IMG/VR virus record: IMGVR_UViG_3300035698_012530
Location: 1 to 56,450 of that record
Reading direction: 5' to 3' (one strand)
Length of the DNA: 56,450 nucleotides
Source of the DNA: a virus
In this document: piece by piece, positions 1 to 56,450 of the stretch
Position numbering within the stretch: the first letter of the stretch is position 1
Layout: each line of letters starts with the position of its first letter
The notes under the pieces: generated by a model
Seen by the model: only the letters and a program-made list of their open reading frames with translations
Told to the model about the DNA's origin: nothing
The model's database searches: none
Made by a program: the position numbers and the translations under genes

Positions 1-2
1 AT

Positions 3-125
3 ATTGCTTTAGTGAGTGGGTTTAGTCCATCCATTCTTAAAAGTGTCTTATCGTGTGATGATTTTTCCCCTAGAGCTATAATGATGAAGACGCTGGAAGA
101 GTATCATATAAAAAAACCAGAATAA
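3..125 (+). CDS. C-terminal end of a truncated protein (partial)
   Basis: The frame is open from the left edge of the window to a TAA at 123-125, giving the last 40 residues (contains SGFSPSILKSVL and SPRAIMMKTL). The gene starts outside the window. The wording of the tail is reminiscent of the C-terminal part of TROVE/vWA-type phage proteins, but that is only an impression from a short stretch. A strong terminator follows directly, so this is the last gene of its transcription unit. Confidence 0.6.
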   Translation: MALVSGFSPSILKSVLSCDDFSPRAIMMKTLEEYHIKKPE

Positions 126-148
126 AAATAACCATATAATAGTATTAC

Positions 149-181
149 AAAAGGGGAATATTTTTATTCCCCTTTTTTTTA
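149..181 (+). terminator. Rho-independent terminator
   Basis: Perfect inverted repeat AAAAGGGGAAT / ATTCCCCTTTT around a 6-nt loop, followed by a run of T. It closes the unit ending with the partial gene at 3-125 and directly precedes a new promoter. Confidence 0.9.
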
Positions 182-210
182 TTGACAAATATATTAATAT
201 AATATATATT
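182..210 (+). promoter_or_regulatory. Sigma70-like promoter
   Basis: TTGACA at 182-187 and TATATT at 205-210 with a 17-bp spacer, right after the terminator and 25 bp before the start of the 236-481 gene. It should drive the first run of plus-strand genes. Confidence 0.7.
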
Positions 211-235
211 GTAATTTTAATTAAAGGAGATTATT

Positions 236-481
236 ATGGGAACAAATCAAGAAGATATAAAAAAATGGCTCGAAAATGCAGAAACTACTGATACTCATAT
301 GATTGTTGTTTGTGATACTTATGATTATACTGATTATCCTGTTTATGTTGGCAAAAATGAGTTTGTATATAACGTAAAAGAACAAATAAAAAATAAAGAA
401 ATGACAAAGATCATGGAAGTTTATAATCTAGAAATGGATTTTGATTATCAACTTAATGAAAGCAGAGCTTTTCATTATTAA
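236..481 (+). CDS. Hypothetical protein, 81 aa
   Basis: First gene after the 182-210 promoter, with an AAAGGAG site 6 nt before ATG. The acidic, soluble 81-residue product (begins MGTNQEDIKKWLENAE) has no signal peptide or membrane segment and no motif I recognise. Its TAA overlaps the AAGGAG of the next gene, so the genes at 236-1022 form one operon. Confidence 0.75.
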   Translation: MGTNQEDIKKWLENAETTDTHMIVVCDTYDYTDYPVYVGKNEFVYNVKEQIKNKEMTKIMEVYNLEMDFDYQLNESRAFHY

Positions 482-492
482 AGGAGATTATT

Positions 493-666
493 ATGGAATT
501 ATTTATTGCTTTAACACCATTTATATGTGGTATTATTTGGGTATTATTTGCTGGACTTTTTGAAACTAAAAATTTTAAATCAAAAATTATATTTGAATTT
601 ATACCATTTATAACAGGTATGTGTAGTATTTTTGTTGGATGTAAATTAATGGGGTGGATATTATAA
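493..666 (+). CDS. Small membrane protein, 57 aa
   Basis: ATG preceded by AAGGAG (481-486). The 57-aa product is mostly two hydrophobic helices (residues about 3-20 and 33-55: FIALTPFICGIIWVLFAG and FIPFITGMCSIFVG) joined by a short polar loop with a Phe-Glu-Thr-Lys segment, so it is an inner-membrane protein. Stop TAA overlaps the next start (TAATG). Function unknown. Confidence 0.7.
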   Translation: MELFIALTPFICGIIWVLFAGLFETKNFKSKIIFEFIPFITGMCSIFVGCKLMGWIL

Positions 667-1022
667 TGATTGAATATAAAATAAAAATATTTTATCAAAC
701 TGGTGATAGTTTTCATACAGAAGAAAAAGAAGAATTTTTTGAATTTGAATGGAATAATTTAGATAAAGCTAAAGAATCATTATTACGTATTAAAAATTAT
801 ACTGATTTTTATGAGGAAAATTCTGATAATTATCACAAACCAAAAGGTAAATTACCTATTGGTATAATATGGGATGATGAATATAAAATGTTATCATTAG
901 AACTTGTGGATGATAACGGTAATCCATTTAGAACTTCATCTTTTTGGACAGGATATTTTGAAACACTTTACAGTGCTGAAATTATTATTAATGATAAAAC
1001 TATGAAATATGTTTTTAATTAA
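666..1022 (+). CDS. Hypothetical protein, 118 aa
   Basis: I chose the ATG at 666 because it overlaps the upstream stop (TAATG), which suggests translational coupling; an in-frame ATG at 654 would lie inside the membrane-protein gene. The 118-aa soluble acidic protein alternates aromatic and acidic residues (EEFFEFEWNNLDKAKESLL) and ends MKYVFN. No family recognised. Confidence 0.7.
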   Translation: MIEYKIKIFYQTGDSFHTEEKEEFFEFEWNNLDKAKESLLRIKNYTDFYEENSDNYHKPKGKLPIGIIWDDEYKMLSLELVDDNGNPFRTSSFWTGYFETLYSAEIIINDKTMKYVFN

Positions 1023-1035
1023 AGGATATTAACTA

Positions 1036-2031
1036 ATGTTAGACAGAATAAAAAAATATGAAGAAGAATATAATATAAAAGTATTATATCTTATTAAATT
1101 TGGGTCACATTTGTATGGTACTAATACACCAGCAAGTGATACAGATTATAAAGGTATTTTCTTGCCTTCTAAAGAAGATTGTTATTTTAATACCCAATCA
1201 AAGCATATTAGTTATACTTCTGGCAAAAATGATTCTAAAAATGGTGCTGATGATTTTGATTTTGAGATGTGGTCATTACAATATTGGATTAAACTATTAG
1301 AAAAGGGTGATACTAATGCAATGGATTTATTGTATTCATATTCATATATGAGTATAATCGAATATATCGACCCATTAATAAAAACATTTCTTGAAAATCC
1401 TACTAAAATGTTTGATATAGATAAATGCAAAGGATATTCTGGTTATATTAAAGGACAAGTTAAAAAATATGGTATAAAAGGTGAAAGAGTTGGTGTTTTC
1501 AAATATATGACTATAACTCTTGCTGACATTGTAAAGGTATTTAATAGTGATGATAAAGATAAATTAAGTGTATATATTGATTATCTTCTTGCTAATCATT
1601 ATGATTCGTCATATTGTTTTGAAAAAAATATCAATAATGAAAGATGTCTTGTTGTGTGTGGTAAAGTACATCAAGGTAGTATTACTTTAAAAGAATTTTA
1701 TAATCGTATTAAAAAAGAATATGATAAATATGGTGACAGATCCAAACTTGCAGAGAAAAATGAAGGTGTAGATTGGAAAGCAGTCAGTCATGCAATGAGA
1801 GCTGTATATCAAATGAAAGAATTAATACTTACTAATAGAATTCAATTTCCATTAAAAGATTCTGCTGTTCTTACTGATATTAAATTAGGTAAACTGAACT
1901 GGAATGTAGTATCTAAAATGGTATATAATGGTCTTAATGAAATAGATGAAATGATTGATGGATTATCTAATCATAAGTGTAAAAGAAACAATGATTTTTT
2001 GAAAGAATCTATATTAAACTTATATAATTAA
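1036..2031 (+). CDS. Predicted nucleotidyltransferase (COG3541-like)
   Basis: The 331-aa protein carries a polymerase-beta-type nucleotidyltransferase signature near the N terminus: FGSHLYGT at about residues 23-30 followed by SDTDYKGI at about 35-42, i.e. the G-S-x9-13-D-x-D metal-binding arrangement. Such proteins occur in T4-like and other large phages; the substrate is not known, and tRNA or protein nucleotidylation are both possible. The C-terminal two thirds are helical and rich in Lys. AAAGGAT lies 5 nt before the ATG. All Trp codons here are TGG. Confidence 0.8.
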   Translation: MLDRIKKYEEEYNIKVLYLIKFGSHLYGTNTPASDTDYKGIFLPSKEDCYFNTQSKHISYTSGKNDSKNGADDFDFEMWSLQYWIKLLEKGDTNAMDLLYSYSYMSIIEYIDPLIKTFLENPTKMFDIDKCKGYSGYIKGQVKKYGIKGERVGVFKYMTITLADIVKVFNSDDKDKLSVYIDYLLANHYDSSYCFEKNINNERCLVVCGKVHQGSITLKEFYNRIKKEYDKYGDRSKLAEKNEGVDWKAVSHAMRAVYQMKELILTNRIQFPLKDSAVLTDIKLGKLNWNVVSKMVYNGLNEIDEMIDGLSNHKCKRNNDFLKESILNLYN

Positions 2032-2049
2032 TAACGAATAGGAGATGAC

Positions 2050-2211
2050 ATGGAAAAACTTGAATTATTACAAAAAATTGGTGATTTAGTTTGTGAAGGT
2101 TGTGGTCCTTGTGCTGATTGTGGTATAAAACCAGAAGAATGTAGTCGTATAATTGAAGCACGAAAATTACTTGAAGAATATGCACAGCAATTAATACCAA
2201 CAGCAAATTAA
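2050..2211 (+). CDS. Small Cys-rich protein, 53 aa
   Basis: Start chosen by AGGAG at 2040-2044. The product contains CEGCGPCADCG followed by EEC, five or six closely spaced Cys likely to bind Zn or an iron-sulphur cluster, and a helical tail. It is the last protein gene before the tRNA pair. Function unknown. Confidence 0.65.
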   Translation: MEKLELLQKIGDLVCEGCGPCADCGIKPEECSRIIEARKLLEEYAQQLIPTAN

Positions 2212-2239
2212 GAAGATATTGTGAAAGATAACAGATAAA

Positions 2240-2316
2240 GCCGCTATAGCTCAGTTGGTTAGAGTTTCTGCCTTGTAAGCAGAGTGTCCTCCGTTCGAAT
2301 CGGAGTGGCGGCTCCA
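2240..2316 (+). tRNA. tRNA-Thr (anticodon TGT)
   Basis: A 77-nt cloverleaf with CCA encoded. The acceptor GCCGCTA pairs with TGGCGGC, the D arm contains AGCTCAGTTGGTTAGAG, the anticodon stem TCTGC/GCAGA carries loop CTTGTAA with anticodon TGT at 2274-2276, and the T arm contains GTTCGAAT. The encoded discriminator base is T (2313). It reads ACA, a codon favoured by the AT-rich genome. Confidence 0.95.
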
Positions 2317-2335
2317 AATATTTCGGATTAATTAA

Positions 2336-2430
2336 GGTAGGAATCCGGTTGGTTTGAGGGGCTAGTCTTGAAAACTAGTAGGGGGTGTTAGTAGCATCCT
2401 TTTAGGGTTCGAATCCCTATCCTACTTCCA
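2336..2430 (+). tRNA. tRNA-Ser (anticodon TGA)
   Basis: A 95-nt class II tRNA with a long variable arm (GGGTG/CATCC stem) and encoded CCA. The acceptor GGTAGGA pairs with TCCTACT (first pair G-T), the anticodon stem is CTAGT/ACTAG, and the loop CTTGAAA holds anticodon TGA at 2369-2371, which reads UCA serine codons; it is not a UGA suppressor (that needs TCA). The discriminator is T at 2427, whereas bacterial tRNA-Ser normally has G73. Confidence 0.92.
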
Positions 2431-2440
2431 AAATTAATTC

Positions 2441-2469
2441 TTGACAACATCATTGAATAGGTGTATAAT
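2441..2469 (+). promoter_or_regulatory. Sigma70-like promoter, repeated phage type
   Basis: TTGACA 2441-2446, 17-bp spacer ending GTG, TATAAT 2464-2469. The downstream leader CATAATCAATTAGACAAGG is shared with other promoters in the window. It drives the L12-like gene, RNA ligase and following genes. Confidence 0.85.
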
Positions 2470-2502
2470 CTTTACATAATCAATTAGACAAGGAGACATA
2501 AT

Positions 2503-2775
2503 ATGGAAAAAGAAAGAAAAATTTTAGATGCTTATAAAATTCTAAGGGATGCTGATACAGATTTTTTAGTTAGATTAGCGGTATTAGTTCCTCAAGCAAT
2601 TCTTAATACAAGGGATATGTCTTTACTTGAAATGGAAATAAAAAAACTTTATGCTGATAATAAAAAAATTATTGCAATCAAAACGTACAGACAAAAAACT
2701 GGTGTTAGTTTAAGAGAATCAAAAGAAGCTTGTGAAAAAATCACTGGTGTTAAAGGAATGTATAATGATAATTAG
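2503..2775 (+). CDS. Ribosomal protein L7/L12 C-terminal-domain-like protein
   Basis: 90 aa. The C-terminal half reads KKIIAIKTYRQKTGVSLRES followed by KEACEKI, which follows the bL12 CTD pattern (N-K-V-A-V-I-K-x-V-R-x-x-T-G-L-G-L-K-E-A-K-x-x-V-E), the face that contacts translation factors; the last strand and helix of the CTD are missing. The N-terminal half is helical and not L12-like. It has its own promoter and an AAGGAG site. L12-like proteins are known in phage genomes. I infer a role at the ribosomal stalk or in factor recruitment, but the fold is also used in unrelated small bacterial proteins. Confidence 0.7.
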   Translation: MEKERKILDAYKILRDADTDFLVRLAVLVPQAILNTRDMSLLEMEIKKLYADNKKIIAIKTYRQKTGVSLRESKEACEKITGVKGMYNDN

Positions 2776-2941
2776 AAAACACAATCTTATAGTGGCTTTA
2801 ACATTAGCCATTAAATCTCAAAAGAGATACGAAAGTGAATACATTGACTATAATTGTAATTTTAAATCAACATTGGTTGCTGGTTTGGAAGAAGTTCTTG
2901 AAGCTTTAAAAAATAATGAAAGAGTAGAAATAGGAGATTAA
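2765..2941 (+). CDS. Hypothetical protein, 58 aa
   Basis: Starts inside the end of the L12-like gene (overlap of 11 nt, AAAGGA 7 nt upstream), implying coupled translation. The 58-aa product is mostly helical with a conserved-looking tail GLEEVLEALKNNERVEIGD. It is followed after 1 nt by the RNA ligase gene. Function unknown. Confidence 0.65.
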   Translation: MIIRKHNLIVALTLAIKSQKRYESEYIDYNCNFKSTLVAGLEEVLEALKNNERVEIGD

Positions 2942-2942
2942 A

Positions 2943-4007
2943 ATGTTACAGGTTCAAGATTATCTTAAAACACATTCGTTAGAAGACCTTAAAGATGAGT
3001 TTGCTATCAGATATAAGGTTTATAATGATAGAGTGATACTGAAATATGGGGTTGATTCAAAACCTAAATTTCACCCTATTGTTACTGAATGTAGAGGGTT
3101 AATTCTTTCTCTTCCTGATTATGATGTTATGGCAAGAGGTTTTGACAGATTTTTTAATCTTGGTGAAGGTGATGACTCTGAGAATTTTGACTGGAACAAT
3201 TGTTTAACATTCAATAAACTTGATGGGTCTATGTGTAAAGTTTATTATGATGGTAAATTATGGTGTGTATCTACAAATGGAACTGCTTTTGCAGAAGGCG
3301 AAACACCTATGGGCAAAACATATCATGATTTATTTGTTGAAGCTATTGGTGTGGATCTACAGCAAGCTTTTTATTGTGCATCAAAACAGTACACTTACAT
3401 CTTTGAATTGACTTCTCCAGAGAATAGAATTGTTACAAGATATCATGAAACAAAAGCAACTCTGTTAGCAATCAGACACAACAACGGAGAGTATGTTGAT
3501 AATGATGATTATTATGACTTTTCCTTTTCTAAAAAATGTGAGTCTTATAATATCAATGATGTGGATGATATTCTTAAATTCGTTGAAGGAAGAGATTGTA
3601 TGGATGAGGGTGTTGTTTGTTATTGTCCTTATACTCAGGTAAGAATCAAAGTTAAGAACTCTGCTTATGTTGCAATCCATAGATTAAAAGGAGAAGGAGA
3701 AAATAGTATAAAAGGTTTTGTTGAATTGGCTTTTAAACAAGAGTATGTTGAATTTTTACTTTATTTTCCTGAATATACTGATACTATGATGAAATATGTT
3801 AAAGCACATCAATTGTTTTTAAATCAAATTAATGATACATGGAATAAATATAAACATATAGAAGATCAAAAAAAATTTGCTATGAAAATTAAAGATATGT
3901 CTATATCAGGAATATTATTTAGCTTAAAGAAAGGTATTAAACTTGATGATATTATAAAAAAATTTAATATGGATAGAAAAATTAAACATTTAAATAATTT
4001 TATATAA
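2943..4007 (+). CDS. rnlA: RNA ligase 1 (T4 Rnl1-like)
   Basis: 354-aa ATP-dependent RNA ligase that joins 3'-OH and 5'-PO4 RNA ends through a lysyl-adenylate. Nucleotidyltransferase motifs appear in order: motif I KLDGS at about residue 94-98 (nucleophile Lys), motif IIIa YIFELTSPENRIV at about 149-161, motif IV DEGVVCY at about 220, motif V RIKVKNSAYV at about 232-241. Length matches T4 gp63 (374 aa). In T4 it repairs tRNAs cut by host anticodon nucleases. Two tRNA genes lie just upstream and Rnl2-like, HD-Pnk and CCA-adding genes are elsewhere in the window. All Trp codons are TGG. Confidence 0.9.
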   Translation: MLQVQDYLKTHSLEDLKDEFAIRYKVYNDRVILKYGVDSKPKFHPIVTECRGLILSLPDYDVMARGFDRFFNLGEGDDSENFDWNNCLTFNKLDGSMCKVYYDGKLWCVSTNGTAFAEGETPMGKTYHDLFVEAIGVDLQQAFYCASKQYTYIFELTSPENRIVTRYHETKATLLAIRHNNGEYVDNDDYYDFSFSKKCESYNINDVDDILKFVEGRDCMDEGVVCYCPYTQVRIKVKNSAYVAIHRLKGEGENSIKGFVELAFKQEYVEFLLYFPEYTDTMMKYVKAHQLFLNQINDTWNKYKHIEDQKKFAMKIKDMSISGILFSLKKGIKLDDIIKKFNMDRKIKHLNNFI

Positions 4008-4010
4008 ATA
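4003..4010 (+). promoter_or_regulatory. T4-late-type promoter box TATAAATA
   Basis: TATAAATA overlaps the rnlA stop codon and lies 19 nt before the ATG of the HNH endonuclease gene. The same box with near-identical spacing precedes the other two homing endonuclease genes and some others (8981, 32070, and on the minus strand 51211 and 56160). It matches the T4 late promoter consensus. Confidence 0.65.
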
Positions 4011-4029
4011 GCAACATAAGGAGAATTTT

Positions 4030-4818
4030 ATGTTATTATGTTATGATAAATTAGATAAATTAACGTATTTAGATGGTAAATTAGTTAAAAAAGATATTTA
4101 TAATGGTAAAAAAAGAACTATACGATTTTATATTAATGTATGTAAATATTGTGGTGAGGAGTTTTTATCATATAAATTGAATGGTAAATATTGTAATAAT
4201 TCTTGTCATTTTAAATTTATACATGAAAATATGACAGAAGATGATAAAATTAAATTTAAAAATAAAATAAGTTTAACTAAAAAGAAAAATCCATCACCAG
4301 CATGAAATAAAAGATTATTTAATTATGCTAATTATGATACATATGAAAAAAAGATAGGATGAATAAATAAAGTAAGAAAAAACATAAAAGAACCAAGAGC
4401 ATTAGAAACTGTTTGTACTTATTGTGGAAAATGATATATACCAACTCTTGAAGAAATGAAAGCTAGAGTTAATGCTTTATATAATGGGGTTGATAGAACC
4501 AAATTTTATTGTTCACAACATTGTAAAGATGCTTGTCCTACATTTAATAAACATTCAAATATAATAAATAAAAAACAAGCAACCAGTAGGGAAGTAAACA
4601 CATATTTAAGACAATTAGTTTTTGAAAGAGATAATTATACTTGTCAACACTGCAATGAACATGATAATATAGAATTACATTGTCATCATATATTACCATT
4701 AAATGAGTCACCGATAGAAAGTGCTGATGTAGATAATTGTATGACATTGTGTAAAAAATGTCATATAAAATTACATAAAACAAATGGATGTAAATATCAT
4801 GAATTAAAATGTAGTTAA
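4030..4818 (+). CDS. HNH homing endonuclease with zinc fingers
   Basis: 262 aa, intact only with three TGA codons read as Trp (for example CTYCGK-W-YIP). Residues about 38-60 contain a treble-clef-like CKYCGEEF...CNNSC; a second C..CGK...C unit lies around 130-160; the C-terminal HNH nuclease has CQHC, then LHCHHILPL, then LCKKCHIKLHK (about residues 210-255). It sits directly behind the RNA ligase gene with its own TATAAATA box, as free-standing phage homing endonucleases often do. It probably cuts a neighbouring sequence in related phages lacking it. The target is unknown. Confidence 0.85.
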
Positions 4819-4838
4819 ATTTTTTGAGGAGATATAAT

Positions 4839-5033
4839 ATGGAAATAGGAAAAATGAATGAAAATGGTGTTATAACTATAACTAAAACAATGGATCAGAA
4901 GGATTTAACCTCTGATTGTTGGGCTATTCAAATGTGGGGTCTTGATCAGTGTATTGGTTGTGAATATCTTAATACTCCTGAATGTGGTGGACAAGAAATA
5001 AGAAATAGATTATTAAAAGGAAATGATAAATAG
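4839..5033 (+). CDS. Hypothetical Cys-containing protein, 64 aa
   Basis: Start at 4839 is set by TGAGGAG 8 nt upstream; an earlier in-frame ATG at 4824 lies before the ribosome site. The product ends with DQCIGCEYLNTPECGG, a CxxCx8C pattern similar to CIQGNCEGCEYL in the next gene, so the two may be related small metal-binding proteins. Confidence 0.65.
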   Translation: MEIGKMNENGVITITKTMDQKDLTSDCWAIQMWGLDQCIGCEYLNTPECGGQEIRNRLLKGNDK

Positions 5034-5050
5034 TATAAAAGGATAAAATT

Positions 5051-5203
5051 ATGAAATTTTTTAGTGGATTACTGAAATTATTTTTAAGTCCATTTACAAA
5101 AGAATTTTGGATAGAGCCATTTCCAGAATGCTATGATCCTGAGTGTTTTGATTGTATACAAGGGAATTGTGAAGGTTGTGAATATTTAACTAAAGAGGAT
5201 TAA
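5051..5203 (+). CDS. Small Cys-rich protein, 50 aa
   Basis: ATG preceded by AAAGGAT. The amphipathic N terminus MKFFSGLLKLFLSPFTKEF is followed by ECYDPECFDCIQGNCEGCEY, six Cys in a spacing that suggests metal binding. It shares the GCEYL motif with the preceding gene. Function unknown. Confidence 0.6.
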   Translation: MKFFSGLLKLFLSPFTKEFWIEPFPECYDPECFDCIQGNCEGCEYLTKED

Positions 5204-5206
5204 CAT

Positions 5207-5752
5207 ATGAGTGTAGCATACTGAATTTCACCTAAAGGTGAGATAATAGAGGTCCAAACAACACATATAAAAGAAGTCATCAAATACCCAAAAAAATTTG
5301 GATTCAATAAAGAATTTATTGAATTTGTATATGATACTTATGGTGAGAAGATGGGCACAGAAGGAAAAGGCAGAGAACAAATAATGAAATCTTTATTCAA
5401 TAATGGATGGATAAGGATAAGACAATATAAACAGTTCTGGTCTATTAATGTCAATAAATTTTCAGGTAAAGCAAGAACATATATTACCCTATGGGCTAAG
5501 AAGATATTGAAGGGATTCAATGGATTTAAAGAACAAGACCCACATGCTGATGTTAAGATAGATCAGAATGGTAAGAAAGTTGAAACATGGGATATACAGA
5601 AACTTATTGAATCTGTTGAATTTACTTTTAATAGTAGATTAACAGAATGTTTGATTGAAAACTTACCAGATTTACCATTGGATAGAATTGTAAATGAAGT
5701 ATTGTCAAATGGTATAAAAAAGCTTAATCTAAAAGAATACTTGAGGAGATAA
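5207..5752 (+). CDS. Conserved phage-type hypothetical protein, 181 aa
   Basis: Starts MSVAY-W(TGA)-ISPKGEIIEV at 5207, 3 nt after the previous stop; with TGA as stop only a start at 5351 would remain. The N-terminal ISPKGEIIEVQTTHIKEVI and the aromatic-rich middle (NNGWIRIRQYKQFWSINV) resemble a widespread family in large T4-like phages that has no known function. The C-terminal half is helical. Confidence 0.75.
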
Positions 5753-5754
5753 TA

Positions 5755-5958
5755 ATGGAAGAGCCTACAAACGAATATAAAAATAGCTTTTTGCAAAAGC
5801 TATATGATGATGAACAACACCTTAATAAAATCTTTTATGGAAAAGAGAAAGAACACTACCATTTTTGGGAAAATAAAGAATTCTGTGAATATTGGGGTAT
5901 AAAAGTTGGACCTGTTGTACCAATTTACCATGAAAATCCATTTAAAAAAGGAAAATAA
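5755..5958 (+). CDS. Hypothetical protein, 67 aa
   Basis: Follows after 2 nt with GAGGAG upstream of the ATG. The 67-aa soluble product is rich in Glu, Lys and aromatic residues (YHFWENKEFCEYWGIKVG). Its two Trp are TGG. No family recognised. Confidence 0.6.
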   Translation: MEEPTNEYKNSFLQKLYDDEQHLNKIFYGKEKEHYHFWENKEFCEYWGIKVGPVVPIYHENPFKKGK

Positions 5959-5959
5959 T

Positions 5960-6604
5960 ATGAAATTTAATGAATTTGCAATAGGTATGGATGAAATGCC
6001 TAATAATAATATGTTGACTGAAGCAGGTCTGTCAAGACTTTTAGCTAGAATTAAAAACAAAGATTTTGCTATAATTACAGCTTTCAGGAATGAATTTGAT
6101 AAAAAAGAAAACATAAAACGTAATAGAAGTTTACGTGGTTCTTTCAATTCAAAGAAAATGGGCGTATATCAGTTAATAGGTCATTGGCAAGAGTGTCAAG
6201 ATGATACTATTGATTATAACGCATGTCCTAAAGATCAGCTTCAGGATGTTATTGAAAGATCATATCTATCTATTAAACCAGATGATATGGATCAGGAAGA
6301 TTTCATAAAATACATTACATCATTAAATAAAGAATATAAACAAGATGGTGCTGTTATTTCATTGGATGGAAATATTAATATAGTAGATAAGAATGGTTCA
6401 TTGATGAAAATAGGGTCAAAAGTTTCGTTAAATAAAATATCACAAGCATACAGTCAGTTTATTAAAAAACAGAATGTACCTTTTGTATTTGAATGTGAGG
6501 TACCTAGTTCAAATAGTGGTAGGATGGTGATGAATGTAGAAAATATTAAATACCCTATATGTGAACGACATGAAAGAAAGGGCTGACCTTTATTCTGTAG
6601 TTAA
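5960..6604 (+). CDS. Hypothetical protein, 214 aa (DUF3293-like)
   Basis: Start ATG at 5960 follows AAAAAGGAAAATA; an upstream in-frame ATG at 5906 lies inside the previous gene. The reading frame passes one TGA (6584, giving KG-W-PLFCS) before TAA. Residues about 38-75 (FAIITAFRNEFDKKEN, then a basic RNRSLRGSF, then GVYQLIGHWQEC) look like the DUF3293 type found in bacteria and phages, an assignment from memory only. A terminator follows. Confidence 0.65.
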
Positions 6605-6790
6605 TACCATATAATATAAGTTTTAAAAAAGGGGTTGCCTAAAAAGTAATCCTTTTTTATTGCCATAGGGTCAAAAGTAGACTTTTTATATCAATATCAA
6701 AAAGTGTAATGATTTCAGGTATTTACATATTTGATGTATATTTAATAAAAATAATTCTTATAGCCACAGGCAGAAAAGCTACCTTTTTTA
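6605..6790 (+). other. Non-coding gap with terminator and two related hairpins
   Basis: Contains a likely terminator at 6625-6659 (AAAAAAGG..CCTTTTTT) and two further short GC-containing hairpins each followed by T runs: GGGTC-AAAAG-TAGAC-TTTTT near 6666-6687 and AGGCAG-AAAAG-CTACC-TTTTTT near 6767-6789. The last two share the order GCC-A-x-x-GG..AAAAG-x-TA..TTTTT and are about 100 bp apart. No open frame of note lies here. The gap ends at a promoter. Confidence 0.6.
6625..6659 (+). terminator. Rho-independent terminator
   Basis: AAAAAAGG (6625-6632) pairs with CCTTTTTT (6651-6658), with an imperfect inner stem, and a T run. It lies 20 bp after the stop of the 5960-6604 gene. Confidence 0.7.
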
Positions 6791-6819
6791 TTGACAGACT
6801 GATAAAATATGTGTATACT
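6791..6819 (+). promoter_or_regulatory. Sigma70-like promoter, repeated phage type
   Basis: TTGACA 6791-6796, 17-bp spacer GACTGATAAAATATGTG, TATACT 6814-6819, then the shared leader CTATAATCAATTAGATAAGG. Its spacer is identical to that of the 7877-7905 promoter. Confidence 0.85.
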
Positions 6820-6850
6820 GTATCTATAATCAATTAGATAAGGAGAAAAC

Positions 6851-7177
6851 ATGACAGATTTAATGGACAATTTTAAAGAAGCAACACATTATGTTATTGA
6901 TATAAATGATTTTGACGCTTTAATTAGAAAACATCTTGCTCCATTAACAGAAGATCCTAAATCATATGAAGAGTTTGAAAGTGCTGCTGAATTTGAATGG
7001 TATGAAAATGACCATCACACTTCCGTTTGTAAAGAAGATACCACAAATGAAATATATGTGAAATGGAATAAACATGATATCATGACTAATTGTGCTAATT
7101 TTGGTTTTCATTATTTAATGGTGTTTTTACTTGATCATGGATTAATAAAAGAAGGAAACTATACTGTAAGATACTAA
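6851..7177 (+). CDS. Hypothetical protein, 108 aa
   Basis: First gene behind the 6791-6819 promoter, AAGGAG 7 nt before ATG. Acidic soluble protein with a Glu/Asp-rich middle (DPKSYEEFESAAEFEWYEND) and a hydrophobic stretch near the C terminus (FHYLMVFLLDHGLI). No motif recognised. Confidence 0.7.
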   Translation: MTDLMDNFKEATHYVIDINDFDALIRKHLAPLTEDPKSYEEFESAAEFEWYENDHHTSVCKEDTTNEIYVKWNKHDIMTNCANFGFHYLMVFLLDHGLIKEGNYTVRY

Positions 7178-7178
7178 T

Positions 7179-7652
7179 ATGAAAAAACTTGAATATATAA
7201 GATTTGGTGGACTATCACCTGTAAACTACAAAGGATTTTATAATACAGACTCCTTTCATAGTCCACCTCGTAAAAAAGGTATATATGCCTTCATATACCC
7301 TTATATTGAAGATTTCCTATGGGGTTGGAAGATCAAAGGTAAAGAAACCTTTAAATCATACCACTTAAACAATAGGAAAAAATTTACATACAATGGTGAT
7401 ATCTGGGTACATTGGATAGAAGAAGCGAGAAAAGCTAGAGTTGGTATTGAATTTAAAAATGATTGGGTAAAAATCCATACAGATGATATCAATCACCTAT
7501 TCAATATGGTTAAACAGAGTGACAGAAAAATGTTGAACAGTGATCATTTCATGGGAAATACTGACCGTATAGCTATTGTTGATCCTTATAAAAAAGGTTT
7601 AGGTGGGTGTGTATCAAGGGATCATTTAGAAGTATTTATAGAGAGGATTTAA
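7179..7652 (+). CDS. Hypothetical protein, 157 aa
   Basis: Starts 1 nt after the previous stop (coupled). The 157-aa protein has a distinctive N terminus (YIRFGGLSPVNYKGF, then FHSPPRKKGIYAF) seen, as far as I recall, in other large-phage hypothetical proteins, and an aromatic-rich middle with GDIWVHWIEEARKARVG. No catalytic motif is evident. Confidence 0.7.
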   Translation: MKKLEYIRFGGLSPVNYKGFYNTDSFHSPPRKKGIYAFIYPYIEDFLWGWKIKGKETFKSYHLNNRKKFTYNGDIWVHWIEEARKARVGIEFKNDWVKIHTDDINHLFNMVKQSDRKMLNSDHFMGNTDRIAIVDPYKKGLGGCVSRDHLEVFIERI

Positions 7653-7654
7653 TT

Positions 7655-7873
7655 ATGTTTGATTGGTTATTTGGTAAAAGATGTAAACATATATGGAAGA
7701 CAACTAGCACAACCTTCCTTTACAGTGAAGAGTGTTTAGTTAATTGTGGTGGATGTATTGAAATGGAATATTACGATAATTATTGTATTGAGCAGAAATG
7801 TATGAGATGTAATGAAGAAAGGAAATTTCAAGTAAATAAACATGTTCCTAAACCTAGGAAAAATCCTCTCTAA
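7655..7873 (+). CDS. Small zinc-ribbon-like protein, 72 aa
   Basis: Start ATG at 7655 preceded by GAGAGGA. Contains CLVNCGGC near residue 28 and CMRCNEERKF near 50, a two-knuckle arrangement likely to hold one Zn, with a basic Pro-rich tail (HVPKPRKNPL). End of the operon; a promoter begins 3 bp after the stop. Confidence 0.65.
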   Translation: MFDWLFGKRCKHIWKTTSTTFLYSEECLVNCGGCIEMEYYDNYCIEQKCMRCNEERKFQVNKHVPKPRKNPL

Positions 7874-7876
7874 TCC

Positions 7877-7905
7877 TTGACAGACTGATAAAATATGTGT
7901 ATACT
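7877..7905 (+). promoter_or_regulatory. Sigma70-like promoter, repeated phage type
   Basis: TTGACA 7877-7882, 17-bp spacer GACTGATAAAATATGTG, TATACT 7900-7905, then CTATAATCAAACAAAGGAG. Confidence 0.85.
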
Positions 7906-7933
7906 TCATCTATAATCAAACAAAGGAGACTAA

Positions 7934-8005
7934 ATGATAAAAATAATTATTTTTTCAGAGTATACATTCATATTAGGAACTATTGTAGCAATCTTTTTAA
8001 AATAA
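7934..8005 (+). CDS. Single-helix membrane peptide, 23 aa
   Basis: Tiny gene with its own promoter, AAAGGAG 6 nt before ATG and TAA at 8003. The product is one hydrophobic segment (IIIFSEYTFILGTIVAIFLK). Own promoter and ribosome site argue it is translated; the next promoter overlaps its end. Function unknown. Confidence 0.5.
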   Translation: MIKIIIFSEYTFILGTIVAIFLK

Positions 8006-8008
8006 TTC

Positions 8009-8037
8009 TTGACAGACTGATATAATTGATGTATAAT
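8009..8037 (+). promoter_or_regulatory. Sigma70-like promoter, repeated phage type
   Basis: TTGACA 8009-8014, 17-bp spacer GACTGATATAATTGATG, TATAAT 8032-8037, then CATAATCAATTAAACAAGG. Confidence 0.88.
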
Positions 8038-8071
8038 TCTTACATAATCAATTAAACAAGGAGAAAATATT

Positions 8072-8482
8072 ATGGAAAGAAACGAAATGATTGAAATGTA
8101 TTCAGACTTTTACAAAGATGCTTACGGATTTAGACCTCGTTTTGACTTTCCTTCTCTTACAACTGCTGAGCTTCAGTCTGATTTTGATGACTTTGGTAGA
8201 ATGATAGATGAAAATAACACCAATGAAGACCTTATGGAAACACAGGCTATTGCTGATTTTGAAAAAACTCTTGTAGATACTATGAGACATGGTGCTAAAG
8301 ATGAAGATGAAGCTCTTCAATGGGTTGTTGGTGCTGAGATTGATGTTAACAAAGTTCATTCTTTTCAGGACATCGAACAATATGTTTATAATCAGGGTCT
8401 TCTTTTTACTGACTATGGTAAACACCTTATTAAAAGAATTGAATGTTTCGTAACTCAATGTATCTTTATAGAGGGGAGATGA
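8072..8482 (+). CDS. Hypothetical protein, 136 aa
   Basis: First gene after the 8009-8037 promoter. Acidic soluble protein (MERNEMIEMYSDFYKDAYGF..., many Asp/Glu in the middle) with helical character. The single Trp is TGG. No family recognised. Confidence 0.7.
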   Translation: MERNEMIEMYSDFYKDAYGFRPRFDFPSLTTAELQSDFDDFGRMIDENNTNEDLMETQAIADFEKTLVDTMRHGAKDEDEALQWVVGAEIDVNKVHSFQDIEQYVYNQGLLFTDYGKHLIKRIECFVTQCIFIEGR

Positions 8483-8484
8483 TT

Positions 8485-8613
8485 ATGGATAAAGAAAAAG
8501 ATATTGAAGAAACACTTAAAGATATTTTAGAATATATCGGAGCAGATGTAAAATATGCAAAATACGCACAACTTCAAACATACCTTGAAAATTTAATTAG
8601 GCGACATAGCTAA
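8485..8613 (+). CDS. Small helical protein, 42 aa
   Basis: ATG 2 nt after the previous stop, preceded by GAGGGGAG. The 42-aa charged product is probably a pair of helices (DIEETLKDILEYIGADV, then YAQLQTYLENLIRRHS). Unknown function. Confidence 0.55.
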   Translation: MDKEKDIEETLKDILEYIGADVKYAKYAQLQTYLENLIRRHS

Positions 8614-8643
8614 GGGAGTTTAATTAATAAAAGGAGAAATATT

Positions 8644-8787
8644 ATGGAATTATCTTTAGAAACAAAAGCAAGCCTTGAAGCTGATATAGAGGCAGAGGTA
8701 GATAAAAGGGTTAAAGATGAAGATGGTTTGTGGTGTATGTGTTGTGGTGGTACAGGCAAAAAGAAAATCAGGAAAGATGACAAATAA
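8644..8787 (+). CDS. Small Cys-motif protein, 47 aa
   Basis: AAAGGAG precedes the ATG. A charged helical N terminus is followed by LWCMCCGGTGKKKI, a single CxCC knuckle that may bind metal with a partner. The stop overlaps the next start (TAATG). Confidence 0.55.
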   Translation: MELSLETKASLEADIEAEVDKRVKDEDGLWCMCCGGTGKKKIRKDDK

Positions 8788-8936
8788 TGAAATACCCTAG
8801 ATATGGTACATTGGAAGCTTATATTAAAGAATTCTATCCAGATTTCGATGATCTTAGTGAAGAAAGACAATTTGAAATTAAAGATGTAGAGTATTATGAA
8901 TCAGTAGAAATGGGTTATGGAAAGGAGTGGGAATAA
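8787..8936 (+). CDS. Hypothetical protein, 49 aa
   Basis: TAATG overlap on both sides: it starts on the stop of the gene before and its TAA overlaps the ATG of the metallophosphoesterase remnant at 8936. Acidic, aromatic-rich product (YPDFDDLSEERQFEIKD). Unknown function. Confidence 0.55.
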   Translation: MKYPRYGTLEAYIKEFYPDFDDLSEERQFEIKDVEYYESVEMGYGKEWE

Positions 8937-8977
8937 TGAGTTTTTTATTTACAAGTGATGTGAAGTTTTATACATAA
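8936..8977 (+). pseudogene. 5' remnant of a metallophosphoesterase gene
   Basis: A 13-codon frame, MSFLFTSDVKFYT, coupled by TAATG to the gene upstream. MSFLFTSD is what the N terminus of a YfcE/COG4186-type phosphoesterase looks like (F-T-S-D-x-H-F-x-H). The sequence diverges after GAT (8959), where a homing endonuclease cassette has been inserted, and the rest of the phosphoesterase resumes after it at about 9855. It appears to be the severed 5' end of that gene. Confidence 0.6.
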
Positions 8978-8980
8978 TCT

Positions 8981-8988
8981 TATAAATA
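8981..8988 (+). promoter_or_regulatory. T4-late-type promoter box TATAAATA
   Basis: TATAAATA lies 19 nt before the ATG of the LAGLIDADG endonuclease, with TAAGGAG between. Spacing is the same as for the HNH gene at 4030. Confidence 0.65.
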
Positions 8989-9007
8989 GATGTAAGGAGA
9001 ATTATTT

Positions 9008-9835
9008 ATGAATAAAACAAAAAATTTAAAAATTTTATTAGAAGATGTTCCAATTTCATACTATTGATTAGGTTTTATTTTGGCTGATGGATCTTTTTTT
9101 ACACAAAAAGGAAATGTAAAGCGTTTGAATTTATCATGTAGTGGTAAAGACCACAAACATCTTCTATTATACAAGGATTATATAAAATCAGATAATAAAT
9201 GTATTATAAGGGATGTAAAAACAAATTTTGGTGTGTTTGATGTTTGTTCATTAACAGTGTCAGATAATAAAATAATACCCATGATTGAAGAGAAGGTGGG
9301 TATTGTTGATGAATTGAAAACATATTTACCACCTAATTTAATTGTAAAAGATGATGTGTTGTTTTTATGTTTATTAATAGGTTTTATTGATGGGGATGGT
9401 AATATATCTAAACAATATAAAAGAATAGGTAGTATAATAAGTATTCAAATACACTCAACATGATTACCATTATTGAATGAAATGTTAAATAGATTATATT
9501 CTATAACAGGAACAAACCCTGTATTAGCAAAAATAAATAAAAATGGATATTGTATCGCTAGAATTTCAAATAATATTGTATTAAAGTACCTAAAACAACA
9601 AGTTATAAAATATGAATTGCCTATTTTAAAAAGAAAATGAGAAATAATAGATATGTTATATATATCTGTTCAAGAGACATCAAAACAAAGAATTATAAAG
9701 ACAAAAGGATTGTTAAAAGAAGGGTTGACGTATAAAGAAATTGCTGTTATATTAGGTATTGGATTGAGTGGTGTATATAATATGGTTAAAAGAAATAACT
9801 TAATGGAGAATGAATATGAATACAAAGGAGAATAA
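9008..9835 (+). CDS. LAGLIDADG homing endonuclease with C-terminal HTH
   Basis: 275 aa, with three in-frame TGA codons read as Trp (YY-W-LGFILADG, HST-W-LPLL, KRK-W-EII). The two LAGLIDADG helices are LGFILADGSFF at about residues 21-31 and CLLIGFIDGDGNI at about 118-130, each ending in the metal-binding Asp, so it acts as a monomer with two half-sites. The C terminus carries a helix-turn-helix (GLTYKEIAVILGIGLSGVYN). It is inserted within a metallophosphoesterase gene and has its own TATAAATA box. The intervals flanking it are too short for a group I intron, so it looks free-standing. Confidence 0.88.
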
Positions 9836-9840
9836 GCTCA

Positions 9841-10377
9841 TTGGTGGTGAATATTTTTTTACTGCCGATGAGCATTAGGCACTATTATCATAAGAATATT
9901 ATAAGATATTGTGACAGACCTTTTGAATCTGTTGAAGAAATGCATGAGACTCTTATAAAGAATCATAATGATAATGTATGGGCTAATGATACTGTTATCC
10001 ATTGTGGTGACTTTTCATTTGGATCTAAGGAAAGGACACAGAAGGAAATCATATCAAGATTAGATGGTAAGCATATCTTCTTAAAAGGGGATCATGATAA
10101 GTGGTTAGGTAATTCTGGATCATATATGTGGTTAAAACATATTAATGGTCATCCTGTAATTGCTTGTCATTATGCAATGAAAACTTTTTGGCTATCACAT
10201 TATAATTCATGGCAAGTTTTTGGACATTCACATGGTAAGTTAAATATGACAGGAGCAGGCAAGCAATGGGATGTGGGTGTTGATAATAATAATTATAAAC
10301 CTGTTCATTTTAGAACTTTAGAAAAGATCATGGCAAAAAGACCTAATAATTTTAATTATATTAATAAGGAGAAATAA
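9841..10377 (+). pseudogene. Metallophosphoesterase, 5' end disrupted by frameshift
   Basis: The main frame (178 aa from TTG at 9841, or from ATG at 9868) has HYYHKNIIRYCDRPF, VIHCGDFSFG, LKGDHDKW, IACHYAMK and FGHSHGK, the calcineurin-like phosphoesterase motifs GD, GDHD (usually GNHD), H and GHxH. The first metal motif DxH lies in another frame: ATG at 9816 encodes a 20-residue peptide ending YFFTADEH and then TAG at 9876. A +1 shift at CAT-TAG, or skipping from CAT to CAC, would rejoin the two. Such enzymes hydrolyse phosphomonoesters or diesters. Either it is inactivated, or expressed by recoding, or the sequence has an indel. Confidence 0.7.
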
Positions 10378-10380
10378 ATC

Positions 10381-10503
10381 ATGTTAAGAGAATATGATAG
10401 ATTTTTTCCTTGTGATATAAGAGGAGAATGTATTGATGCATGGGTGGAAGTGAATGGAATAAGAATAGAATCAATAGAAAGTTTAAGGGGGTTTTATGGA
10501 TAA
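10381..10503 (+). CDS. Hypothetical protein, 40 aa
   Basis: ATG 3 nt after the phosphoesterase stop, with AAGGAG 8 nt upstream. 40 residues including CDIRGEC and a short beta-like AWVEVNGIRIESIE. The end overlaps the next start. Unknown. Confidence 0.5.
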   Translation: MLREYDRFFPCDIRGECIDAWVEVNGIRIESIESLRGFYG

Positions 10504-10696
10504 ATGTATTCATATAAAGGGTGTTATTGATGGAAAAACAGTATCAGAACTTGAATGGAAAGAAAAATCAAATAAACATAAAAAAGCAGTAGATTATTGG
10601 TTTAAAAATATTGATGCTGCCGTAATGTATGATATAAAAGAACCTGACAGATTAACTGAATTCAAATTTTGTCCTTTTTGTGGAGTGAAATTCTAA
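10496..10696 (+). CDS. Hypothetical zinc-knuckle protein, 66 aa
   Basis: Overlaps the previous gene by 8 nt, AAGGGGG upstream. The sequence opens CIHIKG and closes FKFCPFCGVKF, a CPFCG knuckle typical of small phage proteins that bind Zn with an N-terminal Cys/His pair. TAATG overlap with the next gene. Confidence 0.6.
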   Translation: MDKCIHIKGVIDGKTVSELEWKEKSNKHKKAVDYWFKNIDAAVMYDIKEPDRLTEFKFCPFCGVKF

Positions 10697-10980
10697 TGGA
10701 TAGAATTTTAATGTATAAAGATAAACTTGATGAAGCCACTCTACAAAGGTTTATATCTTTATTATATACAAATCCCAATGATATTATAAAGATGAATCCT
10801 GACTTTATTATTACTAACATACCTGATATTATGTTAATGTACATTAAAGATTTAAAATTTATATATCCTAATTTAATGGAGATAACACAAAATTGTATGA
10901 AAAAGGCAATTGAAAAAAGACTATTAACTAATAAACAGCCTATATGAGTTGATTTTTATAAATTTATGAAGGAGAACTAA
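10696..10980 (+). CDS. Hypothetical protein, 94 aa
   Basis: Start at 10696 by TAATG coupling. The frame passes a TGA at 10945 (NKQPI-W-VDFYKFMKEN) and ends at TAA 10978. Helical protein with a repeated pattern of I/L/M; not obviously membrane-spanning. Its last codons contain the AAGGAG site for the next gene. Confidence 0.6.
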
Positions 10981-10981
10981 T

Positions 10982-11161
10982 ATGGAATTAACATGGGTTA
11001 TAGAAATATTACATGATGAAATTAATAAATTGAATATGAAACTTAAATCTGGTGTTCATTCAAAAAAATATTTTGATCAAATTGAAATTCTTGAAAAAGT
11101 AACAACTAAAGTTATGAAATTGTTTATTGAAGATATTGAGCAAAAAAAGGAGATGTTTTAA
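10982..11161 (+). CDS. Hypothetical helical protein, 59 aa
   Basis: ATG 1 nt after the previous stop. A 59-aa likely coiled coil (heptad-like I/L/V spacing through VIEILHDEINKLNMKLKSG and IEILEKVTTKVMKLFIEDIE). The stop overlaps the following ATG. Confidence 0.55.
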   Translation: MELTWVIEILHDEINKLNMKLKSGVHSKKYFDQIEILEKVTTKVMKLFIEDIEQKKEMF

Positions 11162-11523
11162 TGAAAAAATTAATCACATTAATGGCAATAATTTTAGCTG
11201 TTACACTTATATCTGTATTACCATCTTATGCGGGATCACGAAAAGATGAAATTAAAAAATTTTTGTTTCCTATTCCAGTGCCAATAATTATTTATACAGA
11301 ACGTTCAAGAGATAGAAATTATGATCGTAATTATAGACCAAGACAGCAAAGAAGACATTATAAATCTAACAGACGCAGACTTTTTCAATCAGGTCATTGG
11401 GAATATAAAAGAGTATGGACAGGTGCTGTATATGAAAGAATATGGATAGATGGTAGATATAGAAGGGTTGTATTAAGAGAGGGTTATTATGTAGAAACTC
11501 GTATATGGGTAGACGATTATTAA
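11161..11523 (+). CDS. Exported basic protein with signal peptide, 120 aa
   Basis: Residues 1-22 form a Sec signal peptide (MKKLITLMAIILAVTLISV then LPSYA, cleavage after AYA-like SYA|G). The mature part is Arg- and Tyr-rich (RDRNYDRNYRPRQQRRH) and ends with repeated W/Y-G-R motifs: SGHWEYKRVWTG, RIWIDGRYRRVV, YVETRIWVDDY. This layout resembles periplasmic YxW-GHW-type bacterial proteins, so host origin is plausible. It may act at the cell envelope. Last gene of its operon. Confidence 0.7.
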   Translation: MKKLITLMAIILAVTLISVLPSYAGSRKDEIKKFLFPIPVPIIIYTERSRDRNYDRNYRPRQQRRHYKSNRRRLFQSGHWEYKRVWTGAVYERIWIDGRYRRVVLREGYYVETRIWVDDY

Positions 11524-11530
11524 ATAATCC

Positions 11531-11559
11531 TTGACAGACTGATATAATTGAGGTATAAT
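11531..11559 (+). promoter_or_regulatory. Sigma70-like promoter, repeated phage type
   Basis: TTGACA 11531-11536, 17-bp spacer GACTGATATAATTGAGG, TATAAT 11554-11559, then ACATAAATTAAACAAAGGGAG. Confidence 0.87.
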
Positions 11560-11592
11560 CTTTACATAAATTAAACAAAGGGAGATTATACT

Positions 11593-11808
11593 ATGAAAAT
11601 AAAATTAAATGAAAAATATCAGAGAACTTATAAGACAGAAGCTAACCTTGACAAAGCTCTTGATAAATTGAATCTCCCTGAAAGTGCAAGATGTTATCAA
11701 GTTGAACTTAATGGTAGATATACTGCAATTTTTACAAATCTTGCAACAATTGAAAATTCAAGTTATTTTGTTTATGTAGCATCTAAAGGTTTCTTAGTAG
11801 TAGGATAA
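11593..11808 (+). CDS. Hypothetical protein, 71 aa
   Basis: First gene after the promoter, GGGAG upstream. A compact alpha/beta-looking 71-aa protein (ANLDKALDKLNLPESAR, then a beta-rich C half ending SKGFLVVG). No family recognised. Confidence 0.65.
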   Translation: MKIKLNEKYQRTYKTEANLDKALDKLNLPESARCYQVELNGRYTAIFTNLATIENSSYFVYVASKGFLVVG

Positions 11809-11838
11809 AAGAGATATTATAAAAAGGGAGATAAAATT

Positions 11839-12066
11839 ATGAAAATTCGTGTTAAAGATATAAGAAACACAGAAATAAGTGATAATCCATTTGATAAAAA
11901 AAGATATGGTAATGTACAAGTATTAGACATTAAAGATGGGTATGTACAATATACTTTTATTGGAGATAAAACTACCATCCAACCTACACCAGAAGATGAC
12001 TTTAAATTTTCAACTTCTATTAAATTTTTTGAAATTGTTTATACAGATATTATAAAAAGGGGATAA
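11839..12066 (+). CDS. Hypothetical protein, 75 aa
   Basis: AAGGGAG precedes the ATG. The product looks beta-rich (MKIRVKDIRNTEI, VQVLDIKDGYVQYTFIGD), possibly a small OB or SH3-like barrel; that is a guess from strand pattern. Followed directly by the RNA ligase 2-like gene. Confidence 0.65.
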   Translation: MKIRVKDIRNTEISDNPFDKKRYGNVQVLDIKDGYVQYTFIGDKTTIQPTPEDDFKFSTSIKFFEIVYTDIIKRG

Positions 12067-12071
12067 TGATA

Positions 12072-13169
12072 ATGGAATTAAATCGTATGACTACAATCGG
12101 TGATTTTAGAAACATAATTAAACATATACAACATTCTACCAGATACACTGGTATGGATGCTGACGGTGATCCTATGTACGATAAAACAGCTAAAATGCCT
12201 GTTATTACAGCTCATGGTACAGTAAAACTTCATGGTACAAATGCTGGTGTGTCTTACCATAAAGGTGAATTGTATGCTCAATCTAAAAAGAACATTATAA
12301 CTCCTGACAAAGATAATGCGGGATTTGCGTCTTTTGTTGAACTCAACAAAAATTTATTTATTACATATATGCATCTTATCTGGAACATGTATGATATTAA
12401 TACTAATGAAAATATAATTACTATAATGGGTGAATGGGCTGGTGGGTCTATACAAAAAAATGTAGCTATTAATGAATTACCTAAACAATTTTACATCTTT
12501 GGTGTAAAAATTAAACCAATTTATGATAAGGTGCTTAGTGATGAAGGTGTTAAACCTGTTATTACAACAAACAATCCTTCTTACTGGTTAGAAGATTTTG
12601 ATATTATGAACCATCAATATATTAATGATAATAATATATATACAGTTGAACAATTTGATACCTTTGATATTGACATTGATTTTAATGAACCTTTGCTGTC
12701 TCAAAATAAAATGATTGCAATGATGGAAGAAGTTGAGAAGGAATGTCCAGTTGGAAAGTTCTTTAATATCAACGGGACTGGTGAAGGAATTGTCTTCTCT
12801 TTTAAATACAAAGGATCTACATACAGGTGGAAAGTTAAAGGTGATAAATATGCTGGTAAAAGCAAAGTCAAAAAACTTAAACCAGTAGATGAAGGTAAGT
12901 TAAGAAAAAAGATGGAAATAGTCAATCAAGTTACTCCTAATTGGAGATTAGTTCAAATGTATGATGAAACCTTTGATGTTATTAATGGTGGAGTAGGTGA
13001 CATCAAAATGACAGGGGATTATCTAAGAGCACTTATCAAAGATGTATGGAAAGAAGAAAATGATATAATTGCTGAAGCAGGGTTGACATCTAAAGATATT
13101 AATAGTAGAATCAGTAAAGTTGGTCGAGAATACTTTATGAATCGTTTAGATGAAGAGGCAGGGCTATAA
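12072..13169 (+). CDS. RNA ligase, Rnl2 family
   Basis: 365 aa. Motif I is VKLHGTNAGV at about residues 55-64 (nucleophile Lys in K-L-H-G-T), followed by AQSKKNIITPDKDN; motif III/IIIa is IMGEWAGGSIQ at about 118-128; motif IV EGIVFSF at about 236; motif V WKVKGDKYAG at about 249. This matches the pfam RNA_ligase (T4 Rnl2/RNA-editing ligase) group, which seals nicks in duplex RNA. ATG at 12072 is preceded by AAAAGGGGATA; an alternative start is 12066. With Rnl1 (2943) it gives the phage two sealing enzymes. All Trp codons are TGG. Confidence 0.85.
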   Translation: MELNRMTTIGDFRNIIKHIQHSTRYTGMDADGDPMYDKTAKMPVITAHGTVKLHGTNAGVSYHKGELYAQSKKNIITPDKDNAGFASFVELNKNLFITYMHLIWNMYDINTNENIITIMGEWAGGSIQKNVAINELPKQFYIFGVKIKPIYDKVLSDEGVKPVITTNNPSYWLEDFDIMNHQYINDNNIYTVEQFDTFDIDIDFNEPLLSQNKMIAMMEEVEKECPVGKFFNINGTGEGIVFSFKYKGSTYRWKVKGDKYAGKSKVKKLKPVDEGKLRKKMEIVNQVTPNWRLVQMYDETFDVINGGVGDIKMTGDYLRALIKDVWKEENDIIAEAGLTSKDINSRISKVGREYFMNRLDEEAGL

Positions 13170-13214
13170 TGGGAGCAACAATTTTGTTATCTTGTAAATA
13201 AAGGAAGAAATATA

Positions 13215-13403
13215 ATGAAAGAAAATGTGTTAGGACAATTTGATTCTCTTACCGATATTATAGGTAAAACTCTTGAAGATTACAAATCAACACTTGATGT
13301 GCTTCAATATATTATAGATAAAAGAAATGCTTCAGGATGGGATGCTGAGTGTTGTGTATTGGTATGTGAAGCTCAATTAAAAAAATTAAAGGATAAATTA
13401 TAA
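13215..13403 (+). CDS. Hypothetical protein, 62 aa
   Basis: AAAGGAAG upstream of ATG. Helical 62-aa protein with two Cys (AECCVLVCEAQLKKLKDKL). The stop overlaps the next start (TAATG). Unknown. Confidence 0.6.
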   Translation: MKENVLGQFDSLTDIIGKTLEDYKSTLDVLQYIIDKRNASGWDAECCVLVCEAQLKKLKDKL

Positions 13404-13582
13404 TGGAAATTAAATTAAAAGATTCATTTAAAAACTATGGATTAGGTTCTTATATATCATGGGACAGAGTAAAGGAAATGTTGGAAAAAGAAGAACGAAG
13501 ATATAATTCTAATATTAATACTGATATAACAGGATTCATTATTAATGATGAAGGTATTCAAATTCAAAAGGAGTATATATAA
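13403..13582 (+). CDS. Hypothetical protein, 59 aa
   Basis: TAATG coupling to the gene before. Polar product (SFKNYGLGSYISWDRVKEML). Unknown function. The coding end contains AAAAGGAG that could serve the next small frame. Confidence 0.55.
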   Translation: MEIKLKDSFKNYGLGSYISWDRVKEMLEKEERRYNSNINTDITGFIINDEGIQIQKEYI

Positions 13583-13585
13583 AAA

Positions 13586-13693
13586 ATGTTATATAAAAGA
13601 CATATATTATTAAGGATATTTTTTTATTTTCCTCTTAAATTTATATTATTTACTCCTGTTATGTTTATATATATATGATATTATGTGGAATAG
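13586..13693 (+). CDS. Possible single-pass membrane peptide, 35 aa
   Basis: Follows AAAAGGAG (13567-13574) with ATG at 13586. Very hydrophobic frame (RIFFYFPLKFILFTPVMFIY) with one TGA read as Trp and a TAG stop. Overlaps the next small frame by 19 nt, so only moderately supported. Confidence 0.35.
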
Positions 13694-13776
13694 ACGAGGA
13701 AGATTTAGGAGAAAGATTAGTTGATTGGATGGGAAAATTAAGTAAATATGAAAAGGAACACAATGGAAACAGCTAA
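13675..13776 (+). CDS. Possible small acidic protein, 33 aa
   Basis: Frame MILCGIDEEDLGERLVDW... has ordinary protein-like composition, unlike the frames around it, and ends in an overlap with the next gene start at 13763. No clear ribosome site precedes it, so it may depend on coupling to the membrane peptide. Confidence 0.35.
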   Translation: MILCGIDEEDLGERLVDWMGKLSKYEKEHNGNS

Positions 13777-13990
13777 TTATATGTATAAATGTAGAATGTG
13801 TGGGAAAGTATATGGTAATGTACATGGCAATGTAGATATGGCTAATATGATATTATATGATATTATTAATGATACTGATTTTATTGATATACATATTGGC
13901 ACAAAACCTAAAATGTTGGATACTCATGTATGTGATGAAAGTAGATTTGGTGTTGCTGATTTCATTGGATATAAAATATCAGATGATTAA
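13763..13990 (+). CDS. Zinc-finger-like hypothetical protein, 75 aa
   Basis: I take ATG 13763 because AAAAGGA lies 5 nt upstream; ATG 13748 is in the same frame. Contains YKCRMCGKVYGNVHG and later THVCDES, a likely C-C-H/C-C zinc site. Ends just before the methyltransferase start. Confidence 0.6.
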   Translation: METANYMYKCRMCGKVYGNVHGNVDMANMILYDIINDTDFIDIHIGTKPKMLDTHVCDESRFGVADFIGYKISDD

Positions 13991-13991
13991 T

Positions 13992-14819
13992 ATGGAATTA
14001 AATAAAGTTTATACAGGTGATAGTTTTGAGTTAATTAAACAGGTTGATGATGATTCTATTGACTTGATAGTGACTTCTCCGCCATATGCTGATACAAAGT
14101 CATATGGTAAGAAAATCAATGTGTTACACCCAGACAAATATGTGGGATGAATAACTCCTTTATTTGTTGAAATGAATAGAACATTAAAACCTACTGGTTC
14201 AATTATATGAAATATAGATGATAAGTGTCATAAGAAATTAAGACATACCTTTGTTTTTGACTTAATACATCATCTTACACATCACACTGATGTAAAACTA
14301 TATGATTATTACATATGATCAAAAAAATCATTCTTACCTAATGGCGGTCAAAAAAGATTAAATCATGTCACTGAATGAATACTTCATTTTGTAAAAGATC
14401 AAAATCAGGTTAAATTTAATATGGATGAAGTAAGAGAACCATATGCTAAATCAACTATAAAAAGATGCAAAAAAGGGATTGCTGATTATTCTGTTAATGA
14501 AGATGGAATAAAAAACAGCAATCCGGGTATAAGAAATCTTAATAAAAAAGGCAAAACACCATCAAATTTATTTTGATTCAACACAAATGCCACGACAAAA
14601 GGAAATAAACACCCGGCACCTTTCAATAAAGAAATTCCTCTATGATTCATCAAAGCTTTAACAGATGAAAATGATGTGGTACTAGATCCTTTCATGGGTA
14701 GTGGTACAACAGCCAAAGCGGCTATAGAATTAAATAGACAGTGGTTAGGGTTTGAATTGAATGAAGAGTATATAAAAATGATTGAAGAAAGAATTAAAAT
14801 TAAACAGTTATCATTATAA
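13992..14819 (+). CDS. DNA methyltransferase (N4-C/N6-A, beta type)
   Basis: 275 aa with six Trp from TGA and one from TGG; with TGA as stop it would break into fragments. Catalytic motif IV is TSPPYADTK at about residues 29-37, and the SAM-binding FxGxG-type motif DPFMGSGTTAKAA is near the C terminus (about 235-247), i.e. beta-class order. It probably methylates cytosine N4 or adenine N6 in a short recognition sequence to protect phage DNA. No restriction gene is adjacent. A 26-bp sequence spanning its last codons is duplicated 1.3 kb downstream. Confidence 0.85.
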
Positions 14820-14836
14820 ATAAGAAATGTTATACT
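14811..14836 (+). repeat. 26-bp direct repeat, copy 1
   Basis: Covers the last three codons of the methyltransferase gene and 17 bp beyond (starts TCATTATAAATAAG, ends TTATACT). An identical copy is at 16121-16146. Both contain TATAAATA. The pair brackets the DUF262/ParB-like gene. Confidence 0.85.
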
Positions 14837-14854
14837 GTATATAAATTAGGGTAA

Positions 14855-14897
14855 TGTCCATTAAATTTTAACTATGGACACATTAATGTAGTATAAT
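14855..14897 (+). promoter_or_regulatory. Promoter region with operator-like palindrome
   Basis: TGTCCAT (14855-14861) and ATGGACA (14874-14880) form a 7-bp inverted repeat with 12 bp between; a TATAAT -10 box is at 14892-14897 without a good TTGACA 17 bp upstream. The palindrome would cover the -35 region of the promoter of the 14928-16115 gene, a position suited to a repressor or activator. Confidence 0.5.
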
Positions 14898-14927
14898 GTT
14901 TGTTAAAATCAAACAAAGGAGATTGTT

Positions 14928-16115
14928 ATGAAAAGGGTTGTTATTGGTAGTTTGCAAGAAATTCCAGTAAATAGAATTGTTGGTAAGAAGTTTAATAGTA
15001 TAATGATCGATGAGGATTTTCAAAGAAGAAACAGATGGATTGTAGAAAAAAATAAACAAATGAGGTATTTACATAATGTTATCAACATTGGTGTTGATAC
15101 GATGCCATTTCTTGTATGTAATATTGAAAAATCACTAGACAGACCTGACATAGAACCATCTATGAAAGCAAAATTTGAAGGGTTTGAGAAAAAAAATAAG
15201 AGATTTGTATCATTGGATGGTGGTAATAGAGGTAGATTATTTAAGAGTTTATTTGACGATGAATTTGACATATCAAACCAAAACTACTCCAAATTTACTG
15301 ATCCTATCAGTAATAAGGATGTTGATGTAATTAATAAAAAATTCTCACAATGGCCTGAATGGTTAAAAATAAAATCTAAAAGTTGTTTAATAACTTTTAG
15401 GGAACTTGACGCTAGCACACAGAATCAATTATCTGATATTTTTTTCAATCAAAACAACAGCACGCCTGTAAATAAACAAGAGAAAAGACATAGCCGTAAC
15501 ACAATGGTTTCAAATTTTATAGATTCAATGTCAGCGAATTGGAAATTGAAACTAATTAAATTGTATAGTAAAAAAATATCATCTTCTTTAAAAAAGAAAG
15601 TAGATGAGGGCAAAAAACTAACCAGATCCGAAGAACAGAGAATTGTAAAAGCCAGAAAACCATATACTGAAAGACTAGATGATTTACATCTTCTTAGGTG
15701 TTTTATAATTAGCTGTGCTAGAACAGAAAAGGATCTTTTGTTTGATAATGATAAACATTTGGATTTATTTAACAATAGAAATAACGTCACAACAAATCAA
15801 ATGACAGATTTTAAAAACAAATTGACAATGTTTTTTAAAGGTCTTGATGCAAACATTACTTGTAATTCAAACACATCGTTTTTAATAGACTGGTTCATTC
15901 TTATTGATTACCTTTATAAGAGTAAAAAATATTCTTATAATTTAGATAACATCACCAATCTCTATTCATGGTTTGATAAAGCTGAAAGGAGTGTATTAAA
16001 AAAGATATATTCCATCCCACATACACATTTAAATTACAATCAAGGAAGGAAGAACGTGATAAAAAGAAGAAATTTGATCATTGAACAATTTCATTTGGAT
16101 AATGATCATATTTAA
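14928..16115 (+). CDS. ParB/DUF262-like protein, 395 aa
   Basis: AAAGGAG 6 nt before ATG. Residues about 27-42 read DEDFQRRNRWIVEKNKQM and about 95-105 SLDGGNRGRLFKSLF, which match the layout of DUF262/ParB-like nuclease domains (Q-R-x..W then D-G-x-x-R). A Lys-rich coil follows (about 205-245) and a helical C-terminal domain. All Trp are TGG. It stands alone, bounded by 26-bp direct repeats with its own palindrome-containing promoter, so it looks like an acquired cassette. Relatives include GmrSD-type defence enzymes, so superinfection exclusion is possible. The assignment is tentative. Confidence 0.5.
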   Translation: MKRVVIGSLQEIPVNRIVGKKFNSIMIDEDFQRRNRWIVEKNKQMRYLHNVINIGVDTMPFLVCNIEKSLDRPDIEPSMKAKFEGFEKKNKRFVSLDGGNRGRLFKSLFDDEFDISNQNYSKFTDPISNKDVDVINKKFSQWPEWLKIKSKSCLITFRELDASTQNQLSDIFFNQNNSTPVNKQEKRHSRNTMVSNFIDSMSANWKLKLIKLYSKKISSSLKKKVDEGKKLTRSEEQRIVKARKPYTERLDDLHLLRCFIISCARTEKDLLFDNDKHLDLFNNRNNVTTNQMTDFKNKLTMFFKGLDANITCNSNTSFLIDWFILIDYLYKSKKYSYNLDNITNLYSWFDKAERSVLKKIYSIPHTHLNYNQGRKNVIKRRNLIIEQFHLDNDHI

Positions 16116-16120
16116 TATTG

Positions 16121-16146
16121 TCATTATAAATAAGAAATGTTATACT
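16121..16146 (+). repeat. 26-bp direct repeat, copy 2
   Basis: Exact copy of 14811-14836, including the codons from the end of the methyltransferase gene, here non-coding. TATAAATA at 16125-16132 lies upstream of the gp32-like gene. Confidence 0.85.
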
Positions 16147-16208
16147 ATACAAGTAAAGTAAATTAGTACAGACAAATAATACAGTTAATTAAACAAGGAG
16201 AATTGAGT

Positions 16209-17204
16209 ATGAGTAAATGAATGAAGAACAAAGAAGATTTGTTCAAAGAGTTTAAAGAAGAAAAAAACAGTGAGAAAGAAAACACAGGTGGACTACAAAG
16301 AAATGATATTGTATGAAAAACACCAGAAAAAGGCACAGCGGATAAGCCAAATATTTATCAACTAAGACTTTTAATGGACCCAATTGACAAGTTTTATAAG
16401 ACTTATCATTATCATATGTATTACTCTAATTCAGCAGGTAAATGGATTTTTGTTCTTTGTCCAAAAACTTTTGATTTTGGTGCTTATTGTCCATTTTGTG
16501 CAGTAGTTTCAAAACTTTATCTTGGAACAGGGGAAGATAAGAAAACAGCTTATAACTTTAAAAGAAAAGTTAAACATTGTTGTAATGCTTATGTTGTTAA
16601 AGATTTTAGAGATAGTGATAAAATTGAAGAAGAAAAATCAACTGGCAAGGTTCTTGTATATGAATTTCCTGGCAAAGTTGAATCTAAAATTAAACAAGAA
16701 ATGAATGACTCTGAATATGGTGCAGGAATGAGTTTATTTGATCCGGGTAAAGATGGGTTTGATTTCATTTTAAAAGTTGGAGCTACAAAACCTATTCAAG
16801 ATGATGGTCCTAATAAAGGCAAATCATTTCCTGATTATGGTGATAGTAAATTTGCTAATAAACCAACATCCATAGTCGATTCAGATGAAGTTATTATCAA
16901 ATTAATGAGTGATAGACATGATCTCACTGATTATATTGATACAATGAAACGTGATGATAGTGTCATGGTGGATTTGTTAAAGAAAGAAATGTTATATGAG
17001 CTGATTAAAGAAGAGTATGAAGCAAGAATAGGTATTAAAACAATATCCGAAAGATCTAGTAAGAAAATACATAAAGGCAGTAATGATGCTGTTTTAGAAG
17101 AATGTCCACCAAAAGGTGAACCTGTTGATAACAAAGATGCAAAAGAATACAAAGCAGAAGATTTAGAAGAAGCGGCACTTTTAGCTGAATTAGAAAATAT
17201 ATAG
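16209..17204 (+). CDS. 32: Single-stranded DNA-binding protein (T4 gp32-like)
   Basis: 331 aa from ATG 16209 (CAAGGAG upstream), with TGA-Trp at codon 4 and in NDIV-W-KTP. The centre has the gp32-like zinc site: CPFCAVV at about residues 97-103 with later KHCCNAYVV at about 127-135. The C terminus is acidic (EDLEEAALLAELENI), as in gp32, where it contacts replication proteins. It coats ssDNA in replication, recombination and repair. A terminator follows, so it is expressed as its own unit. Confidence 0.85.
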
Positions 17205-17223
17205 AAATTTATTAGAACAGAAC

Positions 17224-17257
17224 AAAATAGGGGAGTTTAGGCTTCCCTATTTTTTAA
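17224..17257 (+). terminator. Rho-independent terminator
   Basis: AAATAGGG-GAG pairs with CTTCCCTATTT around TTTAGG and is followed by a T run. Ends the SSB transcript. Confidence 0.85.
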
Positions 17258-17270
17258 CTAGGAGTATTGT

Positions 17271-17909
17271 ATGAAAAAAGAAAGATTTATCTGGACCTGT
17301 AGTATAATTTTACTTACAATAATTTTTGCCTGTATTTATCTTAACGGTAATTTAAAAACTATGGAATTAAAAACAGGTTTACAAGCAACTCACAAAACAG
17401 CAATTACTGAATTAAAAACCCGATACAAAAATGATACAATGATATTTAAACAGCAAGAAACCAATCAATATAAAAGATTTTTAATGTCTTCAATAACACA
17501 TCTTAATAAAAAGGTTGATTTTGCATTACAAGAAAAAATAGTTGACACATTAATTAAAGAATGTAATAATGTACCTCCATTATTAATAATTTGTTTAATA
17601 CATCAGGAGAGTAATTTTAATCCTTTAGCAGAAAACAAATTAGGTACAGTTGGATTGATGCAGATTATACCTAAATATCATCAAGATAAAATTAAAGAAA
17701 TGGGATTAGAAAGACATGAATTATTTTATATTGAGAACAATATTAAGCTTGGTGTAAGAATATTAAAAGACTATTTTGACAGTAAAGGAAACATCGTAGA
17801 TGCTTTACAGAAATATGTAGGAGCATCAGTTAAAGCCAAAGCTGGTAATTATATAGAAAATATTATAAATAATTATATAACCTTACAATTAACACATAAA
17901 GAGAAATAA
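17271..17909 (+). CDS. Membrane-anchored lytic transglycosylase (SLT fold)
   Basis: 212 aa. Residues about 7-24 form a membrane anchor (IWTCSIILLTIIFACIYL). The SLT domain begins near 100: PLLIICLIHQESNFNPLAEN with catalytic Glu in HQES, then GTVGLMQIIPKYH, and later NNIKLGVRILKDYF and ALQKYVGAS. Such enzymes cleave the MurNAc-GlcNAc bond of peptidoglycan. Soluble lysozyme-like and virion-associated entry roles are both possible. TAGGAG precedes the ATG. Confidence 0.85.
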   Translation: MKKERFIWTCSIILLTIIFACIYLNGNLKTMELKTGLQATHKTAITELKTRYKNDTMIFKQQETNQYKRFLMSSITHLNKKVDFALQEKIVDTLIKECNNVPPLLIICLIHQESNFNPLAENKLGTVGLMQIIPKYHQDKIKEMGLERHELFYIENNIKLGVRILKDYFDSKGNIVDALQKYVGASVKAKAGNYIENIINNYITLQLTHKEK

Positions 17910-17914
17910 ATAAA

Positions 17915-18361
17915 ATGGAACATATAATTGATGAATTTCAAGATGAATATAGATTTTTAAGCAATTTTTATGTTTCTCCATTTATGTTTGGAAACATAAA
18001 AATTGAAACTACAGAGCATTTATATCAATCATTAAAAACTGATGATAAAACCGAAAAATATAATATATTAAAGGCAGAAACACCCGGAAAAGCAAAAAGG
18101 ATGGGAAGCAAGGTTATTTTAAGAGATAATTGGGATAAAAATAAATATGAAATTATGTTAATATGTCTTAAAATAAAATTTTTCAATAAAAAATTAATGA
18201 AAATGTTAATAAATACAGGTGATTCAGCTTTAATAGAAGGAAATTACTGGCATGATAATTACTGGGGTAATTGTAAATGTAAAAAATGTGTTAACATTAC
18301 AGGTAAAAATACATTAGGATTATTATTAATGCACATAAGGAGAACAAATGAAATTAAATAG
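17915..18361 (+). CDS. NADAR/YbiA family protein
   Basis: 148 aa. FQDEYRFLSNFYVSPF at about residues 8-23, TTEHLYQSLKT at about 32-42, GNYWHDNYWGNC near 108-119 and a C-terminal LGLLLMHIR are the conserved blocks of the NADAR (YbiA-like) N-glycosidase family. Members act on ADP-ribose or riboflavin intermediates, and some counteract ADP-ribosylation-based defence, so an anti-defence function is conceivable. Ribosome site is weak. Its end overlaps the next gene. Confidence 0.85.
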   Translation: MEHIIDEFQDEYRFLSNFYVSPFMFGNIKIETTEHLYQSLKTDDKTEKYNILKAETPGKAKRMGSKVILRDNWDKNKYEIMLICLKIKFFNKKLMKMLINTGDSALIEGNYWHDNYWGNCKCKKCVNITGKNTLGLLLMHIRRTNEIK

Positions 18362-18539
18362 TTTTAAAACAAATCAAATAGTTACACCTGCAAAAGTTAA
18401 AAAGGTAAAGAGACTTACAAAAATTAAGAAAGTTAAATGAATTCCAGAAGATATTTATACGGAAGACGAAGAAGATGATGAAAATGGATATCAAGTTACA
18501 TGAGAAAATGAACCATTAGGTAAAAGAGTAAAAGAATAA
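18348..18539 (+). CDS. Hypothetical basic-acidic protein, 63 aa
   Basis: Overlaps the NADAR gene by 14 nt; AAGGAG lies inside NADAR. The 63-aa protein has a Lys-rich N half (AKVKKVKRLTKIKKVK-W) and an acidic C half (EDIYTEDEEDDENG), with two TGA-Trp. It ends 7 nt before the tmRNA. Unknown. Confidence 0.6.
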
Positions 18540-18546
18540 ATAATAT

Positions 18547-18831
18547 GGGGGTGAAAAGGTATCGACAGTGATAGTTGGAGATATGTATTCAAGGAGTGGT
18601 AAAAGAGTTTATACACTTTAAATATAATTCTAAAAAGAAGTTGACGATTTTGAATATTCTGTAGCAGCGTAGCTGTTACCCTCTTTGTAAGTGATGGTTA
18701 TAAGTTATAAAAGGGGCATACCATAACCAAAATGTAGTAAATGTAGTATGTTAGACCTGTAGTATAACCTTGTAGAAGATATGTGTTTGTAGTGTTACTG
18801 GACACGGGTTCGACTCCCGTCACCTCCTCCA
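18547..18831 (+). ncRNA. ssrA: tmRNA (SsrA), one-piece
   Basis: 285 nt with CCA encoded. The acceptor GGGGGTG pairs with CACCTCC, including a G3-U70 wobble, the alanine identity element; GTATCGACAG is the D-like region; the T arm is ACGGG-TTCGACT-CCCGT. The tag frame at about 18634-18672 encodes KEVDDFEYSVAA and ends at TAG; the terminal AA is what ClpXP-type proteases recognise. Hairpins such as GGTTAT/ATAACC lie where pseudoknots are expected. It should rescue stalled ribosomes and tag their products. U at the discriminator position differs from the usual A. Phage-borne tmRNA genes are known but rare. Confidence 0.93.
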
Positions 18832-18845
18832 AAAAATGGAAACAT

Positions 18846-19031
18846 ATGAAAAATAAAACTGATGTTTGGATTTGTGAAAGTTGTATAAGAAAAATTGGTA
18901 TTGTTCCATTTATTCTTAGAAACAATAAAAAATGTAAAGATTGTGGTAAAATTACAGGATGCACAACAATGAAAGGAAGTCGTTATTTTGAAATGAAAGA
19001 AGATGGGATAATAAATGGGCAGATCAGCTAA
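18846..19031 (+). CDS. Small zinc-ribbon protein, 61 aa
   Basis: Begins 15 nt after the tmRNA CCA end. Contains VWICESCIRKIG and KKCKDCGKITGC, two CxxC knuckles forming a zinc ribbon. It overlaps the PDDEXK nuclease gene by 17 nt. No clear ribosome site, and possibly expressed from the tmRNA transcript by read-through. Confidence 0.6.
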   Translation: MKNKTDVWICESCIRKIGIVPFILRNNKKCKDCGKITGCTTMKGSRYFEMKEDGIINGQIS

Positions 19032-19545
19032 AGGTGGTCAATGAGAAAGAGATGTATCACGTTTTTTTACTAAATGATTGACAGGTCAGGATAAAGAATT
19101 ATACTTCTGACGTAGCCCAGGCTCAGGCAGTGTTGCACAAATTAATATGGGTAATAAAGCTATATCAGGAGATATAATTGCCTTAAAACAAGAAGCCACC
19201 TTATTAATAGACAGATATTCAATCGAGTGCAAAAATGGATATAAAAACGCATCATTTGATAAACATCTTAAATCAAACAAATCAGACCCATTGAAAGCTT
19301 TTTGAATTCAATGTGTAGATGATGCTGTAAAAGCAGAGAAACTTCCTTTATTGATATATAAAAAACTTGGAATGAGTACTCCTTGATGTGGGTTGTCACC
19401 AGAATTTTATAATCAAATATCAAAACACTTGAAAGACAAAAGATTTATACATTTAAAATGGGATATAGATTACCCTGACATTTATTTTTATGAATTCTAT
19501 GACTTTTGACGTATCATTACACCTGAAATCATTAAATCATTGTAA
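19015..19545 (+). CDS. PDDEXK nuclease, phage Holliday-junction-resolvase-like
   Basis: 176 aa, containing six TGA-Trp codons; the residues around them match a common phage family (KGGQ-W-ERDVSRFFTK-W-L; KELYF-W-RSPGSGSVA; KAF-W-IQC). Catalytic elements: ERD near residue 11, GDI near 60, IECKNG near 78-83 (E-x-K), the PD-(D/E)xK core. Members are annotated as putative resolvases or endonucleases. This gene gives the most direct in-window support for TGA=Trp. Ends 6 bp before the next promoter. Confidence 0.85.
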
Positions 19546-19551
19546 TATCTC

Positions 19552-19580
19552 TTGACATATAGATAGAATAGGTGTATTAT
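19552..19580 (+). promoter_or_regulatory. Sigma70-like promoter, repeated phage type
   Basis: TTGACA 19552-19557, 17-bp spacer ending GGTG, TATTAT 19575-19580, then CTATAATCAATTAGAAAAGG. Confidence 0.85.
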
Positions 19581-19613
19581 GTATCTATAATCAATTAGAA
19601 AAGGGGATAAATT

Positions 19614-19811
19614 ATGAAATATAAAGTTGTAAAATATGGTTTTAATTGCGAAGACAAAGACTTTTCAGTAAACAGAACCAAAGATTTTACAGAAGGTCTT
19701 GTTAAATGGATGAACAAAGTTGGTATGGGTAATTTTAGAGTTGAAGAAGACACTCCAGAAAGATTTGAAGACAAATACCCTGAAACAAATTATTTCAGAA
19801 TAATATTTTAA
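19614..19811 (+). CDS. Hypothetical protein, 65 aa
   Basis: First gene behind the 19552-19580 promoter, AAGGGG upstream. 65 residues with an alternating pattern (MKYKVVKYGFNCEDKDFSV) and a charged middle. No family recognised. Confidence 0.65.
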   Translation: MKYKVVKYGFNCEDKDFSVNRTKDFTEGLVKWMNKVGMGNFRVEEDTPERFEDKYPETNYFRIIF

Positions 19812-19826
19812 TTAAAGGAGTTTATT

Positions 19827-20480
19827 ATGATACTTGGATATGACAAAAAATTAGTAAATAAGATGGGTTTTGTTGTAAGAGATGCAAGTAAAAGATATGA
19901 AAGCTTCCTTTATTTTAATAACAATATAGATGATATCTATGTTCTTAGTACCTTCCTTAATAATGAATGTAAAGGATATCTTGATGAAGTATCATGGTCT
20001 GTTGATAATTCTAAATCTGAACCTGATTGTTTTGATTGGTTTTTTGCTACTGTTACTCTTGAAAAAGGTAAAGCTCATGTACAATTTCATCTTAATAAAG
20101 ATGTTCTTACAGGTACTTGGACAAACGAACAATTTGAATACGAAGTATTAAACTGTTTTTGTCATGAAACCATTCACCTTGAACAATACAAAAGAGTTCC
20201 TTGGTCAGTATTAAAAGATATGAAAACTTCTTATGAAGATGTTAATGAAGATGAATTTTGGAAAGTTTATCACAGTGATCCTTATGAAATAATGGCATAT
20301 GGTCATAATTTATATATAGAGATAACAAATTCAAGCGATCCTGAAGCATCTTTAAGAAATCCTGAAAATTGGTTAGAAGAACTTCCTACTTATTACACAT
20401 ATAGAAAATTATTCAAAAAAGACACAAAGGTTATAAAAAGATTATTAAGATATGCTTATGAATATAAAGAAGCCGCATAA
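19827..20480 (+). CDS. Putative zinc metallopeptidase-like protein (HEXXH)
   Basis: 217 aa with AAAGGAG upstream. Residues about 113-121 are CFCHETIHLEQ, an HExxH motif in a helix, and further on YHSDPYEIMAYGHNLY supplies Glu and Tyr/His residues that could complete a zinc site, as in minigluzincin-like phage proteins. No signal peptide, so cytoplasmic or virion-associated. Catalysis is inferred from the motif alone. Confidence 0.6.
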   Translation: MILGYDKKLVNKMGFVVRDASKRYESFLYFNNNIDDIYVLSTFLNNECKGYLDEVSWSVDNSKSEPDCFDWFFATVTLEKGKAHVQFHLNKDVLTGTWTNEQFEYEVLNCFCHETIHLEQYKRVPWSVLKDMKTSYEDVNEDEFWKVYHSDPYEIMAYGHNLYIEITNSSDPEASLRNPENWLEELPTYYTYRKLFKKDTKVIKRLLRYAYEYKEAA

Positions 20481-20493
20481 AGGAGTTACAATT

Positions 20494-20715
20494 ATGGATC
20501 AAACACAGGAATTTATTTTAAAAAATAAATTACATGCTCAAAACAAAGAACTAGCAACGCTAAAGAAAAAGTATAGTGAATTAAAAAACACAATGGATAA
20601 AATAAAATTTACTGTTAAATTGGCAGATAAGTGGTGTTATGATCAATCAAATGGTCTTGGAAATGGTATTATATGCATGTCTGCAATGAAAGACATTCGT
20701 AGATTTATTAAATAA
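20494..20715 (+). CDS. Coiled-coil protein, 73 aa
   Basis: ATG 20494 follows AAAGGAG by 6 nt; the in-frame ATG at 20452 lies inside the previous gene. Residues 5-45 form a probable coiled coil (NKLHAQNKELATLKKKYSEL). Unknown function. A promoter starts 8 bp after the stop. Confidence 0.65.
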   Translation: MDQTQEFILKNKLHAQNKELATLKKKYSELKNTMDKIKFTVKLADKWCYDQSNGLGNGIICMSAMKDIRRFIK

Positions 20716-20723
20716 TTTAATTC

Positions 20724-20752
20724 TTGACAATATAATAAAATTGATGTATAAT
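20724..20752 (+). promoter_or_regulatory. Sigma70-like promoter, repeated phage type
   Basis: TTGACA 20724-20729, 17-bp spacer ending GATG, TATAAT 20747-20752, then CATAATCAAACAGG. Confidence 0.87.
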
Positions 20753-20795
20753 TCTTACATAATCAAACAGGAACTAAAAACTAAGGAGATCAACA

Positions 20796-21143
20796 ATGGA
20801 TAAAAACACATGTAAAGAAATCAGAATTGAAATGGCAAAAGCTTTTAAAGCTGTTGAAAAAAAATTTGGTGTGAATGTTGAACTTGGTAATATGACATAT
20901 GGAGCTGATGAAATTAGAACCAAAATGACAGTAAGAACAGTTGGTAGTTTGAACCAATTTCAAAAAAATTATGATGACATGGTTGAAATTGACAATAATC
21001 TTCCTAAAAGAGGTTCACAGCTTTCTGATGGAACTGTTGTATATGGTTGGAATACAAGAGCAAGAAAATTTCCTGTCATAATCGAAAAAGTTAATGGCAA
21101 ACAATACAAAATTTCAAAAAATAAACTTTTAAACAGTATATAA
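20796..21143 (+). CDS. Hypothetical phage protein, 115 aa
   Basis: AAGGAG upstream. Lys-rich N-terminal helix (KEIRIEMAKAFKAVEKKFG) then a beta-rich C part with PKRGSQLSDGTVVYGW and ending NKLLNSI. The pattern is seen in other phages as an uncharacterised protein, from memory. It opens a run of small genes to 23803. Confidence 0.65.
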   Translation: MDKNTCKEIRIEMAKAFKAVEKKFGVNVELGNMTYGADEIRTKMTVRTVGSLNQFQKNYDDMVEIDNNLPKRGSQLSDGTVVYGWNTRARKFPVIIEKVNGKQYKISKNKLLNSI

Positions 21144-21154
21144 AAGGATATATT

Positions 21155-21388
21155 ATGAAAATGTGGATAAATTATTTGATATTAAATGCTATATCATGGT
21201 TTAAGTATTTAATATCAAATACAAAGATAAAATTTATTGTATGTTTTATGATTTGGTTTATACCAGTAATATTAAATGCTATGTTGGTAGTTATTTTTGA
21301 AGTGGGTCCATTATTAACTTTTATATTTGCGTTTGGTGTGGGTTTTGTTTTTTCATTTATTGGTATTAAAGTCTATAGGAAATATTAA
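21155..21388 (+). CDS. Membrane protein, 77 aa
   Basis: Two strong transmembrane segments (about residues 26-48, KFIVCFMIWFIPVILNAML, and 52-73, GPLLTFIFAFGVGFVFSFIG) after an amphipathic N terminus. Likely inner membrane. AAAGGAT upstream. Unknown role. Confidence 0.7.
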   Translation: MKMWINYLILNAISWFKYLISNTKIKFIVCFMIWFIPVILNAMLVVIFEVGPLLTFIFAFGVGFVFSFIGIKVYRKY

Positions 21389-21389
21389 T

Positions 21390-21596
21390 ATGAATGAATA
21401 TTATTTTAGTCAAGAACAGTATAATAGTATGATAAGAAGCTGTAGATATAATAGAGAAAATTATGTACATGCTTATTTTAAAGGAAGGGAATTTACAGAA
21501 CAAAGATTATCAGGAAAAGGACCAAACAAAAATTTTTCTGATATGAAATTAATAGGAAATGGTACTGATAAAGACTGTACATATAAGGAGATATAA
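21390..21596 (+). CDS. Hypothetical protein, 68 aa
   Basis: ATG 21390 lies 1 nt after the membrane-protein stop; the earlier in-frame start at 21327 would sit inside that gene. Polar, aromatic-rich product (YYFSQEQYNSMIRSCRYN). Its stop follows the next gene's ribosome site. Confidence 0.6.
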   Translation: MNEYYFSQEQYNSMIRSCRYNRENYVHAYFKGREFTEQRLSGKGPNKNFSDMKLIGNGTDKDCTYKEI

Positions 21597-21597
21597 T

Positions 21598-21708
21598 ATG
21601 GAAACATCATTGATTGGAATAGATATATTATATAGTGGATTAGGAATTATGTTCGCTCTTATAGGTTTTGGAGTTTTTATATATTTATTTGAAAAAGCTA
21701 TGAAATAG
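21598..21708 (+). CDS. Single-pass membrane peptide, 36 aa
   Basis: AAGGAG precedes the ATG at 21598. One transmembrane helix (LGIMFALIGFGVFIYLF) with a Lys-containing tail. TAG stop. Unknown role. Confidence 0.6.
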   Translation: METSLIGIDILYSGLGIMFALIGFGVFIYLFEKAMK

Positions 21709-21716
21709 GAGAAAAA

Positions 21717-22121
21717 ATGCCAATAGACAAAGACCATAAAGATGAAATTGTATTAGGAAGAGACTTAAAATCAGGAGATTGTATTAGATCTAAAATAGGT
21801 GAAACAGGTATGGGTATTATTGTAACCACCACATTAATTGATGGTACATTAAAAAAATATTATGGTGATGAACCTGCATTTATGTTATATGATATTAATT
21901 GCCCATGTGATGGACCATATTCAAGTCATCTTAAACTTGATGATAAATTTGAAGTTGTTAAATCAAGAGATGATATTCTTTATATCTATAGAACAATTGA
22001 ACATCAATTATTAAGTAGATCAGCGGATTTAATAAAACAAAGAAATGAATTAATGGATATTAAAGATAAAGCTGTTGATCGTATGAATGACAGATGTGAT
22101 AGAATAAAAAAGGAAGAATAA
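21717..22121 (+). CDS. Hypothetical protein, 134 aa
   Basis: AGGAG 6 nt before ATG. The N half is beta-rich (GRDLKSGDCIRSKIGETGMG, then DINCPCDGPYSSH), the C half a coiled coil (RSADLIKQRNELMDIKDKAV). No family recognised. Confidence 0.7.
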   Translation: MPIDKDHKDEIVLGRDLKSGDCIRSKIGETGMGIIVTTTLIDGTLKKYYGDEPAFMLYDINCPCDGPYSSHLKLDDKFEVVKSRDDILYIYRTIEHQLLSRSADLIKQRNELMDIKDKAVDRMNDRCDRIKKEE

Positions 22122-22325
22122 ATGAGAATAGATATTGAAGATGTTCATAGAATATGTAATGAATTAAAATCTATTAATGAGTTAGATCTCAAAGATATAA
22201 AACTTTATGTTAATAACAAACACATTGATATACCATTTGAAGCACTAGAAAATTTTAAGTTTACAGGATTAAATAATTATTATTTTTTTCTTAATGAATT
22301 TTGGAAGGGTAACGACAATGAGTAA
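22122..22325 (+). CDS. Hypothetical protein, 67 aa
   Basis: Starts directly at the previous stop, with AAGGAAG inside the upstream gene. Acidic, Asn-rich product (EDVHRICNELKSINELDLKD). Overlaps the next gene by 8 nt. Confidence 0.6.
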   Translation: MRIDIEDVHRICNELKSINELDLKDIKLYVNNKHIDIPFEALENFKFTGLNNYYFFLNEFWKGNDNE

Positions 22326-22497
22326 TAAAAATGTAATAGTACCTCAAAAAGATATTGATAGACTTGAAGAAGCAAGATTACGATTATATGCAATGTTAAA
22401 AGATACTAAATATGGATATGAACTGCCATTTGGAATTAGTGATGCTATGTGGCAAATTACCCATAAAAAATATCCTATTGACAGTTCTATTGAATAA
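22318..22497 (+). CDS. Hypothetical protein, 59 aa
   Basis: ATG 22318 chosen by overlap with the previous stop and AAGGG upstream; ATG 22294 in the same frame is less likely. Helical product (VPQKDIDRLEEARLRLYAML). Unknown. Confidence 0.6.
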   Translation: MSNKNVIVPQKDIDRLEEARLRLYAMLKDTKYGYELPFGISDAMWQITHKKYPIDSSIE

Positions 22498-22536
22498 TGT
22501 TATTATGATATTTTAAACAATGAAAGAGGAAAATAC

Positions 22537-22656
22537 ATGGAAAATCCGTTTAAACTTGTTAAACCAGATTGGAATTTGTTAGATTGGGTAGCCGTTTATC
22601 TAATAACTTGTGGTATTGGTTTTCATGGATTTTTACTATTAATTTTTTTCAGATAA
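22537..22656 (+). CDS. Single-pass membrane peptide, 39 aa
   Basis: AGAGGAAA upstream of ATG 22537. A polar N part (NPFKLVKPDWNLLDW) precedes one hydrophobic helix (VYLITCGIGFHGFLLLIFF). Unknown role. Confidence 0.55.
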   Translation: MENPFKLVKPDWNLLDWVAVYLITCGIGFHGFLLLIFFR

Positions 22657-22669
22657 GGAAAACAAATAA

Positions 22670-23803
22670 ATGATTGATTTATACACAATGGCAATAAATA
22701 TTTTTGAAAAATTCATAAAATGGAATCCTGAACTTAATAAATTAATGAGGGATACAACACAAGCATATGATGACAATACCCCACTTCCTTTTCATCTTGA
22801 AAATGGTGTATGGACTCATACCTGTTTATGCTTCAATCATCTTCTTAATAATCATTCTAATAGGGATTATACTTTAGAAGATTGGATGTCTATGGTTATA
22901 TCAGTTTTATGTCATGATATAGGTAAATGTTATACTAAAAAAATCAATGATGAGAAAAAGAAAACATCATTTTATGGACATGGTTATGCATCAATTCAGG
23001 ATACAATTGATTTCATCTACTACCTAAGAGCAGAAGACATCATTTATGATGATGAAGAAATGGATAAAATTTTGAATTTAGTATTACCTGCAGTTGCTAA
23101 CCATATTGATATGTATAGTTCACCTAGAAATATTGAACTATATCTTAATAATAATTATCATTTAAAACTTGTAGCTACTGTTTTAGCTGATTGTGATAGT
23201 AAAGGATCAATAACACATGCAAATTCAAAGAAAAAGGATGGTGTTGATTTTACAAATATAGATGTAAAACCTTGTAAAGAAGTTGATGATTCTCTAAAGA
23301 ATGTACATATATTTAATGGTGTTCCTGCTTCAGGTAAAGATTATTTAGCAGATCAAATGGGTCTTCCTGTATTATCATTTGATGACCTTAGAGTTGATTT
23401 ATATAAAAAACATCTTAAAAGAGAATTTCTTGATAAAGACAGTTATACTGAATATATTGAAACAACTAGTGAAGCAACAGTATATAATGAAGCATGGGAA
23501 TGGTCTATTGACTCTAAAATTGATATATGGAAATGTATGAAAGATAGAGTAAATAATATAAAAGGTGATTATGTTATTACTTGTGCTTATGCTAAAAAAG
23601 GAAGAAGAAGAATTATTAACTCTTTTGGTAAAGCTAATTATTATTGTCATTATGTTATATCTGATTCTGATACTATTTTTGATAGAGATAAAAGAAGAGA
23701 TAGTAAACATTTACCAGATGGAGTTATTAAAAGATTTATGAGAAGTCAGCAAATCCCTACTATAAGAGAAGGATTTGTTAAAGTTAAAATTATAAGCAAT
23801 TAA
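22670..23803 (+). CDS. HD-Pnk: HD phosphoesterase fused to polynucleotide kinase
   Basis: 377 aa. The N-terminal HD domain (about residues 20-190) has GVWTHTCLCF, VLCHDIGKCY (HD pair), GHGYAS and ANHIDMY. The C-terminal kinase starts near 210 with the P-loop FNGVPASGKD, then SFDDLR and DRDKRRDSKHLPDG (lid Arg). This order matches bacterial HD-Pnk enzymes, which remove 2',3'-cyclic or 3' phosphates and phosphorylate 5'-OH ends, preparing broken RNA for ligases. With Rnl1, Rnl2 and CCA enzymes in the window it completes an RNA-repair set. All Trp codons are TGG. Confidence 0.85.
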   Translation: MIDLYTMAINIFEKFIKWNPELNKLMRDTTQAYDDNTPLPFHLENGVWTHTCLCFNHLLNNHSNRDYTLEDWMSMVISVLCHDIGKCYTKKINDEKKKTSFYGHGYASIQDTIDFIYYLRAEDIIYDDEEMDKILNLVLPAVANHIDMYSSPRNIELYLNNNYHLKLVATVLADCDSKGSITHANSKKKDGVDFTNIDVKPCKEVDDSLKNVHIFNGVPASGKDYLADQMGLPVLSFDDLRVDLYKKHLKREFLDKDSYTEYIETTSEATVYNEAWEWSIDSKIDIWKCMKDRVNNIKGDYVITCAYAKKGRRRIINSFGKANYYCHYVISDSDTIFDRDKRRDSKHLPDGVIKRFMRSQQIPTIREGFVKVKIISN

Positions 23804-23814
23804 AAGGAGATTTT

Positions 23815-24024
23815 ATGTTTTCTGTAGAACAAAAAAGAGATATATCAGATAAAATTCAAAAGATTTTACGGGACACTAAACACCCAGAATTGCCTGAAAA
23901 TGGTGAAATATCTTTTGAATTACATGTAGATGGAGCAGAAAGATGGTCATGGGCTGATATTAAAAATAATAAAGCTGTTGTTAATCCAACGGTTAATGAA
24001 TGAAATGAAAATCATGCAAGATAA
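23815..24024 (+). CDS. Hypothetical protein, 69 aa
   Basis: AAAGGAG upstream. The frame passes TGA at 24001 (PTVNE-W-NENHAR) and ends at TAA 24022, only 3 bp before the next promoter's -35. Includes SFELHVDGAERWSWADI. Unknown. Confidence 0.65.
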
Positions 24025-24027
24025 TTC

Positions 24028-24056
24028 TTGACAATAACATTAAATAGTTATATAAT
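24028..24056 (+). promoter_or_regulatory. Sigma70-like promoter, repeated phage type
   Basis: TTGACA 24028-24033, 17-bp spacer, TATAAT 24051-24056, then TAATCAATTAATAAAGGAG. It drives the 24089 gene and probably the ncRNA after it. Confidence 0.85.
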
Positions 24057-24088
24057 GTATTTTTAATCAATTAATAAAGGAGTTAATT

Positions 24089-24292
24089 ATGGGTGTATAT
24101 GGTAACAAAGCAAAGTTTGTTGTAAGTAAAGCAAATCCAAAAAGACAAAAAGCAAAAGCTAGAAGAAAATTTGGACAGCTTTTTATTGGATCAGATAAAA
24201 AAGAAGTTATTGACGCTTTTTGTCAATCAAAAGATCCTTTGTTTAAAGAAAAAGGACAACGAAGAACAAATCTGATGAAGTCGTATAGATAA
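24089..24292 (+). CDS. Small basic protein, 67 aa
   Basis: AAAGGAG upstream. Strongly basic N half (KANPKRQKAKARRKFGQLF) and a basic tail (KGQRRTNLMKSYR), so nucleic acid binding is plausible. It is the only protein gene between the promoter at 24028 and the ncRNA, and might bind that RNA or the ribosome; this is inference from position and charge only. Confidence 0.65.
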   Translation: MGVYGNKAKFVVSKANPKRQKAKARRKFGQLFIGSDKKEVIDAFCQSKDPLFKEKGQRRTNLMKSYR

Positions 24293-24652
24293 AATTGGCA
24301 GGATGTGGGCTTAGAGGTAGCCATCATTTAAAGAGTTGCGAGTGGGTTCCGTACTGGAGCGATCCCAGTTTCCAGACGTATAACCACAGGGGAAGGAACA
24401 AGCACAGTTGTTTATATTAATTTATGGGTGATTATAGTTAGTTGTAAAACATACACAGCTAACGATTTTTAACCATAAAGTTTAACGGGCGAAGCCGTCG
24501 AACTAAGTATGAGAAAATAAAGGGATAAGATATCATACAATGTATAAACAGACCCTTAGAGCATTTGGTGTCATAACACACTACCAATTAACTAAAATAT
24601 CAGATTTACAAAAAACACTTACTAGTATATAATGTATTAGTAAGTGTTTTTT
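24293..24652 (+). ncRNA. Structured ncRNA with 23S rRNA GAC-like domain
   Basis: About 360 nt with no convincing frame, between a stop codon and a perfect terminator. Positions 24301-24334 match the L11-binding GTPase-associated centre of 23S rRNA in about 31 of 34 bases against the E. coli sequence as I remember it (nt about 1055-1088), including GGCTTAGA, AGCCATCATTTAAAGA and the equivalent of A1067. Further stems: CTGGA/TCCAG within GGTT/AACC (24346-24385), AACAA/TTGTT (24397-24412), TTTATGG/CCATAAA enclosing GTTAGTTG/CAGCTAAC (24420-24480), GTTTAACGG/CCGTCGAAC (24479-24502), GTATGA/TCATAC (24507-24538), TTGG/CCAA (24565-24587). It is not RNase P, tmRNA or a recognisable riboswitch. Confidence 0.8.
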
Positions 24653-24653
24653 A
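24609..24653 (+). terminator. Rho-independent terminator
   Basis: Perfect stem AAAACACTTACTA / TAGTAAGTGTTTT with a 13-nt AT loop and a T run. It ends the structured ncRNA and isolates it from the helicase gene. Confidence 0.92.
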
Positions 24654-24670
24654 ATTTAAGGAGATAAATT

Positions 24671-24727
24671 ATGAAAAATATTGTAGTAGAATGTTGATGT
24701 ATTTATAAGGAGAAAATTAATGGATAG
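24671..24727 (+). CDS. Possible leader peptide with in-frame UGA, 18 aa
   Basis: AAGGAG 8 nt before ATG 24671. The frame MKNIVVEC-W(TGA)-CIYKEKING ends at TAG 24725-24727, overlapping the helicase ATG at 24720 and containing its AAGGAG site. If UGA is read as Trp the ribosome reaches the helicase start; if not, it stops at codon 9. This could couple helicase synthesis to UGA decoding. No direct evidence for translation exists beyond the ribosome site. Confidence 0.4.
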
Positions 24728-26051
24728 AAAATTATCAGATGAAAATTTAGAATTACTTATTATAAAAGGTGTATTAAACAGTAAAGAATTTATAACATTA
24801 TTAATGAACTCTTTTGAATCTCAATTTTTTAATAATCCCACATACGCAAAAATGTATGATGTATCAATAAATCATTATAAAGACAATTTAACTTTAATGG
24901 ATAAATTCATTATTAAAGATATTGTGGATTGTAAAGATATATTTGATGAAATGGAAGCAGTTGATTTTGATATGGCTAAAAACCATGATTTTCTTGTAAA
25001 AGAAACAAACCAATATCTTAAAGAAAAGTCAATCAAACAAGCTATTCTTGATAGTGTTGGTATTATTGATGCTAATAAGAATATTAACGATATCAGGGAC
25101 AAAGTTGAATCTGCATTAGCCAAAGATTTGACTATGAACCTTGGGATTGATTACTGAAATACAATTGGAGCAAGATTAAAACAAGTTTTATTACAAAACG
25201 AGAACAAAATACCATTATATTATCCTATGTTAGATGAATTTACTAATGGTGGTGTAATTCCTTATTCATTATCATTATTTTTAAGTCGTATTCATGGGTT
25301 TAAAACAACATTGCTTATTAACTTGATGGAAAGAGAATCAAGAAATGGTAAGAATGTTATTCTATTCAGTATGGAAACAAGTGAGAATGAGATAGCTAAA
25401 AGACTTGATTCAATAAGTACCCTATCAGATATAAATAAAATCCATACATCAAAAGAAAACATTATGGATTTAGCAAAAAAACTCAATAAAAGAAAAAGCG
25501 AAAAAGGTTTAATCATTATTAAGGAGTTTCCTACAGGACAAGCATCAACTGCAGATTTTAGAACTGTTTTAAGGGAATATGGATATAGAGGTATTCATTT
25601 TGATATAGGTTTTTGTGATTATTTAACAATTATGCAAAGCGAGCATCTTAATTTAGGTAATTTATATCAGGATGGTAAAAAAATTAGTGAAGAACTTAGA
25701 TCATTGAGTCTTGAATTTTTACTTCCTATGATAAGTGTATCACAATTGAACAGAGAAGGTATTGCTATTGATTTTAAAGAGGTTGATTATACACATATAG
25801 GTGAATCATTAGGAATTGCTGCATCAGCCGATTTCATGGCAATTATGGGTCAGGATGAAGAAAAATTAATATATGAATCTGAAATTATGTATAAAATTGT
25901 TAAAAATAGATTAGGTGGGCGTGTAAATGAAATGGGTAAATTCTATGTTGACAAAAAATCATTAAAGATGTATGATGAATCTGAATTAGAAATGTGGTTA
26001 AATGATGCAAACAGTACAAAAGATGATAGAAATGTAAGCAAAAAATATTAA
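24720..26051 (+). CDS. 41: Replicative DNA helicase (DnaB/gp41-like)
   Basis: 443 aa with one TGA-Trp (LGIDY-W-NTIG). The N-terminal helical domain occupies about residues 1-150. The RecA-like domain begins near 170: the Walker A region reads LSRIHGFKTTLLINLM, lacking the usual first Gly of GxxxxGKT; then VILFSMETSENEIAKRLD (H1a-like) and FDIGFCDYLTIM (Walker B), VSQLNREG, and KNRLGGRVNEMGKFYVD (arginine-finger region). It unwinds DNA 5'-3' as a hexamer at the fork with the primase at 46839-47900. AAGGAG lies inside a small leader frame. Confidence 0.85.
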
Positions 26052-26069
26052 AGGAGTTTGACATGAAAT

Positions 26070-26381
26070 ATGAAAAAATTAAAATGTCCTAAATGTGGAT
26101 CAGAAAATATAAATCAATATAGGACACCAAATGGACCTATTTGGTGTGGTGATTGTGGGTTTGAAGCTGCTAAAAAACAAATATTTAATCCATTTGTTGT
26201 GAAGATAAGATATCCTTCACCAGTATGGTTAATTCAAGAGCCAAAATCTAGCGATGAATGTGAATGGCAACATTGTCCTGATACAGATTATATTAGATGT
26301 GACCATATTTTAAGAACAAAAGAAAAGGGTGAAATTGAGTGTAGTGAAGATAAATGTCCTATATTTTTTAAAAGGAGTTAA
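26070..26381 (+). CDS. Zinc-ribbon protein, 103 aa
   Basis: ATG 26070 after AAAGGAG at 26050; a 7-codon frame from 26063 overlaps it. Begins MKKLKCPKCGSEN and has WCGDCGFEA (first ribbon), then CEWQHC..CDH and CSEDKCPIF (second Cys/His set). Probably binds two Zn. Function unknown; TAATG overlap with the next gene. Confidence 0.7.
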   Translation: MKKLKCPKCGSENINQYRTPNGPIWCGDCGFEAAKKQIFNPFVVKIRYPSPVWLIQEPKSSDECEWQHCPDTDYIRCDHILRTKEKGEIECSEDKCPIFFKRS

Positions 26382-26383
26382 TG

Positions 26384-26671
26384 ATGAATTTGAAATTTTG
26401 AAAAAAACAACTAATAGAAGAAGAAAAGGCAATAGTAAAACAACCTGATAAATGCCATATGGTTATTTATACAAATAAAAACAATGTAATTGCATCGTTT
26501 TATACTATTGAAAGTAAAACAGTGGAATCGTTTATGGAAGTTGTTGATTGATTTGAAAAACACCCTGATGATGTTTTTAAAATGAACCTTCAAAATGGAT
26601 GTACAGCATTTAAATGGGATGATATATCACATATTGAAATAACAAACCATATAAAAAATAAAGGAGAATAA
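26384..26671 (+). CDS. Hypothetical protein, 95 aa
   Basis: ATG 26384 sits 6 nt after AAAGGAG (an adjacent ATG at 26381 also fits). Two TGA-Trp (NLKF-W-KKQ and VVD-W-FEKHP); without them no frame of this size exists. Mixed alpha/beta product; the stop overlaps the next ribosome site. Confidence 0.65.
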
Positions 26672-26674
26672 TTT

Positions 26675-26908
26675 ATGGCTTATATGACAACAACAATGTG
26701 TAGTAAATGTGGTGAGAAAGCAACAGTCATTGTATCAAATGGTGTTACACCTCATTTATGTCCAGACTGTGAATATAAAAAAGCAAAGGCAAAATCAACA
26801 TTACATTTTGATAAATTAGATAAATTAACATTAGAACAACGTATTAGAAAAATAGAAAATTGGATGTATCGTTTTAAACTTCCTATTGACCCAAATATCA
26901 AATATTAA
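26675..26908 (+). CDS. Small zinc-ribbon protein, 77 aa
   Basis: AAAGGAG upstream. MCSKCGEKA at residue 8 and HLCPDCEYKKA at residue 29 form a CxxC-CxxC ribbon; the C terminus is a helix (LEQRIRKIENWMYRF). Its TAATG overlaps the UDG-like gene. Confidence 0.7.
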   Translation: MAYMTTTMCSKCGEKATVIVSNGVTPHLCPDCEYKKAKAKSTLHFDKLDKLTLEQRIRKIENWMYRFKLPIDPNIKY

Positions 26909-27405
26909 TGTATAAAATTGAATGTACTAGATGTAATTTATATGAAAATGGTTTATATCATCCTTATATAGGAGCTGATGTTAAATATATTATAATAGGT
27001 GAATCACCAGCAAGTGCTTATTATTCATTGACTCCACCAGAATCTAAATTTTGAAATGCAATGGCTGTGTATGGATTTACCAAATCTCAATTCGGTATTA
27101 TAAACTCCATTAATTGTTATAATAAAAATAAACCATCTGAGTACCATAGAAAACAGTGTAGACCTAATATAGCAAAATTTGTTGAAAGGCTGGATCCAGA
27201 TTTAATAATATGTTGTGGAAATTTTGCTTTACATACATTAACAGGGAGATGAGGTATAAATAATTATATTAACACAATAGATGAAAAGATATTATTTAAG
27301 AAAAAACGTAAAATTATGTATTGAAAGAACACAAATACTATTAATTATAATGATGAGTTAATTAAATCAATTCAATTATTAAAGGAATATGTTAAATGTA
27401 TATAA
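26908..27405 (+). CDS. Uracil-DNA glycosylase superfamily protein
   Basis: 165 aa with three TGA-Trp (SKF-W-NAM, TGR-W-GIN, IMY-W-KNT). ECTRCNLYENG near the N terminus resembles the first Cys pair of family 4/5 UDGs; VKYIIIGESPAS is motif 1 (GE-x-P-G type, here GESPA); IINSINCYNK and CRPNIAKFVERLDPDLIICC correspond to the central strand and the segment before the GN-F-A motif (CGNFALHTLTGR). It may remove uracil or act on another modified base; the active-site Asn/Asp is not clear. TAATG coupling to the gene before. Confidence 0.75.
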
Positions 27406-27731
27406 GAGAAGCAGGTCATACTTTTACAAGAATAGAATTAGAAAAAATAAGAAAGGTGTATAAAAAATCATTTAATGAATATAAGGATGAAATATCAAAG
27501 AATTTTGGTGCATATACATTAAATTTAAGTGAGGAAGGTATAAAAATGAGTAAAGAAATAGAAGAAACTAAAAAATTAATTGATAATATGAGTCAAATTG
27601 AAATGGCTAAATTATATAGATTTAGTGAATGGGGATCTATTTATTTTCAGTCAGGTGAAGTTAATGATTATTTTATGAATAAGTTTGACGGAATGACACC
27701 TGAAATATCTAAAGCAATAGGATGGGGATAA
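27396..27731 (+). CDS. Hypothetical helical protein, 111 aa
   Basis: Overlaps the UDG-like gene by 10 nt; AAAGGA 9 nt before ATG. Helical with a Lys/Glu-rich pattern (RIELEKIRKVYKKSFNEY) and a C half resembling a small helical bundle (MSQIEMAKLYRFSEWG). Unknown. Confidence 0.65.
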   Translation: MYIREAGHTFTRIELEKIRKVYKKSFNEYKDEISKNFGAYTLNLSEEGIKMSKEIEETKKLIDNMSQIEMAKLYRFSEWGSIYFQSGEVNDYFMNKFDGMTPEISKAIGWG

Positions 27732-27768
27732 ACCAATGTTTACATTAATATAGAAAGGTAGTATAATT

Positions 27769-27840
27769 ATGAAAATAGCAATGATAGATGTAATGATTAT
27801 AGTAATCATGATGATAGTAGTTGTAATAATGTGTGTATAG
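27769..27840 (+). CDS. Single-helix membrane peptide, 23 aa
   Basis: AAAGGTAG upstream. Almost entirely hydrophobic (MIDVMIIVIMMIVVVIMCV), ending in TAG. Similar in size to the peptide at 7934. Moderately supported. Confidence 0.45.
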   Translation: MKIAMIDVMIIVIMMIVVVIMCV

Positions 27841-27848
27841 GAGACAAT

Positions 27849-28166
27849 ATGAGTAATATTTATGAACAATTAGCTGATAAGTACGAAAAACAAGCAAACG
27901 AATCTAATGATGTACATGAACAAGCATGGTTGTATGCTGTTTGTGCTGATATTAGAAACTGCATAGAGAATTGTTGTGAAGATCAAAGCAATATTATATC
28001 AGTAAGTGGTAAATGTAGTGATATGTGTCATGTCTTTTATCCTGATGATACAGAGCATGATGGTTATGTACCAACACATCTAAACATAGGCGGAGATGAC
28101 TATTTAGAGTTTGCTTTTTGTAAAATTTGTGGTAAAATGCAAGGAGAATTTCCAATAAAGGAATAA
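27849..28166 (+). CDS. Hypothetical Cys-rich protein, 105 aa
   Basis: ATG 27849 preceded by AGGAG; the ATG at 27831 lies in the peptide before. N-terminal helix (YEQLADKYEKQANESND) and a C half with C..C and FCKICGKMQGE, giving a probable zinc site. Directly precedes the DNA polymerase gene. Confidence 0.65.
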   Translation: MSNIYEQLADKYEKQANESNDVHEQAWLYAVCADIRNCIENCCEDQSNIISVSGKCSDMCHVFYPDDTEHDGYVPTHLNIGGDDYLEFAFCKICGKMQGEFPIKE

Positions 28167-28170
28167 TATA

Positions 28171-29928
28171 ATGTTTAAAAATATCTATTATGATACATAT
28201 AAAAGTGTCATGCATTTATGGTATACTGCTAATGGTGTTAATAGATACAGAGCTGATAATTGGACTCCTTATGTATACAAAAAAGACCCAGAAGGTGATA
28301 TAAAAACCATTGATGGTCTTAAAGTATCTAAAATGTATTTTAATTCTTATTCATCATATAAAGAATATCAACAGAACAATAAAGATTTATATGAAAATAA
28401 CTGCAAACCTGAAATCCAATATCTAGCAGAAAAATATTATGATGTTATAGATGAAGACATTATTCCACCAGCTCTTAAAATATACTCTATAGATATTGAA
28501 GTACAACCTATCAATAATCCGGGTGTATTTCCTTCTCCACTTATAGCAGAAGAACCTATAACAATGATAAGCATATATGATTGGTTAGATAATCATGTAT
28601 ATTCTTTTGGGTTACATGAATATGATAATAGTGTCAATGATGACAAACCATTTAAAGTTACCTACATTAATTGTGGTGATGAAAAATCATTATTAAGAAA
28701 ATTTTTTAGTTTTACACACAAAAATGCTCCAGATGTGTATACAGGGTGGAACATATCGTTAAACAAGAAGATGTCCGTATCAGGGTTTGATTTTCCTTAT
28801 ATTATTAATAGAAGTAAAAACCTCTTTGAAGAGGATTTGTACTTACTCTTATCTCCTATTAAAAAGGTAAGAGCATGGAAATCAAATGAAGATACAGGTG
28901 TATCCATTTCTGGAGTATCAATAATAGATTATCAATGTATATATAAATGGTTTACAAGAAATAATTTAGAAAAATATACATTAGATTATGTGTGTAAATT
29001 TGAGCTTAATGAGGTTAAGCTTGAGTATAAAGGGTCTCTAGCTGAATTATATAATAATGACTGGCAAAAGTATGTTGATTATAATATACGTGATGTTGAG
29101 TTAATAAAATTATTGGATGATAAACTTGAATATATTAATCTAGCACAAAGTTTATCTTTACTTACTAGAGCCCCAATGGAATCTTATATTGCAATGACAG
29201 CTTTATTAGAAGGCAAGTTATTAACACATTTCAGAAGAGAAGGATTATGTGCTCCTATATTTGAAGGTGGAACTCAGCATGGGTTTCCCGCTGCTTATGT
29301 CAAAGAACCTCATGTAGGTTTATGGGATTGGATTTCAAGTATTGATATTGCGTCAAGTTACCCTACTGCTATAATTACATTGAATATGAGTGTAGAGACA
29401 TATCTTGGTAGAATTCAAACACTTACAGAAGATCATATTATTTTATATACTAAAAGAAGAGAATTTCCACCATTTACATTAAAAAAGAAAATTGGATCAG
29501 TTGATTTTAAAGGTGATAAATTAATATCATTCAATAAAATGTTAGATAAAGGATTAATTGCTATTGCTCCTTGTGGTAGTTGTTTTAAGACATCTAAAGA
29601 AGGTGTAATTGCTTATGTAGAAAGAGAAATGTTTATTAAAAGAAAACAAATTAAAACTGTTATGAAATCATTGTATGATGATGACAGTAAAAAAGATGAG
29701 GTTAAAAGATTATTTGCATTTCAATGGGCATTGAAAATTCTCTTAAATAGTATGTTTGGTATAATGGCTGTACCTTATTCACGTTACTTTCAAATAAATA
29801 TAGCTGAAGCAATTACAGCTTGTGGTAGACATAATGTTAAGCAGGGAGAACTATTTACAAATGAAATTCTTAATGATATAATGAATAAAGATTTAGTTAA
29901 AATTATTGGAGAAATAAAGGAGAAATAA
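28171..29928 (+). CDS. 43A: DNA polymerase family B, N-terminal part (gp43A-like)
   Basis: 585 aa. Exonuclease motifs: IYSIDIEVQP (ExoI), YTGWN...SGFDFPYIINR (ExoII), YVDYNIRDVELI (ExoIII). Polymerase motif A is SIDIASSYPTAI at about residue 388, motif B WALKILLNSMFGIM at about 525. The frame ends after EIKEK, before motif C (DTDS), which is in the separate gene at 31187-32053. Both parts must assemble to make an active polymerase with 3'-5' proofreading. T4-related phages with gene 43 split at this place are known. All ten or so Trp codons are TGG. Confidence 0.92.
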   Translation: MFKNIYYDTYKSVMHLWYTANGVNRYRADNWTPYVYKKDPEGDIKTIDGLKVSKMYFNSYSSYKEYQQNNKDLYENNCKPEIQYLAEKYYDVIDEDIIPPALKIYSIDIEVQPINNPGVFPSPLIAEEPITMISIYDWLDNHVYSFGLHEYDNSVNDDKPFKVTYINCGDEKSLLRKFFSFTHKNAPDVYTGWNISLNKKMSVSGFDFPYIINRSKNLFEEDLYLLLSPIKKVRAWKSNEDTGVSISGVSIIDYQCIYKWFTRNNLEKYTLDYVCKFELNEVKLEYKGSLAELYNNDWQKYVDYNIRDVELIKLLDDKLEYINLAQSLSLLTRAPMESYIAMTALLEGKLLTHFRREGLCAPIFEGGTQHGFPAAYVKEPHVGLWDWISSIDIASSYPTAIITLNMSVETYLGRIQTLTEDHIILYTKRREFPPFTLKKKIGSVDFKGDKLISFNKMLDKGLIAIAPCGSCFKTSKEGVIAYVEREMFIKRKQIKTVMKSLYDDDSKKDEVKRLFAFQWALKILLNSMFGIMAVPYSRYFQINIAEAITACGRHNVKQGELFTNEILNDIMNKDLVKIIGEIKEK

Positions 29929-29981
29929 AGAATAAACAAGATGAGTTAGATAAAATAAAAAGGTTTATAAGGGGAGATATA

Positions 29982-30203
29982 ATGGAAAAGATAACAAAAG
30001 ATAATTATATGGATGTAATTCCATATGAAGAAAGATTAAATATTGAGCAAGAATTTAAAGAATTTTCATATAAATTTAATACAACAGACCAGTGTGATGC
30101 CGCATTATATATTTTTAACAAATATTATAATATTGATGGCATTCCAAAGGACTTTTATTTAGAAGCAATGTATTGGATTTCTAGTGGTCTTGGGAATATC
30201 TAA
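29982..30203 (+). CDS. Hypothetical protein, 73 aa
   Basis: First of five small genes between the polymerase halves; GGGGAG upstream. Acidic helical protein (PYEERLNIEQEFKEFSYKF). The stop overlaps the next ATG. Unknown. Confidence 0.6.
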   Translation: MEKITKDNYMDVIPYEERLNIEQEFKEFSYKFNTTDQCDAALYIFNKYYNIDGIPKDFYLEAMYWISSGLGNI

Positions 30204-30391
30204 TGAAGCATAGAGAGTTTAATACATGGGAAGGGTCTGAAATATATGTCAATGAAACCATGATAGACAAGATAACATTTAATACAAAAACACATACACC
30301 TGAATATTGGGAATTCGAAACAGGTAAGAAAACGATATGGAACACAATTATATACCATTTAAAAAGGATTAAACGAAGGATTTTCAAATAA
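30203..30391 (+). CDS. Hypothetical protein, 62 aa
   Basis: TAATG coupling to the gene before. Basic C terminus (NTIIYHLKRIKRRIFK). Unknown. Second of the small genes between the polymerase halves. Confidence 0.55.
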   Translation: MKHREFNTWEGSEIYVNETMIDKITFNTKTHTPEYWEFETGKKTIWNTIIYHLKRIKRRIFK

Positions 30392-30413
30392 CTCATACTG
30401 CAAAGGAGAAACA

Positions 30414-30737
30414 TTGTTTCTGAAAGCCCCAAAGAAGTTTAAGCATTTTTTATTTACATTTAACAAGAAGAAGAACCACTCACTAAAGTCAAGATTAGAA
30501 AGAGTAAAATTATCAAATAGGAAGTTTAAAAAATCGTTGTATCCTGTTATGGTAAAGGTTAAAGACAATGATTATAAAAAAGGTACATATGGTTTTGTGT
30601 TCAGTGAATTTACAATGATAGCAAGATGGAATGGAAACACCTTTCATGTGATTACACTTTTAAAAAGTAATTGACGTAATAATATGGAAGATTTGAAAGT
30701 GGATTATAAGATAAAGATAATTAATTTTTTTAGATAA
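30414..30737 (+). CDS. Hypothetical basic protein, 107 aa (TTG start)
   Basis: Start is probably TTG at 30414, five nt after AAAGGAG. One TGA-Trp at 30672 (LLKSN-W-RNNMEDL), then TAA at 30735. Very basic N half (KAPKKFKHFLFTFNKKKN). The KAPK.. motif recurs in the next gene. Unknown. Confidence 0.55.
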
Positions 30738-30748
30738 AGGAGAAGGGT

Positions 30749-30994
30749 ATGAAAAAACTTAGACAAAAATCAAACGAATCACAAGATAATTTTCAAAAGA
30801 GAAAAAAAAGTGCAGAATTTAACAATAAACGTATTAGTTTTGGTAAAGTATTATGGAATTCAGCTATAAAAGGTACCTTTAAAAAAGAAAAATCTACAAT
30901 TTCTTTAAAAGCACCAAAACTGATTAAAAACAATAGTTGGAAAATGAAAGAACAAAAAATTGCTAAAATGCATAGACAGAATGAACACATATAA
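30749..30994 (+). CDS. Hypothetical basic protein, 81 aa
   Basis: AAAGGAG upstream. Lys-rich (RKKSAEFNNKRISFGKV, SLKAPKLIKNN) with almost no acidic stretch, suggesting nucleic-acid binding. Overlaps the next gene by one nt. Confidence 0.55.
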   Translation: MKKLRQKSNESQDNFQKRKKSAEFNNKRISFGKVLWNSAIKGTFKKEKSTISLKAPKLIKNNSWKMKEQKIAKMHRQNEHI

Positions 30995-31194
30995 TGTCAC
31001 GAATAGAAGAGGCAAAAAGAGGAAAACAAGAATTAAGACAAGAGGCTATAGACCTTATAAATGGTTTATTACATTATCCAAAAGATGTTGTTAATCCTAA
31101 ATGTGAAAGATTAGTTGATTGTGTTATATGCGCATCAACATTGGAAAATGTAATTATACAAAATCAAGCCTTTAAAGATACGAACAATGTTTAA
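30994..31194 (+). CDS. Hypothetical protein, 66 aa
   Basis: TAATG coupling. Helical charged N half (EEAKRGKQELRQEAIDLI) and two Cys near the C terminus (CERLVDCVICAS). It overlaps the polymerase C-terminal gene by 8 nt, so polymerase translation may be coupled to it. Confidence 0.55.
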   Translation: MSRIEEAKRGKQELRQEAIDLINGLLHYPKDVVNPKCERLVDCVICASTLENVIIQNQAFKDTNNV

Positions 31195-32053
31195 AGATTA
31201 TGTTGCATATATTGATACTGATTCTTGTTATATCAAGATAGGTCAATACCTTGATGATATGGGTGTAAAGGATAAATTTGAAACTATGCCACAAAAAGAA
31301 CAAGTGGAATATGTTAAACGAATTAATGATATTATTGCGAGTTATGTTAATAACAAATGCTATAATATAACACAAAAACAACATTACAATTCTCAGGTAA
31401 ATGATTTTAAAATAGTATTTGAACCTGAAAAGATTGCATTAACAGGTATATTCTCTACCAAAAAACGCTATGCTACATGGACATTATTGGATGATGGTAA
31501 ATGGGTAGACAAATTATCTATAACTGGACTTGAAGTGATAAGGTCTGACTCGCCTGAAATGGTTAAACCAAAAATTCTTGTAATACTTGAAATGATATTA
31601 AAGAAGCATGCTGATGATGAAATTAGAAATACAATCAATAAACATAAAACCGATTTATACAAATCATCACCAGAGGAAATATCAACTAACAAGGGTATTA
31701 ATAAACTTAAAAAATATCTTAATAATGACTATACATGGAAGAAAAAATGCCCACATCAACTAAAAGGTGTAGCAAATTTTAGTTTTTTCTTAAACAAGTT
31801 TAATTTAAAAGATTTATATGATATTCCATTGGAAGGAAATAAGGCAAAAATAGTGTATCTAAAAAAGAATAAATTTAACAAAACATCCTTGTCTTTCTAC
31901 AAGTGACCTAAAGAATTTGATAAATTAGGTATACAGGTTGATTATAAAAAAATGATATATGATAATTATACTAAAAAGGTTGAGGGTTTATTGAAGATAA
32001 TAAATAAATTATCATTATTAGAACAACAGAATTTAATTGACAGTTTCTTTTAA
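31187..32053 (+). CDS. 43B: DNA polymerase family B, C-terminal part (gp43B-like)
   Basis: 288 aa, starting MFKDYVAYIDTDSCYIKIG: the catalytic motif C (Y-x-D-T-D-S) lies at residues 9-13. Then GIFSTKKRYATWTL (KKRY DNA-contact motif) and the thumb domain. One TGA at 31904 (SFYK-W-PKEFDK) must be Trp for the protein to reach its normal end at ...LIDSFF. No good ribosome site precedes the ATG; it overlaps the gene before. It pairs with the 28171-29928 product. Confidence 0.9.
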
Positions 32054-32069
32054 ATTTGTTATTATTCTT

Positions 32070-32077
32070 TATAAATA
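32070..32077 (+). promoter_or_regulatory. T4-late-type promoter box TATAAATA
   Basis: TATAAATA lies 19 nt before the ATG of the CCA-adding enzyme gene, with AAAGGAT between. Same spacing as at 4003 and 8981. Confidence 0.55.
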
Positions 32078-32096
32078 TATACTAAAGGATAAAATA

Positions 32097-33530
32097 ATGA
32101 AATTTACACAATATATAAAAGAAAACAAAGAAGAACTTAAAAGGTGGAATCAATACCTTAAAAGCAATAAAATGCTCAATGCTTCTATTAAAATAATGAA
32201 AAAGATTGAAAAAGCTGGGTTTAAATCTTGGATTGTTGGTGGTACTGTAAGGGACATCATCTTAGGTTTCAGTCCTAAAGATGTTGATTTAGCAACTACA
32301 ATGCCTATTGAAAAACTTGAAACATCTTTTAAAAAGGTATATGATATAGGTAAATCAAGAGATTTTGGAATTGTGGTTGTTAAACAGGATGGGTATGATT
32401 TTGAAGTAGCACAACTAAGAAACGATGGAAGTTACACAAATGGTAGAAAACCTGACTCTGTTAGTTTTAATGTTAGTCTTGACGATGATCTTTCTAGAAG
32501 AGATTTAACTATTAATGCAATGGCTATTAAATCTGATGGAAGTATTGTAGATAAATTTAATGGTAAAAAAGACATTCTAAATAAAATTATTAGAACTGTT
32601 GGTAATCCTTTTGATAGATTTGAGGAAGATCATTTAAGAATGTTGAGAGCTATCAGATTTTCAAGTAAATTAGGTTTTAAACTTGATAAAGATACAGTTG
32701 ATGCTATCAAGAGCAAAAAAGCTCATATTAAAAAAATATCAATTGAAAGAGTAAAAGAAGAATTAGTTAAAATGGCATCACAAGCTGGTGATAAATTTGC
32801 TAATGCTATCATTGCTCTTGATGATGTTGGTATACTTGAGATTATCTTACCTGAAATTACTAAATTGAAAGATTTTCCAGAAGAGAGACAATTTCATCCT
32901 GAATCTTATATTGATGATAAGAGTTCAGTATTTAACCATGTAATGGCTGCATTGAGAAAAAATAAATTAACAGATCCAATTATTAATCTATCTATATTGT
33001 TTCATGATATAGGAAAGGGTACTACATACAAAAATATTGATGGTAAACATACTTTTCATAAACATGCCAGTGAAGCTAAAGATTTAATTGATAATGTAGC
33101 AAAAAAATTGAAGTTGTCAAATAAAGAAAAAAATGCTATAATGTTTAGTGCAGTGAATCACATGAAATTTCATAGAGGAATAGAAATGAAAGCAAGCAAA
33201 ATCACTAAGCTTGTATCAGACGAGAACTGGAATGTGTTGAAAGCAGTGTCTCTATGTGATGATTCTTGTAGAACAGGATTATTTGACAAGAAAAGATTCA
33301 ATGATATTATCAATAAGATGGAAGCTATATCTAAAAAATGGTCTGATAAGATTACACAAAGCAGTCTAAAGATTATTGATGGTAAAAGAGTCATGAAATT
33401 AACAGGTAGGAGATCAGGTAAATCAATAGGTGAAATTATCGGTAAAGTAACTGGTTGGGTTGTTGATGATGGAAATAAAATACCTATTAATGATCTAATA
33501 ATGAAGGCTCACAGAGAATTAAAGGAATAA
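32097..33530 (+). CDS. cca: CCA-adding tRNA nucleotidyltransferase with HD domain
   Basis: 477 aa; ATG 32097 follows AAAGGAT and a TATAAATA box, while an in-frame start at 32037 lies inside the polymerase gene. Class II nucleotidyltransferase motifs: IVGGTVRDIILG at about residue 40, DVDLAT at about 57 (two catalytic Asp), RRDLTINAMAI at about 136, then the NTP-selecting EDHLRMLRAIRF. The C-terminal half holds an HD domain with ILFHDIGKGTTY at about 300. It repairs or completes tRNA 3' ends; here both phage tRNAs encode CCA, so repair of damaged tRNAs is the likelier job. TGG only. Confidence 0.9.
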   Translation: MKFTQYIKENKEELKRWNQYLKSNKMLNASIKIMKKIEKAGFKSWIVGGTVRDIILGFSPKDVDLATTMPIEKLETSFKKVYDIGKSRDFGIVVVKQDGYDFEVAQLRNDGSYTNGRKPDSVSFNVSLDDDLSRRDLTINAMAIKSDGSIVDKFNGKKDILNKIIRTVGNPFDRFEEDHLRMLRAIRFSSKLGFKLDKDTVDAIKSKKAHIKKISIERVKEELVKMASQAGDKFANAIIALDDVGILEIILPEITKLKDFPEERQFHPESYIDDKSSVFNHVMAALRKNKLTDPIINLSILFHDIGKGTTYKNIDGKHTFHKHASEAKDLIDNVAKKLKLSNKEKNAIMFSAVNHMKFHRGIEMKASKITKLVSDENWNVLKAVSLCDDSCRTGLFDKKRFNDIINKMEAISKKWSDKITQSSLKIIDGKRVMKLTGRRSGKSIGEIIGKVTGWVVDDGNKIPINDLIMKAHRELKE

Positions 33531-33535
33531 ATAAT

Positions 33536-33655
33536 ATGATGAATTTTCTAGGAATTTTTATTGGAGTTTTTATTGGAAGTGTTTTATTATTGTGTGCAGT
33601 ACAATTTGTCAAAGGAATAATAAAATTATTTAAAGATCTTTATTATTCATCATAA
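33536..33655 (+). CDS. Single-pass membrane peptide, 39 aa
   Basis: ATG 33536 after AAAGGAATAAATA. One long hydrophobic helix (FLGIFIGVFIGSVLLLCAV) and a short basic/aromatic tail. Unknown. Confidence 0.6.
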   Translation: MMNFLGIFIGVFIGSVLLLCAVQFVKGIIKLFKDLYYSS

Positions 33656-33686
33656 AGAGAATAAATTATAGAAATAAGGGAGAAAA

Positions 33687-33905
33687 ATGATAAAAATTAA
33701 AGTTAAACTATCAGAAACAGAGGAAATTGAATTAACAGTAAAACAAGCAAAAAAATTACATGAAGAACTTAATACAATGTTTAAAGACAATGATAGAAGT
33801 TTTCAACCATATATTTATACACCAATTTTTCAGGATTATCCAGAACCAAACACACCATATTATAATTATCCTGTTATAACTTGCAATGATGATGAATATT
33901 TATAA
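33687..33905 (+). CDS. Hypothetical protein, 72 aa
   Basis: AAGGGAG upstream. N-terminal helix (LTVKQAKKLHEELNTMF), then a Pro/Tyr-rich tail (FQPYIYTPIFQDYPEPNTPY). Overlaps the glycosyltransferase-like gene by 20 nt. Unknown. Confidence 0.6.
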   Translation: MIKIKVKLSETEEIELTVKQAKKLHEELNTMFKDNDRSFQPYIYTPIFQDYPEPNTPYYNYPVITCNDDEYL

Positions 33906-34530
33906 ATATTCATCTAAAAATCCAAAGTTTTTAGTAGTAACTCCATTAAAGACCGGGGATAAAATATCACCTGACACAATCAAAACGATGTTAAATAATA
34001 ACATTGAATTTGATTGGATAATGTATGAAGGAGATAATAACATTCCTTCAAATACAGTATCAGGAATTACTGAATATGAGAAAAAAAACAAACCTTTGCC
34101 ATATGTTATCAAACTTGATAATAATACCATGTGGCAAAAGAATACTTTAGATAATATGTATAAAACAATAATAAAATCTAAGAAAAATGTTGCTTATGTG
34201 TATACATCTTTTCAATTTAAAAAAAATGATATTCCTGTAGCATCATTTATGAATATTCCATTTGATGCAAATAGATTAAGACAAGCTAATTTTATAAGCT
34301 CAAATAGTATGATAAAAAGAGCATTATTAAAACAATGTCCTTTCATTACTAATGAAAAATATAAGAGACTTCTTGATTATGCTCATTGGTTAAGTTTTTT
34401 AAAGAAGGGATATATAGGTAAATTAAGTAAAGGTTATTTCTATAGCATAATGAATGAAGGAAACGTTTCTTCTGGCAATCAACAGGATTATATTACTAAA
34501 TTAAGAAGGGTTCATGCAGATTTCTTATAA
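33886..34530 (+). CDS. Glycosyltransferase-like protein, 214 aa
   Basis: Three consecutive ATGs at 33886-33894, overlapping the previous gene, with no good ribosome site. FLVVTPLKTGDKISPDTI, IKLDNNTMW (DxxxxxW in place of DxD) and FISSNSMIKRALL, LDYAHWLSFLKKGY resemble the second half of family 2 glycosyltransferases. Last plus-strand gene before the convergent sugar cluster, which supports the assignment. Substrate unknown. Confidence 0.55.
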   Translation: MMMNIYKYSSKNPKFLVVTPLKTGDKISPDTIKTMLNNNIEFDWIMYEGDNNIPSNTVSGITEYEKKNKPLPYVIKLDNNTMWQKNTLDNMYKTIIKSKKNVAYVYTSFQFKKNDIPVASFMNIPFDANRLRQANFISSNSMIKRALLKQCPFITNEKYKRLLDYAHWLSFLKKGYIGKLSKGYFYSIMNEGNVSSGNQQDYITKLRRVHADFL

Positions 34531-34553
34531 TAATTTTTTAATTTTATTTCCTT

Positions 34554-34988
34554 CTAATCCCACCAATATAGAATATTAGTTTTCATATGTTCAAATAAAT
34601 CATTAATATCTCGATCTTTTTTTCTATCACCCTTTTCAACACATTTAAGAAAATGTTTTCTTTGTTCTTCGCTTTTTTCAAATGAAGATGTTAAAGTCAA
34701 TTCACCCCATTTTTCTTCATAAGGCTTTAATTCAATTAGTACATAATCATCTTCAATAATTCTATCAAGAAGACCAATACAATATTCCATTTGATTTGCA
34801 TATTTAATTGAATTAATACAGCAACCATATTTTCTATAGTTTAGTGCATCCATTTTAAGTTTGTCTCTAAGCATATCAAATAGATAATCATGATCAAACC
34901 AATAATCTTTTGCTAAAAATCTTCTATATTTAATAATATTATGGAAGAAATTAGTAAAATCATCCCACATATCTTTTAATTTATTCAT
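34554..34988 (-). CDS. Hypothetical protein, 144 aa
   Basis: Last gene of the long minus-strand series, TAG stop, AGGAG before the start. Aromatic-rich helical product (DMWDDFTNFFHNIIKYRRF, ELKPYEEKWGELTL). T4-like phages carry related proteins of unknown function, as far as I recall. It converges with the 33886-34530 gene over a 23-bp AT-rich gap. Confidence 0.65.
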   Translation of the reverse strand: MNKLKDMWDDFTNFFHNIIKYRRFLAKDYWFDHDYLFDMLRDKLKMDALNYRKYGCCINSIKYANQMEYCIGLLDRIIEDDYVLIELKPYEEKWGELTLTSSFEKSEEQRKHFLKCVEKGDRKKDRDINDLFEHMKTNILYWWD

Positions 34989-34989
34989 A

Positions 34990-35769
34990 TTATATCTCCT
35001 TTAAATATGATAATAAACCCTTTTCTGTTTTAAATCCTAGCATTTTTTCTGCTTCAATTGGATCAGCTACATTACCTTTAACACCAACATTAACATTTTT
35101 CTTAAATAATACACCTGCAGAATCTATAAACATTGCTAAATCATATATACTTACTGGAATACCCGTACCTATATCCAATATCATATTACTTTTTTCTTTA
35201 AGTTGTATGGATAAATGTATTGCTTTACATACATCATCAACATGAATAAAATCTCTGATCTGTGTTCCATTACCATTTACATATAAAGGTAAATCATTTT
35301 TTGATGCATTAATAAAATTTGATACAACACTTGTTTTCGTTTCAAGATAATTTAATCCACCATACACATTAGACAATCTTAATATACACACATTATCATT
35401 ATTATCATTCATTAAAAATTGCTCGCCTATCATTTTAGTGAAACTATATGTATTTCCACCATCTTTTGCCGCTTGTGAAGATGCAAAGGTTACTGGTATA
35501 TTATAAACAGTTGACATCATCCATATATTATTAAGTGTTAATACATTATCTGTAATGGTTTGTTTTTTGTCCTCTTCACAAGATTGTATACCTGATATAG
35601 CTGCTAAATGAACAACATGTTTTATACCTCTTAACTCATTTGTTTTAATAGATGAAATTGGTTTATCTATTTTTCTATCAATCTCAACAATATCATATGT
35701 ATCACCATACAATTTAATAAAATTTTGTCCAATATATCCTGAACTTCCTGTTAGCATTATTTTCTTCAT
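34990..35769 (-). CDS. NAD-dependent sugar epimerase/dehydratase (SDR)
   Basis: 259 aa, extended SDR. Rossmann motif TGSSGYIGQNFI at about residues 7-18, VVHLAAISG at about 52, catalytic YSFTK (YxxxK) at about 108-112, then LRLSNVYGG and RDFIHVDDVCKAI typical of UDP-glucose 4-epimerase relatives. Shorter than GalE (338 aa). Probably makes a sugar nucleotide for the neighbouring glycosyltransferases. Exact substrate cannot be told. Confidence 0.8.
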   Translation of the reverse strand: MKKIMLTGSSGYIGQNFIKLYGDTYDIVEIDRKIDKPISSIKTNELRGIKHVVHLAAISGIQSCEEDKKQTITDNVLTLNNIWMMSTVYNIPVTFASSQAAKDGGNTYSFTKMIGEQFLMNDNNDNVCILRLSNVYGGLNYLETKTSVVSNFINASKNDLPLYVNGNGTQIRDFIHVDDVCKAIHLSIQLKEKSNMILDIGTGIPVSIYDLAMFIDSAGVLFKKNVNVGVKGNVADPIEAEKMLGFKTEKGLLSYLKEI

Positions 35770-35996
35770 TTAGTATCCTCTGTATAACATATTGATCTTA
35801 TTGGTATTGTTATGATATAATCAACTTCATCTATTATAACTATTGATCCTTTATAATTCCGTGCAATTAAATTGTTAATATCATCTACTGGTTTTTTTGT
35901 TATATGTGTATCATGAACACCAACAAAATGATGGAATATATTTACATCTTTTTTAATAATTTTTATTTCATTTCCATTAGTTAGGTGAATTTTCAT
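35766..35996 (-). CDS. Hypothetical protein, 76 aa
   Basis: Overlaps the epimerase start by 4 nt; TAAAGGAG upstream. Beta-rich, with DVNIFHHFVGVHDTHI and a hydrophobic SIVIIDEVDYIITIPI. Unknown. Confidence 0.6.
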   Translation of the reverse strand: MKIHLTNGNEIKIIKKDVNIFHHFVGVHDTHITKKPVDDINNLIARNYKGSIVIIDEVDYIITIPIRSICYTEDTK

Positions 35997-35997
35997 T

Positions 35998-36210
35998 TTA
36001 AAACTCCTTTATTATTTTAATGTCCATTCTTTTCAGTTCGCTGCGTACCCATGTTTCGTTGTCATTTCTGATTATGCGCCCTGTCCTGTAACTGATAGCA
36101 GTAACTTTTTTAGCATGCCCTTTTAAATTTACTTTAGGATCAAGATAAATTAAAATAACTCCGTTTTTTTGTGCTGTTTGCTCTTCTTTATTAGATACTG
36201 AATTTGGCAT
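35998..36210 (-). CDS. Hypothetical protein, 70 aa
   Basis: Preceded by an excellent AAGGAGG site. Basic protein (DPKVNLKGHAKKVTAISY, RTGRIIRNDNETWVRSEL). Unknown function. Confidence 0.6.
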   Translation of the reverse strand: MPNSVSNKEEQTAQKNGVILIYLDPKVNLKGHAKKVTAISYRTGRIIRNDNETWVRSELKRMDIKIIKEF

Positions 36211-36260
36211 TTTTGACCTCCTTAAAAGTCTTGAATAATAAAAGATTCACTGTTTATCAT

Positions 36261-36902
36261 TTAATAAAAGTCCTTATATTTAACCTTTGGGTTTCTCTTC
36301 TCAAACACCCAAAAATAACTGTGAAACTTCCTACAGTGTTGTTGATTCTTATGTCTCCCACCAATAATCCTGCTTTTAGCTAATAATACAAATAAATCCT
36401 TTGGATAAAAACCAATATCATAAGCTAGATTCATTATAATATTATAACTAAAATAGTTCTTTCCACCGCTTACCTTATCTTGACACTTGAATATTAATAC
36501 ACCATTTTTGTTCAAAAGTCTATAGAATTCTTTTAAAGATTCTTTATAAAATTCATGTAATAGTGTTTCATTCTTAAAATATCCGAATCTTCTTGCTATA
36601 ATACTACTATTTTTATTATCTGTTTCTAAGCTAGGACCACTTGAGGAAAGAAATGGAGGGTCAAACATAAGACAATTAATGCTATTATCCTTTAATGGCA
36701 AATGTCTACAATCTGCTTGAACAACATCTGGTACAACAGGTTTAATATCAAATTTCAGTTTAGGTTGATCATATACATTCTTATAGAACACACCCTTAGA
36801 GTACGTAGGATCACAATCTATAAATCCTTGAGGAACATGTAATTTAAGTATATCTTGTATAATTACTTCTTGATTATAATCTATTGATTTTATTACATTC
36901 AT
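36261..36902 (-). CDS. DNA methyltransferase-like protein
   Basis: 213 aa. FIDCDPTYSKG near residue 27, CLMFDPPFLSS (DPPF, motif IV) at about 77, and FKCQDKVSGGKN further on fit SAM-dependent N4/N6 DNA or nucleotide methyltransferases. A promoter at 36909-36937 ends 6 nt before the ATG, so the message may be leaderless. The second DPP(F/Y) methyltransferase in the window after 13992. Confidence 0.75.
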   Translation of the reverse strand: MNVIKSIDYNQEVIIQDILKLHVPQGFIDCDPTYSKGVFYKNVYDQPKLKFDIKPVVPDVVQADCRHLPLKDNSINCLMFDPPFLSSSGPSLETDNKNSSIIARRFGYFKNETLLHEFYKESLKEFYRLLNKNGVLIFKCQDKVSGGKNYFSYNIIMNLAYDIGFYPKDLFVLLAKSRIIGGRHKNQQHCRKFHSYFWVFEKRNPKVKYKDFY

Positions 36903-36908
36903 TAACAA

Positions 36909-36937
36909 AGTATACTACATTTATATTACCTTGACAA
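36909..36937 (-). promoter_or_regulatory. Minus-strand sigma70-like promoter
   Basis: On the minus strand TTGTCA (36937-36932), 17-bp spacer ending GTAG, TATACT (36914-36909). The transcript would begin at or next to the ATG at 36902, giving a leaderless methyltransferase message. Confidence 0.6.
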
Positions 36938-37882
36938 GATGTCATTTTTTAATATAGGTAATAATTGTTTTCCTTCAAAGTATCTAATAATATTTTCAAC
37001 ACGTTGTTTTGTTGAATGATGTTTTTGACAAAAATCAAACCCATCTTGTCTTATTTTCATAGCCGCTTTTTCATTGCTATAATAATGATTGAATTTATTA
37101 ACTAAATCGGGCGCATCATTTGTTTTATAACTTATATAATGTTTTTTATCTTCAAAGAACATATCAATACTAGGATGTTTATCATGAAAATATAAAGCAC
37201 CAGCACCAATATATTGAAACGGTCTAACATCCTGATATCCTTTTATATTTTGACCCATTTGTACACCTAATACACTTTTAGCAGTAGATGACAATTCGGC
37301 TGTTTGAAATCGCGTATTTCCTGTTTCCTTTGTGGGAAAAGTTTTAATATTAATAGTTTTCAATCCATTAATGAATTTTTTTCTTTGTTGGTGATGTGTT
37401 GAATTGTCTAATCCACCTGTAAAAGCCATATTACATTCATATCTTTTATCATAATTAGCTAATTCTTTTTGATATAAACACATATAAGGTCAATGTATTG
37501 TTGGTATTTTTCAATATCTTTCAAATTCAGGTCTCATATCATTATTAACTAAAGCAAGATCAACAAAATCTGTTATAGGTTTTGTATATCTAGGAATAAC
37601 TCTAGCATCACCCATATGATATATTACTCTAATTCCTGTCTTTCTAAGACCTCTTAACATATTTAATATGTCCTGTCTTATTGGACCAAAAATACAATGA
37701 CATACTATAAAATGTGGTTTAAAAAATTGTATTTCTGTTTTAATTTCTGCTGATTTTCTATTCTGTAATTCTATAGTTTTAGCTCATGCACCATTTCTAA
37801 TAGCCCCTTCTAATACACCGTAATTAAAATAGCTATAATAATCCCTTATATTTCCTAATATCACAAATCTATATTGTTTCAT
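36926..37882 (-). CDS. Glycosyltransferase (GT-B, CgeB-like)
   Basis: 318 aa with three TGA-Trp (NGA-W-AKTIE, FERY-W-KIP, TIH-W-PYM). GGAG precedes ATG. N domain opens RFVILGNIRDYYSYF and has FKPHFIVCHCIFGP; the C domain has MAFTGGLDNSTHHQQR, VLGVQMGQNIKGYQDVRPF and YIGAGALYFHDKH, the nucleotide-sugar-binding region of spore-maturation CgeB-type glycosyltransferases. Part of the sugar cluster. Confidence 0.8.
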
Positions 37883-37891
37883 ACATACTCC

Positions 37892-38713
37892 TTATGGTTT
37901 TCATTTCATATTTCGAAAATTATAATCATTTATAGGTGTTGGCATAGGAGGAATTTTCAATTTACCTTTATATCCTTCTCTTCTAGATTGACATCTTCCA
38001 AGATTATCCATATAAAATCCATTATCTAATTTATCAAATTCTTCTTGAGTTAAATTGCCACCATTTTTTATTAACATTTCTTCAATTTTTCAACTACCTA
38101 AAAGAAATGTTTTAGTTTCTTTTAGCACTCAGTCAGCATCAGGATTTTTAACACCTTTTCTCAATTTATCTTGAAATCTTCAATGGTAATCACCTCTGCT
38201 TGATTTTTCCCATTTTCCTTTAATATAAGACATTCTTCACATCGCTGGTGGAAATCCTCAATATGGCTGAGTAACAAGATTTAAACCCTCACGAATTATC
38301 ATTTTTTTCATGAAGTTTGGTCTTTTTCTCATTAAAGGTCGCTTTGCAAATGTTATTTGATTAACATCATTACTATTTTCAAAAATATCGTATAATTTAT
38401 TTAAATCAATGTCTTTTATTAATCTATAATCATCTTCAAGATTCAATATAAATGGTGTATTGGTTTGATTAAGTAATCAATCTAATGATAAAAATTGTCC
38501 TATAGGTGGATCATCGACCTTTATAACATCATAAATACCAACATCATTTATATACTTTATACTTTCATCAGAACATTTTTTATCTAATACATCTTCATGT
38601 ATTATTCATCTTAATTCACCATCAAATTTTAAATGTTTTAATAATGCTTCTGTAGATAATTTTAAAAATTGTGGTGCCGATGCTGATGTTCTTATTATAT
38701 CAATTTTTCTCAT
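37892..38713 (-). CDS. Glycosyltransferase (GT-A type)
   Basis: 273 aa with eight TGA-Trp and one TGG, so invisible with a standard code. N terminus IDIIRTSASAPQFLKLS, then FILNLEDDYRLI (likely DxD-type metal site) and QPY-W-GFPPAM-W-RM. GT-A relatives use the acidic pair to bind nucleotide-sugar with a divalent metal. The ATG overlaps the stop of the methyltransferase upstream (TAATG). Confidence 0.75.
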
Positions 38714-39270
38714 TATTCTACCTTTTTAAGAATTGTTAGTCCATGTTGGTACTCTATATGATCATGAATTACTCACTCTGGATGAATTTTTAAAAAATCT
38801 TCTATTGCTGTTAATAAACCCGGTCCTGTATTTCTTTGATCAGATCTACCAAATGTTTCAGTATCATGAAACATCATATATTTTTTAACCTTACTATGAT
38901 GTAATTTTAATTCTTTCATAAGATGTGCATATTCATGTAAAGAATCAATAAATAATAAATCTGTATTTTCCATCACAATATCTAAGCTATTATCTTTTAT
39001 GCTTTTAAATTCAGTTATACCTTTCATTGCTTGTTTTATTTTATTCACTTCAATTCCTGGATTGATATCATATGTAGTCATTTTTTTAGGCTTACCCATT
39101 AAAAATGCAATAGTTGTATGACCTAGACCAGTACCAATTTCTGTTACAATATCAACCTTTTCAGCATACTCTTTTAATGTATGTAAATGCTCGCATGTAT
39201 TTTTATGATTTTTTGTTCTTTGTTTACCTCTACAATCTCTTATATTATATTCATTGATTATGTATTTCAT
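38713..39270 (-). CDS. Class I SAM-dependent methyltransferase
   Basis: 185 aa with one TGA-Trp (KIHPE-W-VIHDH). VTEIGTGLGHTTIAFL at about residues 42-57 is the SAM-binding loop; DLLFIDSLHEYAHLMKEL corresponds to the acidic DSxH motif of Methyltransf_24/CmcI-like enzymes, followed by MMFHDTETFG. Sugar or small-molecule O-methylation is likely from context. Confidence 0.8.
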
Positions 39271-39271
39271 A

Positions 39272-40225
39272 TTACTCCTTTAATAATTTTTTATCTACTA
39301 TTTTATGTATTAATGATTTTCTTTCCGCGTATGGTTGATTATCATAATTTTTATGTAAGAAAGCATCTAATTCATTTGTAGTTAAATTAACAGAATAATA
39401 TCCTACATATCAATCTTTAGGTGATGCGGATGAACCTAATCTACCATAATTACCATTTTTAACAAAACCATATGTTCTTACTTTTTCTTGTTCTCTTGAT
39501 ATTCTTACAGACGAATAACCAATATGTATAGCATATCCGTCTCTATATGTGTTGAAATTACATGTTTTGTACCCTTTACCAAATGCATCATTTGTTCAGT
39601 TATTATTTCCTCATGCTCTATTTGCTCATTTCTTTAATCCATATTCAGTCCAACTCTTCATATTACATAATATTAAACTCGCATGAGGTGTTCCACCAGA
39701 TATAAGACCAGCAACTTTATGGGAAAAATCAAATGTTTTAGTTTGTATATCTATTCCATTCAATTGTCCTGCACATTGACCAACAGCAACTATTTTATCA
39801 TCTAATTCCATGCATTTTATCATTTGTGGTATTAATGTTTTTGCTTTTGGTAGAAACATTGTATCAGAATCAATCACTAAAGCATAATCAGTCGTTACTT
39901 GATTTAATCCTAAATTTATTGATTCTCCATGCCCTATACTTACATTAGTCTCTTTTCCTAATGCTTTTGAAATACCATCTTTTCCTCTGCTATATTTATT
40001 ATAATACGAGTATTGAGCTGGATCTCCTGATTTAATTACTCTCACTTTAGGATAATAATCATTTAAATGTTTTAAAAAATCTATTGTTTTTCTTTCATTA
40101 GAGCAATCATCTACTAAAATATATTCTTTATATTGATCTTCTGGTATATATTTTAATACTGCTTCTATACTTAATCTATCCATTTTATAATTATTATGGA
40201 TTGCACTTATTATTGTTGTGTTCAT
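39272..40225 (-). CDS. Glycosyltransferase family 2
   Basis: 317 aa with four TGA-Trp. ISAIHNNYKMDRLSIEAVL and EYILVDDCSN (first Asp pair) at the N terminus, then DYALVIDSDTMFLP (DSD metal motif) and KVAGLISGGTPHASLILC. Classic GT2 GT-A layout. TAATG overlap with the gene upstream. Confidence 0.85.
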
Positions 40226-41106
40226 TATTCTCCTTTTAATATGCTATTAAACATATTTCTATAATTTTCTGCTTGGATTCTTCAGGTCCAATTTTCTTCA
40301 ATTTCTTTTCTCGCTTTACATCCCATTTTTTTACAGGTTTCTCTATTATTTTTTAATCAAATTATTTTTTCTACATAACTTTCAATATTTCTGTCTACAA
40401 TAAATCCGTTTATATTATTGTATAGTTCAGGAGCATTACCTATTTTATTACTAATAAAAGTTCTACCAGATGACGCTGCTTCTAATAACTGATTAGGTGT
40501 TCCATCCATATCACTAGCTACAATAATACAATCAACATCATTATAAAAATTATGAATATTTTGATGTTTAATAACATTTTTACTTGAAAATTTACAAGTT
40601 TGTGCTTTTAATTTTACACCTGCCTTTTTACATGCAGGTACGATAAATTGTTGATATCCTTTTCTAGTGGTATTTTTACCAACATAACCAACCGTGAATT
40701 CTTTTGAAATATCTCTTTCTTTAAATGAGAATAATTTTTCATCTACTCCATTAGGAACATAGAATACTTTTTTCTTTAAAAGTTTTTCGAGTTCTTTTTG
40801 TAATAATACACTATTAGCGTGATGATAATCAGTTTCTTTTAGAAATTTCAAATAATTTTTCATGTTAGAATATGTATGAGAGGTAGCACCTGTAATCTTT
40901 TGTCTTCTTTTTGCGTTAAAACGCTTTACATGAGGACAATCGAATGAAAAATACAAGTCAAACTTTTCATTTTCTTTAAATGTTTTTGGTTTTTGAACAT
41001 ACCTAATTTGAATGTTAAATTCATCTGATAAATATCTTTTAATTTGTTTAGCTTTTATATCTCAGGCTCAATCTATTACATCTACAAGTAATAAAACACT
41101 TTTCAT
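40225..41106 (-). CDS. Glycosyltransferase family 4
   Basis: 293 aa with TGA-Trp in VID-W-A-W-DIKAK, EKII-W-LK and WT-W-RIQ. VFYVPNGVDEKLFSF, TVGYVGKNTTRKGYQQFI, IIVASDMDGTPNQLLEAASSG and GNAPELYNNINGFIVD are the GT4 donor-site blocks (E-x7-E type). It is a paralogue of the gene at 42475-43422, sharing the W-A-W-DIK start and YxHANS-x-LL. Confidence 0.88.
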
Positions 41107-41107
41107 A

Positions 41108-41737
41108 TTATTTTACCACCTTAAATACTATTCTTGGACTTCTATCATCTGTAGTTGTTAGTACTTTCCAATTCCATTTTCTATCATTCATGTATTTTAT
41201 AATTTCTTTAGCATGTTGACTTTTAATACCCTCTTTTCCAACATTATTAGTTTCTAAATAACAAACCTTCCATCTTATGCCATCTAGTAATGTAAATAAT
41301 TTACCTTTAACATGTTTAAATAAAGATAAAGCAAAAACAATATCAATAGGTTCATCAAAATTAAAATTTATTCCACTTATCATTGGGGCTGTTTTTGTAA
41401 TATCACCTCTAACATAATTAATATCAAATCTATTAGATTTAGCTAATTCCTTAGCACATTCTATATAATCCTTTTCATAATCAATTCCCATTATTTTGCT
41501 AGCTCCTCTGTTATGACATTCACAACAGATAGCACCAAGACAACATCCTATATCTAATACACTTAAACCTTTCAAATCATTTGATATACTCATTTGATCC
41601 ATTCTATATAACGTGTTTCTTGATCCATCAACATATTCACCTCTAAGATAATATGATTGATAATTTTCTTTTCTTTTTTTATGCGGAAACTGTGATAATT
41701 TTTTAATTTTTTCTTTTAACTGTTCAACTTCTTTCAT
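41108..41737 (-). CDS. Class I SAM-dependent methyltransferase
   Basis: 209 aa. LSVLDIGCCLGAICCECHN at about residues 58-76 is motif I, then GIDYEKDYIECAKELA and FALSLFKHVK. Downstream ETNNVGKEGIKSQHAK may contact the acceptor. Substrate unknown, probably a sugar or lipid made by neighbours. All Trp codons are TGG. Confidence 0.82.
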   Translation of the reverse strand: MKEVEQLKEKIKKLSQFPHKKRKENYQSYYLRGEYVDGSRNTLYRMDQMSISNDLKGLSVLDIGCCLGAICCECHNRGASKIMGIDYEKDYIECAKELAKSNRFDINYVRGDITKTAPMISGINFNFDEPIDIVFALSLFKHVKGKLFTLLDGIRWKVCYLETNNVGKEGIKSQHAKEIIKYMNDRKWNWKVLTTTDDRSPRIVFKVVK

Positions 41738-42399
41738 ACGTCTATTTTTTCCTTTTCACTTATATCCAAATCTTTTAGAGTCGCCATATCAAATAAAGTT
41801 CTTCTGACATCAATTAAAAATCCGTTTATGACATTATCAATTTTCTTCATATCACCTATAGCTGATTTTGATATATTAAGTTTCTTTAAAAACATTAATT
41901 CAAATTTAGGTGGTAAAAAACTAGCTTTATAATGTCCATATTTACACTTTTCACTTTCAAAAAAAGTAAAATCACCATTGGATAATTTAGTAGCATCATC
42001 CATGATATATCCATATATTCCTGTATTATCTGTATACATTTCATCTTCATAAAAATCTGATATACATAGTTTAATAAAAATCAAACTATGTATTTTCGGT
42101 GCCATATTTAATTTATTTAATTCATTAAACATAGTATATTCGTTAATAATAGAAATTAATGTATCGTCCTCAAATCCGGGTTTTTCATTAAAAATTTTAT
42201 ATTTTAATTTATGTACATCTGATCCTTTTCTTCAATCTTTAAAAGGTGTTATTTTACCCTCAATTGTTCACGGTATCTTAATATTAATTTTTGGTATTCA
42301 AATAGAATGTTTTCCATGTATAATTGTAAACATTTCACCATCTATAACAGCTATATCATCTTTGATTATAATTTTATCGTAAATTTTACTTATTTCCAA
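41734..42399 (-). CDS. Hypothetical protein, 221 aa (TTG start)
   Basis: Start TTG at 42399 follows AAAGGAG by 5 nt; the frame then crosses three TGA-Trp (HSI-W-IPK, IP-W-TIEG, KD-W-RKG) before the first ATG at 42132. Includes MAPKIHSLIFIKLCISDFY and GIYGYIMDDATKL, faintly reminiscent of a kinase-like core, but I do not recognise the family. Overlaps the methyltransferase by 4 nt. Confidence 0.65.
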
Positions 42400-42427
42400 T
42401 GCAACTCCTTTCAAATAAATCTATTTG

Positions 42428-42472
42428 TAGTTTTCCTTCATTATTCAAAAACGATAAAATGAAGGAAAACTA
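42428..42472. terminator. Perfect 15-bp hairpin between genes
   Basis: TAGTTTTCCTTCATT pairs with AATGAAGGAAAACTA around a 15-nt loop, between the stop of the 42475-43422 gene and the start of the 41734-42399 gene. T run is weak on the minus side, so it may attenuate or process the transcript instead of ending it fully. Confidence 0.6.
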
Positions 42473-42474
42473 TT

Positions 42475-43422
42475 TTAAAACCTCATATAATAATCGTCTA
42501 TATGATAAAGTGCTGGATTCTCATACAACTCTCTATTTCTTTTAATACTCAATATATTATCAAACATTAATAAATAGTTTCTACTCATTAATTCCCATGT
42601 CCATTTAGTTCTAATATCTTCTTGTAATTTTTTACCCATTTTCATAACAGATTCAGAGTTATTCTGACACCATCTAATTACTTCAATATAAGCTTCTGGA
42701 TTCATAGGAACAATAAAACCATTAACACCATTTTTAATAAGTTCTGGTGCATTACCTATTTTGTTAATTATAACAGATCTACCACAGGCACCAGCTTCTA
42801 ACATACCGTTTGGTGTTCCATCTTCATCTGAGGCAGCTATAAATATATCAAAATTTTGATATTTATGTATCATTTCACTATGAGGAATAGCATTTTTATA
42901 ATGATTATAATGAGGTTTATAGTCTATTCTAAGACTTTTCATAATAGGTTCAATGAATGATGTTTGATTTTTATTACCTGTTTTTCTGCCTATATGACCA
43001 ATAGAAAGGTGACTTCTTTGGTGATATAATGGTTTAATTGAATAAAATTTTTCAATATCAACACCATTAGGAACATAAAAAGGATTAAAACCTTTTAATC
43101 TTAATTCATCATATAATAAAATACTATTAGCATGATGATATTTTGTTTTGTTCATGGCATCAATTATCATACTTCATTTTTTATGTGCTGTTACTCCTGT
43201 AATAGATTTATCTTTATTTTTTCCATTCAGAATTTGTTTAGTAAAAGCATAACCATAAGAAAAGTATAAATCATACTCTTTTTTTAATTTAAAATTAGCA
43301 TTACAACCATAAGCAATCTCAATGTCATAATAAGGTTCTAAATATTTTTTAATATAATGAGATTTAATATCTCATGCTCATCCCTTTACATCACATAATA
43401 TTAATATAGTTGGTTTGTTCAT
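42475..43422 (-). CDS. Glycosyltransferase family 4
   Basis: 315 aa with TGA-Trp in VKG-W-A-W-DIKSH and HKK-W-SMI. NPFYVPNGVDIEKFY, LSIGHIGRKTGNKNQTSFI, FIAASDEDGTPNGMLEAGAC and GNAPELIKNGVNGFIVP form the GT4 donor domain. Paralogue of 40225-41106, so a local duplication is likely. TAATG overlap with the membrane-protein gene upstream. Confidence 0.88.
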
Positions 43423-43619
43423 TAGTTTAATATTTTCCATTGTTGTAATTTTCTTTCAAAATGGTAATTTAAAAAGAAAATTACGACCACTGACCATAAA
43501 GTTAAACATCCCAAAAATGAAATAAGTTTTTCTAAATCATTTGGTTTATAATGAAGTTTACGATAATAAAGCATATAACTAATATAAAATAAACAACCTA
43601 TTCCTAAATATAACAACAT
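43422..43619 (-). CDS. Membrane protein, 65 aa
   Basis: ATG 43619 follows AAGGAG by 7 nt; an earlier in-frame start at 43640 overlaps the gene before. Two transmembrane segments (LLYLGIGCLFYISYMLYY and ISFLGCLTLWSVVVIFFL). Unknown. Confidence 0.65.
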   Translation of the reverse strand: MLLYLGIGCLFYISYMLYYRKLHYKPNDLEKLISFLGCLTLWSVVVIFFLNYHFERKLQQWKILN

Positions 43620-43630
43620 AATATTTCTCC

Positions 43631-44764
43631 TTATTTCCAATTAACAAATTTTTCTTTATACAGTGAATTTAAACAATTTTTATCTACCATATTATACATA
43701 TATTTTAGTTCGTCGTCAATACTTCTTGTGTTTTTAAACCCAAGTTTTTTTAAAGTGTCTGTATTTACATTATAATAAAAATCTGACGTTCTTTCAACTC
43801 TAGGAGAATCCATATATTTAAAACCAACTCCCGGTACAATTGTATTAATAATATTACAAAGATCATTAATACAATATATATCAGCTAATTGATTTACAAT
43901 TCTAAATCCTTTAGATGGATTTTCAATTAATAACATTAAACATTGTATACTATCATTCAATGCTAGATATCCTCTTTTTTGTCATCCTTTACCATATATA
44001 GTCAATGGCTCATTCATTAAAGATTGTATGATAAATCTGTTAATAACTGTTCCAAATGTACTATCATAAGCAAAATGAGAGTTAATACCAGATTCTTCCA
44101 TCTCTGGAGTTCAAATACCATATACAACACCTTGCATAATTACAGTTGAGTTAATATCTCATCATGTAGATGCTGAATCTATTAAATAAGTATTAAATAC
44201 TTTACTTGCATGATAAAAACTTCCACTTTGTTTAGGAAAAATACAAGGTTCACTAGTTCTACCATTATAATCAAACTGAAATTTACCTTCTGGTATGTCA
44301 GTATTAATATGATGATTGTGTGTTCCCATACTTTCAATTTCAATAAGATGAGCATCAGGGCAATAATCTTTTATCATATGGGTTATATTTAATGTACCAA
44401 TTGTGTTGTTTTGAATTGTTCACGAAGCGTGAGCAAGATCCATATGAGAATATGGTGCGGATGGCATTTGTGCTAAATTTACTATTGTATCAAATTTATA
44501 TTTTTGAAACAGTTCTTTTAATCTGTTAACATCTTTGAATATATCTATTGTATAATGGGTATATTTACCCAATTTTCTTAAAGCTCTAGTTCTTATAGTA
44601 GCATTTTCAATTACTTCTAAAGCTGATACTGAATTCAGTTCTTTTAATCAATTTAATTTAATATTATTATCAATACCAATAACATTATAGTTTTGTTTTA
44701 ACAATCTTTGTACAAGCGCATTACCTATATAACCAAACGCACCAGTTACTAGAACAGTTTCCAT
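43631..44764 (-). CDS. sqdB: UDP-sulfoquinovose synthase (SqdB/SQD1 family)
   Basis: 377 aa with six TGA-Trp. Rossmann VTGAFGYIGNALVQRL; NLAQMPSAPYSHMDLAHAS; NNTIGTLNITHMI; NGRTSEPCIFPKQSGSFYHA and SKVF (catalytic YxxxK); VIMQGVVYGI; FGTVINRFIIQS; LTIYGKGWQKRGYLALND. These blocks follow plant/bacterial SQD1, which makes UDP-6-sulfo-6-deoxyglucose from UDP-glucose and sulfite. The catalytic Thr of SQD1 (GTMGEYG) appears here as Ser (ESMGTHN), from memory. Sulfoquinovose could be transferred by the neighbouring glycosyltransferases. Confidence 0.88.
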
Positions 44765-44778
44765 TATTCACTTCTCCT

Positions 44779-45003
44779 TTACTGTTTAGAGTGTCTATAA
44801 TATTGAGATGTTGCATATCCTTCATTACCTCATGAACATACATCTGTTTTATTATTATAAACAAGCTTAAAATGACTACAATTACATAATTTAACTCTCG
44901 CATCACCACAACTAGGACAATGTGGAATTTCTTCATTTGTCTTTAACATTACATCTTGTTCTACGTCCTCACAATTAGGACATTTTAAATCAAAAATTGG
45001 AAT
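44779..45003 (-). CDS. FmdB-type zinc-ribbon protein with ATT start
   Basis: 74 aa. Reads (M)PIFDLKCPNCEDVEQDV, then HCPSCGDARVKLC, matching the MPIYDFKCPxCG start of FmdB-type regulators. No ATG, GTG or TTG lies at that point: the codon is ATT at 45003, with AAGG about 10 nt upstream and the previous gene's stop overlapping. One TGA-Trp (DVCS-W-GNEG). A rare initiation codon is inferred. Confidence 0.6.
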
Positions 45004-45004
45004 T

Positions 45005-45325
45005 TTATTTCACCTTTTCCTTTTTATTATTTTTCATTTCAAGTACTGGCATATGTTCAGCCATTCTTATATACACATAATCATTTTTTAATTTATCAAA
45101 ATCTCTTTGTACAACAGTTTCTATTGAATACATAAATTCAAAGGCTGGCACATCTGTATTAGATGATGTTTCGCTTTTAATTATTTTTTGTTCAAGAAAA
45201 TATAAAATTATATCTCCTTCTTGGTATTCACTATAAGTGCTTTTGCCTTTTAATTTTTTTAAAACCTTTTCTGTTATTATATATTCACTTTCTTTTTTTA
45301 TCATTTTTTCAAAATATTTTAACAT
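45005..45325 (-). CDS. Hypothetical protein, 106 aa (paralogue of next gene)
   Basis: Shares VLKKLKGKSTYSEYQEGD and RDFDKLKNDYVYIRMAEHMP with the 45325-45624 product (VLKGKSIYGEYKKGD, RDFDQLEKDYNYIRTANSFP), so the two arose by duplication. Coupled by a one-nt overlap (TAATG). Function unknown. Confidence 0.7.
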   Translation of the reverse strand: MLKYFEKMIKKESEYIITEKVLKKLKGKSTYSEYQEGDIILYFLEQKIIKSETSSNTDVPAFEFMYSIETVVQRDFDKLKNDYVYIRMAEHMPVLEMKNNKKEKVK

Positions 45326-45624
45326 TATAATTTCCTTTCAAGTATAGGAAAACTATTAGCTGTTCTTATATAATTATAATCTTTTTCTAATTGGTCAAAA
45401 TCTCTGTCTGTGATAGCAGTCATATGAAAACTACCATTTGTTTTGAATATCTTACCATCAATCAATGATTCTTCTTCTATGTTTCTATATTCTAAAAAAT
45501 GTAATATTTTATCACCTTTTTTATATTCACCATAAATGCTTTTACCTTTTAACACCTTTAAATCATATTTTGATATAGGAACATTATGAGCATGACTCAT
45601 TTGTTCCTTAAAGTATTCTTTCAT
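45325..45624 (-). CDS. Hypothetical protein, 99 aa (paralogue of neighbour)
   Basis: Tandem paralogue of 45005-45325. AAGGAG upstream and TAATG overlap with the gene before. Small mixed alpha/beta protein with GDKILHFLEYRN. Unknown. Confidence 0.7.
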   Translation of the reverse strand: MKEYFKEQMSHAHNVPISKYDLKVLKGKSIYGEYKKGDKILHFLEYRNIEEESLIDGKIFKTNGSFHMTAITDRDFDQLEKDYNYIRTANSFPILERKL

Positions 45625-46427
45625 TATAATTTCTCCTTAAAGTATTTTATAGCTGATATTATATTATCAGAGCTAGTATTTGATATTATATGATTTATAT
45701 TATCAAAATGATATAATCCACCTGTTTTATATTGATTTATATTGTTTCCTCAAGACATTACTGGAACACCTTGAAGATTACATAAAAATGTCCAATCACT
45801 TAAAGGACAAACAACCATTTTTGCTTTTGACATTATTTTAATACAATATTCATACTTTCTTTCTATCATATCAAAATTTTTATCAAGACAATTAAGCTTG
45901 TTATGATATATATTATCACCTATTATAATAACATTTTTATTATTGTTTTGTAAATACTCTAAAATATTATTAATTTTAGTTTTACTATCACTTTTGTAAG
46001 GTATGAACACTACAAAATCATCAGGCAAATCTATATCAATATCAGATACATTAATTTTATTGTAACTTTTATTTAATATGGATGTTTTTATTCTATTCTT
46101 TGGATATTTATTAAACAATGATATGATGTTTTTCAATTTTACTCCAGAAATATCAATAACATTTTTTCTGAGATATTTAAATATAAAGTTATATATTTCT
46201 AATGTTATATCATCATTTTTATGAAAGCATGTTTTATAATCTAACGAATATTGCTTATATATGTGAATCATATTTTCATCATATAAAAATTTTCTGTTAT
46301 AGTGAGAAAATACAAATATATCATCATATATTAAATTTTTTGACACTCATTGCACAAAAGGTCTAAAATTTTTTATTTCCTCAAAGAATGAGCCAACAAA
46401 GGGTCCACAGGTTATTGTTTTACACAT
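45624..46427 (-). CDS. Glycosyltransferase-like protein, 267 aa
   Basis: Two TGA-Trp (PFVQ-W-VSK, PVMS-W-GNN). N terminus ITCGPFVGSFFEEIKNF; C half VVFIPYKSDSKTKINNIL, NVIIIGDNIYHN, then SKAKMVVCPLSDWTFLCN and LQGVPVMS, similar to the C-terminal donor site of GT9-type or polysaccharide pyruvyl transferase-like enzymes. Assignment is by pattern and context. Confidence 0.55.
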
Positions 46428-46894
46428 TAAATATTCGTTCCATTTGATATAATTAAATTTCCCGGTCAAACAATTAAAATATCCTTCATATCTTGATAAT
46501 ATTCTCTTGAAACTATTATTACTTCAAGATTATCAAGAACATCAACAAGAAATCCTTTATTATGATACATAATATCTCTCTCATAATCACTTAAATTAAA
46601 CATGTTCAACACTACTTTATTATTTTTCTTAAAAAATGTTACAATTTTATCATTTCGTACATTGGATACATAATATTTTTTATTAACATATTTTAGTACA
46701 TGATTATAAAATCTTACATTATCATCTATGATGAATCTGTTAGTTTTGTTATAATTATCAAATACCTTATATATTTTATCTTTAGTAGGGTCTTTAAAAG
46801 CCAATTTTATTATATGAATTTTTTTACTACATCATTCCTTATAATTGCTTTCGTCTACTGTTATTATGTCCGTTCCAATTTGAGTCAATTTCAT
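46427..46894 (-). CDS. Hypothetical protein, 155 aa
   Basis: AGGAG upstream. Two TGA-Trp (NYKE-W-CSK and LIV-W-PGNL). Starts within the last 56 nt of the primase gene. Alpha/beta pattern (FIIDDNVRFYNHVLKYV, DVLDNLEVIIVSREYY). Unknown. Stop overlaps the next start. Confidence 0.65.
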
Positions 46895-47900
46895 GTGTCT
46901 TCTCCTTCCATTTTAACCTAGATATTGTTTTACCAATCGAATGTGAATTTGTTATGATGAATGTTTCAATGCTATGTTTCGTGATTATATCATCAACAAC
47001 AATCATATTTATATCTTTGTACTCACTGAAATCTGTAGGCATAAGAAAATAATAAAGTTTTTGATTATGTTTTGATGTATCCATCAATTTCTTTAGCGAT
47101 TTTAGTCCGTCTTCATCATTATCTAATACAATATATACATCATCAGTGTATGTGTACAAAACATCAAGAAAATCATCGCTTATTTCTTTACCTAAACAGC
47201 ATGTTGCATTATTACTTATACTTTGAGCATCAATAATACCTTCTGTTATAAAAATAGGTTCATTTTTTTTGAAATTATCCTTATTAAATAGGATATTCTG
47301 CTTTTCTGTCTTTGGGTTTAAATACTTCACATCATTGTCATTGATTGTTCTGCCTTGAAAATATATAATATCATCACCTTCATATATTGGTATAATAATC
47401 CTGTCTTTAAATCTACCTTTATAAGCTATGAAAATATTCATTTTTATTTTACGGTCTATTATAAACTTCTTTAATATATTATAATATTGAGTTTGGATAT
47501 ATCCCTTTGGTTTATCCTTAATACTTAAACAATCATCCAAAATCCAATTAAAATTGGTTGTTTTGGGTATAATTTTTGGTTGTCCTTTTCTTTTTTTAGA
47601 TTTAATGTGAGCCTTTATTTCATCGGAATTATAAGTGTGATATTTTTTCCATGCTTCTATACTGTCAATACCTTTTATTTTAGAATATAGACCGTAAAAA
47701 TCACCAGTTCTATTACAATTAAAACAATGATATTTACAATTATCATCTGAATATTCAATATGAAATCTTTTTTTAGATTCTGATTTCTTTGAATCACCAC
47801 ACAAAGGGCATCTAGCATGAAAATGAGTACCATTTTTAGAGGTACTCACTTTATTACAATTCTCATAAATAAAATCAGCTACATTATCTATTGTTAACAT
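46839..47900 (-). CDS. 61: DNA primase (T4 gp61/DnaG type)
   Basis: 353 aa. N-terminal zinc-binding domain: ARCPLCGDSKK at about residues 30-40 and KYHCFNCNRTGDFYGL at about 57-72. The Toprim catalytic core has FITEGIIDAQSI (Glu) at about 220 and VLDNDEDGLKSL (DxD) at about 258. It lays RNA primers for the lagging strand with the gp41-like helicase. ATG 47900 is placed by GGAG 7 nt upstream. All Trp codons are TGG. Confidence 0.88.
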   Translation of the reverse strand: MLTIDNVADFIYENCNKVSTSKNGTHFHARCPLCGDSKKSESKKRFHIEYSDDNCKYHCFNCNRTGDFYGLYSKIKGIDSIEAWKKYHTYNSDEIKAHIKSKKRKGQPKIIPKTTNFNWILDDCLSIKDKPKGYIQTQYYNILKKFIIDRKIKMNIFIAYKGRFKDRIIIPIYEGDDIIYFQGRTINDNDVKYLNPKTEKQNILFNKDNFKKNEPIFITEGIIDAQSISNNATCCLGKEISDDFLDVLYTYTDDVYIVLDNDEDGLKSLKKLMDTSKHNQKLYYFLMPTDFSEYKDINMIVVDDIITKHSIETFIITNSHSIGKTISRLKWKEKTHEIDSNWNGHNNSRRKQL

Positions 47901-48054
47901 ACTCATAACTCCATTCGAAGTTAACACAATCAAACATATCAGGTACATACAGTATACCCACTGAATAAATCACATTATCAAAATACTCATAATCACATGA
48001 TAATAAATCATTTTCTTCTATAAAATTTACACATTTTTGACAAGTTTTATCCAT
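47884..48054 (-). CDS. Hypothetical Cys-containing protein, 56 aa
   Basis: Overlaps dUTPase at its start and the primase at its end. Begins MDKTCQKCVNFIEENDLLSC with later FDCVNF, a CxxC...C...C set similar to small phage zinc proteins. Unknown. Confidence 0.6.
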   Translation of the reverse strand: MDKTCQKCVNFIEENDLLSCDYEYFDNVIYSVGILYVPDMFDCVNFEWSYEYVNNR

Positions 48055-48514
48055 CTGTTGACCCCATACCACCTTCTCTAATATCATTACTATTACCATT
48101 GTCTGATCTAAGGAATTTATAGAATGTTCCTTGTGCTAAACCTTCTCCCTTATCAAACTTTCTTAATACATCACCAGTGTTTCTTAATGCTATGCCTATG
48201 TTTCCATCTGTATCTTTATTGTCAAAGTAATCACTGTCTATTTTTCCTACAGCATTACATAGAATAACATCTAATTTAATACCAACTTTGCTTCTTATAA
48301 ACATAAGCAATTCTTCATCGTCTAACATGTAAGCACTTACATCACTCCATATAACAATTTTTTCTCCTACACCTAACATAAAACTAAATGGTGCTACAAA
48401 ATCATAACCAGATGAATTTTTTGTCTTACATTGAGGCAAAACAACCTCTTCCATCGTATCATATGATTTCAAAAAACGTGTATTTACAGGTTCAAATCCT
48501 CTAATTTTTAACAT
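48047..48514 (-). CDS. dut: dUTPase
   Basis: 155 aa; ATG 48514 follows AGGAGAATT. Trimeric dUTPase motifs: SSGYDFVAP (I), IRSKVGIK (II), NAVGKIDSDYFDN (III, catalytic Asp), LAQGTFYKF (IV), and C-terminal GGMGSTDG (V, P-loop-like arm). Hydrolyses dUTP to dUMP and PPi, keeping uracil out of phage DNA and feeding dTMP synthesis. The UDG-like gene at 26908 may serve the same end. Confidence 0.92.
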   Translation of the reverse strand: MLKIRGFEPVNTRFLKSYDTMEEVVLPQCKTKNSSGYDFVAPFSFMLGVGEKIVIWSDVSAYMLDDEELLMFIRSKVGIKLDVILCNAVGKIDSDYFDNKDTDGNIGIALRNTGDVLRKFDKGEGLAQGTFYKFLRSDNGNSNDIREGGMGSTDG

Positions 48515-48532
48515 AATTCTCCTATTTAATAG

Positions 48533-48573
48533 AAAAACCATGTTATTTGAATTAACCAAATAACATGGTTTTT
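48533..48573. terminator. Perfect 17-bp bidirectional terminator hairpin
   Basis: AAAAACCATGTTATTTG pairs with CAAATAACATGGTTTTT across a 7-nt loop, with T runs on both strands, between the 48576-48764 gene and dut. It should end minus-strand transcripts from the RNase H gene side. Confidence 0.85.
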
Positions 48574-48575
48574 AT

Positions 48576-48764
48576 TTATTTATTATAACGTCTGTCTCTT
48601 CTACGTCTGTCAATAAGTACTTTTCTTGTTTGATTTTTAATGTCCCAAAATTCTAAAACATTAGTATTATCGTTAAGTTCTTTAAACTTTTTAAATGATT
48701 TCTTATATGTGTAAAAAGTTTCTGGATACCTCGTGTTCCAATCATAATTAATTATAAGGTACAT
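48576..48764 (-). CDS. Hypothetical protein, 62 aa
   Basis: AGGAAAT upstream. N-terminal YLIINYDWNTRYPETFYTY, very basic C terminus (KVLIDRRRRDRRYNK). Last gene before the terminator hairpin. Unknown. Confidence 0.6.
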   Translation of the reverse strand: MYLIINYDWNTRYPETFYTYKKSFKKFKELNDNTNVLEFWDIKNQTRKVLIDRRRRDRRYNK

Positions 48765-48775
48765 GTTAATTTCCT

Positions 48776-49690
48776 CTAATAAAGGGTTAAAAGTTTACGC
48801 TCTGTCATTTCATATTCATCTAAAAATCTTCTCCATCCTTTCTTATCAAAATATTCATAAATATTACTCATTTCTGTTAATTTATATTCATTATACATCT
48901 TCTCTATTGTCTTTGTCAATGTCTTTGGAATTTTTTTAAAATCCATAAGAACTTGATTTCTTTTGTATCTTTCTGCTGGTACGATTGATCCTTTATATTC
49001 TGTTTTATTATATTCAACTTTCTTTTGCAACATAATATCAACACCTGTAATAAGTCATTTCTCAACTTTTTTATCACCAAAAGGTGGTTTTCTTAAATCT
49101 GATGGTCAATCTTCTGGCGTAACAGCATTAAATATACTATCTTTTGGCTGTCCTTTTAAACAGGTTTCCATTAAAAATTTATCCGTGTCATTACATGTAA
49201 GATATTTTTGAGTATATGGACTATATGCTTTTACTCTTTTACTCAATAACTGTTTAAAATCTGAATCAGAACTTAAAATGATAATATCACCTTTTAATGT
49301 AAGTGCTAAATGTCCAATGATATCATCAGCTTCACAATAGTTTATATTAAAACATTTAAAAGGAAAGTTTTGACCCATCTCGATAAAAAATCCATTCAAA
49401 TATTTAAAGAATGTATTTCAATCTATAATATTTTCCTCTTTTTCCTTCTCTTTCTTTTTTATTCTAGCTTCTTTGTATCTTGGAAAATATGCTCTTCTTC
49501 AATATTTTCTATTATCTTGAGCTATAACAACATTAGTTATACCTTTAAATTTTCTTACATAATCATATATAGTTTCAAAAACTAAGAATTCTCACATAGT
49601 GTAATTAGGACAATCAGACTCAAACATTACTTCTCTATGATAAGCTTTCATCATAGCTATATTATTATAATCTACTAAAAGTGTTTTCAT
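48776..49690 (-). CDS. rnh: 5'-3' exonuclease/RNase H (T4 Rnh-like)
   Basis: 304 aa with five TGA-Trp. N terminus TLLVDYNNIAMM (first metal Asp), VVIAQDNRKY-W-RRAYFPRYK (conserved D..W-R...K), YCEADDIIGHLAL (E-A-D-D), IIILSSDSDFKQLL (DSDxxQL) and EDWPSDLRKPPFGDKK (helix-hairpin-helix side). FEN-family nuclease that removes RNA primers and processes flaps at the fork. Without TGA read-through it breaks into three or more pieces. Confidence 0.88.
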
Positions 49691-49692
49691 AG

Positions 49693-50028
49693 TTATTTTC
49701 CTATCTGATAAAAATCATTATATATTATATCAGCTAAAATTGATGATGTGTCCATTTTAGTAATATTTTTATATTTATAATTTCTGTTAACATTCATTGT
49801 GAATACACTATTAAATATATCATAATTTTGTTTCGTTGACAAGCTAATCGTATAAAGATAAATATTTCTTTCATTTGGATTAATCATTTTAGAATTGATA
49901 TCACCAATGATACAATTATTATCATAATAATTGTTAGGATAATAATCTATACTATAATAATCATAATTGAGTTTAGCAGCTAATCTTAAAGTTTGTCCCA
50001 GAATTCGGGTGATGATGAAAGAAGACAT
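49693..50028 (-). CDS. Hypothetical protein, or 3' part of a frameshifted gene
   Basis: 111 aa, Asn/Tyr-rich (LNYDYYSIDYYPNNYYDNN). ATG 50028 lies 43 nt inside the 49986-50285 gene with no ribosome site. A shift of one nt near AAACTTTAA (about 49984-49995) would fuse both frames into one 190-aa protein, so this may be its second half. Confidence 0.5.
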   Translation of the reverse strand: MSSFIITRILGQTLRLAAKLNYDYYSIDYYPNNYYDNNCIIGDINSKMINPNERNIYLYTISLSTKQNYDIFNSVFTMNVNRNYKYKNITKMDTSSILADIIYNDFYQIGK

Positions 50029-50285
50029 GTGTTTTCATGTTTGGGTATGTGTGGTATAAAAGAATCCCATAATAGATCGTTTATCGGAATTTCGTTATAT
50101 TTAGTTAATTGTGTTTGTTTAATTATTTTTAATTTTGGATAAGGATAACCTTGATAAATTTTATAAGCTATTTCTGCTCCAACAATGGGATTAAAACCCA
50201 TTTTATATTCTACACACTTACTTATATCTTGTTTAAAACAAAATTCAAAATAATCATCATCGAACAACAAATTATATTTTTTCAT
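49986..50285 (-). CDS. Hypothetical protein, or 5' part of a frameshifted gene
   Basis: 99 aa (MKKYNLLFDDDYFEFCFKQD, then FNPIVGAEIAYKIYQGYP) with AAAGGAAA upstream. Ends FWDKL-TAA in the overlap with the 49693-50028 frame. Located between RNase H and small genes, where T4 has genes 33 and 59, but I see no similarity to either. Confidence 0.5.
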   Translation of the reverse strand: MKKYNLLFDDDYFEFCFKQDISKCVEYKMGFNPIVGAEIAYKIYQGYPYPKLKIIKQTQLTKYNEIPINDLLWDSFIPHIPKHENTCLLSSSPEFWDKL

Positions 50286-50308
50286 ACATTTCCTTTTTTA
50301 ATTACATT

Positions 50309-50563
50309 TTATTTGATCTTGGATATATACTGCTTTCCATTATTTTTATCTGTATATCGTACCATAAAAGGTTTACGATATTTTGTACCTTGCATAAATT
50401 GTTTAGGTTTATCAGAAGAAAATCTCATTCTGTTTCTATCTTTACGCATATTTGCAAAAAATTCTTTATTGGACACATCAAATACTGGTTGTCCTTTATA
50501 TATATCATCTGCTTCAAGACCCTCTATTCCTGTACTGAGATCTTTTTCTTCGTCATTACTCAT
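50309..50563 (-). CDS. Hypothetical protein, 84 aa
   Basis: Starts 8 nt inside the upstream gene; GGAG lies within it. Acidic N terminus (SNDEEKDLSTGIEGLEADD) and basic C half (MRKDRNRMRFSSDKPKQF). Unknown. Confidence 0.65.
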   Translation of the reverse strand: MSNDEEKDLSTGIEGLEADDIYKGQPVFDVSNKEFFANMRKDRNRMRFSSDKPKQFMQGTKYRKPFMVRYTDKNNGKQYISKIK

Positions 50564-50924
50564 TTAATCTCTCCTGTAATCTATCAATTAATCTTTTTAC
50601 TTCATTTTCATTAAGTGTTTCACCTGTAAGTATTTCTGATATTTCTTTTACTAATAAATCAAAGTCAGGATATATAAAAATAGAACCCGGTTGTTTACTA
50701 TCATCTTTAAGTATTTTAGTAAATCTTTTAAATTCCTTTTTAGATTCTCCAGATGTTTTTAAAAAATATTCAAAAAAAGCAGATTTCATACCTCTTAATT
50801 CCATCTTTTCTTTAAGTTTATTATATTTTGGATTAGAAGTCATAAAATCTTCCTGTTTTATAGTATAGTACATTAAAAGTACAGCAAAATCTAGAAACTC
50901 TGAATGACTAAGATTTAATTTCAT
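50556..50924 (-). CDS. Hypothetical helical protein, 122 aa
   Basis: Mostly helical, with LSHSEFLDFAVLLMYYTIK, FFEYFLKTSGESKKEF and a C-terminal coil (ENEVKRLIDRLQERLNE). AAGGAAT upstream. It starts 2 nt after the stop of the 50927-51124 gene. Unknown. Confidence 0.65.
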   Translation of the reverse strand: MKLNLSHSEFLDFAVLLMYYTIKQEDFMTSNPKYNKLKEKMELRGMKSAFFEYFLKTSGESKKEFKRFTKILKDDSKQPGSIFIYPDFDLLVKEISEILTGETLNENEVKRLIDRLQERLNE

Positions 50925-50926
50925 TA

Positions 50927-51124
50927 TTATTCCTTATCTATTTTAAGTCAATCTTCCATTTTGACTAGTGGTTTCTTTTTCTTATCTAATGGTATATTAT
51001 TTTTAGTTCTTTTTATTGGTGGTATATTTGTTTTGTGTTTACCTTTACCATCAGCAAAAGGCACATCATAAGAATCAATACCAGCACTTGTTGTTGTCTC
51101 TTGTAAATATTCTTTAATTTTCAT
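50927..51124 (-). CDS. Hypothetical phage protein, 65 aa
   Basis: ATG 51124 overlaps the upstream stop (TTAATG); one TGA-Trp (KMED-W-LKIDKE). MKIKEYLQETTTSAGIDSY and then DVPFADG resembles the start of small virion-assembly or head proteins of T4-like phages, from memory. Lys-rich tail. Confidence 0.65.
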
Positions 51125-51192
51125 TAACATCCACCTTGTGGTCTACATGGTCAGTTTTCTTTTCAATAAGGCATATCTCTTTTTCTTATCAT
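51124..51192 (-). CDS. Very small protein, 22 aa, late promoter
   Basis: Behind a TATAAATA box (51211-51218) and GGGGAAA site. Frame MIRKRDMPYWKENW...PCRPQGGC needs two TGA as Trp and ends TAA, coupled to the 51124 start. Unusual high content of Trp, Pro, Gly and Cys. Confidence 0.5.
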
Positions 51193-51210
51193 AATTTTCC
51201 CCTTTAATTA

Positions 51211-51218
51211 TATTTATA
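51211..51218 (-). promoter_or_regulatory. T4-late-type promoter box TATAAATA (minus)
   Basis: Minus-strand TATAAATA 18 nt before the ATG at 51192, overlapping the end of the 51214-51972 gene. Supports late expression of 51192 to about 50309. Confidence 0.6.
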
Positions 51219-51972
51219 ATTTTCTATCATAATCTTTAAATACTTCTTCAAGTTGAGTTTCATCTTTTACAATTGATGTCCACCAACCACCACCTTCTTT
51301 TTTAATAGTTTCTTCTTCATCAGCCCATTCTGTTTCTATAACATCAATATAAAATGTTTTTGGATTAAAAGGAAATTCTTTAATATATTGTGAACTTCCA
51401 ATAGTACTTCCATCTTTTAACAATGTACAATTACCTGTAAAAGTTGACCCATTTTGACCTCTGAAAACAATAGCATCAAGATAATAAGGTGTTCCATTTT
51501 TTCCTTTTTTGAATATTGATGATAATCTATTATTTTGAAATTGTTCATCGTCACCATACTCACTAATACTATTTCATTCATCATCACTACATTTAATGGG
51601 TGATAAAGGTTCAAATAAAGCAAGCTTTTTAAATGCATTTATACAATATCCTATTGATCCACCAGAATGTCCTTGTGTTGATAAAACACAAAGAAGATCA
51701 AGAATATTTTCTTGTATTCATTTATTTGGATCATCTGGTTGTGATTCAGTAAGAGGAATATATCCCAAAGAAATAAATTCTCTTTTAGCATGACTCATAT
51801 AATTACTATCCTTTTCCATACGTCTTATAACAGATAATGCTATATTTTGTATTTTTCTTTGAAAAAACCATTTAACATTATCTCACTTCCATTTAATTTT
51901 ATCTTTAATTGATGATTTTAGTTCCACTGCTTCACATTCTCCATCATTACATGTCACACATTCTTCACTCAT
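51214..51972 (-). CDS. Conserved phage hypothetical protein, 252 aa
   Basis: AGGAG upstream; TGA-Trp in IKWK-W-DNV, DPNK-W-IQEN and SDDE-W-NSI. The block LCVLSTQGHSGGSIGYCINA then FKKLALFEPLSPI, followed by DEW and a beta-rich tail (NPKTFYIDVIE, EEGGGWWTS-like), is a very common family in tailed phages with no known function. N-terminal ECVTCNDGEC may bind metal. Confidence 0.75.
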
Positions 51973-51986
51973 TTTATTTCTCCTTT

Positions 51987-52844
51987 TTATCTATAATTAT
52001 TATCAGATGTTGCTCCAACAATATCTATTCAATCTTTATTATCTCTCACCCTTTCATTAACTTTATTGGCTGCTATAACAGTATCAACATTTAAACCACT
52101 ATTTAATGCCCATTGTATAAAAGCCTTTACATCTTTAGGAAAACATTTTCCACCATAACCTTTAAAACCATCAGGACCGGGAACTTGTGTATGACTATTT
52201 CCTACTCTAGTATCAGAAATCCAAGTTTCTCTTACTCTGTCCCAATCTAAATCAAGTTTTTCACATATCTGTTCCATTTCATTAGCAAAAGAAATCTTCA
52301 AAGCTAAGAAAGAATTACTTATATATTTACACATTTCAGCTTCTTCTCAATTAACTACAAATATATTTTTACAATTAGAAACCTGTCTATAAAAATCCTT
52401 TAAAAGTGGAACAATAGGAGAATCTGGATTAAGTATGCCAAGAACTACTCTATCTGCATTTATAAAATCTTGATAAGGACTTTCTTCTTTTAAAAATTCA
52501 GGAGAATGAATAAAGGAATGTTGTGGAAACATTTTAAACATTTTTGCCGTTGTTCCCGGAATTATAGTACTTTTAATAATTATAATTGAAGATACATTAA
52601 TTGCTTTAATCGCTTCAATTAAATTTGTATTATCTTGTGCTCCATTTGGTAACATAGGAGTTGGAACACAAATAAAAATAAGATGAGAATCAATCACATC
52701 TTCTAAAAACTTTTTACTTTTAAATTTTTCTTGATACTTATCATAAATGGATAATTTAAAAGCAGTTCTTACTTTGATAGCTTTTATTAAAGTTCCACCA
52801 ACATATCCATTACCCATAACTCCAATATTTGTAATATAACCCAT
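51987..52844 (-). CDS. ugd: UDP-glucose/GDP-mannose 6-dehydrogenase
   Basis: 285 aa with two TGA-Trp (FVVN-W-EEAE, DNKD-W-IDI). NAD-binding GVMGNGYVGGTLIKAI, then FICVPTPM, IKSTIIPGTTAKMF, HSPEFLKEESPYQDF and the active-site Cys in FKGYGGKCFPKDVKAF. It oxidises a UDP-hexose to the uronate by two steps. Shorter than the usual 390-450 aa: the C-terminal UDP-binding domain is missing, so substrate binding may differ. Confidence 0.85.
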
Positions 52845-52856
52845 TTATCTTTTCCT

Positions 52857-54032
52857 TTACATTAAATCTGCTTCTAACTTTGCAACTTGTTCTTTCATAT
52901 CCTCATCAAATGCTGATGAATATCCTGTTGTTTTTAATTTTTCATTAATTTTATTAAGAATATCATTTCTTATATTATCACTGCCAGTAACAAATTGAAG
53001 AGCATTTGCTATTCCTTGTCCTAATCTTTCATTTTCATAAGAATACCATGAACCAGATTTTTCGACAATACCCATTTCAATTGCTATATCTAACATACCA
53101 ATCATTTTATCAATACCATTTTCATAATCAATAGAAATTTGACCTGATTTTGCAGAAGGATAAAATCTATTTTTAATAGCATGTACATTGATAAGTTTAT
53201 CACTACCAACTTGTTCAGTATCCTTTTTACCAGCTTTCTTTAAGTATAATATAATATCAGGTTGTAATAATACAGCTTGACCACCAACTACTGAATCTGG
53301 CATAGGAATTAAACCAGATGAACTATAGAAATGACTTGTTATAACACCAATAGAACTTTGTGATTTAATAATATTAACAAGTAGTTTCAATGTAGATTTA
53401 ATAATTCTTGCATTCCCACCCATATCTTGTTTATACTCACCACCTAGTGCGTCATTATACGATTTCATTTTATCAATACCACCAATAGAATCAATGATAA
53501 TACAATAATTTTTTTCTTGAGTTTCTTTAATTTGAGCAAGAGAACCTTTAATTTCTTCTGCTCAAGGACTATAAATGTAAAGACATTTATCAGTATCAAG
53601 CCCCCATCTTGCTGCAAAATCTTTTGTTATACCACCTTCTGTATCAATAATAACAGGTTTAAATCCTTGTTTTAATGCAGATATAGCAGTAAGTACAGCA
53701 AGACTAGATTTAAATGTATGTTCTTTTCCTACTAATAAAGTAAGACTTTTTTCTGGCAAACCTCTATATAATTCACCAGATGAAATTCTATTAAGATCAA
53801 ATGTTGGTAATGGAATTCAAGTATCAACATTAGCAATATCTGATTCACTCATTACTGAGCAATGCACCCCTTTTACTTTTTTGGCTATTTTAGCCTTTAA
53901 GTCATCAAACATTCCTACTGTTTTATTTTCAATTGGTTTAGCTTTTGGTTTAGCTTTTGGTTTAGCTTTTGTTTTAGCTTTTGGTTTTGCTTTTGTTTTA
54001 GCTATTACTTTTATTTCTGATGTTGTTGCCAT
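52857..54032 (-). CDS. uvsX: Recombinase UvsX/RecA
   Basis: 391 aa with two TGA-Trp (NVDT-W-IPL, IYSP-W-AEE). Walker A is LLVGKEHTFKSSLAVL, with the F-K-S form of T4 UvsX; Walker B is CIIIDSIGGI; then GGNARIIKSTLKLLV, ITSHFY and GGQAVLLQPDIILYL (L2 region). It forms filaments on ssDNA for strand exchange and recombination-dependent replication. The N terminus has a Lys/Ala/Pro repeat (AKTKAKPKAK and so on, codons from 53938-54015) not usual in UvsX, perhaps a flexible DNA- or protein-binding tail. Confidence 0.92.
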
Positions 54033-54196
54033 TATTTATTTTCTCCTTTTATTTTGTATTCACTTAAAGGGTGGGTTTTTATTTCACCTGCTCTATATTT
54101 TCTTACAAATTCTTCTACTTCCTTATGATCTACTTTACCAGAGCTGTGAACAAAAATTGTATCTTTTTTAAAGAATTGTTTTAGTTTATCTCGCAT
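54032..54196 (-). CDS. Hypothetical protein, 54 aa
   Basis: ATG 54196 follows AAAGGAGAAAAGG; TAATG overlap with uvsX. Basic helical N part (MRDKLKQFFKKDTIFVHSSG) and EVEEFVRKYRAGEIK. Unknown, possibly co-expressed with UvsX. Confidence 0.65.
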   Translation of the reverse strand: MRDKLKQFFKKDTIFVHSSGKVDHKEVEEFVRKYRAGEIKTHPLSEYKIKGENK

Positions 54197-54431
54197 CCTT
54201 TTCTCCTTTAGTTTTCCTTTTGTTTTCACGTATTTTATCAAATTTTTCTCAAATATTATAAGCTAACACATAAACATCTTTTTTTCATAATATTTTCATT
54301 TCTGTATAATATCGTTTTTTATCTATAAAGGTATATGCTTTTAATGATATTCCATAAGACAAAAAACAGTTATCTAATCAAAAATGTATACCCGGATATC
54401 GTTTATTTAATGTTTTTATTTCTCTATCCAT
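54186..54431 (-). CDS. Hypothetical protein, 81 aa
   Basis: Three TGA-Trp (IHF-W-LDN, KIL-W-KKD, YNI-W-EKF). Includes PGIHF-W-LDNCFLSYGISL. Basic C terminus (RENKRKTKGEKDAR) that overlaps the next gene. Not seen without TGA recoding. Confidence 0.6.
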
Positions 54432-54586
54432 TTATCTTCATCTATTAATTTTTTACCACACCAAGGACAATACTCAAAATCTTTCCCTGTATATTTAATC
54501 CCTTTTATTAAATAAAGAGTTGTTTGAGCACCGAATATTTGGTTTGCGCTTACTATTCAATCATTACAATCACATTTTAGTTCCAT
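54416..54586 (-). CDS. Zinc-ribbon protein, 56 aa
   Basis: Begins MELKCDCND-W(TGA)-IVSANQ and ends YCPWCGKKLIDEDKW, a CxC plus CPWCGK zinc ribbon typical of short phage proteins. Overlaps neighbours on both sides by 10-16 nt. Confidence 0.6.
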
Positions 54587-54822
54587 GTTATATCATCTCA
54601 TATTGATAACTGATGAAATGTTAAAAATTTTTCGTTTAAATCATCTAAAATATCACTATGTTCTAATAACCTATAAGACAATTCAATTAAATCTTTTGTA
54701 GCCCCATCTTTTTCATATTTTTCGGCGGCATTTTCAGCAAAATCTATTAATTTTGTCCATTCACTATTAAGAACAACATACTTATCCTTTAATGTTAATA
54801 TCAATTTTTCATAATCAACCAT
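54577..54822 (-). CDS. Hypothetical helical protein, 81 aa
   Basis: AAGGAG upstream. One TGA-Trp (HQLSI-W-DDITWN). Long helices (YEKLILTLKDKYVVLNSEW, DLIELSYRLLEHSDILDDL). Unknown. Confidence 0.65.
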
Positions 54823-54889
54823 TACATCTCCTTAATTGTAGAGTATCTGCCCATTATATAAATCAATCACAACTTATTAAATTATCTTT
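54823..54889 (-). other. Short gap without clear gene
   Basis: AT-rich interval between two minus-strand genes. It holds only a 10-codon frame from 54854; AAGTTGTGAT-like words recur at the end of the 55248-55442 gene. Nothing else seen. Confidence 0.4.
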
Positions 54890-55231
54890 TTAATATAATT
54901 TAACACCTTCACTACAAAATACACATGTTTCTCCTAATAGTTTTCCTGTTTGACTATTATAAACTTTTGCTCTTAAAGCTCCACCACCTTTATATACATA
55001 GTGATGTGAAGCATATATAACTAAATTCTTTTTAGCTTGGTAATCTAAAATTCCCCAACCTAATGGACTCATATAATATTTAGCATCACCTCTTTTATAC
55101 ATAAGTCCATCATCTATAATACTTTGAATTACATGAGCTGCTGTTTGATTATAATTTGCAGCTTGAACACTTGACATAATTCCTACTAATAAAAACATTG
55201 AAATTAAAATATTTATTACTAACTTTTTCAT
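54890..55231 (-). CDS. Exported protein with signal peptide, 113 aa
   Basis: Signal peptide at residues 1-24 (VINILISMFLLVGIMSSV then QAA, cleavage near VQA|A). Mature part about 89 aa with a beta pattern (HYVYKGGGALRAKVYNSQTG) and a C-terminal CVFC pair. Periplasmic or secreted. Could be a host-derived moron altering the envelope. AAGGAG upstream. Confidence 0.7.
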   Translation of the reverse strand: MKKLVINILISMFLLVGIMSSVQAANYNQTAAHVIQSIIDDGLMYKRGDAKYYMSPLGWGILDYQAKKNLVIYASHHYVYKGGGALRAKVYNSQTGKLLGETCVFCSEGVKLY

Positions 55232-55247
55232 GATACCTTACTCCTTT

Positions 55248-55442
55248 TTAAAGTCAATCATTATCACAACTTATTAAATTTTCTTGCATATATGTATACA
55301 TCTTATCATATAGTACTTGGTTAGTAAACATATATTCTTTCATCAACATATCTATTATATATGAAGGAGGTATATTACTAATTGGTCTTTCATAAAAAAC
55401 ACTAATAATATATTTAATGTTTTGTATTTCTTTATCAGTCAT
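55248..55442 (-). CDS. Hypothetical protein, 64 aa
   Basis: Ends with DND-W(TGA)-L. Helical product (EIQNIKYIISVFYERPISN, YIIDMLMKEYMFTNQVLY). TAATG overlap with the endonuclease gene upstream. Unknown. Confidence 0.6.
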
Positions 55443-56137
55443 TATATAATAAAATCCTTTACCTTCTTTAACTCATTGTCTTTATTATCCATATATAATT
55501 CCTCATTAACAACTAATAATTCTATTCCAAGTTTTTCACATTGCTGTCTTTTTATTTTATCAAGAATTTTTTTATCATCAAATGAATGTCAATAAGTACC
55601 GTTATATTCAATTGCTTTCTTTTTATCTGGTATATAAACATCCAATTCTAAATTACATCCTGTCAATGGATTTACTAACTGAGTTCTATCATTACATATA
55701 ACATTATCTGTTATTGTTTTTACAAACTCTTGGATTTCTATTTCTGCTTTTGAAACCTTTCCAATACACACAGGACACCTTTTTCCACTTTGAAAATTTA
55801 CTCAATCAGCTTCATACTCATGTCCTTTATCACATCTTATATTCATTTTAGTACAATTATTTACATATACTGTACTAAGTAATTTATATCCTTCAACTGC
55901 TTCTATTTGTTCTTTTATAAATCCAATGGTAAGTTTTTTATTACCAGCACAAACAGAACATCGCTGACCTTGTTGAAAATTATTCCATCTCATACCAAAT
56001 TCATGCCCTTTACTACATTTAAAGGTTAGTTTTTGGTGTGCATCTATATATTCTTTAGATAATAATTCAAATCCCTCTATTTTATCAAGCTGTTCCATGA
56101 TAAATCCAATGGTAAGTTTTTTCTTCATTCCTGTCAT
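55442..56137 (-). CDS. Vsr-fold (EDxHD-type) homing endonuclease with zinc repeats
   Basis: 231 aa with two TGA-Trp. Two tandem repeats begin KKLTIGFI-x-EQ and contain CSKGHEFGMRWNNFQQGQRC and CDKGHEYEAD-W-VNFQSGKRC, each with CxKGHE and CxxC, i.e. treble-clef zinc fingers. The C-terminal nuclease has CNLELDVYIPDKKKAIEYNG followed by TY-W-HS, as in phage homing endonucleases related to I-Bth0305I. It lies 40 bp from the gp46 gene with its own TATAAATA box. The likely target is a neighbouring locus in phages that lack it. Confidence 0.82.
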
Positions 56138-56159
56138 TTAAGTTCTCCTTGTTTAATTA

Positions 56160-56167
56160 TATTTATA
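56160..56167 (-). promoter_or_regulatory. T4-late-type promoter box TATAAATA (minus)
   Basis: Minus-strand TATAAATA 22 nt before the ATG at 56137, with AAGGAG between. Third homing endonuclease gene with this arrangement. Confidence 0.65.
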
Positions 56168-56176
56168 AAAACAAAC

Positions 56177-56450
56177 CTAAACTTCAACAATTGTAGAATA
56201 CTTATCCATTCTCACCAAATAACGTCAGTCAAACATATCATTTAGTGATCCTAATTCATTTCTATGTGAAACGATTAAAACCTTTGAATCATCATCAATT
56301 TGTTTAGCTTTAATAATTTCCATCATATCTTTTAATCCAATATCATCTACTGAACTATCTAAAACTTCATCTAGTATTAATACATCTATAAGTGAAGATG
56401 ATTGTGATTTTTTAATATCCATTGAAGCCAATTGTATTGCTCTGTCTAAG
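56177..56450 (-). CDS. 46: Recombination nuclease gp46/SbcC-Rad50-like, C-terminal end
   Basis: Partial: the frame enters from the right edge and ends at TAG 56177-56179 after one TGA-Trp (DMFD-W-RYL). The visible 90 residues are the second ABC half: LDRAIQLASMDIKK, then VLILDEVLDSSVDDIG (Walker B plus D-loop) and VLIVSHRNEL (H-loop). With gp47 it forms the exonuclease that resects DNA ends for recombination. T4 order places it near replication genes, as here. Confidence 0.85.

Follow-up and report, generated by a model that had tools for sequence, protein, structure and literature searches.

A one-piece tmRNA gene with a uridine discriminator in a fragment of a T4-like phage that most likely reads UGA as tryptophan

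Background

What would a phage gain from a tmRNA gene (ssrA) of its own when its protein genes carry in-frame TGA codons? The question is raised by a locus on a 56,450-base IMG/VR virus contig classed as linear (record IMGVR_UViG_3300035698_012530; the whole 56,450-base stretch that was analysed is called the window below). Phage tmRNAs were counted in 402 of 18,146 genomes (~2%) by one survey (PMC9004378), a curated tmRNA database lists 79 unique bacteriophage sequences among 97,179 (PMC11915505), and huge phages are described as carrying both tmRNA and SmpB (PMC7162821).

Methods

The gene, its structure and frame, G3-U70, U73 and the phage context were all established computationally. The tmRNA was searched for using Infernal (Rfam 15, family RF00023) and ARAGORN. 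Genes of the window were chosen under table 4, the longest ORF first, on a preset strand (plus before ~34.5 kb, minus after). Alignment columns at TGA codons were counted inside the best PDB alignments only, and TGA codons outside them were left out.

For the comparison of viral tmRNAs, A73 was taken as a usual and not a strictly defining feature. The 5'-motif sample was drawn from 57 fetched loci, 22 of which were kept as one-piece tmRNAs; the 35 left out were permuted (7) or truncated, lacked a tag, went unrecognised by ARAGORN, or were no tmRNA at all. The resume-codon sample comprised 40 distinct one-piece viral tmRNAs, with ARAGORN starts, from the loci fetched for the comparison. Fetched loci are given by labels of the form L012 where they need to be told apart.

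Results

Gene and secondary structure

On the plus strand, Infernal matched the full length of RF00023 (model positions 1-374 of 374) to exactly 18547-18831, with E 4.7e-37 and 97.9 bits where the gathering score is 47, and ARAGORN returned the same two ends. The complete one-piece tmRNA read by a preliminary description of this DNA from its letters was thereby recovered by both programs. The gene is 285 nt long and its tRNA-like domain is complete (7-bp acceptor with G3-U70, T arm and CCA). The G3-U70 pair, the T arm and the discriminator U in place of A, all of which had been named beforehand, were borne out by the pairs and letters listed in Table 1.

Table 1. Features of the tmRNA gene and of other genes in the window
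Feature	Positions	Strand	Evidence or remark
RlaP RNA-repair nucleotidyltransferase	1036..2031	+	PF10127 1.4e-17
tRNA-Thr(TGT) 2240-2316, tRNA-Ser(TGA) 2336-2430	2240..2430	+	ARAGORN; only tRNAs found
T4 Rnl1-type RNA ligase	2943..4007	+	PF09511 2.1e-17; TIGR02308 below cut-off
Second RNA ligase	12066..13169	+	phrog_548 7.2e-44, PF09414 1e-10
NADAR-domain protein, upstream of tmRNA	17915..18361	+	PF08719 1.6e-23
63-aa ORF, 2 in-frame TGA, ends 7 nt before tmRNA	18348..18539	+	no family match
Complete one-piece tmRNA gene (ssrA), CCA encoded	18547..18831	+	RF00023 and ARAGORN
5' acceptor strand GGGGGTG, with G3 of G3-U70	18547..18553	+	pairs with 18821-18827, 7/7
Pseudoknot PK1: 18594-18598/18614-18618, 18604-18609/18626-18631	18594..18631	+	pairs 5/5, 6/6
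Probable tag frame DDFEYSVAA then TAG, first codon GAC 18643	18643..18672	+	Infernal register, PK1 spacing, resume-codon context
Hairpin H5, contains tag end and stop codon	18661..18679	+	pairs 8/8
Pseudoknot PK2: 18679-18686/18709-18716, 18696-18701/18723-18728	18679..18728	+	pairs 7/8, 6/6
T arm	18804..18820	+	stem pairs 5/5
3' acceptor strand CACCTCC, discriminator U73 (18828), encoded CCA	18821..18831	+	sequence, pairing
Phage PDDEXK / RusA-like nuclease, 6 in-frame TGA	19015..19545	+	183 nt downstream of tmRNA
CCA-adding tRNA nucleotidyltransferase-like protein	32037..33530	+	PF01743 1.2e-31

In the helix-by-helix check, which confirms the structure and is no blind prediction because the helices were chosen by eye before they were pair-checked, H2 paired at 6/6 positions proximally and 5/5 distally. 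PK2 and the 3' strand of H2 are only 39 nt apart, so short a stretch that PK3 and PK4 have probably been lost or reduced; the typical number of tmRNA pseudoknots is four (PMC11915505). H5 doubled as a terminator-like hairpin in a terminator scan. The plain minimum free energy of the tmRNA was ordinary (z -1.08, 25 of 200 shuffles as good), and promoter-like sites near the gene occurred at chance level (12 found, 9.1 expected, sd 3.5).

Tag reading frame

The tag frame has PK1 upstream, an end of the Ala-Ala type (VAA) and its stop inside H5. Tags of tmRNAs typically have a hydrophobic end of the Ala-Ala type. The preliminary description had given the tag as KEVDDFEYSVAA, starting at KEV; its frame and its VAA-TAG end stood, but its start was replaced by GAC at 18643, which is probably the resume codon, with DDFEYSVAA as the tag. 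Infernal aligned the consensus resume codon of RF00023 to this GAC, which sits 11 nt past the end of PK1, and in E. coli tmRNA the resume codon lies 12 nt downstream of PK1 (PMC2481249). Among the in-frame codons AAA, GAA, GTT and GAC, only GAC has the context of the viral resume-codon sample, in which all 40 tmRNAs have G as first base, a pyrimidine (T or C) at -1 and A at -4, a pattern that depends partly on ARAGORN, which may build some of it in, and that includes one doubtful start (L159). AAA, GAA and GTT are each preceded by A, AAA also lacks the initial G, and the 11-nt spacing from PK1 is unique to GAC; KEV is thus probably a spacer outside the tag. ARAGORN itself proposed the tag GAYHNQNVVNVVC, which falls after H5 and inside PK2, is at odds with the Infernal alignment, the distance from PK1 and the viral resume-codon context, and is probably wrong.

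Within the 40 viral tmRNAs the resume codon is GAC in 5, and the tag ends in VAA in 6 and in LAA in 19. At -5 the phage tmRNA has A, where the sample has T (34/40) or C (6/40); the equivalent change in E. coli tmRNA, U85A, raises reading in the -1 frame (PMC2481249). The UAG tag stop is also found at 6 of 43 other one-piece viral tmRNA loci and, judged by that count, is nothing special. No IMG/VR contig contained the exact tag when it was back-translated.

Discriminator and alanine charging

U73 deviates from the RF00023 consensus, and all 22 one-piece viral tmRNA loci sampled by the 5' motif (19 distinct) carry A73. A U73 pattern with the fixed 3' end GTTCGANTCNNNNCACCTCC matched four contigs, none with a full-length tmRNA (L013 and L024 are tag-less, L015 is a cut copy of that in L024, and L083 is a tRNA-Gly). 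The A73 pattern with the fixed 3' end GTTCGANTCNNNNCACCTCC matched at least 120 contigs, and ARAGORN called a tmRNA at 69 of the 121 A73-pattern places among the matches listed (19 one-piece, 50 permuted); the ARAGORN listing of 3'-end-pattern places also included the window itself (L001). From these counts U73 is rare in one-piece tmRNA, a rarity established for viral contigs only. The acceptor letters in the viral comparison show U70.

The bacterial alanine identity elements are A73, G2-C71, G3-U70 and G4-C69 (PMC9976931), and the acceptor stem of the phage tmRNA has three of these four (G2-C71, G3-U70 and G4-C69). According to PMC6451123, A73U in E. coli tRNA-Ala modulates alanylation without blocking it, and U73 abolishes alanylation by human mitochondrial AlaRS. 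Because the E. coli reaction was only modulated and the other three determinants are present, U73 probably weakens alanylation by bacterial AlaRS without preventing it; with another AlaRS it could lower alanylation.

Phage context and reading of UGA

The contig carries T4-like replication genes (gp32-like protein, family-B polymerase, DnaB-like helicase, primase, UvsX and RNase H) and, on this gene content, is part (56 kb) of the genome of a T4-like phage. The family-B DNA polymerase is apparently split into ORFs at 28171-29928 (585 aa) and 31187-32053 (288 aa), with several small ORFs in the interval.

The 104 ORFs of the table-4 gene set, which surely include some false small ones (e.g., 18783-19031, overlapping the tmRNA), contain 105 in-frame TGA and 177 TGG codons. 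They stop at TAA (96) or TAG (8), TGA stops being excluded by the use of table 4. When four proteins were aligned to their best solved relatives and read by eye, 4 of the 12 TGA columns held Trp and none held Gly. The Trp columns came from the methyltransferase (2/5, the others Tyr, Lys and Ile) and RNase H (2/5, the others Val, Phe and Glu), and the single columns of UvsX and UDP-glucose dehydrogenase were both non-Trp. On this count of Trp against Gly, UGA is most likely read as Trp by the phage. The placing of the tmRNA in a UGA-recoding phage, already made in the preliminary description, agrees with the 105 in-frame TGA codons, these Trp columns and the recoded ORFs on both sides of the gene.

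The plus strand has 38 TGA to 132 TGG, the minus strand 67 to 45 (Fisher p 3.5e-10). The TGA-poor plus strand has the polymerase (Trp codons 10 TGG, 0 TGA), the helicase (one in-frame TGA) and gp32. Trp codon choice also differs from gene to gene, the gene at 37892-38713 having 1 TGG and 8 TGA where the polymerase has TGG only. Avoidance of TGA by early genes was considered and rejected, as RNase H, UvsX and primase sit on the TGA-rich strand. Because these minus-strand replication-type genes also use TGA (5, 2 and 1 in-frame codons, respectively), no conclusion on timing was drawn.

ARAGORN found no UGA-reading tRNA-Trp on the 56-kb fragment, and the remaining genome may encode one. Family searches of the fragment likewise returned no RF1-type factor, no TrpRS/TyrRS-type synthetase and no SmpB, any of which the phage may still have. 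Some code-4 phages are reported to encode RF1, a suppressor tRNA-Trp(UCA) and TrpRS (PMC10746230).

Neighbouring and repair genes

The tmRNA is tied to recoded phage DNA by the in-frame TGA codons of the adjoining 63-aa ORF. The NADAR-domain protein scored above the cut-off of the NCBIfam riboflavin-intermediate N-glycosidase model and below that of the NADAR anti-phage model. A Tad3-type Thoeris inhibitor (Tad3-like anti-Thoeris) was observed at 51214-51972 (PF25185, 5.3e-32), and it and the NADAR protein are likely counter-defence genes. For the CCA-adding-like protein the best NCBIfam model was the CCA enzyme, at 250 bits and below the cut-off of 290. Taken together, the repair and counter-defence genes look like a kit that keeps translation and infection running under attack, and the tmRNA fits such a kit.

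Epimerase, glycosyltransferase and methyltransferase genes occupy a minus-strand block at 34990-44764, and a UDP-glucose dehydrogenase lies at 51987-52844; these perhaps serve surface or DNA glycosylation.

Searches for relatives

A megablast comparison of 10 kb of the contig with phages gave no match. Relatives of the family-B polymerase in IMG/VR had 26-30% identity, and ARAGORN found no tmRNA at their 10 loci; for the 395-aa protein at 14928 and for UvsX no relatives were found. When the tmRNA was compared with phages by blastn, only 30-33 nt of its 3' end were matched, in three records. A 27-nt pattern of the 3' end had no match in GTDB, searched over genomes from 84,980 species of bacteria and archaea. 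The 5'-end pattern occurred in the GTDB genomes at one place (L082), where ARAGORN called no tmRNA and the following 600 nt lack a tmRNA T arm.

Tag-less tmRNA-like RNAs in other viral contigs

Other viral contigs carry tag-less tmRNA-like RNAs in which the acceptor and D-loop region are joined straight to the T arm. These were observed at L013:13959-14041, L024:3176-3258 (-) and L015:1-79 (cut), and further at L026, L030, L036, L037, L039, L042, L054, L062, L069, L081, L102, L115, L120, L143 and L197. Scanning the fetched loci by pattern distinguished 15 forms, 73-130 nt long without CCA; A73 is present in 13 of them and U73 in 2. RF00023 exceeded its gathering score in both L013 and L024, and did so in 12 of another 14 contigs with tag-less RNAs (the exceptions were L036 and L037; L030 was outside this set). 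The curated database lists only nine sequences as 'standard, no CDS', phage DS6A being a known case (PMC11915505), and the tag-less RNAs may form a broad family of phage tmRNA decoys. A Pistol ribozyme was observed in all three U73 tag-less loci (L013:9872-9957; L015:739-815; L024:2440-2516 (-)), which amount to at most two independent cases because the L015 copy is identical to part of that of L024.

Discussion

Role of the phage tmRNA

It is quite likely that the gene is a functional phage ssrA that takes part in ordinary trans-translation with host AlaRS and SmpB, alongside phage RNA repair. This reading is favoured because the tag, H5, PK1 and the alanine determinants are intact. The tmRNA would be transcribed from the plus-strand gene block of the phage. 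Host AlaRS would recognise G3-U70 and attach alanine, host SmpB would bind the RNA, and the tmRNA would then move into ribosomes stranded where an mRNA is broken or runs out without a stop codon. Translation would resume at or near GAC 18643, add Ala-DDFEYSVAA and stop at UAG, leaving a product whose -VAA end would suit host ClpXP-type proteases. The likely benefit would be a supply of free ribosomes in the late stage of infection or when host nucleases cleave mRNA and tRNA, and the tmRNA would work together with the RNA ligases, RlaP and the CCA-adding enzyme of the same phage.

The preliminary description had offered another purpose, rescue of ribosomes stalled at UGA at a stage when this codon is not yet decoded as Trp. 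With RF2 present, UGA terminates translation and there is no stall; a helper of the code switch would thus act where RF2 is limiting and the UGA-reading tRNA scarce, clearing pauses at in-frame UGA while its own UAG needs RF1 only. Such a role is in keeping with the use of TGA for Trp (105 TGA in the gene set, with its Trp columns), with the UAG stop of the tag, and with TGA codons in RNase H (5), UvsX (2), helicase (1) and primase (1), which make early UGA pauses conceivable. Recoded E. coli bears on it in both directions (PMC6207430): tmRNA does act at an unassigned stop codon, but its rescue at unassigned UAG impaired viruses and plasmids with genes ending in that codon, and deletion of tmRNA restored them. 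The polymerase (10 TGG, 0 TGA) and the TGA-poor plus strand as a whole also count against this role, as does the UAG stop in 6 of 43 other viral loci; the UGA-reading tRNA, RF1 and TrpRS were not found, on a fragment that cannot exclude them. We regard it as unlikely. The claim as originally worded is possible but unsupported by these data, and PMC6207430 argues against a benefit. A version in which the tmRNA serves as quality control of the code switch, with an end that needs RF1 only and a U73 that lowers charging so that UGA decoding wins first, would be the least probable of the readings considered. The tagging of host proteins, also suggested beforehand, is published speculation for another phage (PMC9004378).

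U73 itself invites a different thought, that a poorly charged RNA ties up SmpB and blocks the host tmRNA, a role that has been put forward for the DS6A RNA, which lacks a tag. A tag-less RNA of the tRNA-like domain strongly inhibits tmRNA whether chargeable or not (PMC4131195), and U73, rare in full-length tmRNA, is carried by two viral RNAs without a tag, those of L013 and L024 (and by that of L015, cut and identical to that of L024). A decoy would have no need, however, of the full pseudoknotted mRNA part and open VAA-TAG tag that are kept here, and U73 is tolerated by E. coli AlaRS (PMC6451123). U73 is also no mark of decoys, because 13 of the 15 distinct tag-less forms keep A73, and a decoy role is very unlikely. 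No more credible is a host gene recently captured, or mis-assembled into the contig, without a role in the phage. Capture from a host or prophage has been suggested for the Melnitz tmRNA (PMC9004378), and G+C is 0.37 in the tmRNA against 0.27 in the window, although a higher G+C would be expected of any structured RNA. Against it, the tmRNA has recoded ORFs as neighbours, one ending 7 nt before it and one starting 183 nt after it, phage records match only ~33 nt of the 3' end (3 records), and the sole place with the 5' pattern in GTDB has no tmRNA. Identity to a host gene, named beforehand as a sign of contamination, was not seen with the 27-nt 3'-end pattern, and because of its 0 GTDB matches and the recoded flanking ORFs contamination appears unlikely. 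Ordinary trans-translation is therefore the reading that we retain.

Comparison with known systems

A phage-encoded tmRNA is a kind of gene already known, and U73 makes this one, judged by the viral comparison, mildly unusual. In the parts of the phage tmRNA literature that were consulted, no description was found of a tmRNA combined with UGA recoding, or of U73, and neither is claimed to be unpublished. The locus adds a tmRNA to a UGA-recoding T4-like phage as a well-formed, modestly unusual example, and offers a natural U73 case for probing the dependence of trans-translation on A73. If rescue at UGA were true, the virus would bring its own rescue system for a code change.

With the bacterial one-piece tmRNA (RF00023) the phage gene shares the G3-U70 acceptor, the D-loop region GG..TCGAC, the T arm, H2, PK1, the tag, H5 with the stop, PK2 and an encoded CCA. 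It differs in having U73 and not A73, a length of 285 nt, A at -5 of the tag, and PK3 and PK4 that look lost or shrunken. The tmRNA gene is likewise phage-borne in mycobacteriophages Bxz1 and Wildcat, Bacillus phage G and Methylophilales phage Melnitz (PMC4131195, PMC9004378); the Melnitz tmRNA is two-piece and described as riboswitch-controlled (PMC9004378), whereas that of the window is one-piece.

The only other U73 tmRNA among 43 one-piece viral loci is that of L012 (IMGVR_UViG_3300010885_020237), a locus retrieved by a U73 pattern. It too is full-length, with resume codon GAC and a tag ending in VAA, but it is 387 nt long, with a 27-residue tag and the acceptor GGGGATG/CATCTCC. Open-frame cover of the L012 contig (5435 bases) went from 0.56 to 0.54 with TGA read through and to 0.74 with TAG read through, and its phage may use a TAG-recoded code. 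The tag-less DS6A-type RNA shares the tmRNA acceptor, D-loop region and T arm and has no mRNA part, whereas the tmRNA of the window keeps its tag and pseudoknots intact.

What the first reader, a model, noticed from the sequence alone, without database searches (positions are those of the whole stretch)
24293..24652. Phage ncRNA carrying a 23S rRNA GTPase-associated-centre mimic
A 34-nt stretch at 24301-24334 is nearly identical to the L11-binding helix 43 region of bacterial 23S rRNA, in a free-standing, promoter-driven, terminator-ended RNA of about 360 nt that otherwise is not rRNA. Helix 43 pairing (GATG/CATC, GGCT/AGCC) and the A1067-equivalent loop base are kept, while the helix 44 part diverges. 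I know of no phage RNA of this kind. It might titrate L11 or L10, recruit translation GTPases, bind thiopeptide-like inhibitors, or regulate host ribosome synthesis through the L11 feedback loop.
Basis: partly seen in the sequence, partly recalled or inferred. Interest (0 to 1): 0.92.

Follow-up and report, generated by a model that had tools for sequence, protein, structure and literature searches.

The report
Phage RNA copying ribosome's factor-binding centre
Many large bacterial viruses carry an unannotated stand-alone RNA that folds like the spot on the ribosome where the protein-synthesis factors dock, and some versions also copy the second docking spot, which suggests that these viruses use an RNA look-alike of the ribosome to manipulate protein synthesis in the host.

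Summary
Window 24293-24589 encodes a member of an unannotated phage ncRNA family absent from Rfam 15. About 70 distinct members were collected. Helix 44 is not lost: its loop lies about 230 nt downstream at the 3' end, and a closing helix (H42) joins the two ends. The RNA is therefore a complete 23S GTPase-associated centre (H42-H43-H44) with a large insert in H44. Across 54 sequences, 91.7% of cells pair (shuffles 70%). The tertiary pair 1082-1086 covaries U-A, A-U and C-G, so the three-dimensional fold is under selection. At least 10 members also carry a sarcin-ricin loop (null 0.06), the other rRNA element of the translation-factor site. A model built without the window scores it at E = 2e-34. 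Genes sit in same-strand phage tRNA arrays in 46 of 68 loci. Some carrier phages encode EF-Tu, EF-Ts or bL12. A pattern scan of about 85,000 prokaryote genomes gave one hit. Best reading: a phage translation-module RNA acting in trans as a mimic of the ribosomal factor-binding site, engaging uL11 and, in the SRL class, translational GTPases. Binding and function are inferred. I found no prior description.

The parts
24293..24589 (+). Phage GAC RNA (class I): complete H42-H43-H44 domain with insert; structured core of the ncRNA
   Evidence: Homologues with both ends conserved; held-out covariance model E = 2.1e-34; folds better than 200 shuffles, z = -3.06
24293..24301 (+). H42 5' strand (equivalent to ...1055); pairs with 24581-24589
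   Evidence: 9 of 10 pairs show changes on both sides among 54 sequences, 83.9% of cells paired
24303..24327 (+). H43 hairpin, the uL11/thiostrepton-loop element (equivalent to 1057-1081); A1067 equivalent = A24313
   Evidence: 98.1% of cells paired; pair 1058-1080 occurs as GC, UA, AU and CG; 31/34 identity to E. coli over 24301-24334
24328..24335 (+). H43-H44 linker UUAAAGAG (1082-1089); U24328 and A24332 = tertiary pair 1082-1086; A24334 = 1088, partner of U24306 (1060)
   Evidence: 1082-1086 found as UA 38, AU 8, CG 7, other 1; 1060-1088 UA in 54/54
24336..24562 (+). Insert within the 5' strand of H44 (227 nt here; 28-441 nt in the family)
   Evidence: Positions and insert lengths; 28-nt minimal case L093
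24342..24387 (+). Insert helix P5: GUGG 24342-24345 / CCAC 24384-24387, enclosing CCGUA...ACGUAUAA and CUGGA/UCCAG
   Evidence: 106 paired cells vs 61 expected by shuffling in 29 class I RNAs
24388..24391 (+). AGGG of the conserved CAGGGGAAGGAACAAG; long-range pair with CCCU 24553-24556
   Evidence: Covaries to CGGG/CCCG in 4 members; 114 paired cells vs 104 expected
24409..24550 (+). Insert helix P6: UGUUUAUA 24409-24416 / UAUAAACA 24543-24550
   Evidence: 192 paired cells vs 101 expected by shuffling
24479..24504 (+). Hairpin with conserved GGGCGAAGCC; positional equivalent of the sarcin-ricin hairpin of class III
   Evidence: Alignment; both are followed by a conserved (G)ACUUAA; the position equivalence is by inspection
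24553..24562 (+). CCCUUAGAGC, most conserved 3' sequence of class I before H44
24568..24579 (+). H44 equivalent: GU-GUCAUA-AC = 1091-1100; C24579 = 1102 paired with G1087 equivalent G24333; A1095 equivalent is C24572 in the window
   Evidence: 1092-1099 CG 36 / UA 18 with no mismatches; 1087-1102 GC 54/54
24581..24589 (+). H42 3' strand
24610..24652 (+). A+T-rich inverted repeat ending in T's: possible terminator, also contains an 11/12 promoter match (24605-24633)
24028..24056 (+). Perfect sigma-70 consensus TTGACA-17-TATAAT upstream of the 67-aa ORF; likely promoter of ORF plus RNA
   Evidence: consensus match only

Best explanation
The locus encodes a stable, non-coding phage RNA that folds as a complete copy of the 23S rRNA GTPase-associated centre (H42-H43-H44), with a class-specific insert domain built into H44. 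It belongs to the phage's translation module, together with tRNAs, tmRNA and in some phages EF-Tu, EF-Ts or bL12. Most likely it works in trans as a mimic of the ribosomal factor-binding site. The GAC fold would bind uL11 (inferred). In the class with a sarcin-ricin loop the RNA would present both docking elements to translational GTPases or to factor-tRNA complexes (inferred). It would thereby titrate or re-direct stalk-base ligands during infection (inferred). Shown here: presence, fold including tertiary covariation, family, SRL class, phage restriction and tRNA-array linkage. Not shown: expression, any binding partner, and direction of the effect.
For: Whole-domain covariation with 0/500 shuffles as good, and tertiary pair 1082-1086 in three Watson-Crick types. 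Minimal 97-nt member with little besides the GAC. SRL hairpin in 10 of 70 members vs 0.06 expected, with a covarying stem and a strongly conserved AGUACGAGAGGA loop. Same-strand tRNA genes within 2 kb in 46 of 68 loci, 230 of 230 tRNAs on the RNA's strand; tRNA genes in 44 of 44 carrier records. EF-Tu in two carrier records, one within the same tRNA array; EF-Ts in two; bL12 in two. No conserved neighbouring protein gene, so a cis role is unlikely. Precedent from in vitro work: EF-G binds oligoribonucleotides that mimic the SRL and thiostrepton domains (Munishkin and Wool 1997, cited in PMC5829649 and PMC6562825), and an isolated SRL oligo binds EF-G and IF2 at micromolar affinity (PMC5829649).
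Against: No expression or binding data. The window's own class lacks an SRL and the window has C at the A1095 equivalent; A1067 is G in 15 of 59 members. The conserved insert motifs (CAGGGGAAGGACAAG, GGGCGAAGCC) have no explanation in a pure GAC-decoy model. EF-Tu, EF-Ts and bL12 occur in only a few carriers, and no matched set of phages without the RNA was searched, so enrichment is not shown. The window itself has no tRNA within 2 kb.
Confidence: 0.45

Rival explanations
1. Defence decoy: the RNA is a sacrificial substrate or trap for host enzymes that attack the ribosomal factor site (for example VapC-type RNases that cut the SRL, or rRNA-modifying enzymes), in the same spirit as phage tRNAs that replace tRNAs cleaved by the host.
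For: Sits among phage tRNAs. SRL-cleaving VapC toxins exist (PMC7180214). The tetraloop of the mimic varies in some members (GGGA, GAAA), as might happen in an arms race.
Against: The GAC, not the SRL, is the universal part, and I know of no nuclease specific for the GAC. Most members lack an SRL.
Confidence: 0.2
2. Stringent-response blocker: by titrating uL11, or by holding the deacylated tRNA-RelA complex through thiostrepton-loop and SRL-like contacts, the RNA keeps RelA from making (p)ppGpp during infection.
For: In the RelA-ribosome complex the A/R tRNA contacts A1067 and the SRL (PMC5829649). From general knowledge, L11-deficient (relC) strains are relaxed. The RNA carries the first element always and the second sometimes.
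Against: A1067 is G in about a quarter of members, and the A-site finger that RelA needs is not recognisably present.
Confidence: 0.15
3. Ribosome patch: the RNA is incorporated into, or assembles with, host 50S subunits and replaces or remodels the stalk base, as phage-encoded bS21 and bL12 proteins can enter host ribosomes.
For: [quoted passage not shown] the GAC folds autonomously (general knowledge of the 58-mer).
Against: The GAC is covalently part of 23S rRNA, and the H42 end of the phage RNA is closed by its own sequence-variable helix.
Confidence: 0.05
4. Ribosomal-protein leader or other cis-regulatory element for a neighbouring gene.
For: rRNA mimicry is typical of r-protein leaders (general knowledge).
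Against: No conserved gene downstream across families, no L11 gene in 44 carrier records; often sits between tRNA genes.
Confidence: 0.03
5. Artefact: host rDNA contamination, assembly chimera or chance similarity.
For: One phage record hit (Pd_22F, L008) does carry ordinary 23S sequence at this place.
Against: About 70 divergent members in independent contigs and cultured isolates with covarying structure and non-rRNA inserts.
Confidence: 0.01

Closest known systems
GTPase-associated centre of bacterial 23S rRNA (H42-H44, 1051-1108), and H95 sarcin-ricin loop
   Same: Helices H42/H43/H44, linker UUUAAAGA, U1060-A1088 and 1082-1086 tertiary pairs, H44 loop like GUAAUA; in class III the AGUACGAGAGGA loop on a hairpin
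   Different: Free-standing RNA of about 100-500 nt, closed by its own H42, with a large insert inside H44; no other rRNA; encoded by phages
Ribosomal-protein leaders that mimic rRNA (e.g. L10 leader RF00557)
   Same: Principle of rRNA mimicry by a non-ribosomal RNA
   Different: Not in front of r-protein genes, no conserved downstream gene, no Rfam match; acts in trans if at all
Large phage ncRNAs GOLLD and ROOL
   Same: Large structured RNAs of phages, often near tRNA genes (from general knowledge)
   Different: No match to these Rfam models in 21 sources scanned; smaller; GAC/SRL core instead of cage architecture
Synthetic 'ribosome-in-pieces' oligos (Munishkin and Wool 1997)
   Same: SRL and thiostrepton-domain RNAs separated from the ribosome; EF-G binds them in vitro
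   Different: Man-made, two separate oligos; here natural and, in class III, both in one molecule
Phage-encoded ribosomal proteins bS21 and bL12 (PMC6375957)
   Same: Phage copies of dynamic ribosome parts; bL12 belongs to the same stalk
   Different: Protein rather than RNA; the RNA mimic was not reported there in the passages read

Membership tests
23S rRNA GTPase-associated centre (as a fold) | Three-way junction of H42, H43 and H44 with the conserved linker | tested here: met
   Pair counts on A1: 91.7% paired vs 70.0% shuffled and 33-53% slid
23S rRNA GTPase-associated centre (as a fold) | Tertiary pairs U1060-A1088 and U1082-A1086 | tested here: met
   54/54 UA; UA 38, AU 8, CG 7, other 1
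23S rRNA GTPase-associated centre (as a fold) | Factor-contacting bases A1067 and A1095 | tested here: inconclusive
   A1067: A 44, G 15; A1095: A 52, G 5, C 2 of 59; window has A and C
23S rRNA GTPase-associated centre (as a fold) | Binds uL11 | not testable with these tools
   Needs RNA-protein binding assay
23S rRNA (genuine rRNA gene or fragment) | Flanked by the rest of 23S rRNA | tested here: not met
   Rest of the RNA is not rRNA: no Rfam LSU match, no consistent 16S/23S/5S similarity outside GAC and SRL
Sarcin-ricin loop mimic (class III only) | AGUACGAGAGGA loop on a hairpin stem | tested here: met
   10/70 members with at most 1 mismatch, null 0.06; stem covaries. Not present in the window's RNA
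Ribosomal-protein leader RNA | Located 5' of a ribosomal-protein operon | tested here: not met
   No conserved downstream gene; no L11 gene in 44 records
GOLLD / ROOL / OLE and any other Rfam 15 family | Score above the Rfam gathering threshold | tested here: not met
   Window and 20 loci scanned, only tRNA and tmRNA found
This phage GAC RNA family | Held-out member scores on a model built from the others | tested here: met
   Window 109.7 bits, E = 2.1e-34 on R1 built without it; absent from phiKZ, T4, RaK2 and 121Q, only a sub-threshold E = 0.086 match in phage G

The most novel reading that the evidence does not exclude
Phages have evolved a natural 'ribosome-in-pieces': a trans-acting RNA presenting a complete GAC, and in some lineages also a sarcin-ricin loop, as a soluble surrogate of the ribosomal factor-binding site. 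It captures uL11, EF-Tu/EF-G/IF2 or RelA-tRNA complexes and so reprograms host translation or the stringent response.
Probability: 0.5. Interest if true: 0.97.

Novelty: categorically new. Interest (0 to 1): 0.93.

Why it matters
No stand-alone RNA mimic of the ribosomal factor-binding site, in any virus or cell, turned up in Rfam or the papers searched. It would add RNA mimicry of the ribosome to known phage tactics and give a natural counterpart to the 1997 'ribosome-in-pieces' experiments. Its family supplies about 70 evolutionary variants of the GAC fold, including swaps of the 1082-1086 tertiary pair, outside the constraint of working in a ribosome. It is testable at once: isolates such as ME3, CBB, GAP32, pf16 and XacN1 carry it, uL11 binding is a standard assay, and gradients or pulldowns would show partners.

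Tried and rejected
(1) Assembly chimera or host rDNA: rejected by about 70 divergent homologues; one hit, Pd_22F, was true 23S and was dropped.
(2) Known Rfam family: none.
(3) Insert helix P4 (UUGC with GCA) looked plausible by eye but is not supported by pair counts, 62 vs 60 expected. The outer part of the GGGCGAAGCC hairpin also counted poorly on that alignment (128 vs 115), probably from misalignment.
(4) Other rRNA pieces in the insert: blastn-short against E. coli 16S/23S/5S gave only scattered 9-13-mers apart from GAC and SRL. I also suspected an SRL in the window insert (AAGUAUGAGAAAA); it does not meet the motif.
(5) A conserved partner gene next to the RNA: none; clusters found were related phages or antisense ORFs.
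(6) Identity with the phiKZ ncRNAs of PMC8545117: rejected, no family member in phiKZ.
(7) Literature: eight searches found no description; subscription journals and most bioRxiv preprints are not covered.
(8) Plasmids: no match to the insert.
(9) One regex script for L12-like motifs printed nothing and one script stopped on a name error after printing; neither affects the results.

Full report
CHECK OF THE OBSERVATION. Window 24301-24334 is 31/34 identical to E. coli 23S 1055-1088, and blastn recovers 23S rRNA with it at E = 2e-4 in 2.3 Gb of phage records. The same search found unannotated intergenic places in unrelated large phages (ME3, CBB, GAP32, Milchi, Astolliot, XaC1), several of which match both the 5' part and a stretch about 250 nt further on. 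Printing them showed that the 3' stretch (UUUGGYGURAYARCRCAC) is the second half of helix 44, and that the sequences just outside both ends are complementary, i.e. H42. The RNA is thus a whole GTPase-associated centre with an insert inside H44.

THE FAMILY. Pattern scans of IMG/VR and phage records gave 70 distinct RNAs. More were visible by eye, including a 97-nt minimal one in L093 with a 28-nt insert lying in a tRNA array. A scan of about 85,000 prokaryote genomes with a 26-base 3' pattern gave one contig, a short MAG fragment; plasmids gave none with the insert as query. Named carriers are ME3, CBB, GAP32, BF, pEa_SNUABM_12/19/44/47/49/50, XaC1, XbC2, XacN1, Kaldavass, Milchi, Astolliot, pf16, UNO-G1W1 and Aeromonas 4_4572. 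phiKZ, T4, RaK2 and 121Q lack it, and phage G has only a sub-threshold match. A covariance model of the 5' module, built from 14 class I RNAs without the window, scores the window at 109.7 bits (E = 2.1e-34) against 39.1 bits for the E. coli GAC, and finds the RNA in 23 of 23 carrier records. Rfam 15 has no model that fits.

STRUCTURE. On 54 gap-free composites (insert removed), 91.7% of cells pair, against 70.0% in shuffles and 33-53% in slid registers; the covariation score is 0.551 against 0.153. H42 changes on both sides in 9 of 10 pairs. H44 pair 1092-1099 is CG 36 / UA 18 with no exceptions. The tertiary pair 1082-1086 occurs as UA 38, AU 8 and CG 7 with one exception, and 1060-1088 is UA in all. 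Some base conservation was imposed by the search patterns, but these pairings were not: where degenerate letters were used at paired sites, mispaired combinations were equally allowed. A1067 is A or G, and A1095 is mostly A, but C in the window.

INSERT CLASSES. By motif rules: class I (23 RNAs, the window among them) has CAGGGGAAGGACAAGYACAGUUUG, GGGCGAAGCC and GACCCUUAGAG. Its helices P5 and P6 and a long-range AGGG/CCCU pairing are supported by covariation. Class II (11) has CCGGARACGGUAAGGC and can stand in tandem with class I (Milchi, Astolliot). Class III (11) has a hairpin whose loop is the sarcin-ricin loop. With at most one mismatch to AGUACGAGAGGA there are 10 of 70, against 0.06 expected and 0 on the reverse strand. 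The stem covaries while the loop stays (92.9% paired, 0.914 vs 0.252). By inspection it sits where class I has the GGGCGAAGCC hairpin. The remaining 25 were not classified. In 23S rRNA the GAC and the SRL together form the docking site of translational GTPases, and finding both in one small RNA is the strongest clue to function.

CONTEXT. In 46 of 68 loci there is a tRNA or tmRNA gene within 2 kb, and all 230 such genes are on the RNA's strand; every one of 44 carrier records has tRNA genes, up to 70. No protein family is consistently adjacent. Two carriers encode full-length EF-Tu; in one it lies about 3 kb from the RNA in the same tRNA array. EF-Ts occurs in two carriers, bL12 in two, and short L12-like segments in others including the window; uL11 in none. 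No matched set of phages without the RNA was searched, so these are associations, not enrichments. In the window the RNA begins immediately after the stop codon of a 67-aa ORF, and a perfect sigma-70 consensus lies before that ORF.

MECHANISM. Shown: a conserved GAC fold, phage restriction, tRNA-array linkage and an SRL in one class. Inferred: the GAC fold binds uL11, because the tertiary structure uL11 recognises (general knowledge of the 58-mer) is what is conserved; and class III RNAs contact translational GTPases, because isolated SRL and thiostrepton-domain RNAs do so in vitro (Munishkin and Wool 1997; SRL with EF-G and IF2, via PMC5829649; PMC6562825). I commit to a trans-acting factor-site mimic that titrates or re-directs stalk-base ligands (0.45). 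Rivals are a decoy for nucleases or other enzymes hitting the factor site (0.2; SRL-cutting VapC toxins are reviewed in PMC7180214), a block of RelA activation (0.15; the A/R tRNA contacts A1067 and the SRL, PMC5829649), incorporation into ribosomes (0.05) and cis-regulation (0.03). Artefact is excluded.

NOVELTY. Eight literature searches found nothing, with the limit that subscription journals and most bioRxiv preprints are not held. rRNA mimicry by protein leaders and phage-encoded ribosomal proteins (PMC6375957) are known. A free-standing phage RNA that is a complete GAC, with or without an SRL, fits none of them; I rate it categorically new.

Noticed in passing
L115 (G028:15500-19000) and L116 (G029:252000-264000): Full-length phage-encoded EF-Tu in two carrier records; in G029 it lies inside the phage tRNA array a few kb from the GAC RNA.
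   Followed up: partly
L110 (G028:46000-47400); G007:413141-413566: Phage-encoded elongation factor Ts in two carriers of the RNA; G028 thus has EF-Tu, EF-Ts and a GAC RNA of the large type with a degenerate SRL-like hairpin.
   Followed up: partly
L113 (G014), L114 (G030): Complete bL12 genes in two carrier phages; L12 is part of the same ribosomal stalk.
   Followed up: partly
window 2503-2775 (+); also L109, L111, L112: Small phage proteins with a short L12-C-terminal-like segment (KIIAIKTYRQKTGVSLRESK in the window, next to tRNA-Ser); below the Pfam cut-off in the window, above it in UNO-G1W1.
   Followed up: partly
L093:1480-1590: Minimal GAC RNA of about 97 nt with only a 28-nt insert, lying directly between tRNA genes and a coding region.
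   Followed up: partly
L006, L011, L016, L029: Class I and a second, short GAC RNA (class II in L006, L011 and L016) in tandem in the same phage.
   Followed up: no
L025:640 and L104:10326 (strand of the RNA): Extra stem-loops inserted between H43 and the UUUAAAGAG linker while the GAC core is kept.
   Followed up: no
L006 (Milchi, PQ464597.1) 1520-1796; L009 (UNO-G1W1) 1567-1674: Hypothetical proteins annotated antisense to the RNA are probably spurious ORFs.
   Followed up: no
L008 (Paenibacillus phage Pd_22F, MZ092003.1) about 1500 onwards: Ordinary 23S rRNA sequence in a phage record, likely host rDNA in the assembly.
   Followed up: no
window, many ORFs (e.g. 24720-26051, 52857-54032): In-frame TGA codons where tryptophan fits in T4-like replication genes (helicase, UvsX-like, primase): the phage probably reads TGA as Trp.
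   Followed up: partly
window 28171-29928 and 31187-32053: DNA polymerase split into two ORFs about 1.26 kb apart with small ORFs between, as in some T4-like phages.
   Followed up: no
window 18547-18831 (+): Phage-encoded tmRNA with tag GAYHNQNVVNVVC; tmRNA also found near the RNA in L024 and L082.
   Followed up: no
window 24605-24652: Inverted repeat that combines a promoter-like TTTACA-17-TATAAT with a T-run terminator-like end.
   Followed up: no
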